From Panicum virgatum (taxonomy: Eukaryota > Streptophyta > Magnoliopsida > Poales > Poaceae), in the NCBI RefSeq assembly GCF_016808335.1, contig NC_053146.1:9865015-9929014 (forward strand): DNA of 64,000 bases. The letters run 5' to 3'. The notes under the pieces are model-generated. The model had not been told where the DNA came from. It saw only the letters and a program-made list of their open reading frames with translations, and searched no databases. How positions within the stretch are numbered: position 1 is the first letter of the stretch; every line of letters begins with the position of its first letter. Shown here one piece after another: positions 1-64,000 of this stretch. The position numbers were made by a program, and so were the translations under genes.

Positions 1-235
1 AAAGGAGGCTGATAGGATATCAATATACCTAGCACGAAAAGCATTAACCTATGGAATGTCAATGTTTATATACCATTTTGTTGCAAGATTACTCAGGCAT
101 CTAGGAGCACCTACAAGTTTTAAAACAAAAACACATGAATAGATCAGGTCTGAAGGTAAGGTATGATCCAGACCTTGGGAACAATGGATAACTTGTTTAC
201 AAGTTAATACCCACCTAGATATAGCCTTACTTGCA
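1..235. other. Left edge of Helitron, no gene recognised
   Basis: AT-rich sequence downstream of the last recognisable RPA-like exon. It may hold the 3' exons or 3' untranslated part of that gene, but no domain could be read. Confidence 0.4.
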
Positions 236-1151
236 TCCCAGCAAAAACAATCACAACTGGCTCGCTGTTTCCTATAGTTTCAATAAGGATCTCATCCTCA
301 AAAGATGTTGCGTGCTCACCCCATAAAGTCACTGATAAAGGCTGGTCACTGGAAATCACAAATACAACATATATTGTAATAACCTATTCAAAGTATGTTT
401 AAACAACAATGTAAATAATTAATAGCAGGAACCAAACCTTAAGTCACGCAGCTCCACTTCGCACCTCACAGATGTGCCATTCAAACTGCTACAATGCACA
501 ACTGGGTGCACCACTGTAAGTTGCCCAATGATATCTGTTGGAAAGTTAGGTTGTCAAATATTGTAATATATACTACTACATGACTTCACTGAGTAAAAAT
601 TTAAGTTTCCCAACTTATATTTTGTAAAATCAGGAGGGTGCATACCTATTAAACCTTGGTCATGCCTTGCTCTATGATCCAGAATTCCAGATCACCATAG
701 TCCACAAAGTTAAAAAAGTAGCAGGGAAGATTGGCTGTCACCTCAGCATGTATTTCTTGAGTAGTCGTCAACGAAGTGAAAAAGATGGTATATGTACTGG
801 GTATAGCTTTGAACTTCCTTTCTTGCTTACTGACTTGAAAGTTTCTTATATAATAGCAATGTCCCTCCACCAGAGACTTGGAAAATTTGTTTATGTCTTT
901 CTGTCCAATGGAAGCGGTAATTCCTTGGCCCTACAGAATAACGATGAAGTGAAGATGGCAATGCTAGCTATATTGACAAAAAAAAGTAGATGTATTATGT
1001 GATGTACCTCTTCATCAACAAGGACAAGTTCTAAGGAGGAAAAATCTTTCCCCTTTGAAATCCCAGATACATGCCACATCCTAGCGATTCTAACCTTGAT
1101 ACGCCAGTTATGTCTGCCTAGGTTGATCTGGGATAACAAGTTGTACTCCAT
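236..1151 (-). pseudogene. RPA70-like OB-fold gene of the Helitron, partial
   Basis: Reading right to left, the first exon starts with a Met at 1151 and encodes an N-terminal RPA/DUF223-like segment containing LSQINLGRHNWRIKVRIARM. A GT-AG intron (931-1007) follows, then an exon with GQGITASIGQKDINKF and the EGHCYYIRNFQV strand of an OB fold. Further pieces are a segment with VHPVVHCSSLNGT (about 435-540) and one with SVTLWGEHATSFEDEI (about 236-355). RPA70 binds single-stranded DNA, and RPA-like genes are commonly carried by plant Helitrons, where they may assist rolling-circle transposition. The order 3' of RepHel on the same strand fits. The left end is unresolved and no full-length protein can be read, so it may be intact but cut or already decayed. 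Confidence 0.65.
931..1007 (-). other. GT-AG intron of the RPA-like gene
   Basis: The minus strand reads GAAGAG then GTACATCACA at the donor, and TATTCTGTAG then GGCCAAGG at the acceptor. Removing it joins the two halves of the first OB fold in one frame (VDEE to GQGITAS). Confidence 0.6.
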
Positions 1152-1338
1152 CTGCAGTTTATATAATCATATAATGAATAAGCAAACTCAAGTACACCAA
1201 GGCAATGGAACACATCTAAAATTTGTGGAGCATATAGCCAAATTATATTTTAAACAAAAAAGCTAAAAGCATGCAATGTTCTGATTGGCATGAAACATAC
1301 ACAGAAAGATAATTTGTGCGATGCATAGAGAGTTGAAA
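1152..1338. other. Spacer between RPA-like gene and RepHel
   Basis: AT-rich, with no coding signal on either strand. It should contain the RepHel 3' end and the promoter of the RPA-like gene. Confidence 0.4.
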
Positions 1339-3348
1339 TTACCACAATGACTGGAGAATCTCCCTGTAGACAATGTTGAGAGTGGCACTGCAACTTAGAT
1401 CTGTATCATCATCAATCAAAATCTTAAGCCCATTTCTAGATGTTATGTGTGATATAGCAACATATAGCTGTCCATGACTAAAAACTGGTCAGGGCAAGTA
1501 TAGGCCAACATTCTACAAAGTTTGTCCTTGACTTTTATTTATGGTCATTGCATAACAAAGACGAACCGGAAACTGTCGCCTACTAAGCACAAAAGGCCAT
1601 TTAGGACTTGATACATGCAAGGCAATCCGAGGAAGCAGCACCTTGTCACCAATGTGTGATCCAGTTATTATTTGAGCCTCCAAAACCCGATCACCTAATT
1701 GTGTAATGATAAGACGAGTACCATTGCAAAGACCAGCACTTTGATTCAAATTACGCAAAAGCATCACAGGTGCACCAATCTTGACCACAAGCTTATGATG
1801 AGGGATACCTTTGAATTGTAAAGAATTCAAGAATTCAACTGGATAAAGCAAGTCTAAATTACCATGTTCCTTTGAGGATTCAACCAAGGTATCTGAGCTA
1901 AGATATACCTTTTCATGACCTAGTATTAAAGAAAGAACATGACTATTAATTTCATCAATGGTGTCATTTTTTGGAGCGATGATAGCTCTTTCCCTTAAAT
2001 AGGTTGGATCGGAGTATGATGTCTCTAGGTTTGGGTACGTAGAGCTTATTATATCATCAATGGCTGAATCTACCCTTGGAATTAAGATGTCATGTGGTAT
2101 CTCCACCAGCTCAGAGTCCCCATCATCACTATCTACAGAAGCTTTTGCAGTGCCATCTCTAATACTCAACACCCAGTCATTAAATTCTTTCACCTGCTCA
2201 GTAGGTAAACCACTATCTGCCATGGCTAGCAGGTGCATGTTTATTGTAAGCCTTAGAACCTTAACATGCTTCCAAATGTAGGAGTTAGTTATGGATGCAT
2301 CTATCGTGTCTAATCTACTCCCACCCTCAACCACAGGTAATACCTGCCGAAAATCGCCACCAAGTAACACAGTTTTGCCACCAAAAAGTTTGTGAAAACT
2401 GGAAGACTCCACTCCGCCAAGAATGTCTCGCATGCTACGGTCTAATGATTCAAAACTATGACGGTGAGTCATGGGAGCCTCATCCCATATTATCAAAGAG
2501 CACTGCAGTATTAAATCAGCAAGGAATGACCCCCCTTTTATTCCGCAAACTGATGACTCATCAATAACTATAGGAATTTTAAATCGAGAATGTGCCGTAC
2601 GCCCTCCTGGGAGCAACAGCGCAGCAACCCCGGAAGAGGCTACTGTAAGAACAATAAGGTTTTCAGACCGTAGGCGTGAAATAATCGCATTCCAAAGAAA
2701 TGTTTTTCCAATGCCACCATAGCCATACACAAAAAAGCATTGGCCAGTCCTTTCATAAACAGATTGTAGGACAACATCATATATTTGTTTCTGCTCTGAA
2801 TTTAACTTGCTCACAAGGTTATCATGCACAAGAAGAAGATTTGCAGAATCATAAGCTAATTCCTCAGCCAGCAGTCTATTTTTCACCTTGTTACAAAGAT
2901 TAGGATCAGGCTTTGGTAAACCATGGTCAGTCATTGAGGCACCATTCTTACTAAATAAATTATCAAGCTCTACCAGGACATGGTTTTTTAGATGTTGTTC
3001 AGGGATTCTATAAGAAGGCATTTGTATCATTCTCTGAATTTTATGTTGTATATCATCAGTGAAATATGTATAGAACTCAGAAAATAGAGAAGCTGCATCA
3101 CAAACAGAGCAAAAAAGAATTATAGTAACAAGGAGTTGGCGCATCTGAGCAGCTGATCCCCAGACAGATGCTTCCCTAAGAGCCTCACGCCACTGCCTGA
3201 CAAGCATCTTTAAATGTTGGGTGCAAAACACCACCAATAGTTCGAAGATCCTCATAGGATGTAGCACCCTTGGCAACATTTAGGAGCATACGGAGGTAAT
3301 AAACCTCACCACAGCTAGGATTTATATAGATTGCCCTCCCAATTTTTT
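1339..3348 (-). pseudogene. Helitron helicase domain (PIF1-like), broken
   Basis: This is the C-terminal helicase half of RepHel, a superfamily 1B 5'-3' DNA helicase related to PIF1 that would unwind the donor strand. Visible motifs in order are Walker A (GYGGIGKTFLWNAI), Walker B (IIWDEAPMTHRHS), a Q/R motif (LLGGDFRQVLPVVEGG) and the C-terminal LCYAMTINKSQGQTL. The long open stretch is 3279-1513. The frame goes on to a natural-looking stop at 1341-1339 but is broken by TAG at 1515-1513 and TGA at 1491-1489. Both can arise by single C-to-T changes. Upstream, 3185-3370 is in another frame (YYLRMLLNVAKGATSYEDLR, the usual linker before the helicase), so frameshifts lie near 3190 and 3355. The copy cannot make a normal protein. 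Confidence 0.85.
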
Positions 3349-4270
3349 TTATCCTTTTCGGGGATGCCAAGCTCTATTCTTATTATTCCAAACCCATCTC
3401 GTTGGAAATTCTATATATGTCAATTCTCGGGCAGATGGGAACATCCTGTCAGCAGTGAACCACTCAGTCAGTGTTGTTTGTGTGGAACGAGGGTCATCTA
3501 CAATATCAACTAATGGTCGCTTAGCTGGGTACACAAGGCTGTTCATCAAAGGCAGGTGTACAGCTAACCTCTCCACTGCCGGTGTCCTATAGTGTATATC
3601 AAACTCAAACATGCGCCAGACAGCTTCATGCGAAGATAAGTAACGACAGTCAATGTACTCACGAACCTCATCACCTTCATCAGCTTTCCTCTGAACATCT
3701 AGTGGTTCAGTACTGACACCACTACCGCTAGGGTCCTGATGTGAATCATCCCTAGACATGTTAGCGCCAAAGCTCTCGATCACAGCTCTAGCACGATCTG
3801 GCCCCTTCGTGATGTACTTAAACAAATACTTAATTAGATGGGTTTTGTTGCACCATTCTACATTTATATGAGCCCTAAACCTCTTCAACAAAAATAAGTT
3901 ATACGGAACGGCCCATCTGCTATCAAGTTTAACCCCATACCGCTCCACAGAATGACCAGACTCCAAACGCCTATACTGCACAAAGCCATCCTCGCCAACT
4001 ACCGTGTTTTCTTGGTATGCTTTAGGAAAAATTTTGAGCTTTTATTATTCTTCATACATGGACATTTTTTGTTAAGCTCCCCACAAGGACCATGAACCAT
4101 GAACTCATCTACAAGACTATAACCCACAGAATCTGAAACTCTATCAGGTATCTCAGCACTAATTATGGAGTCAATAAATGAAGGGGGTGAGTCTTTGGTA
4201 TTACCTTCAAGCCAAACCAAAATATGAACGTGAGGCAAACCGCGCTCCTGGAACTCAATAGTGTAGAGCA
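3349..4270 (-). pseudogene. Helitron Rep HUH/Y2 endonuclease domain, frameshifted
   Basis: This is the replication-initiator part of RepHel, which nicks and joins single-stranded DNA at the Helitron ends. The right-hand piece (3999-4270) holds the two-His metal motif in FQERGLPHVHILVWL. The left-hand piece (3349-3981) holds the catalytic two-tyrosine motif in KYLFKYITKG, followed by the usual downstream block ending in WVWNNKNRAWHPRKG. The two pieces are in different frames, so a frameshift lies near 3985. The HUH and paired-Tyr residues themselves are present. The family assignment is firm because the motifs appear in the expected order before the helicase. Confidence 0.85.
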
Positions 4271-4913
4271 CTGAAATAGGGGAAACAATAATAAGTTTGT
4301 AAAGTATCAATAGACATTATGCTTGTGGAACGCAAAAAAACTTGATGGGACAGTTGTATATAAGTTAATCTGAATACACCATTTTAGCGCTCCTCGTACT
4401 ATCTCATTAGCGACTATTATTTTGGCTATAGTAATATATGCGTATAGAGGCAGAGCACTAAAGGCATATGGCATGAACTCAGGAGATGGCATAGCAAAAA
4501 AGATGTGCTACTATTTCTTCGCTGCATGCACACATCATCAGGCACAAGGGATAGCAGGTTTGGCAGCGTACATCTACATACATCGATGAACCTACTCCCG
4601 GCGTGCATACTGCTAGCACTTAGCAAAGATGTCCCGACACCAAACAATTGCAGCAAGTCTGCCAGCCCACAGTGACCTACTCACTGCATCCATGCTGCTA
4701 GCTAGCCTCATGAATGCATGCATCCTCAGGGTGTGTAACTATTTCCTGCAGCTAGCCCCCAGCCTGACCAAGCACAGTACAGTTGGAAACTACAAAAAAA
4801 AAATGCTGGTGGGTTGGTTTGGTTTCCACCTAAGACCTATAAGTTTTTTTTAAAAAAATATAATACTGGACGTGATCAAAATGTGGTAATCATATTCATA
4901 TTTATATGTATAC
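4271..4913 (-). other. Large intron in RepHel
   Basis: This 643-bp non-coding block has AAAGCAG/GTATAC at the donor and CTATTTCAG/TGCTC at the acceptor on the minus strand. It separates KKGTYFGKAKAG from YTIEFQERGLPH, which are adjacent in Helitron proteins. Removing it restores the order of the Rep region. No separate gene was seen inside. Confidence 0.6.
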
Positions 4914-5544
4914 CTGCTTTTGCCTTTCCAAAATATGTACCCTTCTTCAGCACGGAAACAAGCTCTTCAACCTAACTCGACTAACTATGTCAGGTCTAGC
5001 GTTAGGTTTCTGTCCTGGAATAAATTCAAGAGCATCAGCTATTTCCTGCCACTTTGTATTACATGTAAAAGTGATGAACAGGTCCGGAGGTCCATAGAAC
5101 CTACAAATCGCCATTGCATCCTGATAGTTCTGTACCATATATCTTTTACTCCCAGTAAAGCTCGCAGGCAATATAACTTTCTTACCAACATTGTTTCCAT
5201 CAAAATCACCCTTGTGCAGTGCATCGTGTATACCTTGGTATATCTCAGACCTTAGGTTCTTATTGTTTTTAATGATAAACCTAAGCCTATTTTCCTCCAC
5301 AGATGCAAATGCATCCACTATGTACTGCTGGAATAATCGATCACCACATATCAATGTAGTTGCCTCACATCTGCGCTGCTGCAACCGAAAAGCATAATAT
5401 TCAAGCATGGTAACCTCACTTCTAGCTCTAAACCCGCAAGACTCCCGACTGGCAATATTTGATCCCTAGTTTGAAGCTCTCCTCACCATAGGGAAATAGA
5501 ATTGGGTACTGCAAAGCCATATAATTGGAATGTAGGTTGCTAAT
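4914..5544 (-). pseudogene. Helitron-like N-terminal domain of RepHel
   Basis: The stretch from 5408 to 4947 matches the Helitron-like N-terminal domain (PF14214 type). It has the MLEYYAFRLQQRR start block, the RRCEATTLICGDRLFQQYIVDA helix, and YQDAMAICRFYGPPDLFITF, which contains the conserved FITFTCN-type strand before the HUH domain. The bases 5410-5544 still encode a degraded version of the preceding block (ATYIPIIWLCSTQFYFP) with frame changes. This part normally positions the Rep nuclease; here it is fragmentary. Its position directly upstream of the HUH exon supports the call. Confidence 0.8.
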
Positions 5545-6302
5545 TCATCTAAGACCACCACCTCTGTCCTGAATTATTATATCAGGGCTCTTCTTCTCCT
5601 CTGAAAAATCACCAACTATCAAAGCAGCTACCTCGGACCCTGTTGGTGCACTGTACTGAGGTGTAGTCTTGGACCGATCATGCAATAGCCTAAGGCGCAA
5701 GGGCTGGCAATTTCTCTGAGCCAACATGTCCCTAGCAGCCCTAAATGATTTGACCAGTTCATTTTTTTCATCAAACATCCTCACCAAACCCTCGACAATT
5801 ACTCTATCAACCTCATTTCCACTATCACAATCCCTATCACTATCAAAAATTGATATTCGATTTTCAACCTCATTTTCAGTATCAACAATATAAAGCTGCG
5901 CATAAACCGGGGGCTTACCCTCTTCTGGTAGCAAAGATCCGATTCGATGATGAACCTGGCCATTAATTTTAAATACATATGGTCCGGGGCCCTTGTTTAT
6001 ACTCATGTCAATTTTAGCTCCCAATGATGTGAAAGCAAACATGGAATTGTATGAACGTATGGATTTAAGAAAGTACTTAGATAAAATGTCACCATTTGGA
6101 TTTAACAAGGCAGCTCGAAATGGAGGATGATCTTTTAGAAGAGGCAAATGGACCTTACCTCCTCTACAACAAAGATGAAAACGGGCACGGTCTCCTTCAC
6201 CTGAGTATGATCTCTTCACACGTTCCTGGTACCAAAACTGTGCACCACAGTACTGGCACTCATGTGCAGGTGGCCCGTAGTATGATGTCTCGTCAGGAAT
6301 GG
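5545..6302 (-). pseudogene. RepHel N-terminal exon
   Basis: The exon begins after an apparent acceptor (TATTCTAG/CC, 6303 on the minus strand) and encodes YYGPPAHECQYCGAQFWYQE, then KRSYSGEGDRARFHLCCRGG, the cysteine-containing N-terminal block seen in plant Helitron proteins. It continues with the SIRSYNSMFAFTSLGAKID and VHHRIGSLLPEEGKPP blocks to 5545. The exon or exons upstream would lie on the far side of the Harbinger insertion (right of 9765) but were not recognised. The Harbinger element therefore appears to sit in an intron of this gene. Confidence 0.8.
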
Positions 6303-6370
6303 CTAGAATATTGAAAATAAATTAACAGCGCATTTTTTTAGAGCAGTATCATGGGGGCTCCTACAACCTA

Positions 6371-6388
6371 TAAGGGCAGCTCCAGTGT
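6371..6388 (+). repeat. Harbinger left TSD (TAA) and left TIR
   Basis: TAA followed by GGGCAGCTCCAGTGT, pairing with the right end at 9748-9765. Confidence 0.8.
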
Positions 6389-6691
6389 GCACTTTTTGAG
6401 GGTGCCTAGAGAATCTTTTTAGCCTAGCACCCTGACTATACACTGGAGAGGGAGGGTGCCATCGATTAAAGCTTGGAAGGGGTGCTTGTTTTTGCACCCG
6501 GTTCCAACAATAAACTATTATTCTTCAACAGTGACTCAACAGTGAATAATATATTTATTACATGACCGTTGGGAGCGTTGGGAGGAGGTAGCCGTTGCAC
6601 AAGGGTACTGCTGCTTCTACAAATAGCAGTCGGCCGTAGCTCATTTGACCCAGCCACTTCAAATAGAAGAAATTACATGAAAAAAAACACC

Positions 6692-7924
6692 ATGGATCAT
6701 ACATCTGGCTTCAATCCTTCGAACTCCTCACCTCCCGTGGAGCCAAACACAAGCAGTCAATCCACCCCAAGGAACCCACAATCACTGTTTGCCACAAACT
6801 TTGAGCCCCAACTCAACCAACAATTCCAGTCTCAATTCCCTCCAAATTTCAACCCTTTCAACCCTTATGGCTTCCCTCCAAATTTCAACCCTTACAATCT
6901 AGGTAATCCATATGAAGGCAACTTCAACCTTTCTCCCAATGGAGTGTTTGGAAGAGGAGCTGCAGTTGAAGGAGTTCGGTCTTCATCACCAGTTGAGTCA
7001 ATGCCTTTTGTTCTTGGTGCTGGCAGCTCAAGTCCAGCCTCCCAAATGTCTGTAGCACCACAAATGAATGAAGATTTCAGCAATCAAGAGTGGAGTGACA
7101 ATAGTGAAGGCGAAGAAAAGAAAGGAGGGCGTATGAATTGGACTGAAGAAGAAAATTTGAAGCTAATCAGTTCATGGCTGCATCATTCCAATGATTCAGT
7201 TAAGGGGAATTCACAGAAAGGTGAAAATTTTTGGAAGAACATAGTGGCAGAATTCAATAGCAATGTCCCAGAAGATCGAAGAAGAAAAGTTCCACAATGC
7301 AAGACCCACTGGACAAAGACCAACAAGTTGGTGGTTCATTTCAACGGGTGTTGGGTCAGAATGATGAGAGCTCGTGCTAGTGGAGAATCTGATGACCAAG
7401 TTATGGCCAACGCACATGCAGTTTACAAACGGGAATCCAAAGGTAATAAACCATTCACATTGGATTACTGGTGGAGAGCAGTGAAGGATCAACAAAAATG
7501 GGCAAAAAGAAAAGAGAACCAAGACATGACCTCAAGCAAGAGACTGAAGAACAATGCATCTGGGGCTTACACATCTTCTTCCAACCAAGAGAGTGAGGAG
7601 GCAAGCCCAAGTGAGAAATCTTGGCCGGAAGGGCAGAAGCAGGCAAAAGCTAGAATGAAAGGCAAAGAGAAGAAGCTCACATCAGATTTGACTTTAGAAA
7701 GCCTCAAAATTGAGAAGATGAAATTGTATCATGAAGCAACACAAGTGAAGGCAGCAGCGGTGGCAAAAGCAGCAGATGCTACAGAAAAGAAGGCAACGGT
7801 TGATCTCTTGAATAAGTACATTGAGATGAATACAATGGACACCACAGGGTTCAGCGATGCGCAAATCAAACGCCACGAGATAGCACTTAATTATTTACAA
7901 ACAAAACTTAGCAAGAACAATTAG
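6692..7924 (+). CDS. Harbinger ORF1, Myb/SANT-like DNA-binding protein
   Basis: A protein of about 410 residues that is open to 7924. In PIF/Pong elements ORF1 binds the element ends and works with the transposase. The first 130 or so residues are low-complexity (Asn/Pro/Phe repeats). Then comes a trihelix/Myb-like domain starting at RMNWTEEENLKLISSWL, with the tryptophans of KGENFWKNIV, CKTHWTKTNK and LDYWWRAVKDQQKW. A charged NLS-like stretch (KRKENQDMTSSKRLKNN) and the C-terminal coiled 'NAM-associated' type block (SLKIEKMKLYHEA) follow. An in-frame ATG at 6569 is upstream, but the start at 6692 has a CACCATGG context; 6677 is also possible. The frame looks intact. Confidence 0.8.
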   Translation: MDHTSGFNPSNSSPPVEPNTSSQSTPRNPQSLFATNFEPQLNQQFQSQFPPNFNPFNPYGFPPNFNPYNLGNPYEGNFNLSPNGVFGRGAAVEGVRSSSPVESMPFVLGAGSSSPASQMSVAPQMNEDFSNQEWSDNSEGEEKKGGRMNWTEEENLKLISSWLHHSNDSVKGNSQKGENFWKNIVAEFNSNVPEDRRRKVPQCKTHWTKTNKLVVHFNGCWVRMMRARASGESDDQVMANAHAVYKRESKGNKPFTLDYWWRAVKDQQKWAKRKENQDMTSSKRLKNNASGAYTSSSNQESEEASPSEKSWPEGQKQAKARMKGKEKKLTSDLTLESLKIEKMKLYHEATQVKAAAVAKAADATEKKATVDLLNKYIEMNTMDTTGFSDAQIKRHEIALNYLQTKLSKNN

Positions 7925-7933
7925 ACAAGAATT

Positions 7934-8149
7934 AGTACCTGAGAATGCAACCAAGTATTAGTCAATGTATTAGCCTCTGAGAATGTAACGTAGCAGTCAA
8001 TGTATTAGCATCTGAGAATGCAATGTAGTAGTCAATGTATTATTAACTGAAAGTGTAATGTAGCAGTCAATGTATTAGTACTAGAGAATGCAATCCAGTA
8101 GTCAATGTATTAGTACTAGAGAATGCAATCCAGCAGTCAATGTATCATC
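7934..8149 (+). repeat. 35-bp tandem repeat, six copies
   Basis: GTCAATGTAT recurs at 7961, 7996, 8031, 8066, 8101 and 8136, exactly 35 bp apart, with the intervening GAGAATGCAAT motif also repeated. It lies between ORF1 and the transposase remnant, in what would be the ORF1 3' untranslated region. Confidence 0.9.
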
Positions 8150-8263
8150 ATTCTTGTAATAATTCTGTTGTGAATAGCGTTCTCTAACTAGTTGATGTGG
8201 CATAAAAAAAGTATGACCAACTAACCGTTGGGAAACTAGCTATTGGAATAGGTTGCACCAGCT

Positions 8264-8270
8264 TATAAAA
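8264..8270 (+). promoter_or_regulatory. TATA box before the transposase remnant
   Basis: TATAAAA lies 41 bp upstream of the ATG at 8311, consistent with an independent transposase promoter. Confidence 0.5.
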
Positions 8271-8310
8271 GGCTGAAGGTTGAGAGCAGCAAGCAACACC
8301 CCCTTCAGCA

Positions 8311-8930
8311 ATGTCTACATCCCAGCTCCAAAACTCAGATAGTTCTAGTAGCGAGTGTGACCTTGAGAAGCTTATGTGGGAGTTTACAAATGACCCACTC
8401 GAAGCTGAGATTGAAGCTGAGCTTGAAGCGGAAAATGAAGCTGAGGCTGAAATGGATCTGGTTGGAAATTCCCATCAGTTCCATCGTAGGTACATAGACC
8501 GGAATAGAGAAGATGCAAACAGGAGACTAGAAGCTGACTACTTCTGCAACAACCCAGTATACACTGACACTCAGTTCCGGCGAAGGTACAAGCTCGTTTT
8601 GCAATATTGCGAGGCCCTGCACGCTTTTGGAAACAGGAAACACTTGCAGACATTATGTATGCATGTATTATACTTCACAACATGATAGTAGAAAATGAAA
8701 GGGATTCCTATGTGGTTCGGTTCAATGACACTGAGGAGTATAACGTACGTGATGAAGATGAGCACTATGAACAGGGGAGGTCTCAGCCTTTAGCGGGGTT
8801 CAATCATGGGCCAATTCATGAATTCTCCAGGGTACTGCAAGCAAATGATGCCATTCATGATAGGGAAAAGCATCATCAATTCAAGGCTGACTTGGTGGAG
8901 CACATATGGCAAGGATTTCGTGGTGAATGA
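8311..8930 (+). pseudogene. Harbinger transposase with the catalytic core deleted
   Basis: The left part (8311 to about 8594) encodes the N-terminus of a Pong/Harbinger transposase: an acidic start, HRRYIDRNREDANRRLEADYF, NPVYTDTQFRRRYK. The sequence then jumps, at about 8595-8597, to the C-terminal end: FAILRGPARFWKQETLAD, ACIILHNMIVENERD and a terminal HHQFKADLVEHIWQ. The two parts are in different frames. The whole DDE region between them is missing, as are the first two catalytic Asp. The copy is thus a deletion derivative of an autonomous element and cannot supply transposase. Confidence 0.85.
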
Positions 8931-9747
8931 GCCTATTTTAGTTTTTACTGCTAAATTAATAGTATGCCCAGTGTTTAGCATTTGGAACACTTTTAGTTGT
9001 AACCTTACTTTTTAAGCCCGTATATTAGCAGTAAGAAGCAATGTAAAAATCTATTTGCCTATCTACTGAGAAGCAATAAGGAATTTATTCCCCATATATG
9101 GATCACGAGAAATAACTAGATTTACTAATTAGATTTACTTTATTTTGCACAAAATTGACAAGCATGTTGCTCCGACCTCCTACGACCCCTCCATACTGCT
9201 TGTCCTAGGCCAATCGGGAAAAAAACAAAGAAAAAAGCAAGTAGTAAACGTGACCATTTACCTATTCGATGGAGATGCATCTCAGATCCAGAGACGCGGG
9301 AACCGAGGCACACAACCGGATCCCTTGCAGCTGTGTGTGACCCACCATGCTGCCGCTGACGAGCCCGGCGGCGTCCACGGCAACGACCTGCCGTGAAGCC
9401 TCCCATCGATCTCGTGTCGTCCCGAACTCCGGATCTGCTAGAAGAGCATCGCAGTCACTCTCATCTTCTTCTCCTCGCCCCCAATCACCTCTCTTCTTCT
9501 GCTTGCAAGGAGTAGCCTTTGCCCAATTTCATGGGCAGCCGAAGATGGCGAGGGAGAAGATTTGGTGGATAGATCGGAAAGGGGAAGAACAGGCCTCGCA
9601 GTCTCCGCGGTTTGGGGAAGAGATCAGATATTTTAGTGCGGTAGGACCCACCTTAGCACGTTCACACAATTTCTTTACACTGGAGCGGAATGAGATAGTT
9701 CGAGAAAAAATTTATGTGTCAGATCTTAGCACTACGTGAGGTGCTAT
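8931..9747. other. Harbinger 3' non-coding region
   Basis: Follows the transposase stop and contains a moderately GC-rich stretch (about 9300-9560) without a recognisable protein. It ends in the right TIR. Confidence 0.5.
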
Positions 9748-9765
9748 ACACTGTGGATGCTCTAA
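9748..9765 (-). repeat. Harbinger right TIR and right TSD (TAA)
   Basis: The plus strand reads ACACTGTGGATGCTC then TAA. The reverse complement matches the left TIR at 11 of 15 positions. Confidence 0.8.
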
Positions 9766-10622
9766 CCCATCCTAATTTAATTTTCTTTTTGAGATGTGCA
9801 CATACAACAATAATTACCTGCTTTCTTTACTCCTGTCCTAGACTTATGGGGATCCTGTTTCTCCTCCAAGGCTCCCCTCTAGAATTTATAACCCCACCTA
9901 CAACAATAATTGCAAATTTGGCCAGTGAGCTTACACTTTTGGCATGGACTAATCTAGGACACTCTACAGCCGCATAATTCCTAAGACCCAACTACTCCTT
10001 TTCTATAGTCTATAAATATTACCTCCTTTTTTTGCTTTTATTATAGATCTCCGACACTCTTGCCTCTCACGTATGCTACCCCCAGTAGACGGCGCAACAC
10101 AATCTGCGGCGATAGTAGCAAATCAGTCGCATACAAACACCTAGTAAGTATACAATGCAACTACAATCAGAGAGGAAGTATCAAGACACCTGGCTCCAAG
10201 GCTAGTCCCTTTTCACATAACCCCTTCCTCGTATTGCTAGCAGGCATATCCTCCATGCAGTGGCAGACCCAACATTTGGAACTAGGGCAGTCCTGATAAA
10301 AAAAATATAAAGTACAATCCAATATAATCTAATATAGCAATTTGATAACAACACGGTCCATAATAACTAAATTTACAATAACACAGCTACTAGGACTCCA
10401 TGCACACTTAACTCAACTAAGGCTACAGTCTTCATAGCTAAACATCTTGATAGCAGCAGCAGTATAAATGGGTGCAGATTATTTAGGTAATCACCTAACT
10501 AATGTCTGAATTTAGAAGTTAGATTGAGATGGAATGGAGGGAGAAAGAGAACAGTACACACCATGGACGGGACTGCAATTGGCAATGGAGATTAGAGAAT
10601 TGGGGATGCTAGATGCCACATC
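9766..10622. other. Helitron interior, no gene recognised
   Basis: This lies right of the Harbinger TSD and should hold the RepHel 5' part, but neither strand gave a recognisable domain. A hAT-like start (CAGTGGCAGACCCAAC) occurs at about 10257 without a matching end. Confidence 0.35.
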
Positions 10623-10630
10623 TTAGAAGG

Positions 10631-10912
10631 CAGTGGCGGAACCAGGATTGAGTCGAACCCCGGGCCGAGTTTTAAATATAGACGTCCACAAACTCACAGT
10701 TCAAAAGATACATGAAAATATAAACGGAAAGATAGATAACATACAAAAAGCGTCATCGCGAAGTAATATATTTATTCTTCTTCAGTAATTGATCCAAGTC
10801 CTTCTTCAGCAATTGATTCAAGTCCAGAGGTAGAAGCTACTGCAAAATGAAAAAAATTTGGGCCGAACCCCGGGCCATGGCCCGGGTGGCCCGGGGTGTG
10901 CATCCGCCCCTG
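10631..10912. mobile_element. hAT-type MITE with 8-bp TSD
   Basis: A 282-bp non-coding element. The left end reads CAGTGGCGGAACCAGG and the right end reads CATCCGCCCCTG, whose reverse complement is CAGGGGCGGATG. It is flanked by the perfect 8-bp duplication TTAGAAGG (10623-10630 and 10913-10920), the hAT signature. There is no coding capacity, so it would depend on transposase from elsewhere. Confidence 0.85.
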
Positions 10913-10920
10913 TTAGAAGG

Positions 10921-11330
10921 TTACTGGCGTGCTGTGGCAGGTGGCCGTGCTCCCCTACCGCTCGCGGTGCGTGTGCAGCAGCCACGCATGCCTGCCGTGG
11001 GCTCGCACTTCAGGTGCGGCCAGGTTGGAGCGGTGGCGCTAGCCGTCGCGGGTGTGAGGCTGAGGACCCAGGCCGAGCAGCCGGGGCCAAGGCATGGCCA
11101 TGCGGGGCGCCGGGAAGAGCCGCGGTCTGGCCGGAGCAGGGGTCGGCGGGAGTCGAGGCGCAGGCGATTGCGCAGCGTGGGGCGGATGCGCGAGCCGGCG
11201 ATGCGGCGGCCCCGTGAAGCCTTCTAGGATGTGGGCAGCGGCAGGCAGGGCAGCGAGCAGCCGCTGGCACCGGAGGCACGGGATGCAGGAGGTTGGGGGT
11301 GGCCGGCCTGGATGCGATGGGAAGAGGAGG
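10921..11330. other. GC-rich gene-like block
   Basis: Composition jumps to high GC and open frames appear on both strands at once (for example 10847-11227 plus and 11010-11279 minus), which is what GC-rich grass exon DNA gives by chance. No domain was recognised. It may be a gene fragment captured by the Helitron. Confidence 0.3.
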
Positions 11331-12703
11331 AACATTACTAATTTGGTGATTTGGGCTAGATTGGATAGGTGGGCCAAAATTCTGAAGTTAGATATTTGGG
11401 CCAAAGTTTAGGATACCTCCTGATGCATGGACTACCTTTAGATTGGCAGCTGGATTATGAACAAATGTCGATAAAATTATCTAAATATACACTGATATAG
11501 TTACATATATATATATAGAAAATAGTAAAATAAAAATACATTGAAGGATTGGTTGGAAGGGAAAAACGGAAATGCATAGGAAGGAACCACAAGAATATGA
11601 AAATGCCAGTAGAAAGATTTGATTACAACCAAAAGTAGAATTATAGCAAATAAATAGTCTAGTTTCTAGGAGACACAATGTGCTTGCAACAACCACATGC
11701 AGCCTCCCTATAAAGCATGGCCATTACATCCTTTGTTTCCTACGTATGCATATCATACATACCGTGACTTTTCATTATGTTCATTTCAATAGTAGTATGT
11801 ATAAATTATTGAGAGTTCTAATATGCCAGTACAGCATGGGTCTCATCGTACTATTGGAACTTACAGTTATGAGCTATCCGAGAATAGGCTTTCAAGCAGG
11901 TCGTACAGCAAGCACCGAGTGAAGGCAAAAGTGGAGAAGGGGTGCATTGAAACGAAGGGAGTGTCATGCTTATATAGGCATGAGATGGAATCTGGGATGC
12001 AATGCCCCCGGAAACATGGCAATAAGAAAAAGATAGGAGCTAAAGAATCATACTACAAGATGAACAGCCAAGTGAGGGGATGGATCGCTGCATGCAATAG
12101 CTCGTAGCCCATCAACTTGCAGCTCACGTCACTTTCAAGGGTCAGAGGAAGGACGCTACCACTATGCACTGGCTTGGTGTTGCACATAAACAACACGTTA
12201 TTTGCTATAGGAAATTTTCATGTTCATGAACAGCTACATTTTTGTTATGTCACATCACATGCATGTACCACTAGTGTGATTACTAAATTTGCTTTCCTAA
12301 ATGTTCGCATTTAGTGCTTAACCAAGAGTACCTTTACCCTTTGTTATCACATGCATGGCATTTATTGCTGGCCCACTATAGAAGTATCATTGTATTAGGC
12401 GTAAGTGAATAGGAGAAATATATTCAGCATGTCTGGACAGAGTGCCTGCTAGATGACTATTCACGAGAGCGATGGATTGATGCGGCAAATGATGCCAAGG
12501 TATGAGATGTCCATCAGCCACAGCAAAAAAATCAGGACAAGTGGATCGAGTAATCCAAACCATATCAGATGAGCCACGACCAAAAAAAAACACAAGTGGA
12601 TCGAGCCATCCAGACCGAATCGGATGGACCTAACATTTTAGGCTAACGTGGCCCTTCTAGCAGGCTGCGAAAACGGTGCGGCCTTATAGTTTTAATACTA
12701 TGA
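11331..12703. other. AT-rich Helitron 5' region, no gene recognised
   Basis: Contains short ORFs with no recognised product. A weak 55-bp direct repeat is marked by CAAGTGGATCGAG at 12538 and 12593. It ends at the proposed Helitron 5' terminus. Confidence 0.35.
12681..12703 (-). other. Candidate Helitron 5' terminus
   Basis: Read on the minus strand, TC at 12703-12702 begins TCATAGTATTAAAACTA and the flanking base is A (12704). The TC start, A/T target and AT-rich inverted-looking motif match grass Helitron 5' ends in general form. No empty site is available in the window to prove it. Confidence 0.4.
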
Positions 12704-12829
12704 TTCGTGCACCAAAAGGTGCGATATCAGCGTGCCACGTCGCCGGCCGTTCCTGGCCGTCGGATCGGCCAGACGGACGGTCTAGATCGGGCAAATCACA
12801 GTCATTTTTCAAAAAAACCCTCAATCTCT

Positions 12830-13290
12830 ACCAAAATCAGACCGCAGTCCCCTCTCCCTTTCCATGTACTCTTTCCCTTTCTCCTCCCCAACATCGCCAC
12901 CGCTGCCGCCTCGCGAGCCCGCCGTCGTGCCCTCTGCCCGCCGGCCTCTGCCCTTCGCCTCGCTCCTCCACCTCCGCCCCGCCTCTCGAACCTTCGGCTG
13001 GCCGCGACATCCAGGCGCCTCCCTCCCTCCACGCGCTTGGCGGCGACCGGTGCTTGGCGGCCCCATTCGCGGGCGGTGGGGCGAGCGCGGCCCAGGCGGA
13101 TCCAGCGGCGGCGGACACGGCGGGGGGCCGCCACGGGTGGCGGCGTTCGCGGGCGGCTGCAGCGGCCTCGGGCGGCATCGTTCGCGGCTGGTGGCCGCAG
13201 CGGAGTTATGTGTGCAGTCGAGCACAGAAGATGATAATTGCTCCTGCACCCGTTCCATCTCCATGTACAAGCTCGATGATTTGATTTGAG
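12830..13290 (+). other. GC-rich exon-like block
   Basis: A promoter-like AT-rich stretch with pyrimidine-rich leader is followed by about 400 bp of very GC-rich DNA with overlapping open frames in both directions (up to 202 residues on plus, 197 on minus). The translations are low-complexity Ala/Arg/Pro/Gly and no family was recognised. It may be a first exon of a host gene or a captured fragment. Confidence 0.3.
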
Positions 13291-13464
13291 GTGTGAATGA
13301 TGATAACACAAGTAAAATACAGTTATCCCTATCTGATTCCTTCCAAAAGGGTGCTGAGAATACTTCAATCTGATACGTTTTGTTTTGTCTTTCATTCCTA
13401 TCTTGATATTATTATTATTCTTTTGGTGGATCTTGGCCTTTGATGACCTGATGGTTGTAGAACA

Positions 13465-13530
13465 GGTAAATATTTGCCTGATCTGTTGATATTTTTAGGT
13501 AAATATTTGCCTAATTTGTTGATATTTTTA
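13465..13530 (+). repeat. 33-bp tandem duplication
   Basis: GGTAAATATTTGCCT begins at 13465 and again at 13498, and both units end in GTTGATATTTTTA. Confidence 0.85.
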
Positions 13531-15190
13531 TTAACTAGAACAGCCTGAGGTTGAATAATCATGCATGTACTTTGCTGCACATTTGCTTGTTGGTACCTTT
13601 GTTGTTGCTTTTGTGGTTGGATGGACAAATTTGAATGACTACCCCGCTGCAAATTTGAATGACTTGGAAATATTCAAGCTCAACAGACCAAATCACATGT
13701 ATATCTCTGAAAATCGAGATTGACTTGTATGCAGATTATCCCGCTGAACTGAGCCATCTGAAATCTCTCTTATCTTCAGTTTATTTGCCAGATTTGATTC
13801 ATGTTGTTTGTATTCGATGGAGAGGTTTGTTGCGACGAGGACAAACAAGCTCCCTCTTCTGAAGACATTGAGGATGCTTGCTGGCAGAATCGAACCAATA
13901 AACCTATTGCCACCACTGAGTAACTAGATATCACATCCAATGTATTATTATTTTGAAGTAACTTGTTTGATTTGAGGCTTCTGCAGCGTGGGTGAAGCGG
14001 TCAATTCTTTTCTGATGATGCTATGACTCGGTTTGTTATTGCTGTTTGAAATCTCTTTTCACAGTTGTCTTTTTAACCAGTGTAAGCAATTTTATAAGAT
14101 GACATTTAACCTTCCTACCATTACATATCACATTTACTTGTGATGACAATTGACAAGTGCCTGGCTTCCTCAGGCTTAACCATTATTTAGATTAGATCAT
14201 GGTATTTTAGTTAAATGTTTCTGTAATGCTAGCTCATATGTAGACCTGTGGAACTTAAGACTTTTGTGAACCTGAACAGGCTATGCTCTTTTGTTAAAGT
14301 CTAAACATGTGGACATGGAATTTATTTTTGTGACATTTGAATGGAATGTTGCTTAACAATTATGTCTTCAATAAAATACTAGCCTAACAATTACAGCTTC
14401 AAGAAAACACTGTTACCAGCAGCAGCTTCTCTCATCTGCAGGTGTCCATACTGAATCCATAACCTTTGTGGTTTGGTCTGGGGAGGATTTCCCATATGCA
14501 GATGTTTGATTCAAATGTGGTGAGTGGTTTAAATTGGGTCTCTTGAGGGATTGTATGATACTATCTGTTATGTTATTGTAGCTTTGTGCATTGTGCCTAC
14601 CATTATTTCACTTTTCTATACATTACAGTTTAACTATCCTAGAGCAAGTGTTTTCTGAGTTGCGCCGAAGAGCGTGTGTTGTCATCAGCTTTGTCTCTAT
14701 CTGTACCGTAGTTAAATACCAGCACAAGATTTGCTGCATGGTGCTTCGACATGTATCATCCATCTTTTTAGATACAGTTCGGACTTAAAATTAGTCCCAA
14801 CTGAAAATCCACATGACAGATTCTGAACACGATGAGAAGCAAGAATGCAATTGTCCATATATGCAGCTGACAAGGAAATCACGCTGATGAAAGAAGAAAA
14901 TAGGAATCAGGTAAATTCAGGTTAGTATCCTTGCCTAAGGTAAAAATTCTCTATTTCAATCATTTGATCTATTACATCATTCGTATGGTTAAGATTTCTG
15001 AATCACTCCACTTGAAGTCGGATTTTGTGGTCTACTCTGAATGATGACACCGTGGAGAATCATGCTTTTTGAATACTCTTAAATATACCAAGCATGGTTG
15101 TAACACCTGAAGTTGCCCTATCAGAAATCATGCAATCAGTTAAGATAAAATATTAGCATATGATGAAAAATACAGTCCACACTGGCCATA
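13531..15190. other. AT-rich intron-like or intergenic DNA
   Basis: No protein domain is seen on either strand. The composition is that of plant intron or untranslated sequence. It leads into the Helitron 3' end below. Confidence 0.4.
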
Positions 15191-15216
15191 CGCGGCAACG
15201 CCGCGACCATTTCTAG
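15191..15216 (+). other. Helitron 3' terminus (hairpin plus CTAG)
   Basis: A perfect 6-bp stem, CGCGGC (15191-15196) and GCCGCG (15200-15205), with an AAC loop is followed after seven bases by CTAG (15213-15216), and the next base is T. A short GC hairpin just upstream of CTRR with a T flank is the Helitron 3' end signature. The matching 5' TC end of this plus-strand, probably non-autonomous, element was not identified. Confidence 0.7.
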
Positions 15217-15295
15217 TTTCTACTATTGCTCTTCCCTCATGCATAGACAAGCTAGCGTCCAAGAAAGAGGCGACCCCTACAGAGTACATAGAGGC

Positions 15296-15445
15296 CAGGG
15301 GCGGAGCCAGGAATTTGTTTTTTTCATTATTAGGGGGGCCAACCATGCTAATTTATATAAAAATTTAATTAAAATTCAAATGTTCAATGTAAATTTGGGA
15401 ACCATAGGGGGGCAGGCCCCTGCCCGCCCCCTGTCTCCGCCCCTG
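15296..15445. mobile_element. Second hAT-type MITE with 8-bp TSD
   Basis: A 150-bp element with termini CAGGGGCGGAGCCAG and, from the other side, CAGGGGCGGAGACAG. It is flanked by the perfect 8-bp duplication ATAGAGGC (15288-15295 and 15446-15453). It is non-coding. The shared CAGNGGCGGA start suggests the same broad hAT group as the MITE at 10631. Confidence 0.9.
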
Positions 15446-15453
15446 ATAGAGGC

Positions 15454-16015
15454 CATGAGCTGTGCATCATTCTTCTACATGTGCATGCGTTACCAAGCGG
15501 AGGGGGCAGGGCGGCCAGGGGCAGGGCGTCCACAGCAAGCCGGCGGACAGGGCAGGGCTGCCTGGCGCAGGGCAACGGTGGCGGCGGCCACAGAAGCGCG
15601 TGGGAAGAATGCGTGACGGAAAAAAACCAGCGAAGATGGGAACGACGGAAGAATACGCGGGGGCCGCTAATTTACGGTCGCCCGTAATTTGGCATCCGTA
15701 CGGTCGATTTTGGCACACGTGATTCCTTTGCTTTATGTCCCCTCCGTCCCGGGCAATCTCTTTCCATCCTCACAGCATGTGCCCAGTACGCACCGTCTCC
15801 AAAGTCCAGAGTCCTAGATCCCCTCACATCACCTTGTATCGCTTCCCTCCTCCATCAAAACTATCAACCATCATATATTTCTATGTTATAAAAAGAATTA
15901 ATCTAACTTATACAAATAAAAAAGTTAACCAAACATACACAAACAATTTTGGAGAGAAAAAAAAAACTGAAAGAAAAAAAACCCTAAACAGAAAGCTTTC
16001 ATAAAAGTATGGAAT
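15454..16015. other. Mixed-composition DNA, no gene recognised
   Basis: A short GC-rich part (15480-15620) is followed by AT-rich DNA. Small inverted repeats such as TTACGG/CCGTAA occur near 15672-15687. No protein domain was seen. Confidence 0.35.
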
Positions 16016-16394
16016 AGAATATTTTGAGATTGATAAATTTTTGAGAGAAAAATCATAGTCCAAACTTTTGTACAAGAAAAAAAATGGGAGCAAAAAAATG
16101 TCCAAGAAAAATATTCTGAGATAAAAAAATTAAAGATAAATGTTTTGACACAATTTCAAGATAAAAAAATTTAAAAGAAACAAAAAGTTAAAGGCAAAAC
16201 TTAGATCACATAAAAGTTTGGACTAGAAAATTTTGAGATCGATAAATTTTGGAGAGAAAAGTCGTGGTGCAAAATTTTTATATGAGAAAAAATTTGGAAG
16301 CCAAAAAAGTCGAAACAAAAGATTTTGAGATAGAGAAATTGAAGATAAATGTTTTGGCACAATTCAAGATAAAAAATTCAAAAAGGGAAAAAAG
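16016..16394 (+). repeat. Degenerate 209-bp tandem duplication, purine-rich
   Basis: ATTTTGAGATTGATAAATTT at 16021 recurs as ATTTTGAGATCGATAAATTT at 16230, and the later block AAGATAAATGTTTTG recurs at about the same spacing. The sequence is strongly A/G-biased and has no long frame. Confidence 0.7.
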
Positions 16395-16486
16395 GTTAAA
16401 GACAAATAGAACACATAAAGGTTAGTAAAAGAGAAGGAAAGGTTGAAGACAAATAGAATGCATAAAGGTTAGAAAAAGAGAAGGTG
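16395..16486 (+). repeat. 46-bp tandem duplication
   Basis: GGTTAAAGACAAATAGAA at 16395 and GGTTGAAGACAAATAGAA at 16441, each followed by an ATAAAGGTTAG unit. Confidence 0.85.
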
Positions 16487-16974
16487 AAAATTGGAGCCGG
16501 GAAGAGCACAGTACGTGTATAGATAATAGATCGTGGCCACTAACCCATCACATGCACTAGCAGCGCGTCGATCGCGCGGCGGTTGACTGCAGAACTAGTA
16601 TTGGGTATATTTACGCACACATTCACCTAATTTGTCAATTGTTAGAAGGTGAGAAAGTAGAATGTATTGGAGAGTGTTTTTTTATTTATTTTTTTAAAAA
16701 TAAGGATGAGGAAGAGATGGGAAACTGTCCGAGACGCTAGCCAGTCTGACGACGAGGAGCAGAGCAAGCTGGGCTGATCTCACCTCAGTTCGGATATGAG
16801 CCTACAACGCCATCGGAGAGAGCCCATCTACATCCATCCGGAGGCCGGGCCCACCTGGAAGAGGTCAAATGCCCAACGCTCTATCTTCCTCTCTTCCGTT
16901 CCTCACTGTCTCTGTTCCCAGCAGCAAAACCCTAGCTCCGCCGCCGCCGCCACCGGGCTCGGAGCAAATGCGAC

Positions 16975-17082
16975 ATGCCGCGGCCGCTGCAGCTGCCGGA
17001 TGAGCTCGTGGAGGAGGTGCTCCTCCGCTTGCTGCCGCACGAGCCCGCGGGCTCTGTTAATCGATGGAAATATCAGTTCTAA
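16975..17082 (+). pseudogene. F-box domain fragment
   Basis: An ATG preceded by a pyrimidine-rich leader with AAACCCTAGC encodes MPRPLQLPDELVEEVLLRLL, the first helix region of a plant F-box domain. F-box proteins are substrate adaptors of SCF ubiquitin ligases. After PHEPA the frame leaves the domain and stops at 17080-17082, giving 35 residues where a whole protein usually has 300 or more. Possible acceptor-like sequence (TTTCTGCAG) occurs near 17243, and the following 1.4 kb looks like untranslated or intron DNA. The simplest reading is a gene whose middle was lost. Alternatively it is a captured 5' exon. Confidence 0.6.
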
Positions 17083-18579
17083 AATTAGGGACAGTTATCT
17101 TATTGAGATCATGGATGTATTGATGTTAACTGTTCTCGCAACAAATAATAAGTTATTAATGTTTGGTTGGTAGGGAATAAGTGTTATCGAAGGCAGGTTT
17201 TATTCCTCAATCAGCTCATGTTACTCTCTTTTTATTTCTGCAGCATTGAAAGGCACTTGCACAGGTGAGGGACCAAGTGCGGGTCACTCAAGCGCATGAT
17301 AAACTTAAGGTGCATCAGTGAAATCTATGGTTGGGCAGCACTTTGTGCATCAATGAGATTGGTGTTATCCTTAATTTCTTGCCCTTTAAGATTGTGGTTT
17401 TTAAGCAATTGTTCTCTTAAACTTTTTAGCTTCATCATTAACTTCAATGTGTTAGACTTGTATGCAAGCTGTGAACCCCTAGATTGTACTACTTGATCTG
17501 TGGCCGTGTGTGCTCCAGTATTTGTGCTTGTGATAAAATCCTAAAATGCGCTCACTGTTCCCATATCTAGGCCCAAGAAAATGGAAAATAGAAATTCAAA
17601 GCATTGTAATTTCATATATTGCACGCCTGCATACCATTCCTACATAAATTCATTGTGGTTCAACATCATGTGGCTTATTGGATTATAACCAGAAACTTGC
17701 TAGTTTATTGTTGTGACCTTTTGCTTTTGTGGGCAACTTGATACAAATCCAAATTCAGTAACCTTATTTATGTATGAATCTTGAAACCACAATGTAGTGG
17801 GGACAACATCATCTGACATAATTCAGCTTGTGTGGAAGTAAAAGGGGGTTGGGTGGCAGGGGCATCAATTTTCTGGTAAAATTACAAATTGGGTTAACTG
17901 ACAGCAGGAAAGCAGTGCACATCAATTCTCATCTTAGTTACTACTACATCTATAGCAGTTAAGTTATTCTGTTTGGCATGTGCCACGGTGTGTTGGTGAA
18001 GCTCTGCTTATCACAGAACTGGATACAATTCGTTGCTCTTTGTTTGTTTCACTTTCCTGAAAGATTCATCAGTCATCAGTATGGTTCTGCACTATAGTGC
18101 CTTTCTAAATGGAACAAGGCTGCAACATGTACTGATGGTAAATCATGGTTCGTCTTGCTCATTGTGAAGGATGGACAGTGTTCAGGCCTCCATTCTGACT
18201 AACTGAAGCCATATTCTGTGTTTGACTGTCAGGGGCTCAAGGCATCCCTGGCGCCCCCCTACTTGGGAGTGAAGCTTGTTTTGTGTTTGTGAACTGAACT
18301 TGCCTGTGTTGGCATCATTGAAAAATGCCTGGTTCGGTTAGGTTTAGTTCAGTTTGAGCATGCCAGATTGCCAGTATGTTGCATCTGTATGCGTGTGGTG
18401 AATAAATTGAAGAGCTCCTGAAAGCATAAAAAATGGCTGTTTGGTTCAGTTTCTGTACAAAAGCTCCTTTTTTTTTCATGCTGCCCTCTACTACCTCACT
18501 CCTTCAAGTCGTGTCTTTCATATGCAACTATATTTTTTTGCCCTGTTTGCGTGCTCAGTGGCAGGGCATGCATGCAAGT
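17083..18579 (+). other. Possible remnant of the F-box gene, non-coding
   Basis: AT-rich, intron- or 3'-UTR-like sequence with no domain on either strand, ending at the element A 5' LTR. The last five bases, CAAGT (18575-18579), are the candidate left TSD of element A. Confidence 0.4.
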
Positions 18580-18767
18580 TGTCGGGTATCACAATTAGGG
18601 ACACCCTAATCGGGGTACTAAGACCGCCTCTAAAAACCCAAAACACCTGTTAAAACAACTGGGCCCACGAAGGGCCACGACCTGCTTCCCACCCGGAAGA
18701 AAGGAGAGGACTCAAAGAAGGCCAGCGTGCGGGCCATTCGCATCCCTCTTGGGCCCGCCGGACAACC
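18580..18767 (+). repeat. Element A 5' LTR, part confirmed by the 3' copy
   Basis: These 188 bp match 52071-52258 with four single-base differences and no gaps. The LTR certainly continues to the right, but the 3' copy is broken, so its end cannot be set by comparison. Confidence 0.9.
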
Positions 18768-18931
18768 TCCGCCTCGCTCGAGGGTAGCGGACCTATCCTC
18801 GAGCGGGTGACTCATCTCCGCCTCGCTCGAGGGCTCCTCTCGGGACCCTCGACCGCGCAACACACCTCCGCCTCGCTCGAGGGTAGCGGATCTGCCCTCG
18901 AGCGGGTGACTTATCTCCGCCTCGCTCGAGG
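18768..18931 (+). repeat. 49-bp tandem repeat in the 5' LTR
   Basis: TCCGCCTCGCTCGAGG occurs at 18768, 18817, 18867 and 18916. Alternate units are most alike, suggesting duplication of a two-unit block of about 98 bp. Confidence 0.85.
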
Positions 18932-19503
18932 CCGTCTCTCGGCACAATGGACAAACAGCCCCGCCGCCCAACCGACCGCCGTACGAAGGCATTAAAGGCC
19001 AGCCACTCTGCCACGGCTCAAAGGACGGGCGGCGTCAGACTGCCACTCCCACACTGGATGTGACCGGGGTCCCCATCCACTGACTCCGGTCACCATTCCG
19101 CCATCCCGGATGCTGTAGCAGCACCTTGGGACCTGTAACACGGGATAGGACAGGCTCGGCACTGCTCCCGTTACTGTTCTGCCGACGCCAACCATCCAGA
19201 CTCACCTCCCCACTGAGGAAGGGGTCCGGCGATGTCACATGTCCTTCCGTGAGGGGCACTCAGCACGCACGGGTAGGGCCCCGGACCTCCCCCTTGTGGA
19301 GACCGGGACCTCCGCGCGTCCCCTGGACCTCCTAGTGTGCACGCCCGCACACCGACCAGGGGGTCCAGGGCCGCCGCGCGCCCCGCTACCACTACCACTG
19401 GTGCATGCAGGACCCTAATCCATAGGGCCCACCAAATGCCACCACGCCGTATATCGGAGACCATACATCAGCGACGACCACGCCACCTATTTGATCTCCA
19501 GGG
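18932..19503 (+). other. Rest of element A 5' LTR and leader
   Basis: GC-rich and non-coding. It should include the LTR end and primer-binding site, but no convincing CA-plus-PBS junction was found. Confidence 0.4.
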
Positions 19504-19878
19504 ATGGCGGGCAGATCCAACCCATACCCCATGGGCGTTTCGGATCCGTTTCCAGCGGGACGCGTGATCTCGTTCGGGAGTCTCGAGTTCAGAGCAACCG
19601 GCAACAGTTACCTCATGCAGCTCCTCTTGCCCGGACGTAACCCCTTCACCCCGACTTCACCAGCCCGGCGCAACAGGCGCTCGAGACAACATTCGCGACA
19701 GGCACGGGTGGAGGGGCGTCGCGTGGCACGCCACAACTCCCCTACGTGGGTCGAGGCTGGCATGTCGCTGCTCAGCATCACGACTAGTGGGGCCACCGCC
19801 TCGTCATCACGTGCCTCGGCGTCATCTGCGCCGACATCGTCACCTGCTGCAGCACTAGTGCCTCCCGGGGGGGCTTGA
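19504..19878 (+). CDS. Small leader ORF before gag
   Basis: A 124-residue frame (MAGRSNPYPMGVSDPFPAGR...) rich in Ser, Ala and Arg, with no domain recognised. It overlaps the gag start by four bases (ATGA at 19875-19878) in another frame. It could be a real upstream ORF, a frameshifted gag N-terminus or chance in GC-rich DNA. Confidence 0.3.
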   Translation: MAGRSNPYPMGVSDPFPAGRVISFGSLEFRATGNSYLMQLLLPGRNPFTPTSPARRNRRSRQHSRQARVEGRRVARHNSPTWVEAGMSLLSITTSGATASSSRASASSAPTSSPAAALVPPGGA

Positions 19879-20729
19879 CTTCAGCGTCGCCCTTCCCCTT
19901 TGGGATGCGCAACGCTGCCGCCCATGCCTCATCAACCAGCGCTAACTTCATCGAGCATGAGGGTCTGCCGGGTCATCATCTTCTGTCGATCCGCAGCCTC
20001 ATCGCGTCGTCTCCTGACGAATCCTACCCCGAGACGGCGAGCTCGATCGCCGACGACGTCGACTTCTTCATGAACAACTTTACGGCCGAGAAGGCCAAGG
20101 ACTACTCCGGGGTCCGCGACCCCGACGCTCTCCGCACGTTCCAGCTGGCGACGGCTTACTGCCTCACCTGCTCCGAAGACTCCAGTGAAGGGGATTTCGA
20201 TCCTTCCCGAGAGTGCTTCATGGCGGACCTCGCGGACGAGCAAAACGACAACGCCCCGAGCAACCACGGGGACGGTGGGGCAGACGCGCATGCAAACCCA
20301 CCGGTGGTGCCGCTTGCAGCCCCTTCTTCGTCAAGCTCAGCGGCGCGACAAGCTCAGCTGGCACAGCTCAATGAGCTTCAAGCAAAGCTCGACGAGCAGC
20401 GTCAACAAACCCAGGAGCTGCACGCCGCACTCGAGCAGCAGCGTACCGCGCGTGGTGCACACGCCCGGGCGGCGGGACGTGTTGCCCGAGAGCGCATCCT
20501 GGCCGACGACAACGTCAACAAATCTCTGGAGCTGAAGACGGCCGGTGAGAACCTCGTCGCTGCGGCTTATCTACTCCAAGCTATGCCCGAGCCATCGACC
20601 CCTTCGGGCCGCAACCTGCGCCGCGAGGCACAGGAGCTCATCGAGCAAGCTGTCGTGCAGCAGGCCGAGAGTTCTTCGTCTCGTATACGCTCGAAAGCCC
20701 CGGAGCAGCCGGATGGGACTGCGCATTAG
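19875..20729 (+). pseudogene. Element A gag, N-terminal part
   Basis: Encodes the first 284 residues of the gag-pol polyprotein, beginning MTSASPFPFGMRN. It has a region rich in acidic and Ser residues and a predicted coiled coil around residues 155-200 (QLNELQAKLDEQRQQTQELH). The stop TAG (20727-20729) is premature: the same frame continues without interruption into the capsid region. A single C-to-T change from CAG would explain it. Confidence 0.75.
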
Positions 20730-20744
20730 GACCGCGAGGTTTCT

Positions 20745-22718
20745 GTGCACACACCCCCAGCAAGGAAGGGCAAGGCAGCCATAGCGCCCGGTGCGAAGGC
20801 ACCCTTCGTGCACGAGCGCATCGGGAGAGTTCCCGTAAGGGAGCGAATCCGTGACACTCGCGGGCACGCTGGCGACGGCGACGCCCGCAACGTCATCGAC
20901 GGCAGGAGGTACACCCCTCGACGGGGTGGACGCTTCGACCCGGAGCACGACAGGGGTGAGTCCCCGGAACCTCCGGGCACCCGGGTGTTCAGCCGGGAGA
21001 TCCGAACTGCATCTTTCCCCCCGCGCTTTCGACAACCCAACACCCTCGTCAAGTACTCGGGTGAGACTGATCCTGCAGTCTGGCTCAATGACTACCGCCT
21101 AGTGTGCCAGCTAGGCGGCGCGATGGAGGACGCGGTCATCATCCGCAACCTTCCTCTTCATCTTGCTGACGCCACACGAACATGGCTCGAGCACCTGCCT
21201 GCGGATCAGATCCACAACTGGGCCGACTTGGTCCATATCTTCGTGGGCAATTTCCAGGGCACATACGTGCGCCCTGGGAACTCCAGGGACCTCAAAGGGT
21301 GTCGCCAGAAGCCCCGCGAGTCCCTGCGTGACTACATGCGACGCTTCTCCAAGCAGTGCACCGAGCTCCCCAGCGTCACCCACGTCGAGGTCATCAACGC
21401 TTTCCTCGAGGGTACGACCTGCAGGAACCTGGTGCATGAGCTCGCGAGAAGCCGACCCATCAACACCAATGAGTTGTTCGACGCTACCACCAACTACGCC
21501 GCCGGCGAGGAGGCCGTTGGTGCCATCTTCGACGACAAATCGAGCAAGCGCAAGGACGATGCGCCCGCGGAGGGCAGCAACGTCAAGCCCAACGCTCCCG
21601 CCAAAAAACTGAAGCGGGGGAGGATGGGAAAGAAGCCGGTCCCATCGAACCAGCGCGGGTCGGGGCAGGCAGAGGACTCCGAGGAGGCCTTCGCTGCCGC
21701 CCCGGACCGCAAAGGGCCTCGAGGCCCCCCTCTAGGTGGTGGTGGCCAGTTCAATGACATGCTTAAGAAGCCGTGCCCTTACCACAAGGGCCCGTTCAAT
21801 CATACCCTCGAGCAGTGCGAGATGCTCAAGAAATACTACAACCGCGTCGCGCACCGCGACGAAGACAAGAAGAAGGATGCTGGCGACAAAGATGGAGATG
21901 ACGAGTTCCCCCCAGTGGAGAACGCCTTCTTCATCTTTCGAGGAGCAATGACGAATATGACTTCTCGGCAGCGCAAGCGTGAGCGCCGCGAAGTCTTTTC
22001 CGTCACCAAAGCCACGCCATCCTACCTCGACTGGTCGAAGGATACCATCACATTTGGCCGCGAGGACCACCCCGACTACGTCCCGCATCCGGGACGGTAT
22101 CCGCTCGTTGTCGACCCCATCATCGGCAACACCCGCTTCTCCAAGGTGCTCATGGACGGAGGCAGTAGCCTCAACATCATGTACGCCCCCACCTTGGAGC
22201 TCATGGGGATCGGACTGGACAAGCTTCGCCCCAGCAAGTCGCCATTCCACGGCGTCGCGCCGGGGAAGCGAGTCCAACCCCTCGGCAAGATCGATCTGCC
22301 TGTGTGCTTCGGCACAGCAGCCAACTTCCGCAAGGAGGTACTCACTTTCGAGGTGGTGGGGTTTCGAGGATCCTACCATGCCATCCTAGGTCGTCCTTGC
22401 TACGCCAAGTTCATGGCCGTCCCCAACTACACCTACCTCAAGCTCAAGATGCCGGGTCCAAAGGGCGTCATCACCATCGGCTCTTTGTTCGAGCACGCCT
22501 ACGAGTGCGACGTTGAGTGCGTTGAGCGCGCGGAAGCTCAAGCGGAGGACGAGGCCCTCGCAGCCACCCTCGACAAAATGGCAAGCGAGGCCTTGGACTC
22601 CACTCACCGACACGCCGGGAGCTTCGAACCCGCCGAGGGTATCAAGAAGGTGCCCCTCGACCCGAGTCACCCCATCGACAAGGCGTTGCGGATCAGCGCC
22701 AACCTCGACGGCAAATAG
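20745..22718 (+). pseudogene. Element A gag capsid and aspartic protease
   Basis: Same frame as the preceding piece. The capsid (retrotransposon gag) domain runs from about YSGETDPAVWLNDYRLVCQL to NAFLEGTTCRNLVHELA, with the typical WADLVHIFVGNFQGTY. It is followed by a basic stretch and a zinc-binding-like motif, CPYHKGPFNHTLEQC. The protease has DGGS as its active-site loop (VLMDGGSSLNIMY) and the later AILGRPCYAKFMAVPNYTYL. These proteins assemble the particle and cut the polyprotein. The frame ends at TAG (22716-22718), where RT should follow directly in the same frame; again one C-to-T change would make the stop. Confidence 0.85.
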
Positions 22719-22721
22719 GAA

Positions 22722-24161
22722 GTGGTGCTCGTCGATTTCCTCCGCGCCAATGCAGATATCTTTGCGCGGAGCCCCTCGGACATGCCTGGCATACCGAGGG
22801 AGGTCGCCGAGCACTCCCTTGATGTCCGACCCAACTCCAAGCCGGTGAAGCAGCGCCTGCGACGCTTCGACGAGCTCAAGCGCCGGGCGATCGGCGAGGA
22901 GTTGCAGAAACTTCTGGCGGTCGGATTCATCAAAGAGGTATTCCATCCCGAGTGGCTAGCTAATCCAGTATTAGTGAAGAAAAAGAGTGGAAACTGGAGG
23001 ATGTGTGTAGATTACACTAGTTTAAATAAGACATGTCCGAAGGTTCCATTTCCTTTGCCACGAATTGATCAGATTGTAGATACTACTGCGGGATGTGAAC
23101 TCCTATCCTTTTTTGATGCCTATTCCGGTTACCACCAAATCAAGATGAAAGAGTCCGACCAGTTCGCGACTTCTTTTATCACACCCTTCGGCATGTACTG
23201 CTACGTTACAATGCCCTTTGGCCTCAGAAACGCCGGAGCCACATACCAGCGGTGTATGCTCCAAGTTTTCGGAGACCATCTCGGGCGGAGCGTAGAGGCA
23301 TATGTCGATGATATCGTTGTAAAATCTAGGAAGGCGGACGACCTGGTTGTCGATCTCAAAATCGTGTTCGATTGCCTACAGGCCAAGGGGGTGAAACTCA
23401 ACCCCGAGAAGTGCGTGTTCGTGGTGCCTCGAGGCATGCTCTTGGGCTTCATTGTCTCCCAGCAGGGCATCGAACCCAACCCTGAAAAAGTCTCGGCCAT
23501 CACTTGGATGGGACCGATCCGAGACCAAAAGGGGGTACAGAGGGTTATGGGATTCCTAGCGTCCCTTAGCCGTTTCATCTCGCGTCTCGGTGAGAAAGGC
23601 TTACCCCTGTACCGACTCTTAAGGAAAACCGAGCACTTCACATGGACCCCCGAAGCCCAAGAAGCCCTCGAAAGGCTGAAGCCGTCGCTCACTCGCGCCC
23701 CCATTCTCACACCACCTACGGACGGTGAGCCCCTCTATCTGTACGTAGCTGCGACGACCCAAGTGGTCAGCGTGGTGATCGTGGTCGAAAGACAAGAGGA
23801 GGGTCATGCTTTGCCCGTCCAACGACCGGTGTACTACATCAGCGAGGTGTTGTCTGAAACTAAGACACGCTATCCGCAGATTCAAAAACTGCTCTACGCA
23901 GTGGTTTTGGCTCGGCGCAAGCTGTACCACTACTTCGAGGCTCATCCCGTCACCGTGGTCTCATCTTTCCCCTTGGGAGAGATAGCCCGCAACCGGGAAG
24001 CCGAGGGTAGAATTGCCAAATGGTCTGTGGAGCTGATGGGAGAAACACTCACCTACGCCCCCCCGCAAGGCGATCAAGTCCCAAATCTTGATGAAAACCT
24101 CAGCTACCTGCACCGCAAATCCAGGGCAAATGCTGGACAGTGTACTTCGACGGATCGGTGA
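22722..24161 (+). pseudogene. Element A reverse transcriptase
   Basis: Continues the gag-protease frame after the stop. RT blocks are clear: GNWRMCVDYTSLNKTCPKVPFPLP, LSFFDAYSGYHQIKM, FGLRNAGATYQRCM and the catalytic YVDD at residues 194-197 (23301-23312). Thumb and connection regions follow, including the start of the RNase H connection (YPQIQKLLYAVVLARRKLYHYFEAHP). The reading frame fails near a run of seven C at 24058-24064 and runs to a false stop at 24161. The catalytic Asp residues of RT are kept, but the polyprotein is not continuous. Confidence 0.9.
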
Positions 24162-24823
24162 TGAAAATCGGCGCTGGAGCCGGCCTACTCTTCATCTCAC
24201 CCCTCAGAGAACACATGCGATACGTGATACGTTTGCATTTCCCCGCCTCTAACAACATGGCGGAGAACGAGGCCCTTCTCAGTGGCCTCCGCATCGCCAT
24301 CGAGCTCGGCGTCAAACGCCTCGACGCGCGCGGCGACTCTCAACTCGTCGTCGACCAAGTAATGAAGGAGTCTAGCTGTCACGACCCGAAGATGGAGGCG
24401 TACTGCAGCGCAGTGCGCCGCCTCGAAGAAAAATTCGACGGCCTTGAGCTCAATCATGTCCCGCGCAAGTACAACGAGGACGCCGACGAACTGGCCAAGA
24501 TCGCGTCGGGGCAGACCACCGTCCCCCCGAACATCTTCGATCGCGATATCACCAAGCCCTCCGTCGAGTTCAAAGATCCGACGGAGCCAGGCCCCTCGTC
24601 CGCTGGGCCCTCCGGCGAGAACTCCTCGGCGGACGAGGCCGAACCCATGGACATTGACTTCGGGACCACCTCTGCGAACGAGGCCGAAGCAATGGAAGTC
24701 GACGAGGCCCCCACCTCACGAGATTGGCGTGTCCAGTACCTTGACTGGATGACTCGAGGGGTCCTACCCTCGAACCGTGCTCAGGCACGGCACCTCATGA
24801 GATTGGCGTGTCCAGTACCTTGA
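24140..24823 (+). pseudogene. Element A RNase H
   Basis: In a different frame from RT, this encodes the RNase H fold that removes RNA from RNA:DNA hybrids. Catalytic positions are visible: D in YFDGSVMKIGAGAG, E in NMAENEALLSGLRIA, D in DARGDSQLVVDQV, and a later LNHVPRKYNEDADELAKIA. After the domain comes a linker leading to integrase. It ends where a 79-bp duplication shifts the frame. Confidence 0.85.
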
Positions 24824-24876
24824 CTGGATGACTCGAGGGGTCCTACCCTCGAACCATGCTCAGGCGCGGCACCTCG
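24720..24876 (+). repeat. 79-bp tandem duplication breaking pol
   Basis: GAGATTGGCGTGTCCAGT begins at 24720 and again at 24799, and the two units are almost identical. Because 79 is not a multiple of three, it shifts the frame between RNase H and integrase. Confidence 0.92.
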
Positions 24877-25273
24877 ATAGGCGGGCCAAGTCCTTCGTCC
24901 TAATCGACAACGAGCTACACAAGCGCAGTCCCTCGGGTGTCCTGCAACGATGCATCCCCATCCCCGAGGGCAAGGAGCTTATTCGCGACATCCATGCCGG
25001 CGTCTGCGGCCATCACGCCGCGCCGCGTTTCGGCAAGGCTTCTACTGGCCCACCGCGGTCGCTGACGCCACTGACGTCGTGCGGACCTACGAGGGTTGCC
25101 AGTTCTATGCTCAAAGGACACACCTCCCGGCCCATGCCCTGCAGACCATCCCCATCATGTGGCCGTTTGTCGTATGGGGACTGGACCTCGTCGGTCCACT
25201 GAAGAAGGCGACCGGGGGCTTTACCCACTTGCTGGTGGCGGTCGACAAGTTTTCCAAGTGGATCGAGGCTTGA
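24828..25273 (+). pseudogene. Element A integrase, N-terminal and first catalytic part
   Basis: The zinc-binding N-terminus is split over two frames: IHAGVCGHHA in one, and GFYWPTAVADATDVVRTYEGCQFYA in the other. The first Cys of the usual CxxC is replaced by Tyr (TYEGC), so the HHCC finger is probably not functional. The core starts with WGLDLVGPLKKATGGFTHLL, giving the first catalytic Asp. The frame then stops at TGA (25271-25273) after KWIEA, where Arg is usual; a CGA-to-TGA change fits. Confidence 0.85.
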
Positions 25274-26019
25274 CCCATCGGCAAGATCAAATCCGAGCAA
25301 GCAGTTCTGTTCTTCACCGACATCGTCTTCAGGTTCGGGGTCCCAAACTCGATCATCACTGACAATGGCACCCAGTTCACAGGCAAGAAGTTCTTGACGT
25401 TCTGCGACAGTTTCCACATACGTGTGGACTGGTCGGCTGTGGCACACCCACAGACGAACGGGCAAGTGGAGCGTGCCAACGGCATGATCCTCCAGGGACT
25501 GAAGCCGAGAATCTTCAACAAGCTGAACAAGTTCGGCCGGAGGTGGCTCACAGAGCTACCCTCGGTCATTTGGAGCCTGAGGACGACCCCGAGCAGAGCC
25601 ACGGGCTTTTCCCCGTTCTTCCTCGTCTACGGCGCCGAGGCTATACTCCCCACTGACTTGGAGTACGGATCGCCGAGGCTCAAGACATACCAAGAGCAAC
25701 GAAACCAGCGAGCTCGCGAAGACTCGCTGAACCAAGTGGACGAGGCTCGGGACATGGCGCTTCTCCACTCTGCGCGCTACCAGCAGTCCTTGCGAAGGTA
25801 CCAAGCGCAGAGGGTCCGGCGCCGAGACCTCAACGAATGGGACTTGGTGCTGAGGCTTCGACAGAACAATAGGGGCCGCCACAAGCTCTCACCTCCGTGG
25901 GAAGGACCGTACATAATCGCCAAGGTGCTCAAACCCGGCACCTACAAGCTGGCAAATGAAAAGGCGAAGTCCTCACCAACGCTTGGAATATACAACAGCT
26001 ACGTCGCTTCTATCCCTAA
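25274..26019 (+). pseudogene. Element A integrase, core and C-terminus
   Basis: Continues in the same frame as the previous piece. The second catalytic Asp lies in NSIITDNGTQFTGKKF and the Glu in HPQTNGQVERANGMIL. The C-terminal part carries RFNE/GPY-like sequence (LSPPWEGPYIIAKVLKPGTYKL). A frameshift near 25960 separates this from the expected end; in the shifted frame a stop falls at 26017-26019. Integrase would insert the cDNA and make the 5-bp target duplication. Confidence 0.85.
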
Positions 26020-26581
26020 AACTTCAAGTTTTTTGTACATTTGCTTGTACTCGCATCTTCAAATTCCCGAAACAATAAAGTACGCTTTACTGGTTTATTT
26101 TTGGGAACCATCCGGGCCCTCGAAGGCTAGGATGCGCGCTAACTCTGAGGTACGCTCGGTTTTACCCTCGGCAAAGCCGAGCCTCCCTCGGGGGCTACTA
26201 CGGGGGGAACCCCCGAACGTCCCCAAAAAAGTCGCTAATGTTTTTCGAAATATTTTCGTCTCGACCCTAAGTTTCTCATATCCTTGGAAAAAACAGACGC
26301 GAGGCGTAAGCAACTACGGTACGGGGCCGGCCGAGTTGCGGGGCCACCTACGCCTCCGGGATACGGCACCCCCCTCACCACCCTACGCCTACGTTGCTTT
26401 TGAACGCGAACCCCCTCGCAGACGTTCGTCCAAGTCGCATACAAGAACATGGGAATAAAGTAAAGGAACACAGGCTCGAACACACAAGGCCTCGCGGGCC
26501 ACACATTCAAATTACGAAACAAAATCTTTTATATTCAAAGGATGCGATTACAAAGCGCGACTATGATAAACACTAATCTAT
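26020..26581 (+). other. Spacer between pol and the antisense gene
   Basis: Non-coding. It contains a copy of the polypurine-like motif CCTCGGGGGCTACT (26186-26199), nearly identical to the true PPT at 52058. Confidence 0.5.
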
Positions 26582-27069
26582 TTACAATGGGCCTCGAGGC
26601 CCAACTTTCCTACAGGCTACCATCCCCCCTTGCGGGTCTTCAGGGGCGTCGAATTCGGCGATGGGAGGGATGTCTGCCTCGAGCTTCTCGGCGAGAACGG
26701 TGGCGAACTCCTCCGCGGCTGCGTCGGCTTCATCCATAATGGCCGATGCGGCGTCCGCGTCAGCGTCATCGGGAACGACGTACCCCGACGACACCCTCTG
26801 GAGATCCATGAGGTAATGCGTCGAGGCGACGGCGAGAGCCCGAAGGACACCAAGGCGGAAGGTGCTCTTGGCATGCTCGGCAATCTGACCGCCTAGCGCG
26901 CGCAGGCGGCTGATCACCGAACTGCCTGATACGGCACCCTCCCCCTCGAGCTCTTGACACACGCTCACGGCGGTCTGCTCCAGCTCGGCAAACTCCATCT
27001 GTGCCGCCGTGAGCGCGGTGTGGACCGCTTCCTTCGCCGCGGTCTCGTCCGCCACCTTTTGCCTCAGCT

Positions 27070-27135
27070 CTGAGCAAAGGAAATCGACATTAGTCACAAA
27101 AGAAAACAAATCGACAAAAAATCGAAGGTACTCAC
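27070..27135 (-). other. 66-bp intron of the antisense gene
   Basis: Donor ACAG/GTGAGTACC and acceptor TTTGCTCAG/AGCTGAGG on the minus strand. The length is a multiple of three, so the frame also reads through if it is unspliced. Confidence 0.65.
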
Positions 27136-27673
27136 CTGTCATGTTATTCTGCGCTTCCTCCCTCTGGGTACGGGCGGCCTCTTCGAGCGAGGACAAGGAG
27201 GCTTCCTTCTCTCTAAGGGCGGCCCCCATGTTCTGGAGGGCCACTTCCTTCCCCTCGAGGGCCTCGCCCTTTTCCCGGAGGGTCCCGGTGAGCGCGACCA
27301 CGGCCACCTACTTATGGAGGAGCTCGGCCTTCTGCTGCTCGAGCGTCGTGCTGAGGCGCTGCAGCTTAGCGCTCTGCACCTCCGCCTCGCGAGCTCTCTC
27401 CTCGAGCGCCGTCCGAAGGCGCTGCAGCTCGGCAGTTTGCGCCTCGGCCTCCCGGGCCTTCTGCTCTGCTGCCGCCCTCTGGACGTCTCGCTCACCAGCA
27501 ACCCGCGCCAGCTCCTCCTCCAGCGCCTGCTGACGCGCTCCCAGATCGGCCATTTTTGTGTTGGCGTCGATATTTTTGAGCACTAGCTCGGCGTTGTGCT
27601 GCCCGAGCTGGCTCATCTGGGAGTACAGCCGGTTCATCTCGGTGCTCTTCTCGCGCGAGATTTCCCTCAGCTG

Positions 27674-27752
27674 CTGCAAAGGGGGAGGGCGTGGGTGAAG
27701 ACGCGTAAAAGCTAAAACCGAATCCGAGCAATTTCCGGGGGGAAATATTTAC
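27674..27752 (-). other. 79-bp intron of the antisense gene
   Basis: Donor GTCAGCCAG/GTAAATATT and acceptor CCTTTGCAG/CAGCTGAGG on the minus strand. Confidence 0.65.
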
Positions 27753-28084
27753 CTGGCTGACCTGGTAATCCGCATTCTGATGGAGCTGATAGGCGCGGTC
27801 GAGGGCCTGCAGGATCTCGCGACCGACGCCCATCTGCTTGTTCGAGGCCTCCTCCTCCTCCTGCTCCTTGCGGAGGAACTCCGAGGGGACCCCGGACGGG
27901 ACGATCGCCCCGAGGTGGCTCCCCTCGGACGCCCCCACTTCGAGCACGCCCGTGTTGGCCGACGCGAACTCGGCGATGTGTGCGGCAGCGCTCGCCGCAG
28001 CAGCGGGGTCGATGTCCATCGAATCCCCGTACTCCTCGCTGCTGTCCGGCAGCTCCACCACCGCTGTCACACCCCCTTGCGCCG

Positions 28085-28089
28085 TTGGC
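28085..28089 (+). repeat. Left TSD of the array (TTGGC)
   Basis: Identical to 47200-47204. Falls inside an exon of the element A antisense gene. Confidence 0.9.
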
Positions 28090-28296
28090 TGTCACACCCT
28101 GAAATTTTTGGATTTCAGGATGTGATTAAAATTAAAAATAAAACAACAATTTTCTCATAATTTTAAAATTTTTACAACATTTATTTTTCTTCACATGGAA
28201 TTTAGTAAAAATAAATAATTGGTTGTTTTTCTAAATCTAAATGAGGTTGTTTGTTTGCATTCATGCAGCTTTGCATTGTTTTATTGCTTGTGGTTT

Positions 28297-28333
28297 GATT
28301 TGAATTTAAATTCGTGGAGTTTAAATTCAAATC
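28297..28333 (+). repeat. Perfect 14-bp inverted repeat in the LTR
   Basis: GATTTGAATTTAAA (28297-28310) and its exact reverse complement TTTAAATTCAAATC (28320-28333) with a 9-base loop. It is present in all five LTRs at the same place. Confidence 0.9.
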
Positions 28334-28509
28334 GAATTTGTTTAAATCTTTTTGCAAAAAGAAAAATAGGAAAAATCTTTTCGACCAAAATTAACAGTTC
28401 GGCCCATTTCTCTTTTTCTTTTCTTCGCAGCCCAATCGCAATCCGATCCGCACCGGCCCAACCCAGACCCTTCTCTTGGCGCGCAAGCCAACAACTCTCC
28501 ATCGCCTCC

Positions 28510-28517
28510 TATATAAA
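28510..28517 (+). promoter_or_regulatory. LTR TATA box
   Basis: TATATAAA in a GC-rich context, about 420 bp into the LTR; repeated in LTR 2 (32659), LTR 3 (36815), LTR 4 (40968) and LTR 5 (45113). It is the likely U3 promoter of the element. Confidence 0.6.
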
Positions 28518-30593
28518 CACCGCCCCCCTGTTGTTTTTTTCGCGCAGCAAGCCATGCCGCCGCCGGCCCTAGGCCCCTCCCGCCGTTGCCCCCTGAGCGA
28601 GCCCCTCCTTTTCCCTGTGTGCATGCGCATGCGCTGCGCACCTGCAGGCCGCTGCTTTCCCCTGTGCGCCCAGGCAGCAGGACGCTGAATTCCTGTCCTG
28701 TGCTGCCCCCAGGCCGCCTGTTTCCCTGCCGTGTGCTGCTGGCTCCCATCGTCCCTGCCTGCTGCCTTGCATGCATGCACCTGCAGGCACAGGACCGTGC
28801 GTCCCTGCGCGCGCCGTGCCAGGCCACTGCAACCCCCTGCGCCGTTTCCTTCCTGCTGCGTGGCCGCTGCTGTTCCTTCCGGTTTCGATTCCGACCGTCT
28901 CGCCATGGCCAAGCGGTAAAACGGTTTCCCCTCGATCTCACCGTTTTAGATCCGTTTTTGTTCATTCTTGCTGCGTTAGTTTTGTTTTAGTGTAAGCTGT
29001 CGTTTAGTAGTGCTTTTAGATCGTAGATCTTGTTTTAAAGTAAATATAGATTTAATTTGTTTAATAACTATTTGAAACTAGCCTTTCTAATTAAAAGTAA
29101 ATTAGAGCTCTATACCGGTTTTCATTAATTAATGTTAATTCGATTAAATATCAACTTAAATGCATCTTTTATATAACTTGTTTAGAAGACCATGTATCAT
29201 AAAATTTTACACTTAGATGCTCTCACTTATCTTTTATTTGCTAGTTAAATAATTAATTGGTATAAGTCATACATAAACTTTATAAATAAAATTTGATTAA
29301 GTGCAACTTCATCTTTCTGATATAAATTCACATGAAATATTTATAATTTGGATATTTCTTTCAAATATCCTTTACATGTATTTTTTTTTCTTAATTAAAA
29401 TAAATCCAACTTATAGTTTCTTTCTGTTATAATATAAATCTTCCGATAGCTGTTTCTTTTCAACCGTAGCTTCGTTTTCCGCGTTTCTTGCGTTTTCGTA
29501 ACCGTAGCACCAAGCCCTATCCTTTAGAGCGTTCTTTCAAAGCCTTTCTTTTGTTTTGGTGTACTGTTCTTAGTCGTTCTTGTTATTTGCTTTGTATGTT
29601 TGCTCGGTGATTGCTCCGAGTAGGAGGATCGTTGTTCGAAGATTGAAGATCAAGTTTTCCATGCGAGCAAGAGCTAAAGAGCAGTAAGAGTAGCTTTCGT
29701 TGGAGAAAGTCAAGTGACCCTAACCATCTTTCTGTCTATGCTTATTTACAAGAGTATTATGATGATTTAATTGGAACATGGAGAACCACCCAAGAAAACC
29801 GTACAACCACAATACTATATGGCTCTGGTCTTGGCTTATTAATTAGAGACTCTAGCTTGTGACAATCTTACCGAAAGGGCAAGAGGGGATGCATCGACGG
29901 GGTATAGCTCGGTCCTCTTGGGGCAATTGGTATTGTTTAATGGTCCTTTGGCAAGGTACCACCTCATTAGGACAGTGTTATGACTGCTTTGGCTTGAAAC
30001 CTTAGCGGATTGTCATGGGTTAGGGAATCTTTGTAAAGGCCTCGTAGCGTCCCTATGCAATCACACCTCGAAAGTGTGGTATTGTGCCTAGCTAGCACAT
30101 TGCGTGGTTGGGTTCAAAGTTCTTCGGAATTTTTACGCGAATTGTGGTGAAAGTGTACAACCTCTGCAGAGTTAAAACTAACCGGTTAGCCGTGCTCACG
30201 GTCAAGAGCGGCTTGGACCCTCACATGATTAATAAACTTAAAGATGGATATAAATCACATTCTGGTTATTTCTTGTGGCCTTGCTGAGTACCAACCATAA
30301 GTGTACTCACCCTTGCTTACTGCTGCTCAGAAGGAGAAGGTGTATAAAGATTTCTGAAGATGTTGCTGAGTTCTAGGCGTACGCTACCCCCAGTCGATTG
30401 CCTGTGAAGTTTGGAGCCTTCGTTTCCAGGATAAGCTGTATAACTCTGATAGTCTTTTATTTGTTGTATTTCTCTTTTTCGTGATACTGTTACTGATTAT
30501 TCACTTATGATGTCTCTATATGTATGAAACTTGATCCTGGTATACATATAGTTATGCATTTGGTTTTATCCTTAAAACCGGGTGTGACAGAAG

Positions 30594-30605
30594 TGGTATC
30601 AGAGC
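30594..30605 (+). promoter_or_regulatory. Primer-binding site (initiator Met tRNA type)
   Basis: TGGTATCAGAGC, four bases after the LTR, is the standard plant PBS complementary to the 3' end of initiator Met tRNA. Repeated after LTRs 2, 3 and 4; absent after LTR 5, as expected for the last LTR. Confidence 0.9.
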
Positions 30606-32220
30606 TGTATCGACTGTAGGACGTAGCCTAGATAGCAATGGTCGCTTCCTAAGGTCTATTTAGTCACAAAAGCAATTCCTACTTTACCCTTGACCTCTTT
30701 GGTGAATAATTTCACTCTTTGACCATTTTCTTTCCTCAGTCAGCCTTGATAACTCACCTTTCTCTCCTGACTATCTTTTCATTTGCACTTCATTATTTTG
30801 CAAATGTTAGATCCTCAACCTGTCTATTTATTTATTTTCGTGGATCACTTCCTGAATTCGATCATACCTCCCCCTTGATGTATGATTTTCCAAATTTCAT
30901 CCAGCTCACCTCCTTTTGATACGCTGGTGAAGTTGCTCCTTTAAATTCTTTTTAACTTACCTTTTTGGACCTATCTCCCCTTTGCTTTATTTCACAATGT
31001 GCTCAGTGTCTCTCCTTTCTTTCCAAATAAATGCCGCTTTGGATTCATCCCTTGACTTTTGATTCCAAAGTATATGTTCTAATTCAAAAAAAATTTAGAT
31101 GATCCGTGCCCCGTGTCCTCATGCTTGTCCAAGTCATCTGAAGAATGGAGCTGCTAGTTCATCAAGAGCAACAATAAACAAGATGAGGGAGGCACATGCC
31201 ACCAACGCTGAAGCAGGAAGATATTCCCATGTTTAGGATGTCCCCTTCTAACACTATTAACAACGTTTAGCATCGTTCCTTGATCGTGTTGACTGGTGGA
31301 ATTCAGTGTTTGCATGATGATGCTTGTCTTTATGACCTTGTTTGATTCGCTTCTTTGTAATGATTGTCGGTGTATTGTGGGTCTTCTACCTACGATAACA
31401 TCGGTTGCCTAGAGGGGTTCTTTTGTACCTCCCACCTCCTTGTTATCCTCCGTCTTTTTACCTAATCCTTTAAAGGATGTCAAGAAAGAAGTTCATGGCA
31501 ACACTCGTCTACAATGATCAACAAATGAAAGAAACTGAAGACAAAAAAAATGCACTCTTTTCCTTTTTTTTTTGTTACCCCCATGTCTTTTCCCCCCTCC
31601 ACCTTGATTTATTTAAGTTGCGACTACCAAGAGTTGGTGAAAAGAAGGATGATGATCAACCCAAGAACCAAAGCTCCAATAGCCATTCACTCGGTCAGAC
31701 GTCATCAGTTGATCCCCTTGCCAAGACGGATGATCAGGATACCTCTGCCAAATGAGAATGCCATCAGTCTCCAATTCTCATGCCACCACGCGTCGCCAAG
31801 ATACTAAGCCAAGAAAATCATGTTTCTACAACGCAGTGGCTGCCTGAGGAGGTATGAAAATATCTGAACTTTATGGTTGGTTTATCTTCGTCACTTTACT
31901 TGAAGGTTATGAGATGTGTTTGTGGACTTGAGAAGTGATACCATATACTCAAGCCAGAAGAAGCAACTAAGCTCTATTCAAATCACTTTATCAAGGTACG
32001 AAGGATGTTCTTCGAAAGATGTGTCAACAAAGTTGTGGAAAGAATGGAAGTTAAAGGAGGAATTAGATTGAGTATCCGCGAAGTGTTTTGTGTGAGTTAT
32101 CAGGAATTAAGAAGAATACATTGCAAGAAGGAATAACTGAGAAGAAAGTTATATGTGTTGGATGCTACCCACCTAAACCTTTGTCTCTTGCTATCCTTGT
32201 GAATCTCGGGACGAGATTCC

Positions 32221-32238
32221 TTTTAAGGGGGGTAGTTC
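32221..32238 (+). promoter_or_regulatory. Polypurine tract of internal domain 1
   Basis: TTTTAAGGGGGGTAGTTC directly precedes LTR 2; it is the priming site for plus-strand DNA. The same tract precedes LTRs 3, 4 and 5. Confidence 0.85.
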
Positions 32239-34744
32239 TGTCACACCCTGAAATTTTTGGATTTCAGGATGTGATTAAAATTAAAAATAAAACAACAATT
32301 TTCTCATAATTTTAAAATTTTTACAACATTTATTTTTCTTCACATGGAATTTAGTAAAAATAAATAATTGGTTGTTTTTCTAAATCTAAATGAGGTTGTT
32401 TGTTTGCATTCATGCAGCTTTGCATTGTTTTATTGCTTGTGGTTTGATTTGAATTTAAATTCGTGGAGTTTAAATTCAAATCGAATTTGTTTGAATCTTT
32501 TTGCAAAAAGAAAAATAGGAAAAATCTTTTCGACCAAAATCAGCAGTCCGGCCCATTTCTCTTTTTCTTTTCTTCGCAGCCCAATCGCAATCCGATCCGC
32601 ACCGGCCCAACCCAGACCCTTCTCTTGGCGCGCAAGCCAACAACTCTCCATTGCCTCCTATATAAACACCGCCCCCCTGTTGTTTTTTTCGCGCAGCAAG
32701 CCATGCCGCCGCCGGCCCTAGGCCCCTCCCGCCGTTGCCCCCTGAGCGAGCCCCTCCTTTTCCCTGTGTGCATGCGCATGCGCATGCGCTGCGCACCTGC
32801 AGGCCGCTGCTTTCCCCTGTGCGCCCAGGCAGCAGGACGCTGAATTCCTGTCCTGTGCTGCCCCCAGGCCGCCTGTTTCCCTGCCGTGTGCTGCTGGCTC
32901 CCATCGTCCCTGCCTGCTGCCTTGCATGCATGCACCTGCAGGCACAGGACCGTGCGTCCCTGCGCGCGCCGTGCCAGGCCACTGCAACCCCCTGCGCCGT
33001 TTCCTTCCTGCTGCGTGGCCGCTGCTGTTCCTTCCGGTTTCGATTCCGACCGTCTCGCCATGGCCAAGCGGTAAAACGGTTTTCCCTCGATCTCACCGTT
33101 TTAGATCCGTTTTTGTTCATTCTTGCTGCGTTAGTTTTGTTTTAGTGTAAGCTATCGTTTAGTAGTGCTTTTAGATCGTAGATCTTGTTTTAAAGTAAAT
33201 ATAGATTTAATTTGTTTAATAACTATTTGAAACTAGCCTTTCTAATTAAAAGTAAATTAGAGCTCTATACCGGTTTTCATTAATTAATGTTAATTCGATT
33301 AAATATCAACTTAAATGCATCTTTTATATAACTTGTTTAGAAGACCATGTATCATAAAATTTTACACTTAGATGCTCTCACTTATCTTTTATTTGCTAGT
33401 TAAATAATTAATTGGTATAAGTCATACATAAACTTTATAAATAAAATTTGATTAAGTGCAACTTCATCTTTCTGATATAAATTCACATGAAATATTTATA
33501 ATTTGGATATTTCTTTCAAATATCCTTTACATGTATTTTTTTTTCTTAATTAAAATAAATCCAACTTATAGTTTCTTTCTGTTATAATATAAATCTTCCG
33601 ATAGCTGTTTCTTTTCAACCGTAGCTTCGTTTTCCGCGTTTCTTGCGTTTTCGTAACCGTAGCACCAAGCCCTATCCTTTAGAGCGTTCTTTCAAAGCCT
33701 TTCTTTTGTTTTGGTGTACTGTTCTTAGTCGTTCTTGTTATTTGCTTTGTATGTTTGCTCGGTGATTGCTCCGAGTAGGAGGATCGTTGTTCGAAGATTG
33801 AAGATCAAGTTTTCCATGCGAGCAAGAGCTAAAGAGCAGTAAGAGTAGCTTTCGTTGGAGAAAGTCAAGTGACCCTAACCATCTTTCTGTCTATGCTTAT
33901 TTACAAGAGTATTATGATGATTTAATTGGAACATGGAGAACCACCCAAGAAAACCGTACAACCACAATACTATATGGCTCTGGTCTTGGCTTATTAATTA
34001 GAGACTCTAGCTTGTGACAATCTTACCGAAAGGGCAAGAGGGGATGCATCGACGGGGTATAGCTCGGTCCTCTTGGGGCAATTGGTATTGTTTAATGGTC
34101 CTTTGGCAAGGTACCACCTCATTAGGACAGTGTTATGACTGCTTTGGCTTGAAACCTTAGCGGATTGTCATGGGTTAGGGAATCTTTGTAAAGGCCTCGT
34201 AGCGTCCCTATGCAATCACACCTCGAAAGTGTGGTATTGTGCCTAGCTAGCACATTGCGTGGTTGGGTTCAAAGTTCTTCGGAATTTTTACGCGAATTGT
34301 GGTGAAAGTGTACAACCTCTGCAGAGTTAAAACTAACCGGTTAGCCGTGCTCACGGTCAAGAGCGGCTTGGACCCTCACATGATTAATAAACTTAAAGAT
34401 GGATATAAATCACATTCTGGTTATTTCTTGTGGCCTTGCTGAGTACCAACCATAAGTGTACTCACCCTTGCTTACTGCTGCTCAGAAGGAGAAGGTGTAT
34501 AAAGATTTCTGAAGATGTTGCTGAGTTCTAGGCGTACGCTACCCCCAGTCGATTGCCTGTGAAGTTTGGAGCCTTCGTTTCCAGGATAAGCTGTATAACT
34601 CTGATAGTCTTTTATTTGTTGTATTTCTCTTTTTCGTGATACTGTTACTGATTATTCACTTATGATGTCTCTATATGTATGAAACTTGATCCTGGTATAC
34701 ATATAGTTATGCATTCGGTTTTATCCTTAAAACCGGGTGTGACA
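32239..34744 (+). repeat. Array LTR 2 (2,506 bp)
   Basis: Three ATGCGC units. Private variant CTCCATTGCC near 32648, where the other LTRs have CTCCATCGCC. Shares CGGTTTTCCC with LTRs 4 and 5. Confidence 0.95.
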
Positions 34745-36394
34745 GAAGTGGTATCAGAGCTGTATCGACTGTAGGACGTAGCCTAGATAGCAATGGTCGC
34801 TTCCTAAGGTCTATTTAGTCACAAAAGCAATTCCTACTTTACCCTTGACCTCTTTGGTGAATAATTTCACTCTTTGACCATTTTCTTTCCTCAGTCAGCC
34901 TTGATAACTCACCTTTCTCTCCTGACTATCTTTTCATTTGCACTTCATTATTTTGCAAATGTTAGATCCTCAACCTGTCTATTTATTTATTTTCGTGGAT
35001 CACTTCCTGAATTCGGTCATACCTCCCCCTTGATGTATGATTTTCCAAATTTCATCCAGCTCACCTCCTTTTGATACGCTGGTGAAGTTGCTCCTTTAAA
35101 TTCTTTTTAACTTACCTTTTTGGACCTATCTCCCCTTTGCTTTATTTCACAATGTGCTCAGTGTCTCTCCTTTCTTTCCAAATAAATGCCGCTTTGGATT
35201 CATCCCTTGACTTTTGATTCCAAAGTATATGTTCTAATTCAAAAAAAAATTTAGATGATCCGTGCCCCGTGTCCTCATGCTTGTCCAAGTCATCTGAAGA
35301 ATGGAGCTGCTAGTTCATCAAGAGCAACAATAAACAAGATGAGGGAGGCACATGCCACCAACGCTGAAGCAGGAAGATATTCCCATGTTTAGGATGTCCC
35401 CTTCTAACACTATTAACAACGTTTAGCATCGTTCCTTGATCGTGTTGACTGGTGGAATTCAGTGTTTGCATGATGATGCTTGTCTTTATGACCTTGTTTG
35501 ATTCGCTTCTTTGTAATGATTGTCGGTGTATTGTGGGTCTTCTACCTACGATAACATCGGTTGCCTAGAGGGGTTCTTTTGTACCTCCCACCTCCTTGTT
35601 ATCCTCCGTCTTTTTACCTAATCCTTTAAAGGATGTCAAGAAAGAAGTTCATGGCAACACTCGTCTACAATGATCAACAAATGAAAGAAACTGAAGACAA
35701 AAAAAATGCACTCTTTTCCTTTTTTTTTTGTTACCCCCATGTCTTTTCCCCCCTCCACCTTGATTTATTTAAGTTGCGACTACCAAGAGTTGGTGAAAAG
35801 AAGGATGATGATCAACCCAAGAACCAAAGCTCCAATAGCCATTCACTCGGTCAGACGTCATCAGTTGATCCCCTTGCCAAGACGGATGATCAGGATACCT
35901 CTGCCAAATGAGAATGCCATCAGTCTCCAATTCTCATGCCACCACGCGTCGCCAAGATACTAAGCCAAGAAAATCATGTTTCTACAACGCAGTGGCTGCC
36001 TGAGGAGGTATGAAAATATCTGAACTTTATGGTTGGTTTATCTTCGTCACTTTACTTGAAGGTTATGAGATGTGTTTGTGGACTTGAGAAGTGATACCAT
36101 ATACTCAAGCCAGAAGAAGCAACTAAGCTCTATTCAAATCACTTTATCAAGGTACGAAGGATGTTCTTCGAAAGATGTGTCAACAAAGTTGTGGAAAGAA
36201 TGGAAGTTAAAGGAGGAATTAGATTGAGTATCCGCGAAGTGTTTTGTGTGAGTTATCAGGAATTAAGAAGAATACATTGCAAGAAGGAATAACTGAGAAG
36301 AAAGTTATATGTGTTGGATGCTACCCACCTAAACCTTTGTCTCTTGCTATCCTTGTGAATCTCGGGACAAGATTCCTTTTAAGGGGGGTAGTTC
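34745..36394 (+). other. Array internal domain 2 (1,650 bp)
   Basis: Near-identical to domain 1. Private changes: ATTCGGTCATACC (others ATTCGATCATACC) and GGGACAAGATTCC near the 3' end (others GGGACGAGATTCC). It shares a run of ten T with domain 1. Confidence 0.92.
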
Positions 36395-38889
36395 TGTCAC
36401 ACCCTGAAATTTTTGGATTTCAGGATGTGATTAAAATTAAAAATAAAACAACAATTTTCTCATAATTTTAAAATTTTTACAACATTTATTTTTCTTCACA
36501 TGGAATTTAGTAAAAATAAATAATTGGTTGTTTTTCTAAATCTAAATGAGGTTGTTTGTTTGCATTCATGCAGCTTTGCATTGTTTTATTGCTTGTGGTT
36601 TGATTTGAATTTAAATTCGTGGAGTTTAAATTCAAATCGAATTTGTTTGAATCTTTTTGCAAAAAGAAAAATAGGAAAAATCTTTTCGACCAAAATCAGC
36701 AGTCCGGCCCATTTCTCTTTTTCTTTTCTTCGCAGCCCAATCGCAATCCGATCCGCACCGGCCCAACCCAGACCCTTCTCTTGGCGCGCAAGCCAACAAC
36801 TCTCCATCGCCTCCTATATAAACACCGCCCCCCTGTTGTTTTTTTCGCGCAGCAAGCCATGCCGCCGCCGGCCCTAGGCCCCTCCCGCCGTTGCCCCCTG
36901 AGCGAGCCCCTCCTTTTCCCTGTGTGCATGCGCATGCGCATGCGCAGGCCGCTGCTTTCCCCTGTGCGCCCAGGCAGCAGGACGCTGAATTCCTGTCCTG
37001 TGCTGCCCCCAGGCCGCCTGTTTCCCTGCCGTGTGCTGCTGGCTCCCATCGTCCCTGCCTGCTGCCTTGCATGCATGCACCTGCAGGCACAGGACCGTGC
37101 GTCCCTGCGCGCGCCGTGCCAGGCCACTGCAACCCCCTGCGCCGTTTCCTTCCTGCTGCGTGGCCGCTGCTGTTCCTTCCGGTTTCGATTCCGACCGTCT
37201 CGCCATGGCCAAGCGGTAAAACGGTTTCCCCTCGATCTCACCGTTTTAGATCCGTTTTTGTTCATTCTTGCTGCGTTAGTTTTGTTTTAGTGTAAGCTAT
37301 CGTTTAGTAGTGCTTTTAGATCGTAGATCTTGTTTTAAAGTAAATATAGATTTAATTTGTTTAATAACTATTTGAAACTAGCCTTTCTAATTAAAAGTAA
37401 ATTAGAGCTCTATACCGGTTTTCATTAATTAATGTTAATTCGATTAAATATCAACTTAAATGCATCTTTTATATAACTTGTTTAGAAGACCATGTATCAT
37501 AAAATTTTACACTTAGATGCTCTCACTTATCTTTTATTTGCTAGTTAAATAATTAATTGGTATAAGTCATACATAAACTTTATAAATAAAATTTGATTAA
37601 GTGCAACTTCATCTTTCTGATATAAATTCACATGAAATATTTATAATTTGGATATTTCTTTCAAATATCCTTTACATGTATTTTTTTTTCTTAATTAAAA
37701 TAAATCCAACTTATAGTTTCTTTCTGTTATAATATAAATCTTCCGATAGCTGTTTCTTTTCAACCGTAGCTTCGTTTTCCGCGTTTCTTGCGTTTTCGTA
37801 ACCGTAGCACCAAGCCCTATCCTTTAGAGCGTTCTTTCAAAGCCTTTCTTTTGTTTTGGTGTACTGTTCTTAGTCGTTCTTGTTATTTGCTTTGTATGTT
37901 TGCTCGGTGATTGCTCCGAGTAGGAGGATCGTTGTTCGAAGATTGAAGATCAAGTTTTCCATGCGAGCAAGAGCTAAAGAGCAGTAAGAGTAGCTTTCGT
38001 TGGAGAAAGTCAAGTGACCCTAACCATCTTTCTGTCTATGCTTATTTACAAGAGTATTATGATGATTTAATTGGAACATGGAGAACCACCCAAGAAAACC
38101 GTACAACCACAATACTATATGGCTCTGGTCTTGGCTTATTAATTAGAGACTCTAGCTTGTGACAATCTTACCGAAAGGGCAAGAGGGGATGCATCGACGG
38201 GGTATAGCTCGGTCCTCTTGGGGCAATTGGTATTGTTTAATGGTCCTTTGGCAAGGTACCACCTCATTAGGACAGTGTTATGACTGCTTTGGCTTGAAAC
38301 CTTAGCAGATTGTCATGGGTTAGGGAATCTTTGTAAAGGCCTCGTAGCGTCCCTATGCAATCACACCTCGAAAGTGTGGTATTGTGCCTAGCTAGCACAT
38401 TGCGTGGTTGGGTTCAAAGTTCTTCGGAATTTTTACGCGAATTGTGGTGAAAGTGTACAACCTCTGCAGAGTTAAAACTAACCGGTTAGCCGTGCTCACG
38501 GTCAAGAGCGGCTTGGACCCTCACATGATTAATAAACTTAAAGATGGATATAAATCACATTCTGGTTATTTCTTGTGGCCTTGCTGAGTACCAACCATAA
38601 GTGTACTCACCCTTGCTTACTGCTGCTCAGAAGGAGAAGGTGTATAAAGATTTCTGAAGATGTTGCTGAGTTCTAGGCGTACGCTACCCCCAGTCGATTG
38701 CCTGTGAAGTTTGGAGCCTTCGTTTCCAGGATAAGCTGTATAACTCTGATAGTCTTTTATTTGTTGTATTTCTCTTTTTCGTGATACTGTTACTGATTAT
38801 TCACTTATGATGTCTCTATATGTATGAAACTTGATCCTGGTATACATATAGTTATGCATTCGGTTTTATCCTTAAAACCGGGTGTGACA
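36395..38889 (+). repeat. Array LTR 3 (2,495 bp)
   Basis: Lacks an 11-bp CTGCGCACCTG-type segment after the ATGCGC units (near 36943) that the other four LTRs keep. Shares CTTAGCAGATTG with LTR 4 only, and CGGTTTCCCC with LTR 1 only. Confidence 0.95.
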
Positions 38890-40537
38890 GAAGTGGTATC
38901 AGAGCTGTATCGACTGTAGGACGTAGCCTAGATAGCAATGGTCGCTTCCTAAGGTCTATTTAGTCACAAAAGCAATTCCTACTTTACCCTTGACCTCTTT
39001 GGTGAATAATTTCACTCTTTGACCATTTTCTTTCCTCAGTCAGCCTTGATAACTCACCTTTCTCTCCTGACTATCTTTTCATTTGCACTTCATTATTTTG
39101 CAAATGTTAGATCCTCAACCTGTCTATTTATTTATTTTCGTGGATCACTTCCTGAATTCGATCATACCTCCCCCTTGATGTATGATTTTCCAAATTTCAT
39201 CCAGCTCACCTCCTTTTGATACGCTGGTGAAGTTGCTCCTTTAAATTCTTTTTAACTTACCTTTTTGGACCTATCTCCCCTTTGCTTTATTTCACAATGT
39301 GCTCAGTGTCTCTCCTTTCTTTCCAAATAAATGCCGCTTTGGATTCATCCCTTGACTTTTGATTCCAAAGTATATGTTCTAATTCAAAAAAAAATTTAGA
39401 TGATCCGTGCCCCGTGTCCTCATGCTTGTCCAAGTCATCTGAAGAATGGAGCTGCTAGTTCATCAAGAGCAACAATAAACAAGATGAGGGAGGCACATGC
39501 CACCAACGCTGAAGCAGGAAGATATTCCCATGTTTAGGATGTCCCCTTCTAACACTATTAACAACGTTTAGCATCGTTCCTTGATCGTGTTGACTGGTGG
39601 AATTCAGTGTTTGCATGATGATGCTTGTCTTTATGACCTTGTTTGATTCGCTTCTTTGTAATGATTGTCGGTGTATTGTGGGTCTTCTACCTACGATAAC
39701 ATCGGTTGCCTAGAGGGGTTCTTTTGTACCTCCCACCTCCTTGTTATCCTCCGTCTTTTTACCTAATCCTTTAAAGGATGTCAAGAAAGAAGTTCATGGC
39801 AACACTCGTCTACAATGATCAACAAATGAAAGAAACTGAAGACAAAAAAATGCACTCTTTTCCTTTTTTTTTGTTACCCCCATGTCTTTTCCCCCCTCCA
39901 CCTTGATTTATTTAAGTTGCGACTACCAAGAGTTGGTGAAAAGAAGGATGATGATCAACCCAAGAACCAAAGCTCCAATAGCCATTCACTCGGTCAGACG
40001 TCATCAGTTGATCCCCTTGCCAAGACGGATGATCAGGATACCTCTGCCAAATGAGAATGCCATCAGTCTCCAATTCTCATGCCACCACGCGTCGCCAAGA
40101 TACTAAGCCAAGAAAATCATGTTTCTACAACGCAGTGGCTGCCTGAGGAGGTATGAAAATATCTGAACTTTATGGTTGGTTTATCTTCGTCACTTTACTT
40201 GAAGGTTATGAGATGTGTTTGTGGACTTGAGAAGTGATACCATATACTCAAGCCAGAAGAAGCAACTAAGCTCTATTCAAATCACTTTATCAAGGTACGA
40301 AGGATGTTCTTCGAAAGATGTGTCAACAAAGTTGTGGAAAGAATGGAAGTTAAAGGAGGAATTAGATTGAGTATCCGCGAAGTGTTTTGTGTGAGTTATC
40401 AGGAATTAAGAAGAATACATTGCAAGAAGGAATAACTGAGAAGAAAGTTATATGTGTTGGATGCTACCCACCTAAACCTTTGTCTCTTGCTATCCTTGTG
40501 AATCTCGGGACGAGATTCCTTTTAAGGGGGGTAGTTC
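38890..40537 (+). other. Array internal domain 3 (1,648 bp)
   Basis: Has one A fewer in the GACAAAAAAA run than the other domains, and a run of nine T shared with domain 4. These indels break the 92-residue frame seen in domains 1 and 2. Confidence 0.92.
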
Positions 40538-43043
40538 TGTCACACCCTGAAATTTTTGGATTTCAGGATGTGATTAAAATTAAAAATAAAACAACAATTT
40601 TCTCATAATTTTAAAATTTTTACAACATTTATTTTTCTTCACATGGAATTTAGTAAAAATAAATAATTGGTTGTTTTTCTAAATCTAAATGAGGTTGTTT
40701 GTTTGCATTCATGCAGCTTTGCATTGTTTTATTGCTTGTGGTTTGATTTGAATTTAAATTCGTGGAGTTTAAATTCAAATCGAATTTGTTTGAATCTTTT
40801 TGCAAAAAGAAAAATAGGAAAAATCTTTTCGACCAAAATCAGCAGTCCGGCCCATTTCTCTTTTTCTTTTCTTCGCAGCCCAATCGCAATCCGATCCGCA
40901 CCGGCCCAACCCAGACCCTTCTCTTGGCGCGCAAGCCAACAACTCTCCATCGCCTCCTATATAAACACCGCCCCCCTGTTGTTTTTTTCGCGCAGCAAGC
41001 CATGCCGCCGCCGGCCCTAGGCCCCTCCCGCCGTTGCCCCCTGAGCGAGCCCCTCCTTTTCCCTGTGTGCATGCGCATGCGCATGCGCTGCGCACCTGCA
41101 GGCCGCTGCTTTCCCCTGTGCGCCCAGGCAGCAGGACGCTGAATTCCTGTCCTGTGCTGCCCCCAGGCCGCCTGTTTCCCTGCCGTGTGCTGCTGGCTCC
41201 CATCGTCCCTGCCTGCTGCCTTGCATGCATGCACCTGCAGGCACAGGACCGTGCGTCCCTGCGCGCGCCGTGCCAGGCCACTGCAACCCCCTGCGCCGTT
41301 TCCTTCCTGCTGCGTGGCCGCTGCTGTTCCTTCCGGTTTCGATTCCGACCGTCTCGCCATGGCCAAGCGGTAAAACGGTTTTCCCTCGATCTCACCGTTT
41401 TAGATCCGTTTTTGTTCATTCTTGCTGCGTTAGTTTTGTTTTAGTGTAAGCTATCGTTTAGTAGTGCTTTTAGATCGTAGATCTTGTTTTAAAGTAAATA
41501 TAGATTTAATTTGTTTAATAACTATTTGAAACTAGCCTTTCTAATTAAAAGTAAATTAGAGCTCTATACCGGTTTTCATTAATTAATGTTAATTCGATTA
41601 AATATCAACTTAAATGCATCTTTTATATAACTTGTTTAGAAGACCATGTATCATAAAATTTTACACTTAGATGCTCTCACTTATCTTTTATTTGCTAGTT
41701 AAATAATTAATTGGTATAAGTCATACATAAACTTTATAAATAAAATTTGATTAAGTGCAACTTCATCTTTCTGATATAAATTCACATGAAATATTTATAA
41801 TTTGGATATTTCTTTCAAATATCCTTTACATGTATTTTTTTTTCTTAATTAAAATAAATCCAACTTATAGTTTCTTTCTGTTATAATATAAATCTTCCGA
41901 TAGCTGTTTCTTTTCAACCGTAGCTTCGTTTTCCGCGTTTCTTGCGTTTTCGTAACCGTAGCACCAAGCCCTATCCTTTAGAGCGTTCTTTCAAAGCCTT
42001 TCTTTTGTTTTGGTGTACTGTTCTTAGTCGTTCTTGTTATTTGCTTTGTATGTTTGCTCGGTGATTGCTCCGAGTAGGAGGATCGTTGTTCGAAGATTGA
42101 AGATCAAGTTTTCCATGCGAGCAAGAGCTAAAGAGCAGTAAGAGTAGCTTTCGTTGGAGAAAGTCAAGTGACCCTAACCATCTTTCTGTCTATGCTTATT
42201 TACAAGAGTATTATGATGATTTAATTGGAACATGGAGAACCACCCAAGAAAACCGTACAACCACAATACTATATGGCTCTGGTCTTGGCTTATTAATTAG
42301 AGACTCTAGCTTGTGACAATCTTACCGAAAGGGCAAGAGGGGATGCATCGACGGGGTATAGCTCGGTCCTCTTGGGGCAATTGGTATTGTTTAATGGTCC
42401 TTTGGCAAGGTACCACCTCATTAGGACAGTGTTATGACTGCTTTGGCTTGAAACCTTAGCAGATTGTCATGGGTTAGGGAATCTTTGTAAAGGCCTCGTA
42501 GCGTCCCTATGCAATCACACCTCGAAAGTGTGGTATTGTGCCTAGCTAGCACATTGCGTGGTTGGGTTCAAAGTTCTTCGGAATTTTTACGCGAATTGTG
42601 GTGAAAGTGTACAACCTCTGCAGAGTTAAAACTAACCGGTTAGCCGTGCTCACGGTCAAGAGCGGCTTGGACCCTCACATGATTAATAAACTTAAAGATG
42701 GATATAAATCACATTCTGGTTATTTCTTGTGGCCTTGCTGAGTACCAACCATAAGTGTACTCACCCTTGCTTACTGCTGCTCAGAAGGAGAAGGTGTATA
42801 AAGATTTCTGAAGATGTTGCTGAGTTCTAGGCGTACGCTACCCCCAGTCGATTGCCTGTGAAGTTTGGAGCCTTCGTTTCCAGGATAAGCTGTATAACTC
42901 TGATAGTCTTTTATTTGTTGTATTTCTCTTTTTCGTGATACTGTTACTGATTATTCACTTATGATGTCTCTATATGTATGAAACTTGATCCTGGTATACA
43001 TATAGTTATGCATTCGGTTTTATCCTTAAAACCGGGTGTGACA
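40538..43043 (+). repeat. Array LTR 4 (2,506 bp)
   Basis: Shares CTTAGCAGATTG with LTR 3 and CGGTTTTCCC with LTRs 2 and 5. No private change noticed. Confidence 0.95.
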
Positions 43044-44692
43044 GAAGTGGTATCAGAGCTGTATCGACTGTAGGACGTAGCCTAGATAGCAATGGTCGCT
43101 TCCTAAGGTCTATTTAGTCACAAAAGCAATTCCTACTTTACCCTTGACCTCTTTGGTGAATAATTTCACTCTTTGACCATTTTCTTTCCTCAGTCAGCCT
43201 TGATAACTCACCTTTCTCTCCTGACTATCTTTTCATTTGCACTTCATTATTTTGCAAATGTTAGATCCTCAACCTGTCTATTTATTTATTTTCGTGGATC
43301 ACTTCCTGAATTCGATCATACCTCCCCCTTGATGTATGATTTTCCAAATTTCATCCAGCTCACCTCCTTTTGATACGCTGGTGAAGTTGCTCCTTTAAAT
43401 TCTTTTTAACTTACCTTTTTGGACCTATCTCCCCTTTGCTTTATTTCACAATGTGCTCAGTGTCTCTCCTTTCTTTCCAAATAAATGCCGCTTTGGATTC
43501 ATCCCTTGACTTTTGATTCCAAAGTATATGTTCTAATTCAAAAAAAAATTTAGATGATCCGTGCCCCGTGTCCTCATGCTTGTCCAAGTCATCTGAAGAA
43601 TGGAGCTGCTAGTTCATCAAGAGCAACAATAAACAAGATGAGGGAGGCACATGCCACCAACGCTGAAGCAGGAAGATATTCCCATGTTTAGGATGTCCCC
43701 TTCTAACACTATTAACAACGTTTAGCATCGTTCCTTGATCGTGTTGACTGGTGGAATTCAGTGTTTGCATGATGATGCTTGTCTTTATGACCTTGTTTGA
43801 TTCGCTTCTTTGTAATGATTGTCGGTGTATTGTGGGTCTTCTACCTACGATAACATCGGTTGCCTAGAGGGGTTCTTTTGTACCTCCCACCTCCTTGTTA
43901 TCCTCCGTCTTTTTACCTAATCCTTTAAAGGATGTCAAGAAAGAAGTTCATGGCAACACTCGTCTACAATGATCAACAAATGAAAGAAACTGAAGACAAA
44001 AAAAATGCACTCTTTTCCTTTTTTTTTGTTACCCCCATGTCTTTTCCCCCCTCCACCTTGATTTATTTAAGTTGCGACTACCAAGAGTTGGTGAAAAGAA
44101 GGATGATGATCAACCCAAGAACCAAAGCTCCAATAGCCATTCACTCGGTCAGACGTCATCAGTTGATCCCCTTGCCAAGACGGATGATCAGGATACCTCT
44201 GCCAAATGAGAATGCCATCAGTCTCCAATTCTCATGCCACCACGCGTCGCCAAGATACTAAGCCAAGAAAATCATGTTTCTACAACGCAGTGGCTGCCTG
44301 AGGAGGTATGAAAATATCTGAACTTTATGGTTGGTTTATCTTCGTCACTTTACTTGAAGGTTATGAGATGTGTTTGTGGACTTGAGAAGTGATACCATAT
44401 ACTCAAGCCAGAAGAAGCAACTAAGCTCTATTCAAATCACTTTATCAAGGTACGAAGGATGTTCTTCGAAAGATGTGTCAACAAAGTTGTGGAAAGAATG
44501 GAAGTTAAAGGAGGAATTAGATTGAGTATCCGCGAAGTGTTTTGTGTGAGTTATCAGGAATTAAGAAGAATACATTGCAAGAAGGAATAACTGAGAAGAA
44601 AGTTATATGTGTTGGATGCTACCCACCTAAACCTTTGTCTCTTGCTATCCTTGTGAATCTCGGGACGAGATTCCTTTTAAGGGGGGTAGTTC
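43044..44692 (+). other. Array internal domain 4 (1,649 bp)
   Basis: Nine-T run shared with domain 3, which here fuses the small frame into a 109-residue ORF (43932-44261). This shows that the frame is not under constraint. Confidence 0.92.
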
Positions 44693-47199
44693 TGTCACAC
44701 CCTGAAATTTTTGGATTTCAGGATGTGATTAAAATTAAAAATAAAACAACAATTTTCTCATAATTTTAAAATTTTTACAACATTTATTTTTCTTCACATG
44801 GAATTTAGTAAAAATAAATAATTGGTTGTTTTTCTAAATCTAAATGAGGTTGTTTGTTTGCATTCATGCAGCTTTGCATTGTTTTATTGCTTGTGGTTTG
44901 ATTTGAATTTAAATTCGTGGAGTTTAAATTCAAATCGAATTTGTTTGAATCTTTTTGCAAAAAGAAAAATAGGAAAAATCTTTTCGACCAAAATCAGCAG
45001 TCCGGCCCATTTCTCTTTTTCTTTTCTTCGCAGCCCAATCGCAATCCGATCCGCACCGGCCCAACCCAGACCCTTCTCTTGGCGCGCAAGCCAACAACTC
45101 TCCATCGCCTCCTATATAAACACCGCCCCCCTGTTGTTTTTTTCGCGCAGCAAGCCATGCCGCCGCCGGCCCTAGGCCCCTCCCGCCGTTGCCCCCTGAG
45201 CGAGCCCCTCCTTTTCCCTGTGTGCATGCGCATGCGCATGCGCTGCGCACCTGCAGGCCGCTGCTTTCCCCTGTGCGCCCAGGCAGCAGGACGCTGAATT
45301 CCTGTCCTGTGCTGCCCCCAGGCCGCCTGTTTCCCTGCCGTGTGCTGCTGGCTCCCATCGTCCCTGCCTGCTGCCTTGCATGCATGCACCTGCAGGCACA
45401 GGACCGTGCGTCCCTGCGCGCGCCGTGCCAGGCCACTGCAACCCCCTGCGCCGTTTCCTTCCTGCTGCGTGGCCGCTGCTGTTCCTTCCGGTTTCGATTC
45501 CGACCGTCTCGCCATGGCCAAGCGGTAAAACGGTTTTCCCTCGATCTCACCGTTTTAGATCCGTTTTTGTTCATTCTTGCTGCGTTAGTTTTGTTTTAGT
45601 GTAAGCTATCGTTTAGTAGTGCTTTTAGATCGTAGATCTTGTTTTAAAGTAAATATAGATTTAATTTGTTTAATAACTATTTGAAACTAGCCTTTCTAAT
45701 TAAAAGTAAATTAGAGCTCTATACCGGTTTTCATTAATTAATGTTAATTCGATTAAATATCAACTTAAATGCATCTTTTATATAACTTGTTTAGAAGACC
45801 ATGTATCATAAAATTTTACACTTAGATGCTCTCACTTATCTTTTATTTGCTAGTTAAATAATTAATTGGTATAAGTCATACATAAACTTTATAAATAAAA
45901 TTTGATTAAGTGCAACTTCATCTTTCTGATATAAATTCACATGAAATATTTATAATTTGGATATTTCTTTCAAATATCCTTTACATGTATTTTTTTTTTC
46001 TTAATTAAAATAAATCCAACTTATAGTTTCTTTCTGTTATAATATAAATCTTCCGATAGCTGTTTCTTTTCAACCGTAGCTTCGTTTTCCGCGTTTCTTG
46101 CGTTTTCGTAACCGTAGCACCAAGCCCTATCCTTTAGAGCGTTCTTTCAAAGCCTTTCTTTTGTTTTGGTGTACTGTTCTTAGTCGTTCTTGTTATTTGC
46201 TTTGTATGTTTGCTCGGTGATTGCTCCGAGTAGAAGGATCGTTGTTCGAAGATTGAAGATCAAGTTTTCCATGCGAGCAAGAGCTAAAGAGCAGTAAGAG
46301 TAGCTTTCGTTGGAGAAAGGCAAGTGACCCTAACCATCTTTCTGTCTATGCTTATTTACAAGAGTATTATGATGATTTAATTGGAACATGGAGAACCACC
46401 CAAGAAAACCGTACAACCACAATACTATATGGCTCTGGTCTTGGCTTATTAATTAGAGACTCTAGCTTGTGACAATCTTACCGAAAGGGCAAGAGGGGAT
46501 GCATCGACGGGGTATAGCTCGGTCCTCTTGGGGCAATTGGTATTGTTTAATGGTCCTTTGGCAAGGTACCACCTCATTAGGACAGTGTTATGACTGCTTT
46601 GGCTTGAAACCTTAGCGGATTGTCATGGGTTAGGGAATCTTTGTAAAGGCCTCGTAGCGTCCCTATGCAATCACACCTCGGAAGTGTGGTATTGTGCCTA
46701 GCTAGCACATTGCGTGGTTGGGTTCAAAGTTCTTCGGAATTTTTACGCGAATTGTGGTGAAAGTGTACAACCTCTGCAGAGTTAAAACTAACCGGTTAGC
46801 CGTGCTCACGGTCAAGAGCGGCTTGGACCCTCACATGATTAATAAACTTAAAGATGGATATAAATCACATTCTGGTTATTTCTTGTGGCCTTGCTGAGTA
46901 CCAACCATAAGTGTACTCACCCTTGCTTACTGCTGCTCAGAAGGAGAAGGAGTATAAAGATTTCTGAAGATGTTGCTGAGTTCTAGGCGTACGCTACCCC
47001 CAGTCGATTGCCTGTGAAGTTTGGAGCCTTCGTTTCCAGGATAAGCTGTATAACTCTGATAGTCTTTTATTTGTTGTATTTCTCTTTTTCGTGATACTGT
47101 TACTGATTATTCACTTATGATGTCTCTATATGTATGAAACTTGATCCTGGTATACATATAGTTATGCATTCGGTTTTATCCTTAAAACCGGGTGTGACA
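44693..47199 (+). repeat. Array LTR 5 (2,507 bp)
   Basis: The last LTR, followed directly by TSD TTGGC with no PBS. Private variants include GAGTAGAAGGATC, GAGAAAGGCAAG, CACCTCGGAAGTG and AAGGAGTATAAAG. Confidence 0.95.
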
Positions 47200-47204
47200 T
47201 TGGC
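47200..47204 (+). repeat. Right TSD of the array (TTGGC)
   Basis: Identical to 28085-28089. Confidence 0.9.
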
Positions 47205-47770
47205 TCAGGCACTACCACAACGGTACCCTCGTCTAGGGCCTCCGCGGGCCCCGAAACAGGGGCTCCTTCCACCGTCGGCGCCTCTTGCGCCGTACCATCC
47301 TCCGCGACGCCCCCACCCTCGGCCCTCGAGGGCTCGAAGACAAGGGTCTCCTCAACACGAACGGCAGGGCGCTCCTGCGCGCCCCCACCGGTCTCTCCTT
47401 CAGTACCGGTCGGGCGGCGCTGGCCACGTCGCCCTGACCAGCCTCAACTTCGATGGCCGCCTGGGCAGTGCCACCGACACTGCCCTGGCCGGCGCCACCG
47501 ACAATGCCCTGGCTGGCCTTTTCGCCGGCATCGGCCGCCTGAGCAGCCGCTTCGGCACCACGCTGGCCGGCGTCGCCCTCCTCCTCCTGTGCCCGGGCTT
47601 GCTGCGCCGCCTGGGCCCCTCGAGCCATGGCCTCCCGTAGCCTAGTGGCCGCCGCCTCGAGATCCATGGCGGGCTGGGGCTGCGGCGCCGTGTGCGGAGT
47701 GCTGCATGCCCCGGTCTTGAGAGCCTTGGCCGGGGCAAGCCGCACTGCATCCTTGGGAACGGCCCCGGGG

Positions 47771-47850
47771 CTGGAAATCAAGAGGCGCGAGTTGAGCAGG
47801 ATCGAGAAATCCACCAAATACGTAACAAAAACGAAATTCAAAATACTTAC
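47771..47850 (-). other. 80-bp intron of the antisense gene
   Basis: Donor GAGCTGG/GTAAGTATT and acceptor TGATTTCCAG/CCCCGGGG on the minus strand. Confidence 0.65.
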
Positions 47851-48449
47851 CCAGCTCGAGCACTCATGCTCCGCTTCCTCGTGGCGCTCCTTCGAGCCCG
47901 GGGCATCGTGTTGTCCCTCGAAGACCGCTCCGAAGGCGCCCCCCTCGTGTCGGCCCGATGGCTCGAGGCTACCAGCACGGACGACTCCTCTCCCGCCGCA
48001 GTCTCATCGCCACGGATCAGCACCTGGGGCGCGGGCGTCTCCTCGCCGGCCACCGGCGGGGGTGACTCCCGCGCCGCACCCTCGAGGGAGGGATTCGCCG
48101 ATGGCCCCGCTACGGCCCTCGGCTCCTCTGGCGCCACAGTTGCTCCCTCTTCTTCGTCCCACAGGTAGAACGGTGGGGGGCTCGCGCCCTCCCCGTCCCT
48201 CCTCAGAGAATGGTCCTCGGCGTCCGAGGCCTCCTCCTCGTCCTCCTCCGAGGACTCGGGTGTGGCGGGCTGCGGCTTCCCCTCCGCGCGAGCGAGCTTG
48301 CACGCCTTGTCGTGCCTCGCCTTCCTCTTCCTTTTCCTCTCGGCCTTCGTCTCCACCGCGTCCTTCCGCCTCTTCATCTTCTCCGCGTGGAGGCGATTGA
48401 TCAGGCGCTGTTCTGGGACCGGGGGCCTCGAGGTGCCGCACCTCAACCC

Positions 48450-48524
48450 CTGTTAAACACACCCGAGATAGGGTCAGGAGAAGGGAACTACACGACGCAC
48501 GACGAGTTCGAAGCCAAAACTTAC
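48450..48524 (-). other. 75-bp intron of the antisense gene
   Basis: Donor TTTCCCTA/GTAAGTTTT and acceptor GTTTAACAG/GGGTTGAGG on the minus strand. Confidence 0.65.
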
Positions 48525-49489
48525 TAGGGAAATATACCCCGGCTTGGGGCGCATATTGATTCTCCAAAGATCCGCGGGATCTTGGGGAAACTCCGCCACC
48601 GCGTACTTCGCCCTCCGAGCGGCGTTGGTGTGGGAGAGAAGCTTGCTTGACGTTCTCGAGCCTTCAACCTTGCTCCCGGGGGTGAGCTCGAAAATCGGCA
48701 GGGCCCTTTCCACGAGAGGGATAACCCTCTGCCGGTGGAAGTTCGCGATAACGGCCGCTGTCGTCAGCCCCTTCCTCGCCAAACGCGCCAGCGCGTCGGT
48801 GAGGCCCTCGAGCCTGGCTTGTTGCGTTGGGGGCGACACCCCCCAGTCCCACTTCGGCGGTCGCTCCCGGAAAACTTTGTTAGTGAACGCCGGGAGCGCA
48901 CCCTTGTGGTTCCGAAGGTAGAACCACCCTCGGCTCCACCCGGAGTTGTTTGTCGTCATCTTGCTCGAGATATAAAAGTTCTTCCGGGTCGGGCGGACGT
49001 GGAGTGTCTGGCCACCGGCGCGCGCGAACCGCCTCGGCTGGTTCCGCGCATTCTCGATGAAGAGTTCGCCGCGGAACAGATGGATCCAGAGGTCCCAGTG
49101 GGCTTCAATGCCGAGGTACCCCTCGCAGACGGCGACGAAGACCGCCGCCTGCGAGATGGAGTTGGGGCTGAAATTGTGCAGCTCCACTCCGTAGTACTCG
49201 CACAAGGCCCTCATGAACGTACTGACGGGGACGCCGAAGCCTCGCTCATGGACGCGCACGAAGCTTACGACGTAGCCTTGCGGGGGCTTCGGCTCGGTCT
49301 CGTCTGGGTGCGGGGAAATCCACGCCGACGCTCCCGAGTCGGGGTTTCGCGGCAGCAGCCGGTCGGCGACCAGCTGCTCCAGAACTGCCACGGTGGCAGA
49401 GGATTTCCCCCACGGCAGAGGCTCTTGGATGTCCGACATCTCCGCGAGTCGAGAGAGGATGCGGGAAAGGAGGCACCGAATCGGCTAAG

Positions 49490-49511
49490 TCTCTCTCTCT
49501 CTCTTTCTCCA
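49490..49511. repeat. CT microsatellite in the antisense leader
   Basis: A run of CT dinucleotides (GA on the minus strand) 50-70 bp upstream of the antisense start codon. A TATA-like TATTTAT (minus ATAAATA) lies near 49624-49630 and could be the antisense promoter. Confidence 0.6.
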
Positions 49512-49639
49512 TCTTCCTCCTTCTCGCTCTTGGCTATGGGTTCAGGAAGCGACGGAGGCGGAGAAGGCAAAGCAGGATGGAGGCAAATGGCCAGGTGAAC
49601 CCAAAACATCCCCTTTCTTTTCATATTTATTCACCATGA

Positions 49640-52057
49640 CGGGCGCATCCGTAGCCATGGCCCAAATCTACCGCATTGAATGCGGTAGATTTTGCTATCA
49701 CCGATGGATGGGCCCCATGACCGCGGAGTCTCCCACGCGCGCACGCAGCAATAAATGCGGCACGGTAACCAGCGGGCGCGGCGCGACTGTTGTGCTATCC
49801 CATCCGTCAGCCGCCGCCCACGCCGCTTCGTCTGCCCGAGGCTGTCGCCTGAAAAGGCGCGCCCACACCGCACCGCACAAATCGGGCCACGTCGCCCTCC
49901 ACCAGCGGAAGACCCGCGCGCATGACTCGCGACTTTGCGTCATTTCCGAATCACGACAGAATATTCCTTCAAGGGGTCTCTTTACCCTCGAAGGAATCGC
50001 ATTTCGAGGCCTTACTGATCAGGGGGTCGAAGCCTGGCCCTTCAGGGGGTTCGACAGGCGCCCCCGATCACCAGAGTCAGGGACTGCAGGGATGAGCCAT
50101 ACAAGCTACCCTCGAACGCGGAGTTCGAGACATCCTACGCAGTGTTCAAGGCCAGTCGAGGGTGCCTAGAAGGGGGATCCCATCGAGGGAGAGCATCGAG
50201 CCCTCGGACCCTATCGAATGGGTCCGAGCCCCGCCTAGCGAACCCTCGCGAGCGCTTTACAGGACATGTCTATGGACCACGAGCCGACCCCTATCGAACG
50301 GGGCACGGACGTCCGCTTGAACAACCCGCTAATAGCTCACTGAAGCAGCCATAGCTCGCGGCCCGGGCATGGGTAGCATGGTGCGCTTCACCCCTCCTCC
50401 CTGCGGAAGGGCGACGAGGGTCGTAATCGAAGTCGAGGGTTTCCCTTGAACGCCTTCACACGGGCCTGGGCTCGGGGGCTCCTCGCACACCATGGTTCAA
50501 AACCACACCCTCGAATAAATTGACAACCGTCACTTATGAAGCTCCACGTGTATAACCGAACCCCCCGCTATTAGCGTACGTTCCCCTAACGGCTAAGCTG
50601 AAAGCCGGGTCGCTGTACCAGCACTGAGAGTGCCAAGGCCGGCTAAAAAAGTGCCGATGCCGGCTGAAAAAGACGCTGGACGGCCATCCCAGTAAAGCTA
50701 CCCAGCGGGACAACGGTTATAGCCCTTGGACGAGCACAAACTCTCCTCCAAGGTCTCGGGGGCTACACCCGCGGGTGCGCTGACGCGCCCCCGCGAAGGT
50801 GACTTCACACATATTCGAGGGTCGTAACTCTATGTACACCCTTATACCCTCGGTAATCCTCCCCGTAGAGGAGAAAGGGGACTTTATTGCTCAAATACAA
50901 ATAAAGATTACAAACGGTTACCGGCGCGAAGCCATCGAAAGACACAAACACGTTGGCACCTACGTGGCAATTTTCCCTGTCTTGGGGAGGAGCGAGCGAC
51001 GAAGAAAGGCACCGAGCCCCTAGCTGACGCAGCAGCGAGGCTGCTAGGGATGCAAGAAGCGGCCCCCAGACCTCACGGGTCCAGCGGGCCGCTCTCCTCG
51101 CAAGACTTCTTCTAGCGTCTCCTCCACCGAAGACCACGCGGGGGGTCGAGCTGGCAGACAGCGCCCTCCGCACCATCTCCCCGAGAGCAACCTTGTCGCC
51201 AGGGGGGACGTTGCGAAAAACACACGCCAGACCTGGCGCCAGCGCCCCGGTCAAGCGTCTCCATCCCTCTTCAGGCTAGGGGACATCGCAGAAGCATGAC
51301 CCCACGGGCCCAATGCTCTTCTGCTGATCCCACTGAAGCTGAGGGATGGTGCGCACGCCCACTCCGGTCTTCCCCTACCGCTCGCAAGCATTCTTCTAGC
51401 GCCAAAAGCCTAAAAAAGCCAGGCCACCCCATCTGGGGGCCGGTCACAAAAAGGCAAAGGAAACATTACAAAATTTAGGCAATGCTGGAAGAAAAAGTTG
51501 GGAGATTGGAGAAGAAAGGGAACCCCACGACCCCTATTTATAGCTGTGCCGGGCACAAAGCTTCAAGCTTATCAAAAAGCGGAGGCTTGTATCGCCTGTG
51601 ACGATGCGGCGCTCCACGAGTGAAGGATGTCCTCGGTCACCGCGCCGAGACACGACCGGACGAAACAAAGCGGAGCTGAGCCCCTGGACACTAAGCGGTA
51701 CAACATCGGCTCAGGCCGACCGCCCTCGAACGGCGCGCCGCAAAGCAACCCGGGAACGCCGGGGCCAAGGCCCTACGTGCGGGACAGCGCGACGAAAGCG
51801 CCAGCTGCCAAGCAGCGGGCGCCACCGTCGCCCTGGCCCCCCTCGGCGCGCGGACACGTCTTGTCCTTTAAATAAACAAACAAAGAGGCGCGTGCCTCGA
51901 AGTACTCCCCCCACGGGCGTACTATCCCGACCGGCGTGTTGTCACATCCGCCGGGCTGGCGCTCAGGCGCGTCTGGCGGGTGCGCGACATTGACTGATCA
52001 CGTCAAAAGGGAAATCCCCGAATTACCCTTTGGCCGAACCCACTGATTCAACCAAAG
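49640..52057 (+). other. Element A 3' non-coding region
   Basis: About 2.4 kb without a recognisable protein on either strand. CTCGA/TCGAGG words recur often (50000-50500). A PPT-like TCTCGGGGGCTAC occurs at 50754-50766. Confidence 0.5.
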
Positions 52058-52070
52058 CCTCGGGGGCTAC
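52058..52070 (+). promoter_or_regulatory. Element A polypurine tract
   Basis: CCTCGGGGGCTAC immediately precedes the 3' LTR start TGTCGGG; it is the plus-strand primer site. Confidence 0.8.
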
Positions 52071-52258
52071 TGTCGGGTATCACAATTAGGGACACCCTAA
52101 TCGGGGTACTAAGACCGCCTCTAAAAACGCAAAACACCTGTTAAAACAACTGGGCCCACGAAGGCCCACGACCTGCTTCCCACCCGGAAGAAAGGAGAGG
52201 ACTCAAAGAAGCCCAGCGTGCGGCCCATTCGCATCCCTCTTGGGCCCGCCGGACAACC
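52071..52258 (+). repeat. Element A 3' LTR, first 188 bp
   Basis: Matches 18580-18767 until GGACAACC, then changes abruptly to the end of element B. The rest of the LTR should reappear to the right of element B, outside the window. Confidence 0.9.
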
Positions 52259-53373
52259 TGTTGTCGACCGAAACCCACCGGCGAGCAACGACGGGCAACA
52301 CGAAGAGCCGGGAAGTTGCTAGGGCGCTAGAGGCACTGCTCCCTCGTCGACGGCCCGCAATTTCCGTCACGCGCCCGGAGGATGTATGAAAACCGGGCGT
52401 GCCACCTGACCTATACCCGATCAGGAGGGTGCAGACGTGCTCCGAACAGTTTCCTGCATACAAAGACACGTGTAAACGTAAGTCCGAGCCGTGGTCGGCT
52501 CCCCGGGACGAATCTTGCATCGGCTTTGAAGAGCCGATCGAGTCCCGGTGTCAGATGGGATCTGATTGTATCCAGATATGATAAATAGAGCAAATCACTA
52601 TAAAACTGCTTCAATTAAATCTAATTGATCTAATCCACGATAGTAACGGCTTCACTACTAGATCGGAACATCCTACACGTGACTAGGCCTAGCGAACATA
52701 ACAGACAACTAAACCACAACCCAAAACAGAGGCCTAAGAACTAGCAAGAGCCGATTCCCGGAACAATCCCTATCAAGGCTAAGATAAAGCATCTACTACG
52801 CCACCGGATCATCCAATCCGTTTGCAAGGCCTAACCTAGCAGATATTATGCCAACTCTTAAGATAAGAGCAAACCATAATAGATCAGATCTACTAAACAT
52901 GAAAGAAGCAGGGTGTTGCCCCTGTGCAACTAATTCTACTAAAAGCCATGCTACGAACATCATGATAACTAGTACTACTCGCCATCAAAAACGCTTCAGT
53001 ACGAGTAATACCAAGGTAAAAGCAAGAACAATACTGCCCTGATCGCAAGAAGCGATCAGGGCAGCATGGCACTTACTTGGATGGAACCCTAGGATTAGGG
53101 GTGGCGATGCGCCGAGAGTTGTTGTTTGCGAGTCGTGATGACATTCTCTTCATGAATAACAAAGGATACATATTTATAGTCCGGAGACTTGGGAAACAAT
53201 CTAAACTAGTCTTGTCCCGATTGGACTCTATCTCTAATCTTAAACTAAAGATACACGGCCAATGTGGCCCAGACGCTCACGCAGAAGCCGATTTACAAGC
53301 CTTCCTCATCTTTTGCTTTAGGCCCATCTTGATTTCGGCCCATAAATTAGAGGGTTAATTTATGGCGATAACA
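52259..53373 (-). repeat. Element B 3' LTR (1,115 bp, minus orientation)
   Basis: The ends form a short inverted repeat (TGTT...AACA). On the minus strand a TATA box, TATAAATA, lies at 53178-53171, which supports promoter activity in this direction. The second LTR is not in the window. Confidence 0.6.
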
Positions 53374-53386
53374 CATGCCCCCCTGG
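53374..53386 (-). promoter_or_regulatory. Element B polypurine tract
   Basis: The plus strand reads CATGCCCCCCTGG; the minus strand gives the purine run AGGGGGGC directly before the LTR start. Confidence 0.55.
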
Positions 53387-53630
53387 TTTTGGCAATGATA
53401 GTTCCAAAACCAATCCGTCGCTTCATCTTCCCGTTAATGTTCATTAATTGTACTGCAACCACCAAGGAAGACGCAACGTCTCTGCAACTGGCTCCTCGTA
53501 GAATGTGAAAACTGCCGATCCGTCTTCCATCGTTTCACTATTTAATCTCACCCGAATCGGCTCTTCTCCACAGCAAACTCCTTCTTCCTCCCAAAGCCAA
53601 TAACGCAGAAAATCCAATCCTTCACCAGCC

Positions 53631-54194
53631 ATGGCCATCTCCTCTTCCTCCGGCTCCAACTCTTTTGGAGACTCCTCTTCTTCCTCCTCATCTCCTCCTT
53701 CTTCTTCCTCCCTCTCGGCCTCCACTATCTACTCTATCCCAGAGAGCCGAGAGCCGACCCCCGAGTGGGAACCAACAGCAGCCTACGAGGCGCTGGCTCC
53801 TCTGTACTGGGATGCAGAGGAGTTCGACTTCGGGGTCGCCTCCGAGGAGGACGAGCCCATGACCGAAGAAGAAGAAGACCTCCAGTCCCTCTTCCAAGCG
53901 GAACTGGAGAGCAGTGAAGACGACGCATTCTCCTAGGAAGGAGCTGACTCCTCCGAAGGGATCGGCTCTTCTTCCAGCGATGATACGACGGCAGGGGAAA
54001 ACCCCCACCAATTCCTCAAGGCCCCCTTGGAGGGGAGCGAAGAAGGAAGCAGCAGCGGCGGGCGAAGCAGCAGCAGCACCGAGGACAATGGCAGCAGCAG
54101 CGGCGACGACGGTGATGATGACGACGACGATGGTGGAGACGCACCGTCGCGCAGCCTGAAGCGTCGTAGGTGCTCAAACATCTATGACTGGTAG
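53631..54194 (+). pseudogene. Acidic low-complexity protein of element B, premature stop
   Basis: From an ATG at 53631 (MAISSSSGSNSFGDSS), a Ser-rich start leads to TPEWEPTAAYEALAPLYWD and long Glu/Asp runs. TAG at 53934-53936 ends the open frame after 101 residues. The same frame continues, still acidic and Ser/Gly-rich, to a basic SLKRRRCSNIYDW end with a stop at 54192-54194 (187 codons in all). Uniform composition across the stop indicates one recent nonsense change. The central PTPEWEPTAAYEALAPL segment seems familiar from grass repeat-associated proteins, but no function is known to me. Confidence 0.6.
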
Positions 54195-54571
54195 ATGTAG
54201 GTAGCATCGTAGGAATAGGACCTCAAAGCCGAAGGATTGATTCCTTTGTAAAATCGGCTTTCCTTGTAATAAACTTCCCTTTTTAATGAAATCGAGTTTC
54301 CCCAATTTCACATGTTTTCATTTATTTCTCAAAAAGCCGATGGCAACGCATCAGGCTTCCATAAATATCCAAGAGCCGACGAAATTCAAACTAGAAGCAA
54401 CCCGCACAATAGTAGAATATCGCTTCCAGCTTGAACCGAACTCGACGTACCCTCAAATTCGAGTGTAATTCGAAAAACAAGCTCTACAAATCCGAGCAAG
54501 AATTCTCCAGGCAGCCGGAATTCGAACCAGAATCTCCAGCAATCAAACCCTAAGTCAACAGATCTGTGACC
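54195..54571 (+). other. Spacer between the two element B accessory genes
   Basis: AT-rich, with a likely polyadenylation region (AATAAACTTCCC near 54270) and the leader of the next gene. Confidence 0.4.
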
Positions 54572-55892
54572 ATGGCGGATTCTGCAGTTCAGACAACAAA
54601 CTCTAATGATGCGGCAATCCACGGCCTGAAGGTAATATTCGGCTTAATCTTTTAGTTTTCTTCAGCTCACTAAGCTTCTGAAACTGAAACTCTGAAATAT
54701 GACACCATACACATACTTTTGAATTTCTGAACTTCAGGTGTCAGACATCCTTCTGCCGCATCCCTCCAATCCAAAATCTTTCTGTCTTGGCCCACAAACC
54801 CATAAAACCCCCACAGATTTGATCTCTTGTGAAGCAAATAGGATCCCTTTTGTGAGTCAAAACATTGATTTGAACCTCTGGGCCGACTGCTTAAGAGCCT
54901 GGCCTAATCCACCTGAAAGCTGGATAACATGGTACAACAGAGTAGCAAAAGCCCACATGCCCTTGTGGCAAGATTTGAACATAGCCGATGCACTTGGCTT
55001 ATCACTGTCACCCCTTGACAAAGATGAAAATCTTCTGAAAACCATCGGCTATTTCTGGTCTGATGCTCTGAATTGTTTCCTTTTTGGTCATGGACCCATG
55101 ACTCCCACTCTGCTAGATGTTGTCATGATCACCGGACTAGACATTAGCTCCCCTAATCCTGCTGCTCACAAAATGACAGAAGTCCCCTTTAAACTTTCTT
55201 CCAAAGTCAACTGCACAAATTGGGGTACTTACATGAGTCAGCACATGAAGACAAAAGGTCCAGTGACTGAGAAGGAACACACAGCCTTCTTAAATCTTTG
55301 GCTAGAGCACTTCATCTTCTGTGGCCCTTCATTAGCTCCAACTAAGAACTATCTCCCCTTGGCCTACCACCTGCCCCATGGTATTCACACCGGCCTAGGC
55401 AAACTTTTTCTCGGAGAAACATACAGATATCTCCATTTAATGACATCTAACTTGCTCAACCACAAGAAACTGAGAACTGGAGGCCCTTGGTGGTTTATTC
55501 AGTTGTGGGCACAACTGTACTTCCAGCACCATATTCCCAACTTCCAAGGCCTGACCAAGAACTCTTTCCCTGATGAGAGTGGCAAACCAATTAGATGTAC
55601 AAGCTATGGCCAAGCTTTATTCAGTCTTCCTGGCAGAAAACTAAATTCAGCAGATGCAACAAACTGGTTTAGAGTCTTCTACAAAGGACTAGATAATCCT
55701 CTCTACCTTCCGTTTACTGAATCTGAATCCTTTGAGAACCCAACTGCCTTCAGACTAGATAACTTTGCCGATGACGACAGCACTCGGCATCTGTATTCTT
55801 TGATGATTCGACCTGGCTTCCTCCCCGTTGGTATCAGTACTTCTAACAGAATTATCAAGCCAGGCTATGAATCCTACCAGCCAGTCATAATA
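54572..55892 (+). pseudogene. Plant mobile domain (aminotransferase-like) protein, cut by element C
   Basis: Exon 1 (54572-54631) gives 20 codons from MADSAVQTTN. A GT-AG intron follows (54632-54737), then exon 2 starts VSDILLPHPSN in phase. The plant mobile domain is clear: DLNLWADCLRAWPNPPESW, FWSDALNCFLFGHGPMTPTLLDVVMITGLDI, HTAFLNLWLEHFIFCG, GGPWWFIQLWAQLYFQHHIP. These domains occur in transposable elements and in host proteins linked to silencing. After codon 385 of exon 2 (55892) the frame enters the element C LTR and ends in 16 LTR-encoded residues. The domain itself has no stop before that point, so the copy may have been intact until element C arrived. Confidence 0.78.
54632..54737 (+). 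other. Intron of the plant mobile domain gene
   Basis: Donor CCTGAAG/GTAATATTC and acceptor CTGAACTTCAG/GTGTCAG, phase 0 (106 bp). Confidence 0.65.
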
Positions 55893-58800
55893 TGTAACAC
55901 CCTAATCCAAAATTCAGTATTTAATAATAAATTTAATTGACTTTATTTAAATTTCTAAGGATTATTGTGTTAGTCTTGCATTTAATCTAATTTTTGTTCC
56001 TTAATTAATTAAAATTTATCATAGGTTTAAATTTTTGTTGCATTCATGCTGGTGCATAATTTTATTTGAGTGTGGTTTGAATTCAAATTCAAATTTGAAT
56101 TCAAACTTTGTTTGAATTAGATTTAGAAAGGAGAAGAGTAGGAAAAAAAAAACCCAAACCCTTAACCCAGCCCAAACCCAAACCCAGCAAACCCCAAACC
56201 CACCTCAGCCCAGTCCAACCCTCTCCCCGGCCCACTTTCCCCGCGGCCCAGTTCGCTCGGCCCAAGCGCGCGGCCCAGCGCTCAGCCCGCACCCCGCACG
56301 GCCCGCGTCGCCCGCTCTCACTCGGCCCATCCCCTCCCTGACGGCCCAGCCCCTCTCCCGCAGGCGCGCGCTCATCTCCCAACCCAATAGCTCAGCACCC
56401 GGCCCCGCCCGTCAGCGACCCCCATCGCACGCGCCCGCTCCACGCCTGCCTCCCCGGTTTCACCCGCTGACCGCCTGGCCCCACACGTCAGGTTCTCCAC
56501 CCTCCTCCGCGCGTTCCTCGCTCGAGTAACAGGAAGGGGCGAGATCTCCGGCCATGAACCCGCGGCCCTCCCTTCCTTGCTTCCCCGCCGAGATCCCCGG
56601 CCAACCCTTCATAAACGGCGCCCCGCACCCTGGAAACCCATCTTCGCCTCTACAGCGCCGCCCGAACCCTAGCCGTCACGCCGCCCAGCTCCGCCGAGCG
56701 GAGCAGAGCACTGCGCCGCCGCGCTTTCGCCGCTCCACCGCCCCCAAGCTCCTGCAAACCGCCGCATCAACTCCGCCTCGGCACCAGGGAGCCATCTGAG
56801 GACTCCACGCTCGACCTCAGGCCTTCTTTCCGCCCGAATCGCTTCTGCACCACCGGAGGTGAGCTCCCGCCCGCCGTGACAATTCCTCGCCGCAGGTGTA
56901 CCTCCGGCGATCCTGACCCCCCGAGTATCTCTCACAGGAGCCCCCGCCTCGAACCACGACTTCCAGAGGCCTAGAAGACCCTGCAGCAGCCTCCACCCCG
57001 AGCGCCGCCCGGACCTCGCCGCCGGTCCGCAACGCCGACGCCCTTCACGGCCTCCCTGCTCGCCCAGACCCCCTAGGTGAGCATCAGTGCCCTCTTCTCT
57101 TCCTTTTGCGCTGGTTGTCGAGACCCTTCGGTCCTTTCCGAGCCCAGAACGCCGAACGGCGCCGCGCCGCCGTGCGCAGGGCCGCCGTCGCCCTTGCCTT
57201 CCCCACTCCGGGGCTTCCCGAGATCCAAGAAGACCCCAGGTGGACTACGCATGGCGCGTAGTCCATCCTAGGCCAGACCCCGTGCCTATTGGAGCCCGGG
57301 AACGCCGGATTCGCGTGCTCCGGCGAGCCTGGCGCCCCGCCGCCGTGAACAGGGTCGCCGGCGGTGGCACGCCGCCGCCCCCACGCGCCCGAAACCCCCT
57401 GGCCGCCCGATCTCGGATGGACGGCCACGATTAGATCCAGATCCAATCTGTTCTTAGCCATCCGATCCAGATCCAAGCGCCCAGATTCAAGCATACCCTT
57501 TCGCCTAGTATTTTTTTCTAAAGAGCCCCTTCCTTTGTTGCTAATCAACCCGCGGTCCTGTTAGTTCAAAAGGAATTGCGGATAAGCCCTGTTTTTATCG
57601 TTTTAGCCCCTGAGTTTTACCAGAATAGAACCCGCAGTCCACACTTGACGTTTTTGCGAGCTAGACCCTGAAGCTTTAGTTTAATTACGCCCAGGCCCTC
57701 GGTTTTAGCAGAAAGCCCCCTGAAGCTTCAGTTTTCTTACAAATAAGCCCCTGAAATCTTGTTTTAGGCCTAGTTTATGCGTTTTAGCTCCGTTTTTAGC
57801 GTTCTTTATATCCACGCGATCGTTGTAACGCGTAGAGTAGTTTTAGCTTAGTTTTTCTTGCTGTTTTTATGTATTGATGTACTGTTCTTTAACTTTTGGT
57901 AGAGTTTGCTTGTCTGCTTATTTCGTGCATTGTTTTGGCCATGTGTTCGTGAGTAGACGCTGATCCACCTGAGGAGCCCCAGTACCCGTACCCGGAGCAG
58001 CCGTCTTCCGAGCACTTTGAGCAGCAGCCAGAGCAGTACGAGGAAGGCAAGTGTAACATGAACAACCCATCACTTTTAAATACATTTTCATACTGCATTT
58101 TAATACTGTATGCCTATAAGGACTTTCCTAGCCACTTTATATCCTTTATATATATCCTTTGGGTTGCATCTTGGTTAGTTGTGCTAGGTTGCTGCGCTAC
58201 AACACACTCTGGTCCTTTTTAATTAATTTGATTAATGGTTTACTTGAACTTAATTCTGAGAGTGGCCCTCTGTGTGGATGAGTGGCTCACGTCTCGTTAA
58301 AAGATGGTTTTTGTAGAAACATGGTTTAGGGGCCAGCACGGTGCTTAGTGCTTGGTTGGCCACTCTCCATAAGGACCGGTTCATAGAGCGACAACCTGGG
58401 ACAACAGCGCTACCACAAGGCTAGAATGGGATAGACTTGGCGTAATAATTAGATCTTTTTGGTTTGGAGTAACTTACCTGCGGGGCAAGAGTAGCAAGCT
58501 TCAATGGTCCCTGCTCCTCCGGCTTGGTCTGTGCTACGTGCTTGTACCCCTGGAGGTGGGCCCCATCGTCGCCGACCTAACTCTCGCGGTTACGCCTTAC
58601 CAACGAGATTCTTTTTAAAGGCCTCGTAGTGAGTCGCTGGCCATCTCACCTAAGGAAGTGTGATGAACAACTGGCGTAGCTCACGACTTGTGGGTAAAGA
58701 TGTGCAACCTCTGCAGAGTGTAAAACTGGTATACTAGCCGTGCTCACGGTTATGAGCGGCCCAGATCCTCCTTTTGATTAGTGAAGTTATCTCCTTCCGA

Positions 58801-59397
58801 CGAGGGAGGTGCTTCTCGGGGTTACCTTGGTGGCTTGGTTTCGGTTTGGTTCTCAGTAGTTTCTTAATTAATTCTGGTTAATTACTATGTAACTGGGTTA
58901 ATGGTAATTCATCAACTCGTAGTAAATATCTTTAATAAAATTTTGCCAACACTTAAAAGCTAATGCAGTTGAGTCAGCCAGCCTAGAGCCTCATAGTTTT
59001 GTGTTATACTTGTTGAGTACAAGTTGTGTACTCACTCTTGCCTCTTCTCTACTTTTTCCTCTTGGCTACGCTACTGCTGCTCAGTTCCTGCCGACACGAG
59101 GGAGTTCGTCCAGCGCTACCAGGACTACGAGGACTTCTAGGTGTTCGTCTCCCAGTCGACGTCCCTGTGGCGCCCTGCTTCAGCTTCGGAGAGCTTTTTC
59201 GTATTTTGTACTTCGCTTCCGCTGTATCAGACATTTTTGTCATTATTGTAATAAATAACATTCGTATTCGCTTTATTATGACTTTTTACGTGATATGTGC
59301 TATGATATACTGTTCATTCTGTTGTATATACGTGTGACTCGATCCTGGCACGTATATGATTGCTCGGTTTATGTTCTTTTATAAACCGGGTGTTACA
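55893..59397 (+). repeat. Element C LTR 1 (3,505 bp)
   Basis: TGTAACACCC to GGGTGTTACA. Includes a long near-palindrome (56076-56105), a C-rich run of GCCCA/CCCAA words (56150-56300), very GC-rich 56400-57450, and a block shared with the array LTR at about 58701-58772. Confidence 0.95.
56076..56105 (+). repeat. Near-palindrome in element C LTR
   Basis: TTTGAATTCAAATT then CAAATTTGAATTCAAA, almost its own reverse complement. It lies about 183 bp from the LTR start, matching the place of the 14-bp inverted repeat in the array LTR. Confidence 0.85.
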
Positions 59398-59400
59398 GAG

Positions 59401-59412
59401 TGGTATCAGAGC
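59401..59412 (+). promoter_or_regulatory. Element C primer-binding site
   Basis: TGGTATCAGAGC, three bases after the LTR; the same initiator Met tRNA type as in the array. Confidence 0.9.
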
Positions 59413-60169
59413 CGTATCGACTGTAGGACGAAGCCTAGATAGAACTGGTCGAGTTTTAGGACTTCTTCTCACCAATCCTTGCCTGCTGAAATTATTTTAC
59501 TATTATACCCCTTGAATTCTATGACTTTTACCCTTCTTGCCTTGATTTCTCTCTCTGAAGAATAGTTTTCGTAGATTTTGGCCTGAATCAGTCATCTGAC
59601 TACCATGAGTATTAGCTAGGTGACCCTTTTTAAAATAATACGATAGCACGTTCCGCGACGCGTTGTGTTAGTCGAGTCGTATGTTAAACTCGGCTAAGTT
59701 GTGAAAATTGTCTGCTTGTTATTATGCTTCATGCTTGTTCTGGATTTTTGAATGATTGCATAGCTTAGTAGTTTAAAGTTGTTTAAAGGAAATCACTCTT
59801 ATGTTAAAGTAACTAATTAATAAAATGAGTTAGATCGTTGGGGGGTAAAACAATCCACTCTAACCTCTCTACCTTATCATGCCTTGAGTTTCCCCGGTCT
59901 TGTTTGTTGAGAAGAAGGATAATACGAAGAGGGTATGATATCCAGGGATTCACTGGCAAGGACGTCACCGACGGGGACGTCGGTTTCTGTAAGGGGGTAG
60001 GGATGTGACACCCCAGCCTATATTTAGTACAAGAGAAGTTGAAAATCTCTCAGATGAAACATAAGAGTTATGCTCTAGTTCCTTTTTCCCAGATTTATGT
60101 GACATTTATCTGGAGTTATCAGCAGTAATGCCTGTGCAGTGTTGTCTAAATGGGATAGAGCCTTAAATA
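59413..60169 (+). other. Element C leader, non-coding
   Basis: The first 40 bp resemble the array's post-PBS sequence (GTATCGACTGTAGGACG). The rest is AT-rich without a domain. Confidence 0.5.
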
Positions 60170-61348
60170 ATGGAGTTTTCTCTCTTCCTTGACCTTACCA
60201 ATATGTATCTTCCTTTTATCCCAGCTCAGATGTCAGCAGAACAAAAAGACCTTGGAGTCAGTTCAATGGGTGATGGTGAGAAAGCTTGCCCGTGTTGTCA
60301 ATTCTATGGCGTTCCTTGTCGTCAAGCTCGTGCGACTGAAGATGAAGCTACAATTAGGAGGAACCAGAGGTTGTTCTCCGGTACGAAGAGAAAGAGGTCT
60401 CATCAAGAGCAGCTGACAGAGGATTCCCTTTTCCTCGACGGTCCATCGGTCGATGAGCTACAGACTATCCAGAAGAGAAATGATCCTGAGTGCTCTAGAG
60501 ATACACAGGTCAGGAACCAAGCACTCTATGATTATGTTGATGGGTTGACTATCACTATGAATGTGATCCAGCCACGCGGTCGCAAGGAGTCCAAAGAGCA
60601 AGCAGCAGAAATAAGGCAAGATGTGAAGATAAGTTCACAGGGAGGTCAACCAAGTAGCGCCATTCACCGCCACCGCATGTGCTACAAATGCGGGCAAAAA
60701 GGTCATTATGCTAAAAGTTGTCCAGCACCTCAGGCTCCACGGCAGGCAGGACAGCAGGGGCGCCCAGCTCAACCCAGGGCGCCACGACAGGGGAAGGTGA
60801 ACCACGTGACGGCCGAGTCAGCAGCCGAGGCTTCTAACGTGGTTATTGGTACATTCATGGTCAACTCTTATCCAGCTATGGCGCTTTTCGATACCGGTGC
60901 TACCCATTCTTTCATTTCCAAGTCATTTGCCGAGCAGCATCGTATACCAGTTTCGTGTATGAAGACAGCTATGGTAGTTACCTCACCTGGGGGCCCAATA
61001 CACACATGCTCTATATGCTCCAGAGTTAGTATTGTCATAAGAGGGGCAGAATTCCGCACTGGTTTGATCGTCATTGATTCCTTGGGGATAGATGTGATTT
61101 TGGGCATGGAGACCCTGACTAGATGGGGAGTCCATATTGATTGTGCTCAGCGGACAGTTCACTTGTCAGCATCTGATGGCCAAGAGGTGACAGTCAGTGC
61201 TACAGAGCCTTCTGGTTTTCTTCATCAGATAGAGGCTAGACCCACGGATGGTATTCGCGTGGTATCTGAAGTCTCGGATGTCTTTTCGGAGGACTTGCCA
61301 GAAGAAGGAAGAGGAGATGATGAGGATATATCCGGATCTCTTTGCTAG
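60170..61348 (+). CDS. Element C truncated gag with zinc knuckle and aspartic protease
   Basis: A 392-residue frame; the in-frame Met at about 60230 (MSAEQKD) is another possible start. The N-terminal third is Cys- and Lys-rich with no clear capsid domain, so gag is shortened. At about residues 170-183 is a CCHC zinc knuckle, CYKCGQKGHYAKSC. The protease follows, with active-site DTG in ALFDTGATHSFISKSF and the flap/ILG region DVILGMETLTRWGVHIDC. It then reaches VVSEVSDVFSEDLPEE, the usual start of the RT linker, and breaks off into a short tail and stop. The polymerase and integrase are deleted; the frame itself is open. Confidence 0.8.
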   Translation: MEFSLFLDLTNMYLPFIPAQMSAEQKDLGVSSMGDGEKACPCCQFYGVPCRQARATEDEATIRRNQRLFSGTKRKRSHQEQLTEDSLFLDGPSVDELQTIQKRNDPECSRDTQVRNQALYDYVDGLTITMNVIQPRGRKESKEQAAEIRQDVKISSQGGQPSSAIHRHRMCYKCGQKGHYAKSCPAPQAPRQAGQQGRPAQPRAPRQGKVNHVTAESAAEASNVVIGTFMVNSYPAMALFDTGATHSFISKSFAEQHRIPVSCMKTAMVVTSPGGPIHTCSICSRVSIVIRGAEFRTGLIVIDSLGIDVILGMETLTRWGVHIDCAQRTVHLSASDGQEVTVSATEPSGFLHQIEARPTDGIRVVSEVSDVFSEDLPEEGRGDDEDISGSLC

Positions 61349-61376
61349 CCAGCCCAGAATCTCGGGACGAGATTCC

Positions 61377-61393
61377 TGTAAGGGGGTAGGATT
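61377..61393 (+). promoter_or_regulatory. Element C polypurine tract
   Basis: GTAAGGGGGTAGGATT just before the second LTR, preceded by ATCTCGGGACGAGATTCC, the same 3' motif as in the array. Confidence 0.8.
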
Positions 61394-64000
61394 TGTAACA
61401 CCCTAATCCAAAATTCAGTATTTAATAATAAATTTAATTGACTTTATTTAAATTTCTAAGGATTATTGTGTTAGTCTTGCATTTAATCTAATTTTTGTTC
61501 CTTAATTAATTAAAATTTATCATAGGTTTAAATTTTTGTTGCATTCATGCTGGTGCATAATTTTATTTGAGTGTGGTTTGAATTCAAATTCAAATTTGAA
61601 TTCAAACTTTGTTTGAATTAGATTTAGAAAGGAGAAGAGTAGGAAAAAAAAACCCAAACCCTTAACCCAGCCCAAACCCAAACCCAGCAAACCCCAAACC
61701 CACCTCAGCCCAGTCCAACCCTCTCCCCGGCCCACTTTCCCCGCGGCCCAGTTCGCTCGGCCCAAGCGCGCGGCCCAGCGCTCAGCCCGCACCCCGCACG
61801 GCCCGCGTCGCCCGCTCTCACTCGGCCCATCCCCTCCCTGACGGCCCAGCCCCTCTCCCGCAGGCGCGCTCTCATCTCCCAACCCAATAGCTCAGCACCC
61901 GGCCCCGCCCGTCAGCGACCCCCACCGCACGCGCCCGCTCCACGCCTGCCTCCCCGGTTTCACCCGCTGACCGCCTGGCCCCACACGTCAGGTTCTCCAC
62001 CCTCCTCCGCGCGTTCCTCGCTCGAGTAACAGGAAGGGGCGAGATCTCCGGCCATGAACCCGCGGCCCTCCCTTCCTTGCTTCCCCGCCGAGATCCCCGG
62101 CCAACCCTTCATAAACGGCGCCCCGCACCCTGGAAACCCATCTTCGCCTCTACAGCGCCGCCCGAACCCTAGCCGTCACGCCGCCCAGCTCCGCCGAGCG
62201 GAGCAGAGCACTGCGCCGCCGCGCTTTCGCCACTCCATCGCCCCCAAGCTCCTGCAAACCGCCGCATCAACTCCGCCTCGGCACCAGGGAGCCATCTGAG
62301 GACTCCACGCTCGACCTCAGGCCTTCTTTCCGCCCGAATCGCTTCTGCACCACCGGAGGTGAGCTCCCGCCCGCCGTGACAATTCCTCGCCGCAGGTGTA
62401 CCTCCGGCGATCCTGACCCCCCGAGTATCTCTCACAGGAGCCCCCGCCTCGAACCACGACTTCCAGAGGCCTAGAAGACCCTGCAGCAGCCTCCACCCCG
62501 AGCGCCGCCCGGACCTCGCCGCCGGTCCGCAACGCCGACGCCCTTCACGGCCTCCCTGCTCGCCCAGACCCCCTAGGTGAGCATCAGTGCCCTCTTCTCT
62601 TCCTTTTGCGCTGGTTGTCGAGACCCTTCGGTCCTTTCCGAGCCCAGAACGCCGAACGGCGCCGCGCCGCCGTGCGCAGGGCCGCCGTCGCCCTTGCCTT
62701 CCCCACTCCGGGGCTTCCCGAGATCCAAGAAGACCCCAGGTGGACTACGCATGGCGCGTAGTCCATCCTAGGCCAGACCCCGTGCCTATTGGAGCCCGGG
62801 AACGCCGGATTCGCGTGCTCCGGCGAGCCTGGCGCCCCGCCGCCGTGAACAGGGTCGCCGGCGGTGGCACGCCGCCGCCCCCACGCGCCCGAAACCCCCT
62901 GGCCGCCCGATCTCGGATGGACGGCCACGATTAGATCCAGATCCAATCTGTTCTTAGCCATCCGATCCAGATCCAAGCGCCCAGATTCAAGCATACCCTT
63001 TCGCCTAGTATTTTTTTCTAAAGAGCCCCTTCCTTTGTTGCTAATCAACCCGCGGTCCTGTTAGTTCAAAAGGAATTGCGGATAAGCCCTGTTTTTATCG
63101 TTTTAGCCCCTGAGTTTTACCAGAATAGAACCCGCAGTCCACACTTGACGTTTTTGCGAGCTAGACCCTGAAGCTTTAGTTTAATTACGCCCAGGCCCTC
63201 GGTTTTAGCAGAAAGCCCCCTGAAGCTTCAGTTTTCTTACAAATAAGCCCCTGAAATCTTGTTTTAGGCCTAGTTTATGCGTTTTAGCTCCGTTTTTAGC
63301 GTTCTTTATATCCACGCGATCGTTGTAACGCGTAGAGTAGTTTTAGCTTAGTTTTTCTTGCTGTTTTTATGTATTGATGTACTGTTCTTTAACTTTTGGT
63401 AGAGTTTGCTTGTCTGCTTATTTCGTGCATTGTTTTGGCCATGTGTTCGTGAGTAGACGCTGATCCACCTGAGGAGCCCCAGTACCCGTACCCGGAGCAG
63501 CCGTCTTCCGAGCACTTTGAGCAGCAGCCAGAGCAGTACGAGGAAGGCAAGTGTAACATGAACAACCCATCACTTTTAAATACATTTTCATACTGCATTT
63601 TAATACTGTATGCCTATAAGGACTTTCCTAGCCACTTTATATCCTTTATATATATCCTTTGGGTTGCATCTTGGTTAGTTGTGCTAGGTTGCTGCGCTAC
63701 AACACACTCTGGTCCTTTTTAATTAATTTGATTAATGGTTTACTTGAACTTAATTCTGAGAGTGGCCCTCTGTGTGGATGAGTGGCTCACGTCTCGTTAA
63801 AAGATGGTTTTTGTAGAAACATGGTTTAGGGGGCCAGCACGGTGCTTAGTGCTTGGTTGGCCACTCTCCATAAGGACCGGTTCATAGAGCGACAACCTGG
63901 GACAACAGCGCTACCACAAGGCTAGAATGGGATAGACTTGGCGTAATAATTAGATCTTTTTGGTTTGGAGTAACTTACCTGCGGGGCAAGAGTAGCAAGC
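61394..64000 (+). repeat. Element C LTR 2, cut by the window edge
   Basis: Corresponds to the first 2.6 kb of LTR 1 at an offset of about 5,500 bp. Noted differences: GGCGCGCTCTC for GGCGCGCGCTC, CCCACCGC for CCCATCGC, CGCCACTCCATCG for CGCCGCTCCACCG, and two single-base run-length changes. Confidence 0.95.

What the first reader, a model, noticed from the sequence alone, without database searches (positions are those of the whole stretch)
28090..47199. Five-LTR, four-unit tandem retrotransposon array inside one TSD pair
The sequence directly shows LTR-int-LTR-int-LTR-int-LTR-int-LTR over 19.1 kb with a single TTGGC duplication around the whole. Each internal unit has its own PBS and PPT. Ordinary nested or adjacent insertion would leave TSDs at each element; there are none between units. 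So the array either grew in place by unequal LTR-LTR recombination or integrated as a multimer. LTR-RT tandems of two or three LTRs are known; four complete internal units in a row is unusual.
Basis: partly seen in the sequence, partly recalled or inferred. Interest (0 to 1): 0.85.

Follow-up and report, generated by a model that had tools for sequence, protein, structure and literature searches.

The report
Five-LTR retrotransposon array grown in place
A single jumping-gene insertion in a grass chromosome, very probably switchgrass, has multiplied where it sits into five end-repeats and four middles, and the pattern of small mutations indicates that it grew after landing rather than arriving as a chain.

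Summary
Confirmed. Window 28090-47199 is LTR-int-LTR-int-LTR-int-LTR-int-LTR inside one TTGGC duplication, with a PBS and a PPT in each unit. The empty site is continuous in paralogues of the host element (40 of 40 scored places). The element is a non-coding Ty3/gypsy derivative (LTR 2.5 kb, internal 1.65 kb).

LTR1-4 share three derived bases that LTR5 lacks; left halves of LTR2-4 match LTR5, right halves LTR1, as an unequal LTR x LTR crossover predicts; the internals hold 2 substitutions where 14.5 are expected if as old as the outer LTR pair (P = 6e-5). So: one ordinary insertion, divergence of its LTRs, then growth by unequal recombination.

Tandem LTR retrotransposons are known (seven LTRs in Wukong, 13 in Cassandra), so this is a large, well-resolved member of a known kind. 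Its value is mechanistic: a 2025 rice study left this choice open. A second complete array in this genome fits weakly; a third does not. The unit number still needs spanning reads.

The parts
28085..28089 (.). TSD, left copy TTGGC
   Evidence: absent from all inner LTR borders
28090..30589 (+). LTR1 (2500 bp), original 5' LTR; carries derived 1542G, 1628T, 1989A (alignment columns) and private changes on its left half
30590..32238 (+). INT1 (1649 bp, non-coding), PBS core 30594-30605, PPT 32225-32235
32239..34744 (+). LTR2 (2506 bp), hybrid: left like LTR5, right like LTR1; private 414T
34745..36394 (+). INT2 (1650 bp), PBS core 34749-34760, PPT 36381-36391; the only internal with private substitutions (2)
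36395..38889 (+). LTR3 (2495 bp), hybrid; private 11-bp deletion; shares 1925A with LTR4
38890..40537 (+). INT3 (1648 bp), PBS core 38894-38905, PPT 40524-40534; shares a T-run length with INT4
40538..43043 (+). LTR4 (2506 bp), hybrid; shares 1925A with LTR3
43044..44692 (+). INT4 (1649 bp), PBS core 43048-43059, PPT 44679-44689
44693..47199 (+). LTR5 (2507 bp), original 3' LTR; ancestral at 1542, 1628, 1989
47200..47204 (.). TSD, right copy TTGGC
18580..52259 (.). Host element A (Ty3/gypsy: gag, RT and RNase H frames, and a weak integrase match below Pfam's cut-off) into which the array is inserted; limits set only by a 189-bp, 97.9% match between its ends
   Evidence: the ends were not worked out fully

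Best explanation
One non-autonomous Ty3/gypsy element (LTR about 2.5 kb, internal 1.65 kb) inserted once at TTGGC inside element A. Shown: its two original LTRs (now LTR1 and LTR5) have diverged, and LTR2-4 share derived bases with LTR1 on the right while matching LTR5 on the left. Inferred: sister chromatids or homologues paired out of register, the 3' LTR of one with the 5' LTR of the other, and a crossover in the LTR, between alignment columns 916 and 1298 (or 1542 if a T-run is ignored), gave LTR1-int-hybrid-int-LTR5. Further unequal exchanges between the now homologous 4.15-kb units raised this to five LTRs. The last duplication made units 3 and 4 (shared 1925A; shared T-run length in INT3/4). 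At a rice LTR rate of 1.3e-8 (recalled), LTR1/LTR5 divergence (11/2500) dates the insertion to about 0.17 My; inner LTRs differ by 1-3 and internals by 0-2 substitutions, so growth is several times younger.
For: (1) Columns 1542, 1628 and 1989: LTR1-4 carry G, T, A and LTR5 carries A, G, G; relatives carry LTR5's base in 30 of 30, 31 of 31 and 28 of 29 LTR copies (copies from at most 17 fetched places, the LTRs of one element counted apart, so not independent). Shared derived bases in LTR1-4 mean that LTR2-4 descend there from LTR1 after it had split from LTR5. (2) Left 1-1100: LTR2-4 differ from LTR5 by 1, 1, 0 and from LTR1 by 7, 5, 6; right 1101-2507: from LTR5 by 4, 5, 5 and from LTR1 by 1, 2, 2. 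At the 13 differences between LTR1 and LTR5 (each indel counted once), LTR4 matches LTR5 seven times, then LTR1 five times, then LTR5 once: runs test P = 0.010. (3) The four internals hold 2 substitutions in all against 14.5 expected if as old as LTR1/LTR5: P = 6e-5. (4) Single TSD, and continuous empty site in paralogues of element A. (5) A 3-LTR array at C18:7.04 Mb with TSD ATCCT has the same orientation of differences and one shared derived site in LTR1+LTR2; weak.
Against: Column 2479 (LTR1 odd one out on the right) needs a later LTR1 mutation; column 845 (C in LTR1 and LTR3) needs a conversion or a parallel change. On the left half the substitutions that set LTR1 apart are mostly new in LTR1, so descent of the inner left halves from LTR5 rests on near-identity and not on firm shared derived bases; the 6-bp GCATGC duplication shared by LTR2-5 is of unclear polarity, and so is 845. 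If the clustered sites 303-310 are counted as one and the T-run 1298 is dropped, the runs test is 0.048 and the rank test for left/right segregation 0.095 (against 0.024 with all sites). Another complete 3-LTR array, at C6:28.36 Mb, lacks this signature: its internals differ by 9 substitutions and its outer LTRs by 8, and the middle LTR is the most divergent. No reads were seen.
Confidence: 0.8

Rival explanations
1. The array integrated as a ready-made multimer (tandem transcript or concatenated cDNA) and was partly homogenised afterwards by gene conversion.
For: A single TSD fits it equally well. PMC11899658 proposes tandem transcripts from one-LTR circles (discussion). The C6:28.36 Mb array, whose parts look about equally old, would fit it.
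Against: Without exchange all five LTRs start identical, so 1542, 1628 and 1989 would each need four parallel changes and 1925 two (arithmetic), and the internals hold 2 substitutions against 14.5 expected (P = 6e-5). With exchange it needs conversions that homogenised four internals and the right halves of LTR1-4 but spared LTR5 on the right and LTR1 on the left.
Confidence: 0.08
2. Self-copy: a cDNA or one-LTR circle made from this very locus recombined back into one of its LTRs. Reverse transcription also makes LTRs whose left part (U3) comes from the 3' LTR and whose right part (R-U5) comes from the 5' LTR.
For: The orientation of the hybrid is the one that reverse transcription predicts (established retroelement replication, recalled). 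A TATA box lies at LTR position 421. In yeast, integrase-independent integration into existing elements is reported (as cited in PMC11899658).
Against: The expected switch is at the transcription start, about column 450 (inferred from the TATA box); the observed switch lies after 916. Between them 532-537, 845 (LTR2 and LTR4) and 916 follow LTR5, though none of these is a firm shared derived state. It also needs the cDNA to come from this one copy in a family whose next relatives are at best 96-98% alike in the stretches searched.
Confidence: 0.07
3. The unit number is wrong in the assembly (reads mis-joined, or two haplotypes merged).
For: The individual taken to be the source is outbred and its haplotypes were pruned to one (PMC7886653, passages). 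Units are 99.6% alike.
Against: No N in the window. Each LTR is distinct (LTR2 414T, LTR3 11-bp deletion, LTR4 1925A without that deletion), and INT2 has two private substitutions. PacBio figures in the paper give a mean of about 20 kb per read if its yield and read number belong together, near the array length of 19.1 kb.
Confidence: 0.05

Closest known systems
Tandem LTR-retrotransposon insertions of rice (TLI1, TLI2; IDENTAM survey), PMC11899658, parts 1-4 of 6 of the text read
   Same: Alternating LTR and internal regions sharing inner LTRs, flanked by one short TSD; TLI2 has units 99% alike and sits inside another transposon, as here; in the rice pangenome Ty3/gypsy and above all Tekay elements are enriched.
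   Different: TLI1 and TLI2 have three LTRs and two internals; all 28 selected rice tandems carry coding domains, this one does not. The authors could not tell complex insertion from recombination; here mutations shared between LTRs favour recombination after insertion.
Wukong TRIM of maize, PMC4528315 (passages and section 13 read)
   Same: Multi-LTR elements with three, four, six and seven LTRs, ascribed to recombination; the abstract speaks of unequal crossing over.
   Different: Wukong is 532 bp with 230-bp LTRs; the unit here is 4.15 kb with 2.5-kb LTRs. [quoted passage not shown] here one insertion suffices.
Cassandra tandem arrays, PMC7215508 (passages read)
   Same: LTR-internal tandem arrays sharing LTRs; element without gag-pol; unequal crossing-over proposed for changes in repeat number.
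   Different: Small units with a 5S promoter in the LTR; 13 LTRs inferred from a PCR fragment of about 6 kb; no single-locus mutation history in the passages read.
Solo LTR formation by LTR-LTR recombination (recalled)
   Same: Same exchange; the reciprocal product of growth.
   Different: Deletion instead of duplication; no other individual could be examined for a solo-LTR allele of this site.

Membership tests
Tandem LTR-retrotransposon array sharing inner LTRs | Alternating LTR and internal regions, starting and ending with an LTR | tested here: met
Tandem LTR-retrotransposon array sharing inner LTRs | One TSD around the whole, none inside | tested here: met
   empty site continuous in 40 of 40 scored paralogous places, of 1122 candidates
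Tandem LTR-retrotransposon array sharing inner LTRs | Confirmed by reads that span it | not testable with these tools
   no reads available
Tandem LTR-retrotransposon array sharing inner LTRs | Unit number differs between individuals (often so, not strictly defining) | not testable with these tools
   no second assembly of this organism was offered by the tools
Ty3/gypsy, Tekay lineage | Own gag-pol with chromodomain-bearing integrase | tested here: not met
   internals have no open stretch above 110 codons
Ty3/gypsy, Tekay lineage | Kinship of LTR, PBS side and PPT side with a coding Ty3/gypsy element | tested here: met
   C6:43.72 Mb element shares 492 bp of LTR at 92%, 71 bp at the PBS side at 86% and 36 bp at the PPT side at 97%; it codes for gag, PR, RT, RNase H, integrase and an SH3_Tf2-1 domain. 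This supports Ty3/gypsy, not the lineage.
Ty3/gypsy, Tekay lineage | Chromodomain in the coding relative | tested here: inconclusive
   no chromodomain among the Pfam matches at E 0.001 in four frame pieces; no RT tree was made
TRIM | Short LTRs and very small size | tested here: not met
   LTR 2495-2507 bp, unit about 4.15 kb

The most novel reading that the evidence does not exclude
The hybrid inner LTRs were made by reverse transcription, not by crossover: cDNA or a one-LTR circle transcribed from this locus recombined back into its own LTR, so that the array is a retrotransposon feeding copies into its own source site. The hybrid orientation fits; the position of the switch speaks against it but rests on sites of weak polarity.
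Probability: 0.07. Interest if true: 0.65.

Novelty: new member of a known kind. Interest (0 to 1): 0.42.

Why it matters
Tandem LTR retrotransposons are common in plants, but the 2025 rice survey left open whether they arrive as multimers or grow after insertion (PMC11899658). This locus carries enough mutations to separate the two: the largest differences lie between the outermost LTRs, the inner LTRs are hybrids, and the middles are young. The same count can be made on any array with three or more LTRs. It also bears on LTR dating: here only the two outermost LTRs date the insertion, inner pairs date the growth. That one other array of the family (C6:28.36 Mb) lacks the signature makes the question testable genome-wide.

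Tried and rejected
Nested or adjacent separate insertions: rejected, no TSD at inner borders and the host element is continuous across the site in paralogues. Recombination of two nearby insertions with loss of the sequence between: rejected by the same continuous empty site. Ectopic conversion of LTR5 by another family copy as the source of its ancestral bases: the nearest copies are 97-98% alike there, so a tract of about 450 bp (columns 1542-1989) would have brought some 9-13 differences; three set LTR5 apart there (arithmetic). Left-half polarity by the GCATGC duplication: one relative element (both of its LTRs, L015/L043) has LTR1's state, another (L044) has LTR5's length with other letters, so I do not use it as proof. 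Homopolymer indels (LTR column 1298; INT 497, 955, 976) are given little weight because indels were the main error class corrected in the assembly that I take this to be (80,199 against 690 SNPs, PMC7886653). Rank test on the position of LTR1-only and LTR5-only differences: P 0.024 with all sites, 0.095 with clustered sites merged and the T-run dropped; C18 array 0.036: weak, not relied on. Candidate tandems that were not complete arrays: C2:54.24 Mb holds two different elements; C2:33.59 and C4:23.82 Mb are internal fragment-LTR-int-LTR; C6:43.72 Mb has a second LTR followed by 204 bp of internal; C8:48.51 Mb is LTR-int-LTR plus a truncated internal and a further LTR end whose flanks (GGCAA, AGCAA) do not match exactly; these were not analysed for shared bases. 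Maize centromere paper PMC2776974 (passages) had nothing on the point.

Dropped rows and limits: alignments under 80 bp and under 60 bp were left out of the state counts. Junction lists are cut: 100 of 151 places shown (99 of them exact), 100 of 194, so array counts are lower bounds; genome DNA searches scored 40 candidates each.
Full report
OBSERVATION. The array is real as read from the assembly. A self-comparison of the window aligns 28089-43043 with 32238-47199 at 99.64% over 14,975 columns, and shorter stretches at offsets of two, three and four units. Boundaries of five LTRs (2500, 2506, 2495, 2506, 2507 bp) and four internals (1649, 1650, 1648, 1649 bp) are exact: every LTR starts TGTCACACCC and ends GGGTGTGACA. 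At LTR borders TTGGC stands only at 28085-28089 and 47200-47204; inner borders are AGTTC before LTR2-5 and GAAGT after LTR1-4, the element's own PPT-side and PBS-side letters. Each unit has one PBS core TGGTATCAGAGC (initiator tRNA-Met type, recalled) and one PPT AAGGGGGGTAG.

WHERE. The window is C11:9865015-9929014 of a 1,129,937,113-base assembly in 627 contigs. Contigs 1 to 18 have coordinates of tens of Mb, C26 is 0.19 Mb. This fits switchgrass AP13 v5, given as 1,129.9 Mb in 18 chromosomes (626 contigs in the 5.0 release), PacBio assembled from an outbred plant and pruned to one haplotype (PMC7886653, passages read); the name is my inference, the genome itself bears none. The host, element A, is another Ty3/gypsy copy with gag, RT and RNase H frames and a weak integrase match. 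A 245-base query made of its two flanks with one TTGGC matched 40 of 40 scored places (of 1122 candidates) at 94-98%, all running across the junction: the empty site is continuous in paralogues, so nothing was lost or added around the array apart from the 5-bp duplication.

WHAT THE ELEMENT IS. The internals have no open stretch above 110 codons, so the element is non-autonomous. Relatives exist in large number: 1229 candidates with the first 311 bases of the LTR (40 scored). The nearest copies outside the array are alike only over parts: INT 589-1649 is 98% alike at C3:60.24 Mb while INT 1-575 there is 70%, and INT 1-915 is 95% alike at C15:40.24 Mb. The founder thus looks like a mosaic of two sublineages. 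A coding element at C6:43.72 Mb shares 492 bp of LTR at 92%, the PBS side and the PPT side and encodes gag, protease, RT, RNase H, integrase and an SH3_Tf2-1 domain, which makes the family Ty3/gypsy. Tekay lineage is likely (recalled from LTR and PBS style, and the lineage enriched in the rice survey) but no chromodomain was found and no tree was made.

MECHANISM. Differences among the five LTRs are few and ordered. LTR1 against LTR5: 11 substitutions, a 6-bp and a 1-bp indel. Inner LTRs among themselves: 1-3 substitutions. Internals among themselves: 0 or 2. At the 13 sites where LTR1 and LTR5 differ, LTR2 and LTR4 follow LTR5 at all seven sites up to column 916, LTR1 at all five sites from 1298 to 2259, and LTR5 again at 2479; LTR3 does the same except for column 845. 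Polarity comes from relatives: at 1542, 1628 and 1989 LTR5 has the base of 30 of 30, 31 of 31 and 28 of 29 relative LTR copies, and the further copies that cover these columns agree. Hence G, T and A at these columns are new and are shared by LTR1-4. LTR2-4 therefore took their right parts from LTR1 after LTR1 and LTR5 had begun to differ, that is after insertion. At 2259 LTR5 itself looks new (relatives T in 27 of 29; but the three LTRs of C6:28.36 Mb have LTR5's A).

On the left the inner LTRs differ from LTR5 by 1, 1 and 0 substitutions in 1100 columns but from LTR1 by 7, 5 and 6. Most of these look new in LTR1 (305: relatives G 19 of 19; 310: C 19 of 19; 916: A 13 of 14; 255: G 23 of 26; 303: C 15 of 19), so the left half is consistent with descent from LTR5 without proving it by itself. 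Column 845 is unclear: distant relatives mostly have C (12 of 13), the four closest copies over that stretch have T (L015, L043, L044, L045). Together the halves give the hybrid that an exchange between the 3' LTR of one chromatid and the 5' LTR of the other must leave in the middle. Runs test on LTR4: P = 0.010; with clustered sites merged and a T-run dropped 0.048.

Ages agree. If the internals were as old as the LTR1/LTR5 split, the four copies should hold about 14.5 substitutions of their own; they hold 2, both in INT2, P = 6e-5. LTR3 and LTR4 share a new A at 1925 (relatives G 13 of 15) and INT3 and INT4 share a T-run length, so units 3 and 4 look like the latest duplication. The insertion itself is young: 11/2500 gives about 0.17 My at 1.3e-8 per site and year (rate recalled).

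OTHER ARRAYS. Among the listed PPT-LTR junctions (99 exact of 100 listed, of 151 in all), ten lie in four clusters on one strand within 6 kb of each other: this array (four) and pairs at C2:33.59, C4:23.82 and C18:7.04 Mb; the other 89 stand alone. PBS-side junctions (100 listed of 194) gave further pairs at C2:54.24, C6:28.37, C6:43.72 and C8:48.51 Mb. Of these seven other places, two are complete arrays with one TSD: C18 (3 LTRs, ATCCT) and C6:28.36 (3 LTRs, AGCTG). C18 shows LTR1-only changes mainly on the left and LTR3-only differences on the right, with one shared new base in LTR1+LTR2 (column 3188, relatives G 23 of 26), outer LTRs 7 substitutions apart in 3432 columns and internals 2 in 1783: compatible, weak. 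C6:28.36 does not fit: outer LTRs differ by 8 of 2690, internals by 9 of 2387, and the middle LTR has 12 substitutions that set it apart from both others; at 268 and 1016 LTR1 and LTR3 share a base where relatives have LTR2's (7 of 7 and 2 of 2), while at 1693 LTR2 and LTR3 share a base against 36 of 38 relatives. It may have arrived as a multimer, grown very early or exchanged with another copy. So in-place growth is the best reading of this window, not a rule for the family. No other cluster among the listed junctions has more than two, that is more than three LTRs.

LITERATURE. Tandem LTR retrotransposons sharing LTRs were surveyed in rice, Arabidopsis, almond and cotton (PMC11899658; text parts 1-4 of 6 read): Ty3/gypsy and in rice Tekay elements are enriched (no superfamily enrichment in almond or cotton), loci are polymorphic, and the authors state that they could not tell complex insertion from recombination. 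Maize Wukong has up to seven LTRs (PMC4528315, passages and section 13) and Cassandra up to 13 by PCR (PMC7215508, passages). I found no report that uses shared derived bases among the LTRs of one such array to decide the mechanism, in the searches (open-licence papers only; of the papers listed on tandem LTRs I read one in large part and two in passages, the rest as search listings).

LIMITS. No reads, no second haplotype, no other accession. Relative LTR counts are not independent. Homopolymer differences may be sequencing errors. The rank test of position is weak.

Noticed in passing
55890-64000: A second LTR element with LTRs of at least 2.61 kb (99.7% alike, beginning TGTAACACCC), cut by the window end; the one frame tested in its 2.9-kb internal has a zinc knuckle and an aspartyl protease.
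   Followed up: partly
30590-32238 and copies: The internal region is a mosaic: 589-1649 is 98% like C3:60.24 Mb where 1-575 is only 70% alike, and 1-915 is 95% like C15:40.24 Mb; the founder looks like a template-switch recombinant of two sublineages.
   Followed up: partly
L034/L035 (C6:28.36 Mb): A 3-LTR array with TSD AGCTG in which the middle LTR is the most divergent part and the outer two share two bases that the relatives examined lack; no sign of recent in-place growth.
   Followed up: partly
1513-3279: Minus-strand open frame of 588 codons with a Pif1-like helicase domain (E 1.7e-88), possibly part of a Helitron.
   Followed up: no
54723-55940: Open frame with a plant mobile domain (PF10536, E 3.9e-21), running up to the start of the second LTR element.
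   Followed up: no
48474-49484: Minus-strand open frame in element A with a Transposase_28 'putative gypsy type transposon' domain.
   Followed up: no
32476-33141, 40775-41440, 44930-45595: LTR2, LTR4 and LTR5 each hold a 221-codon minus-strand open stretch (stop to stop); the one tested (LTR2) has no Pfam match.
   Followed up: partly
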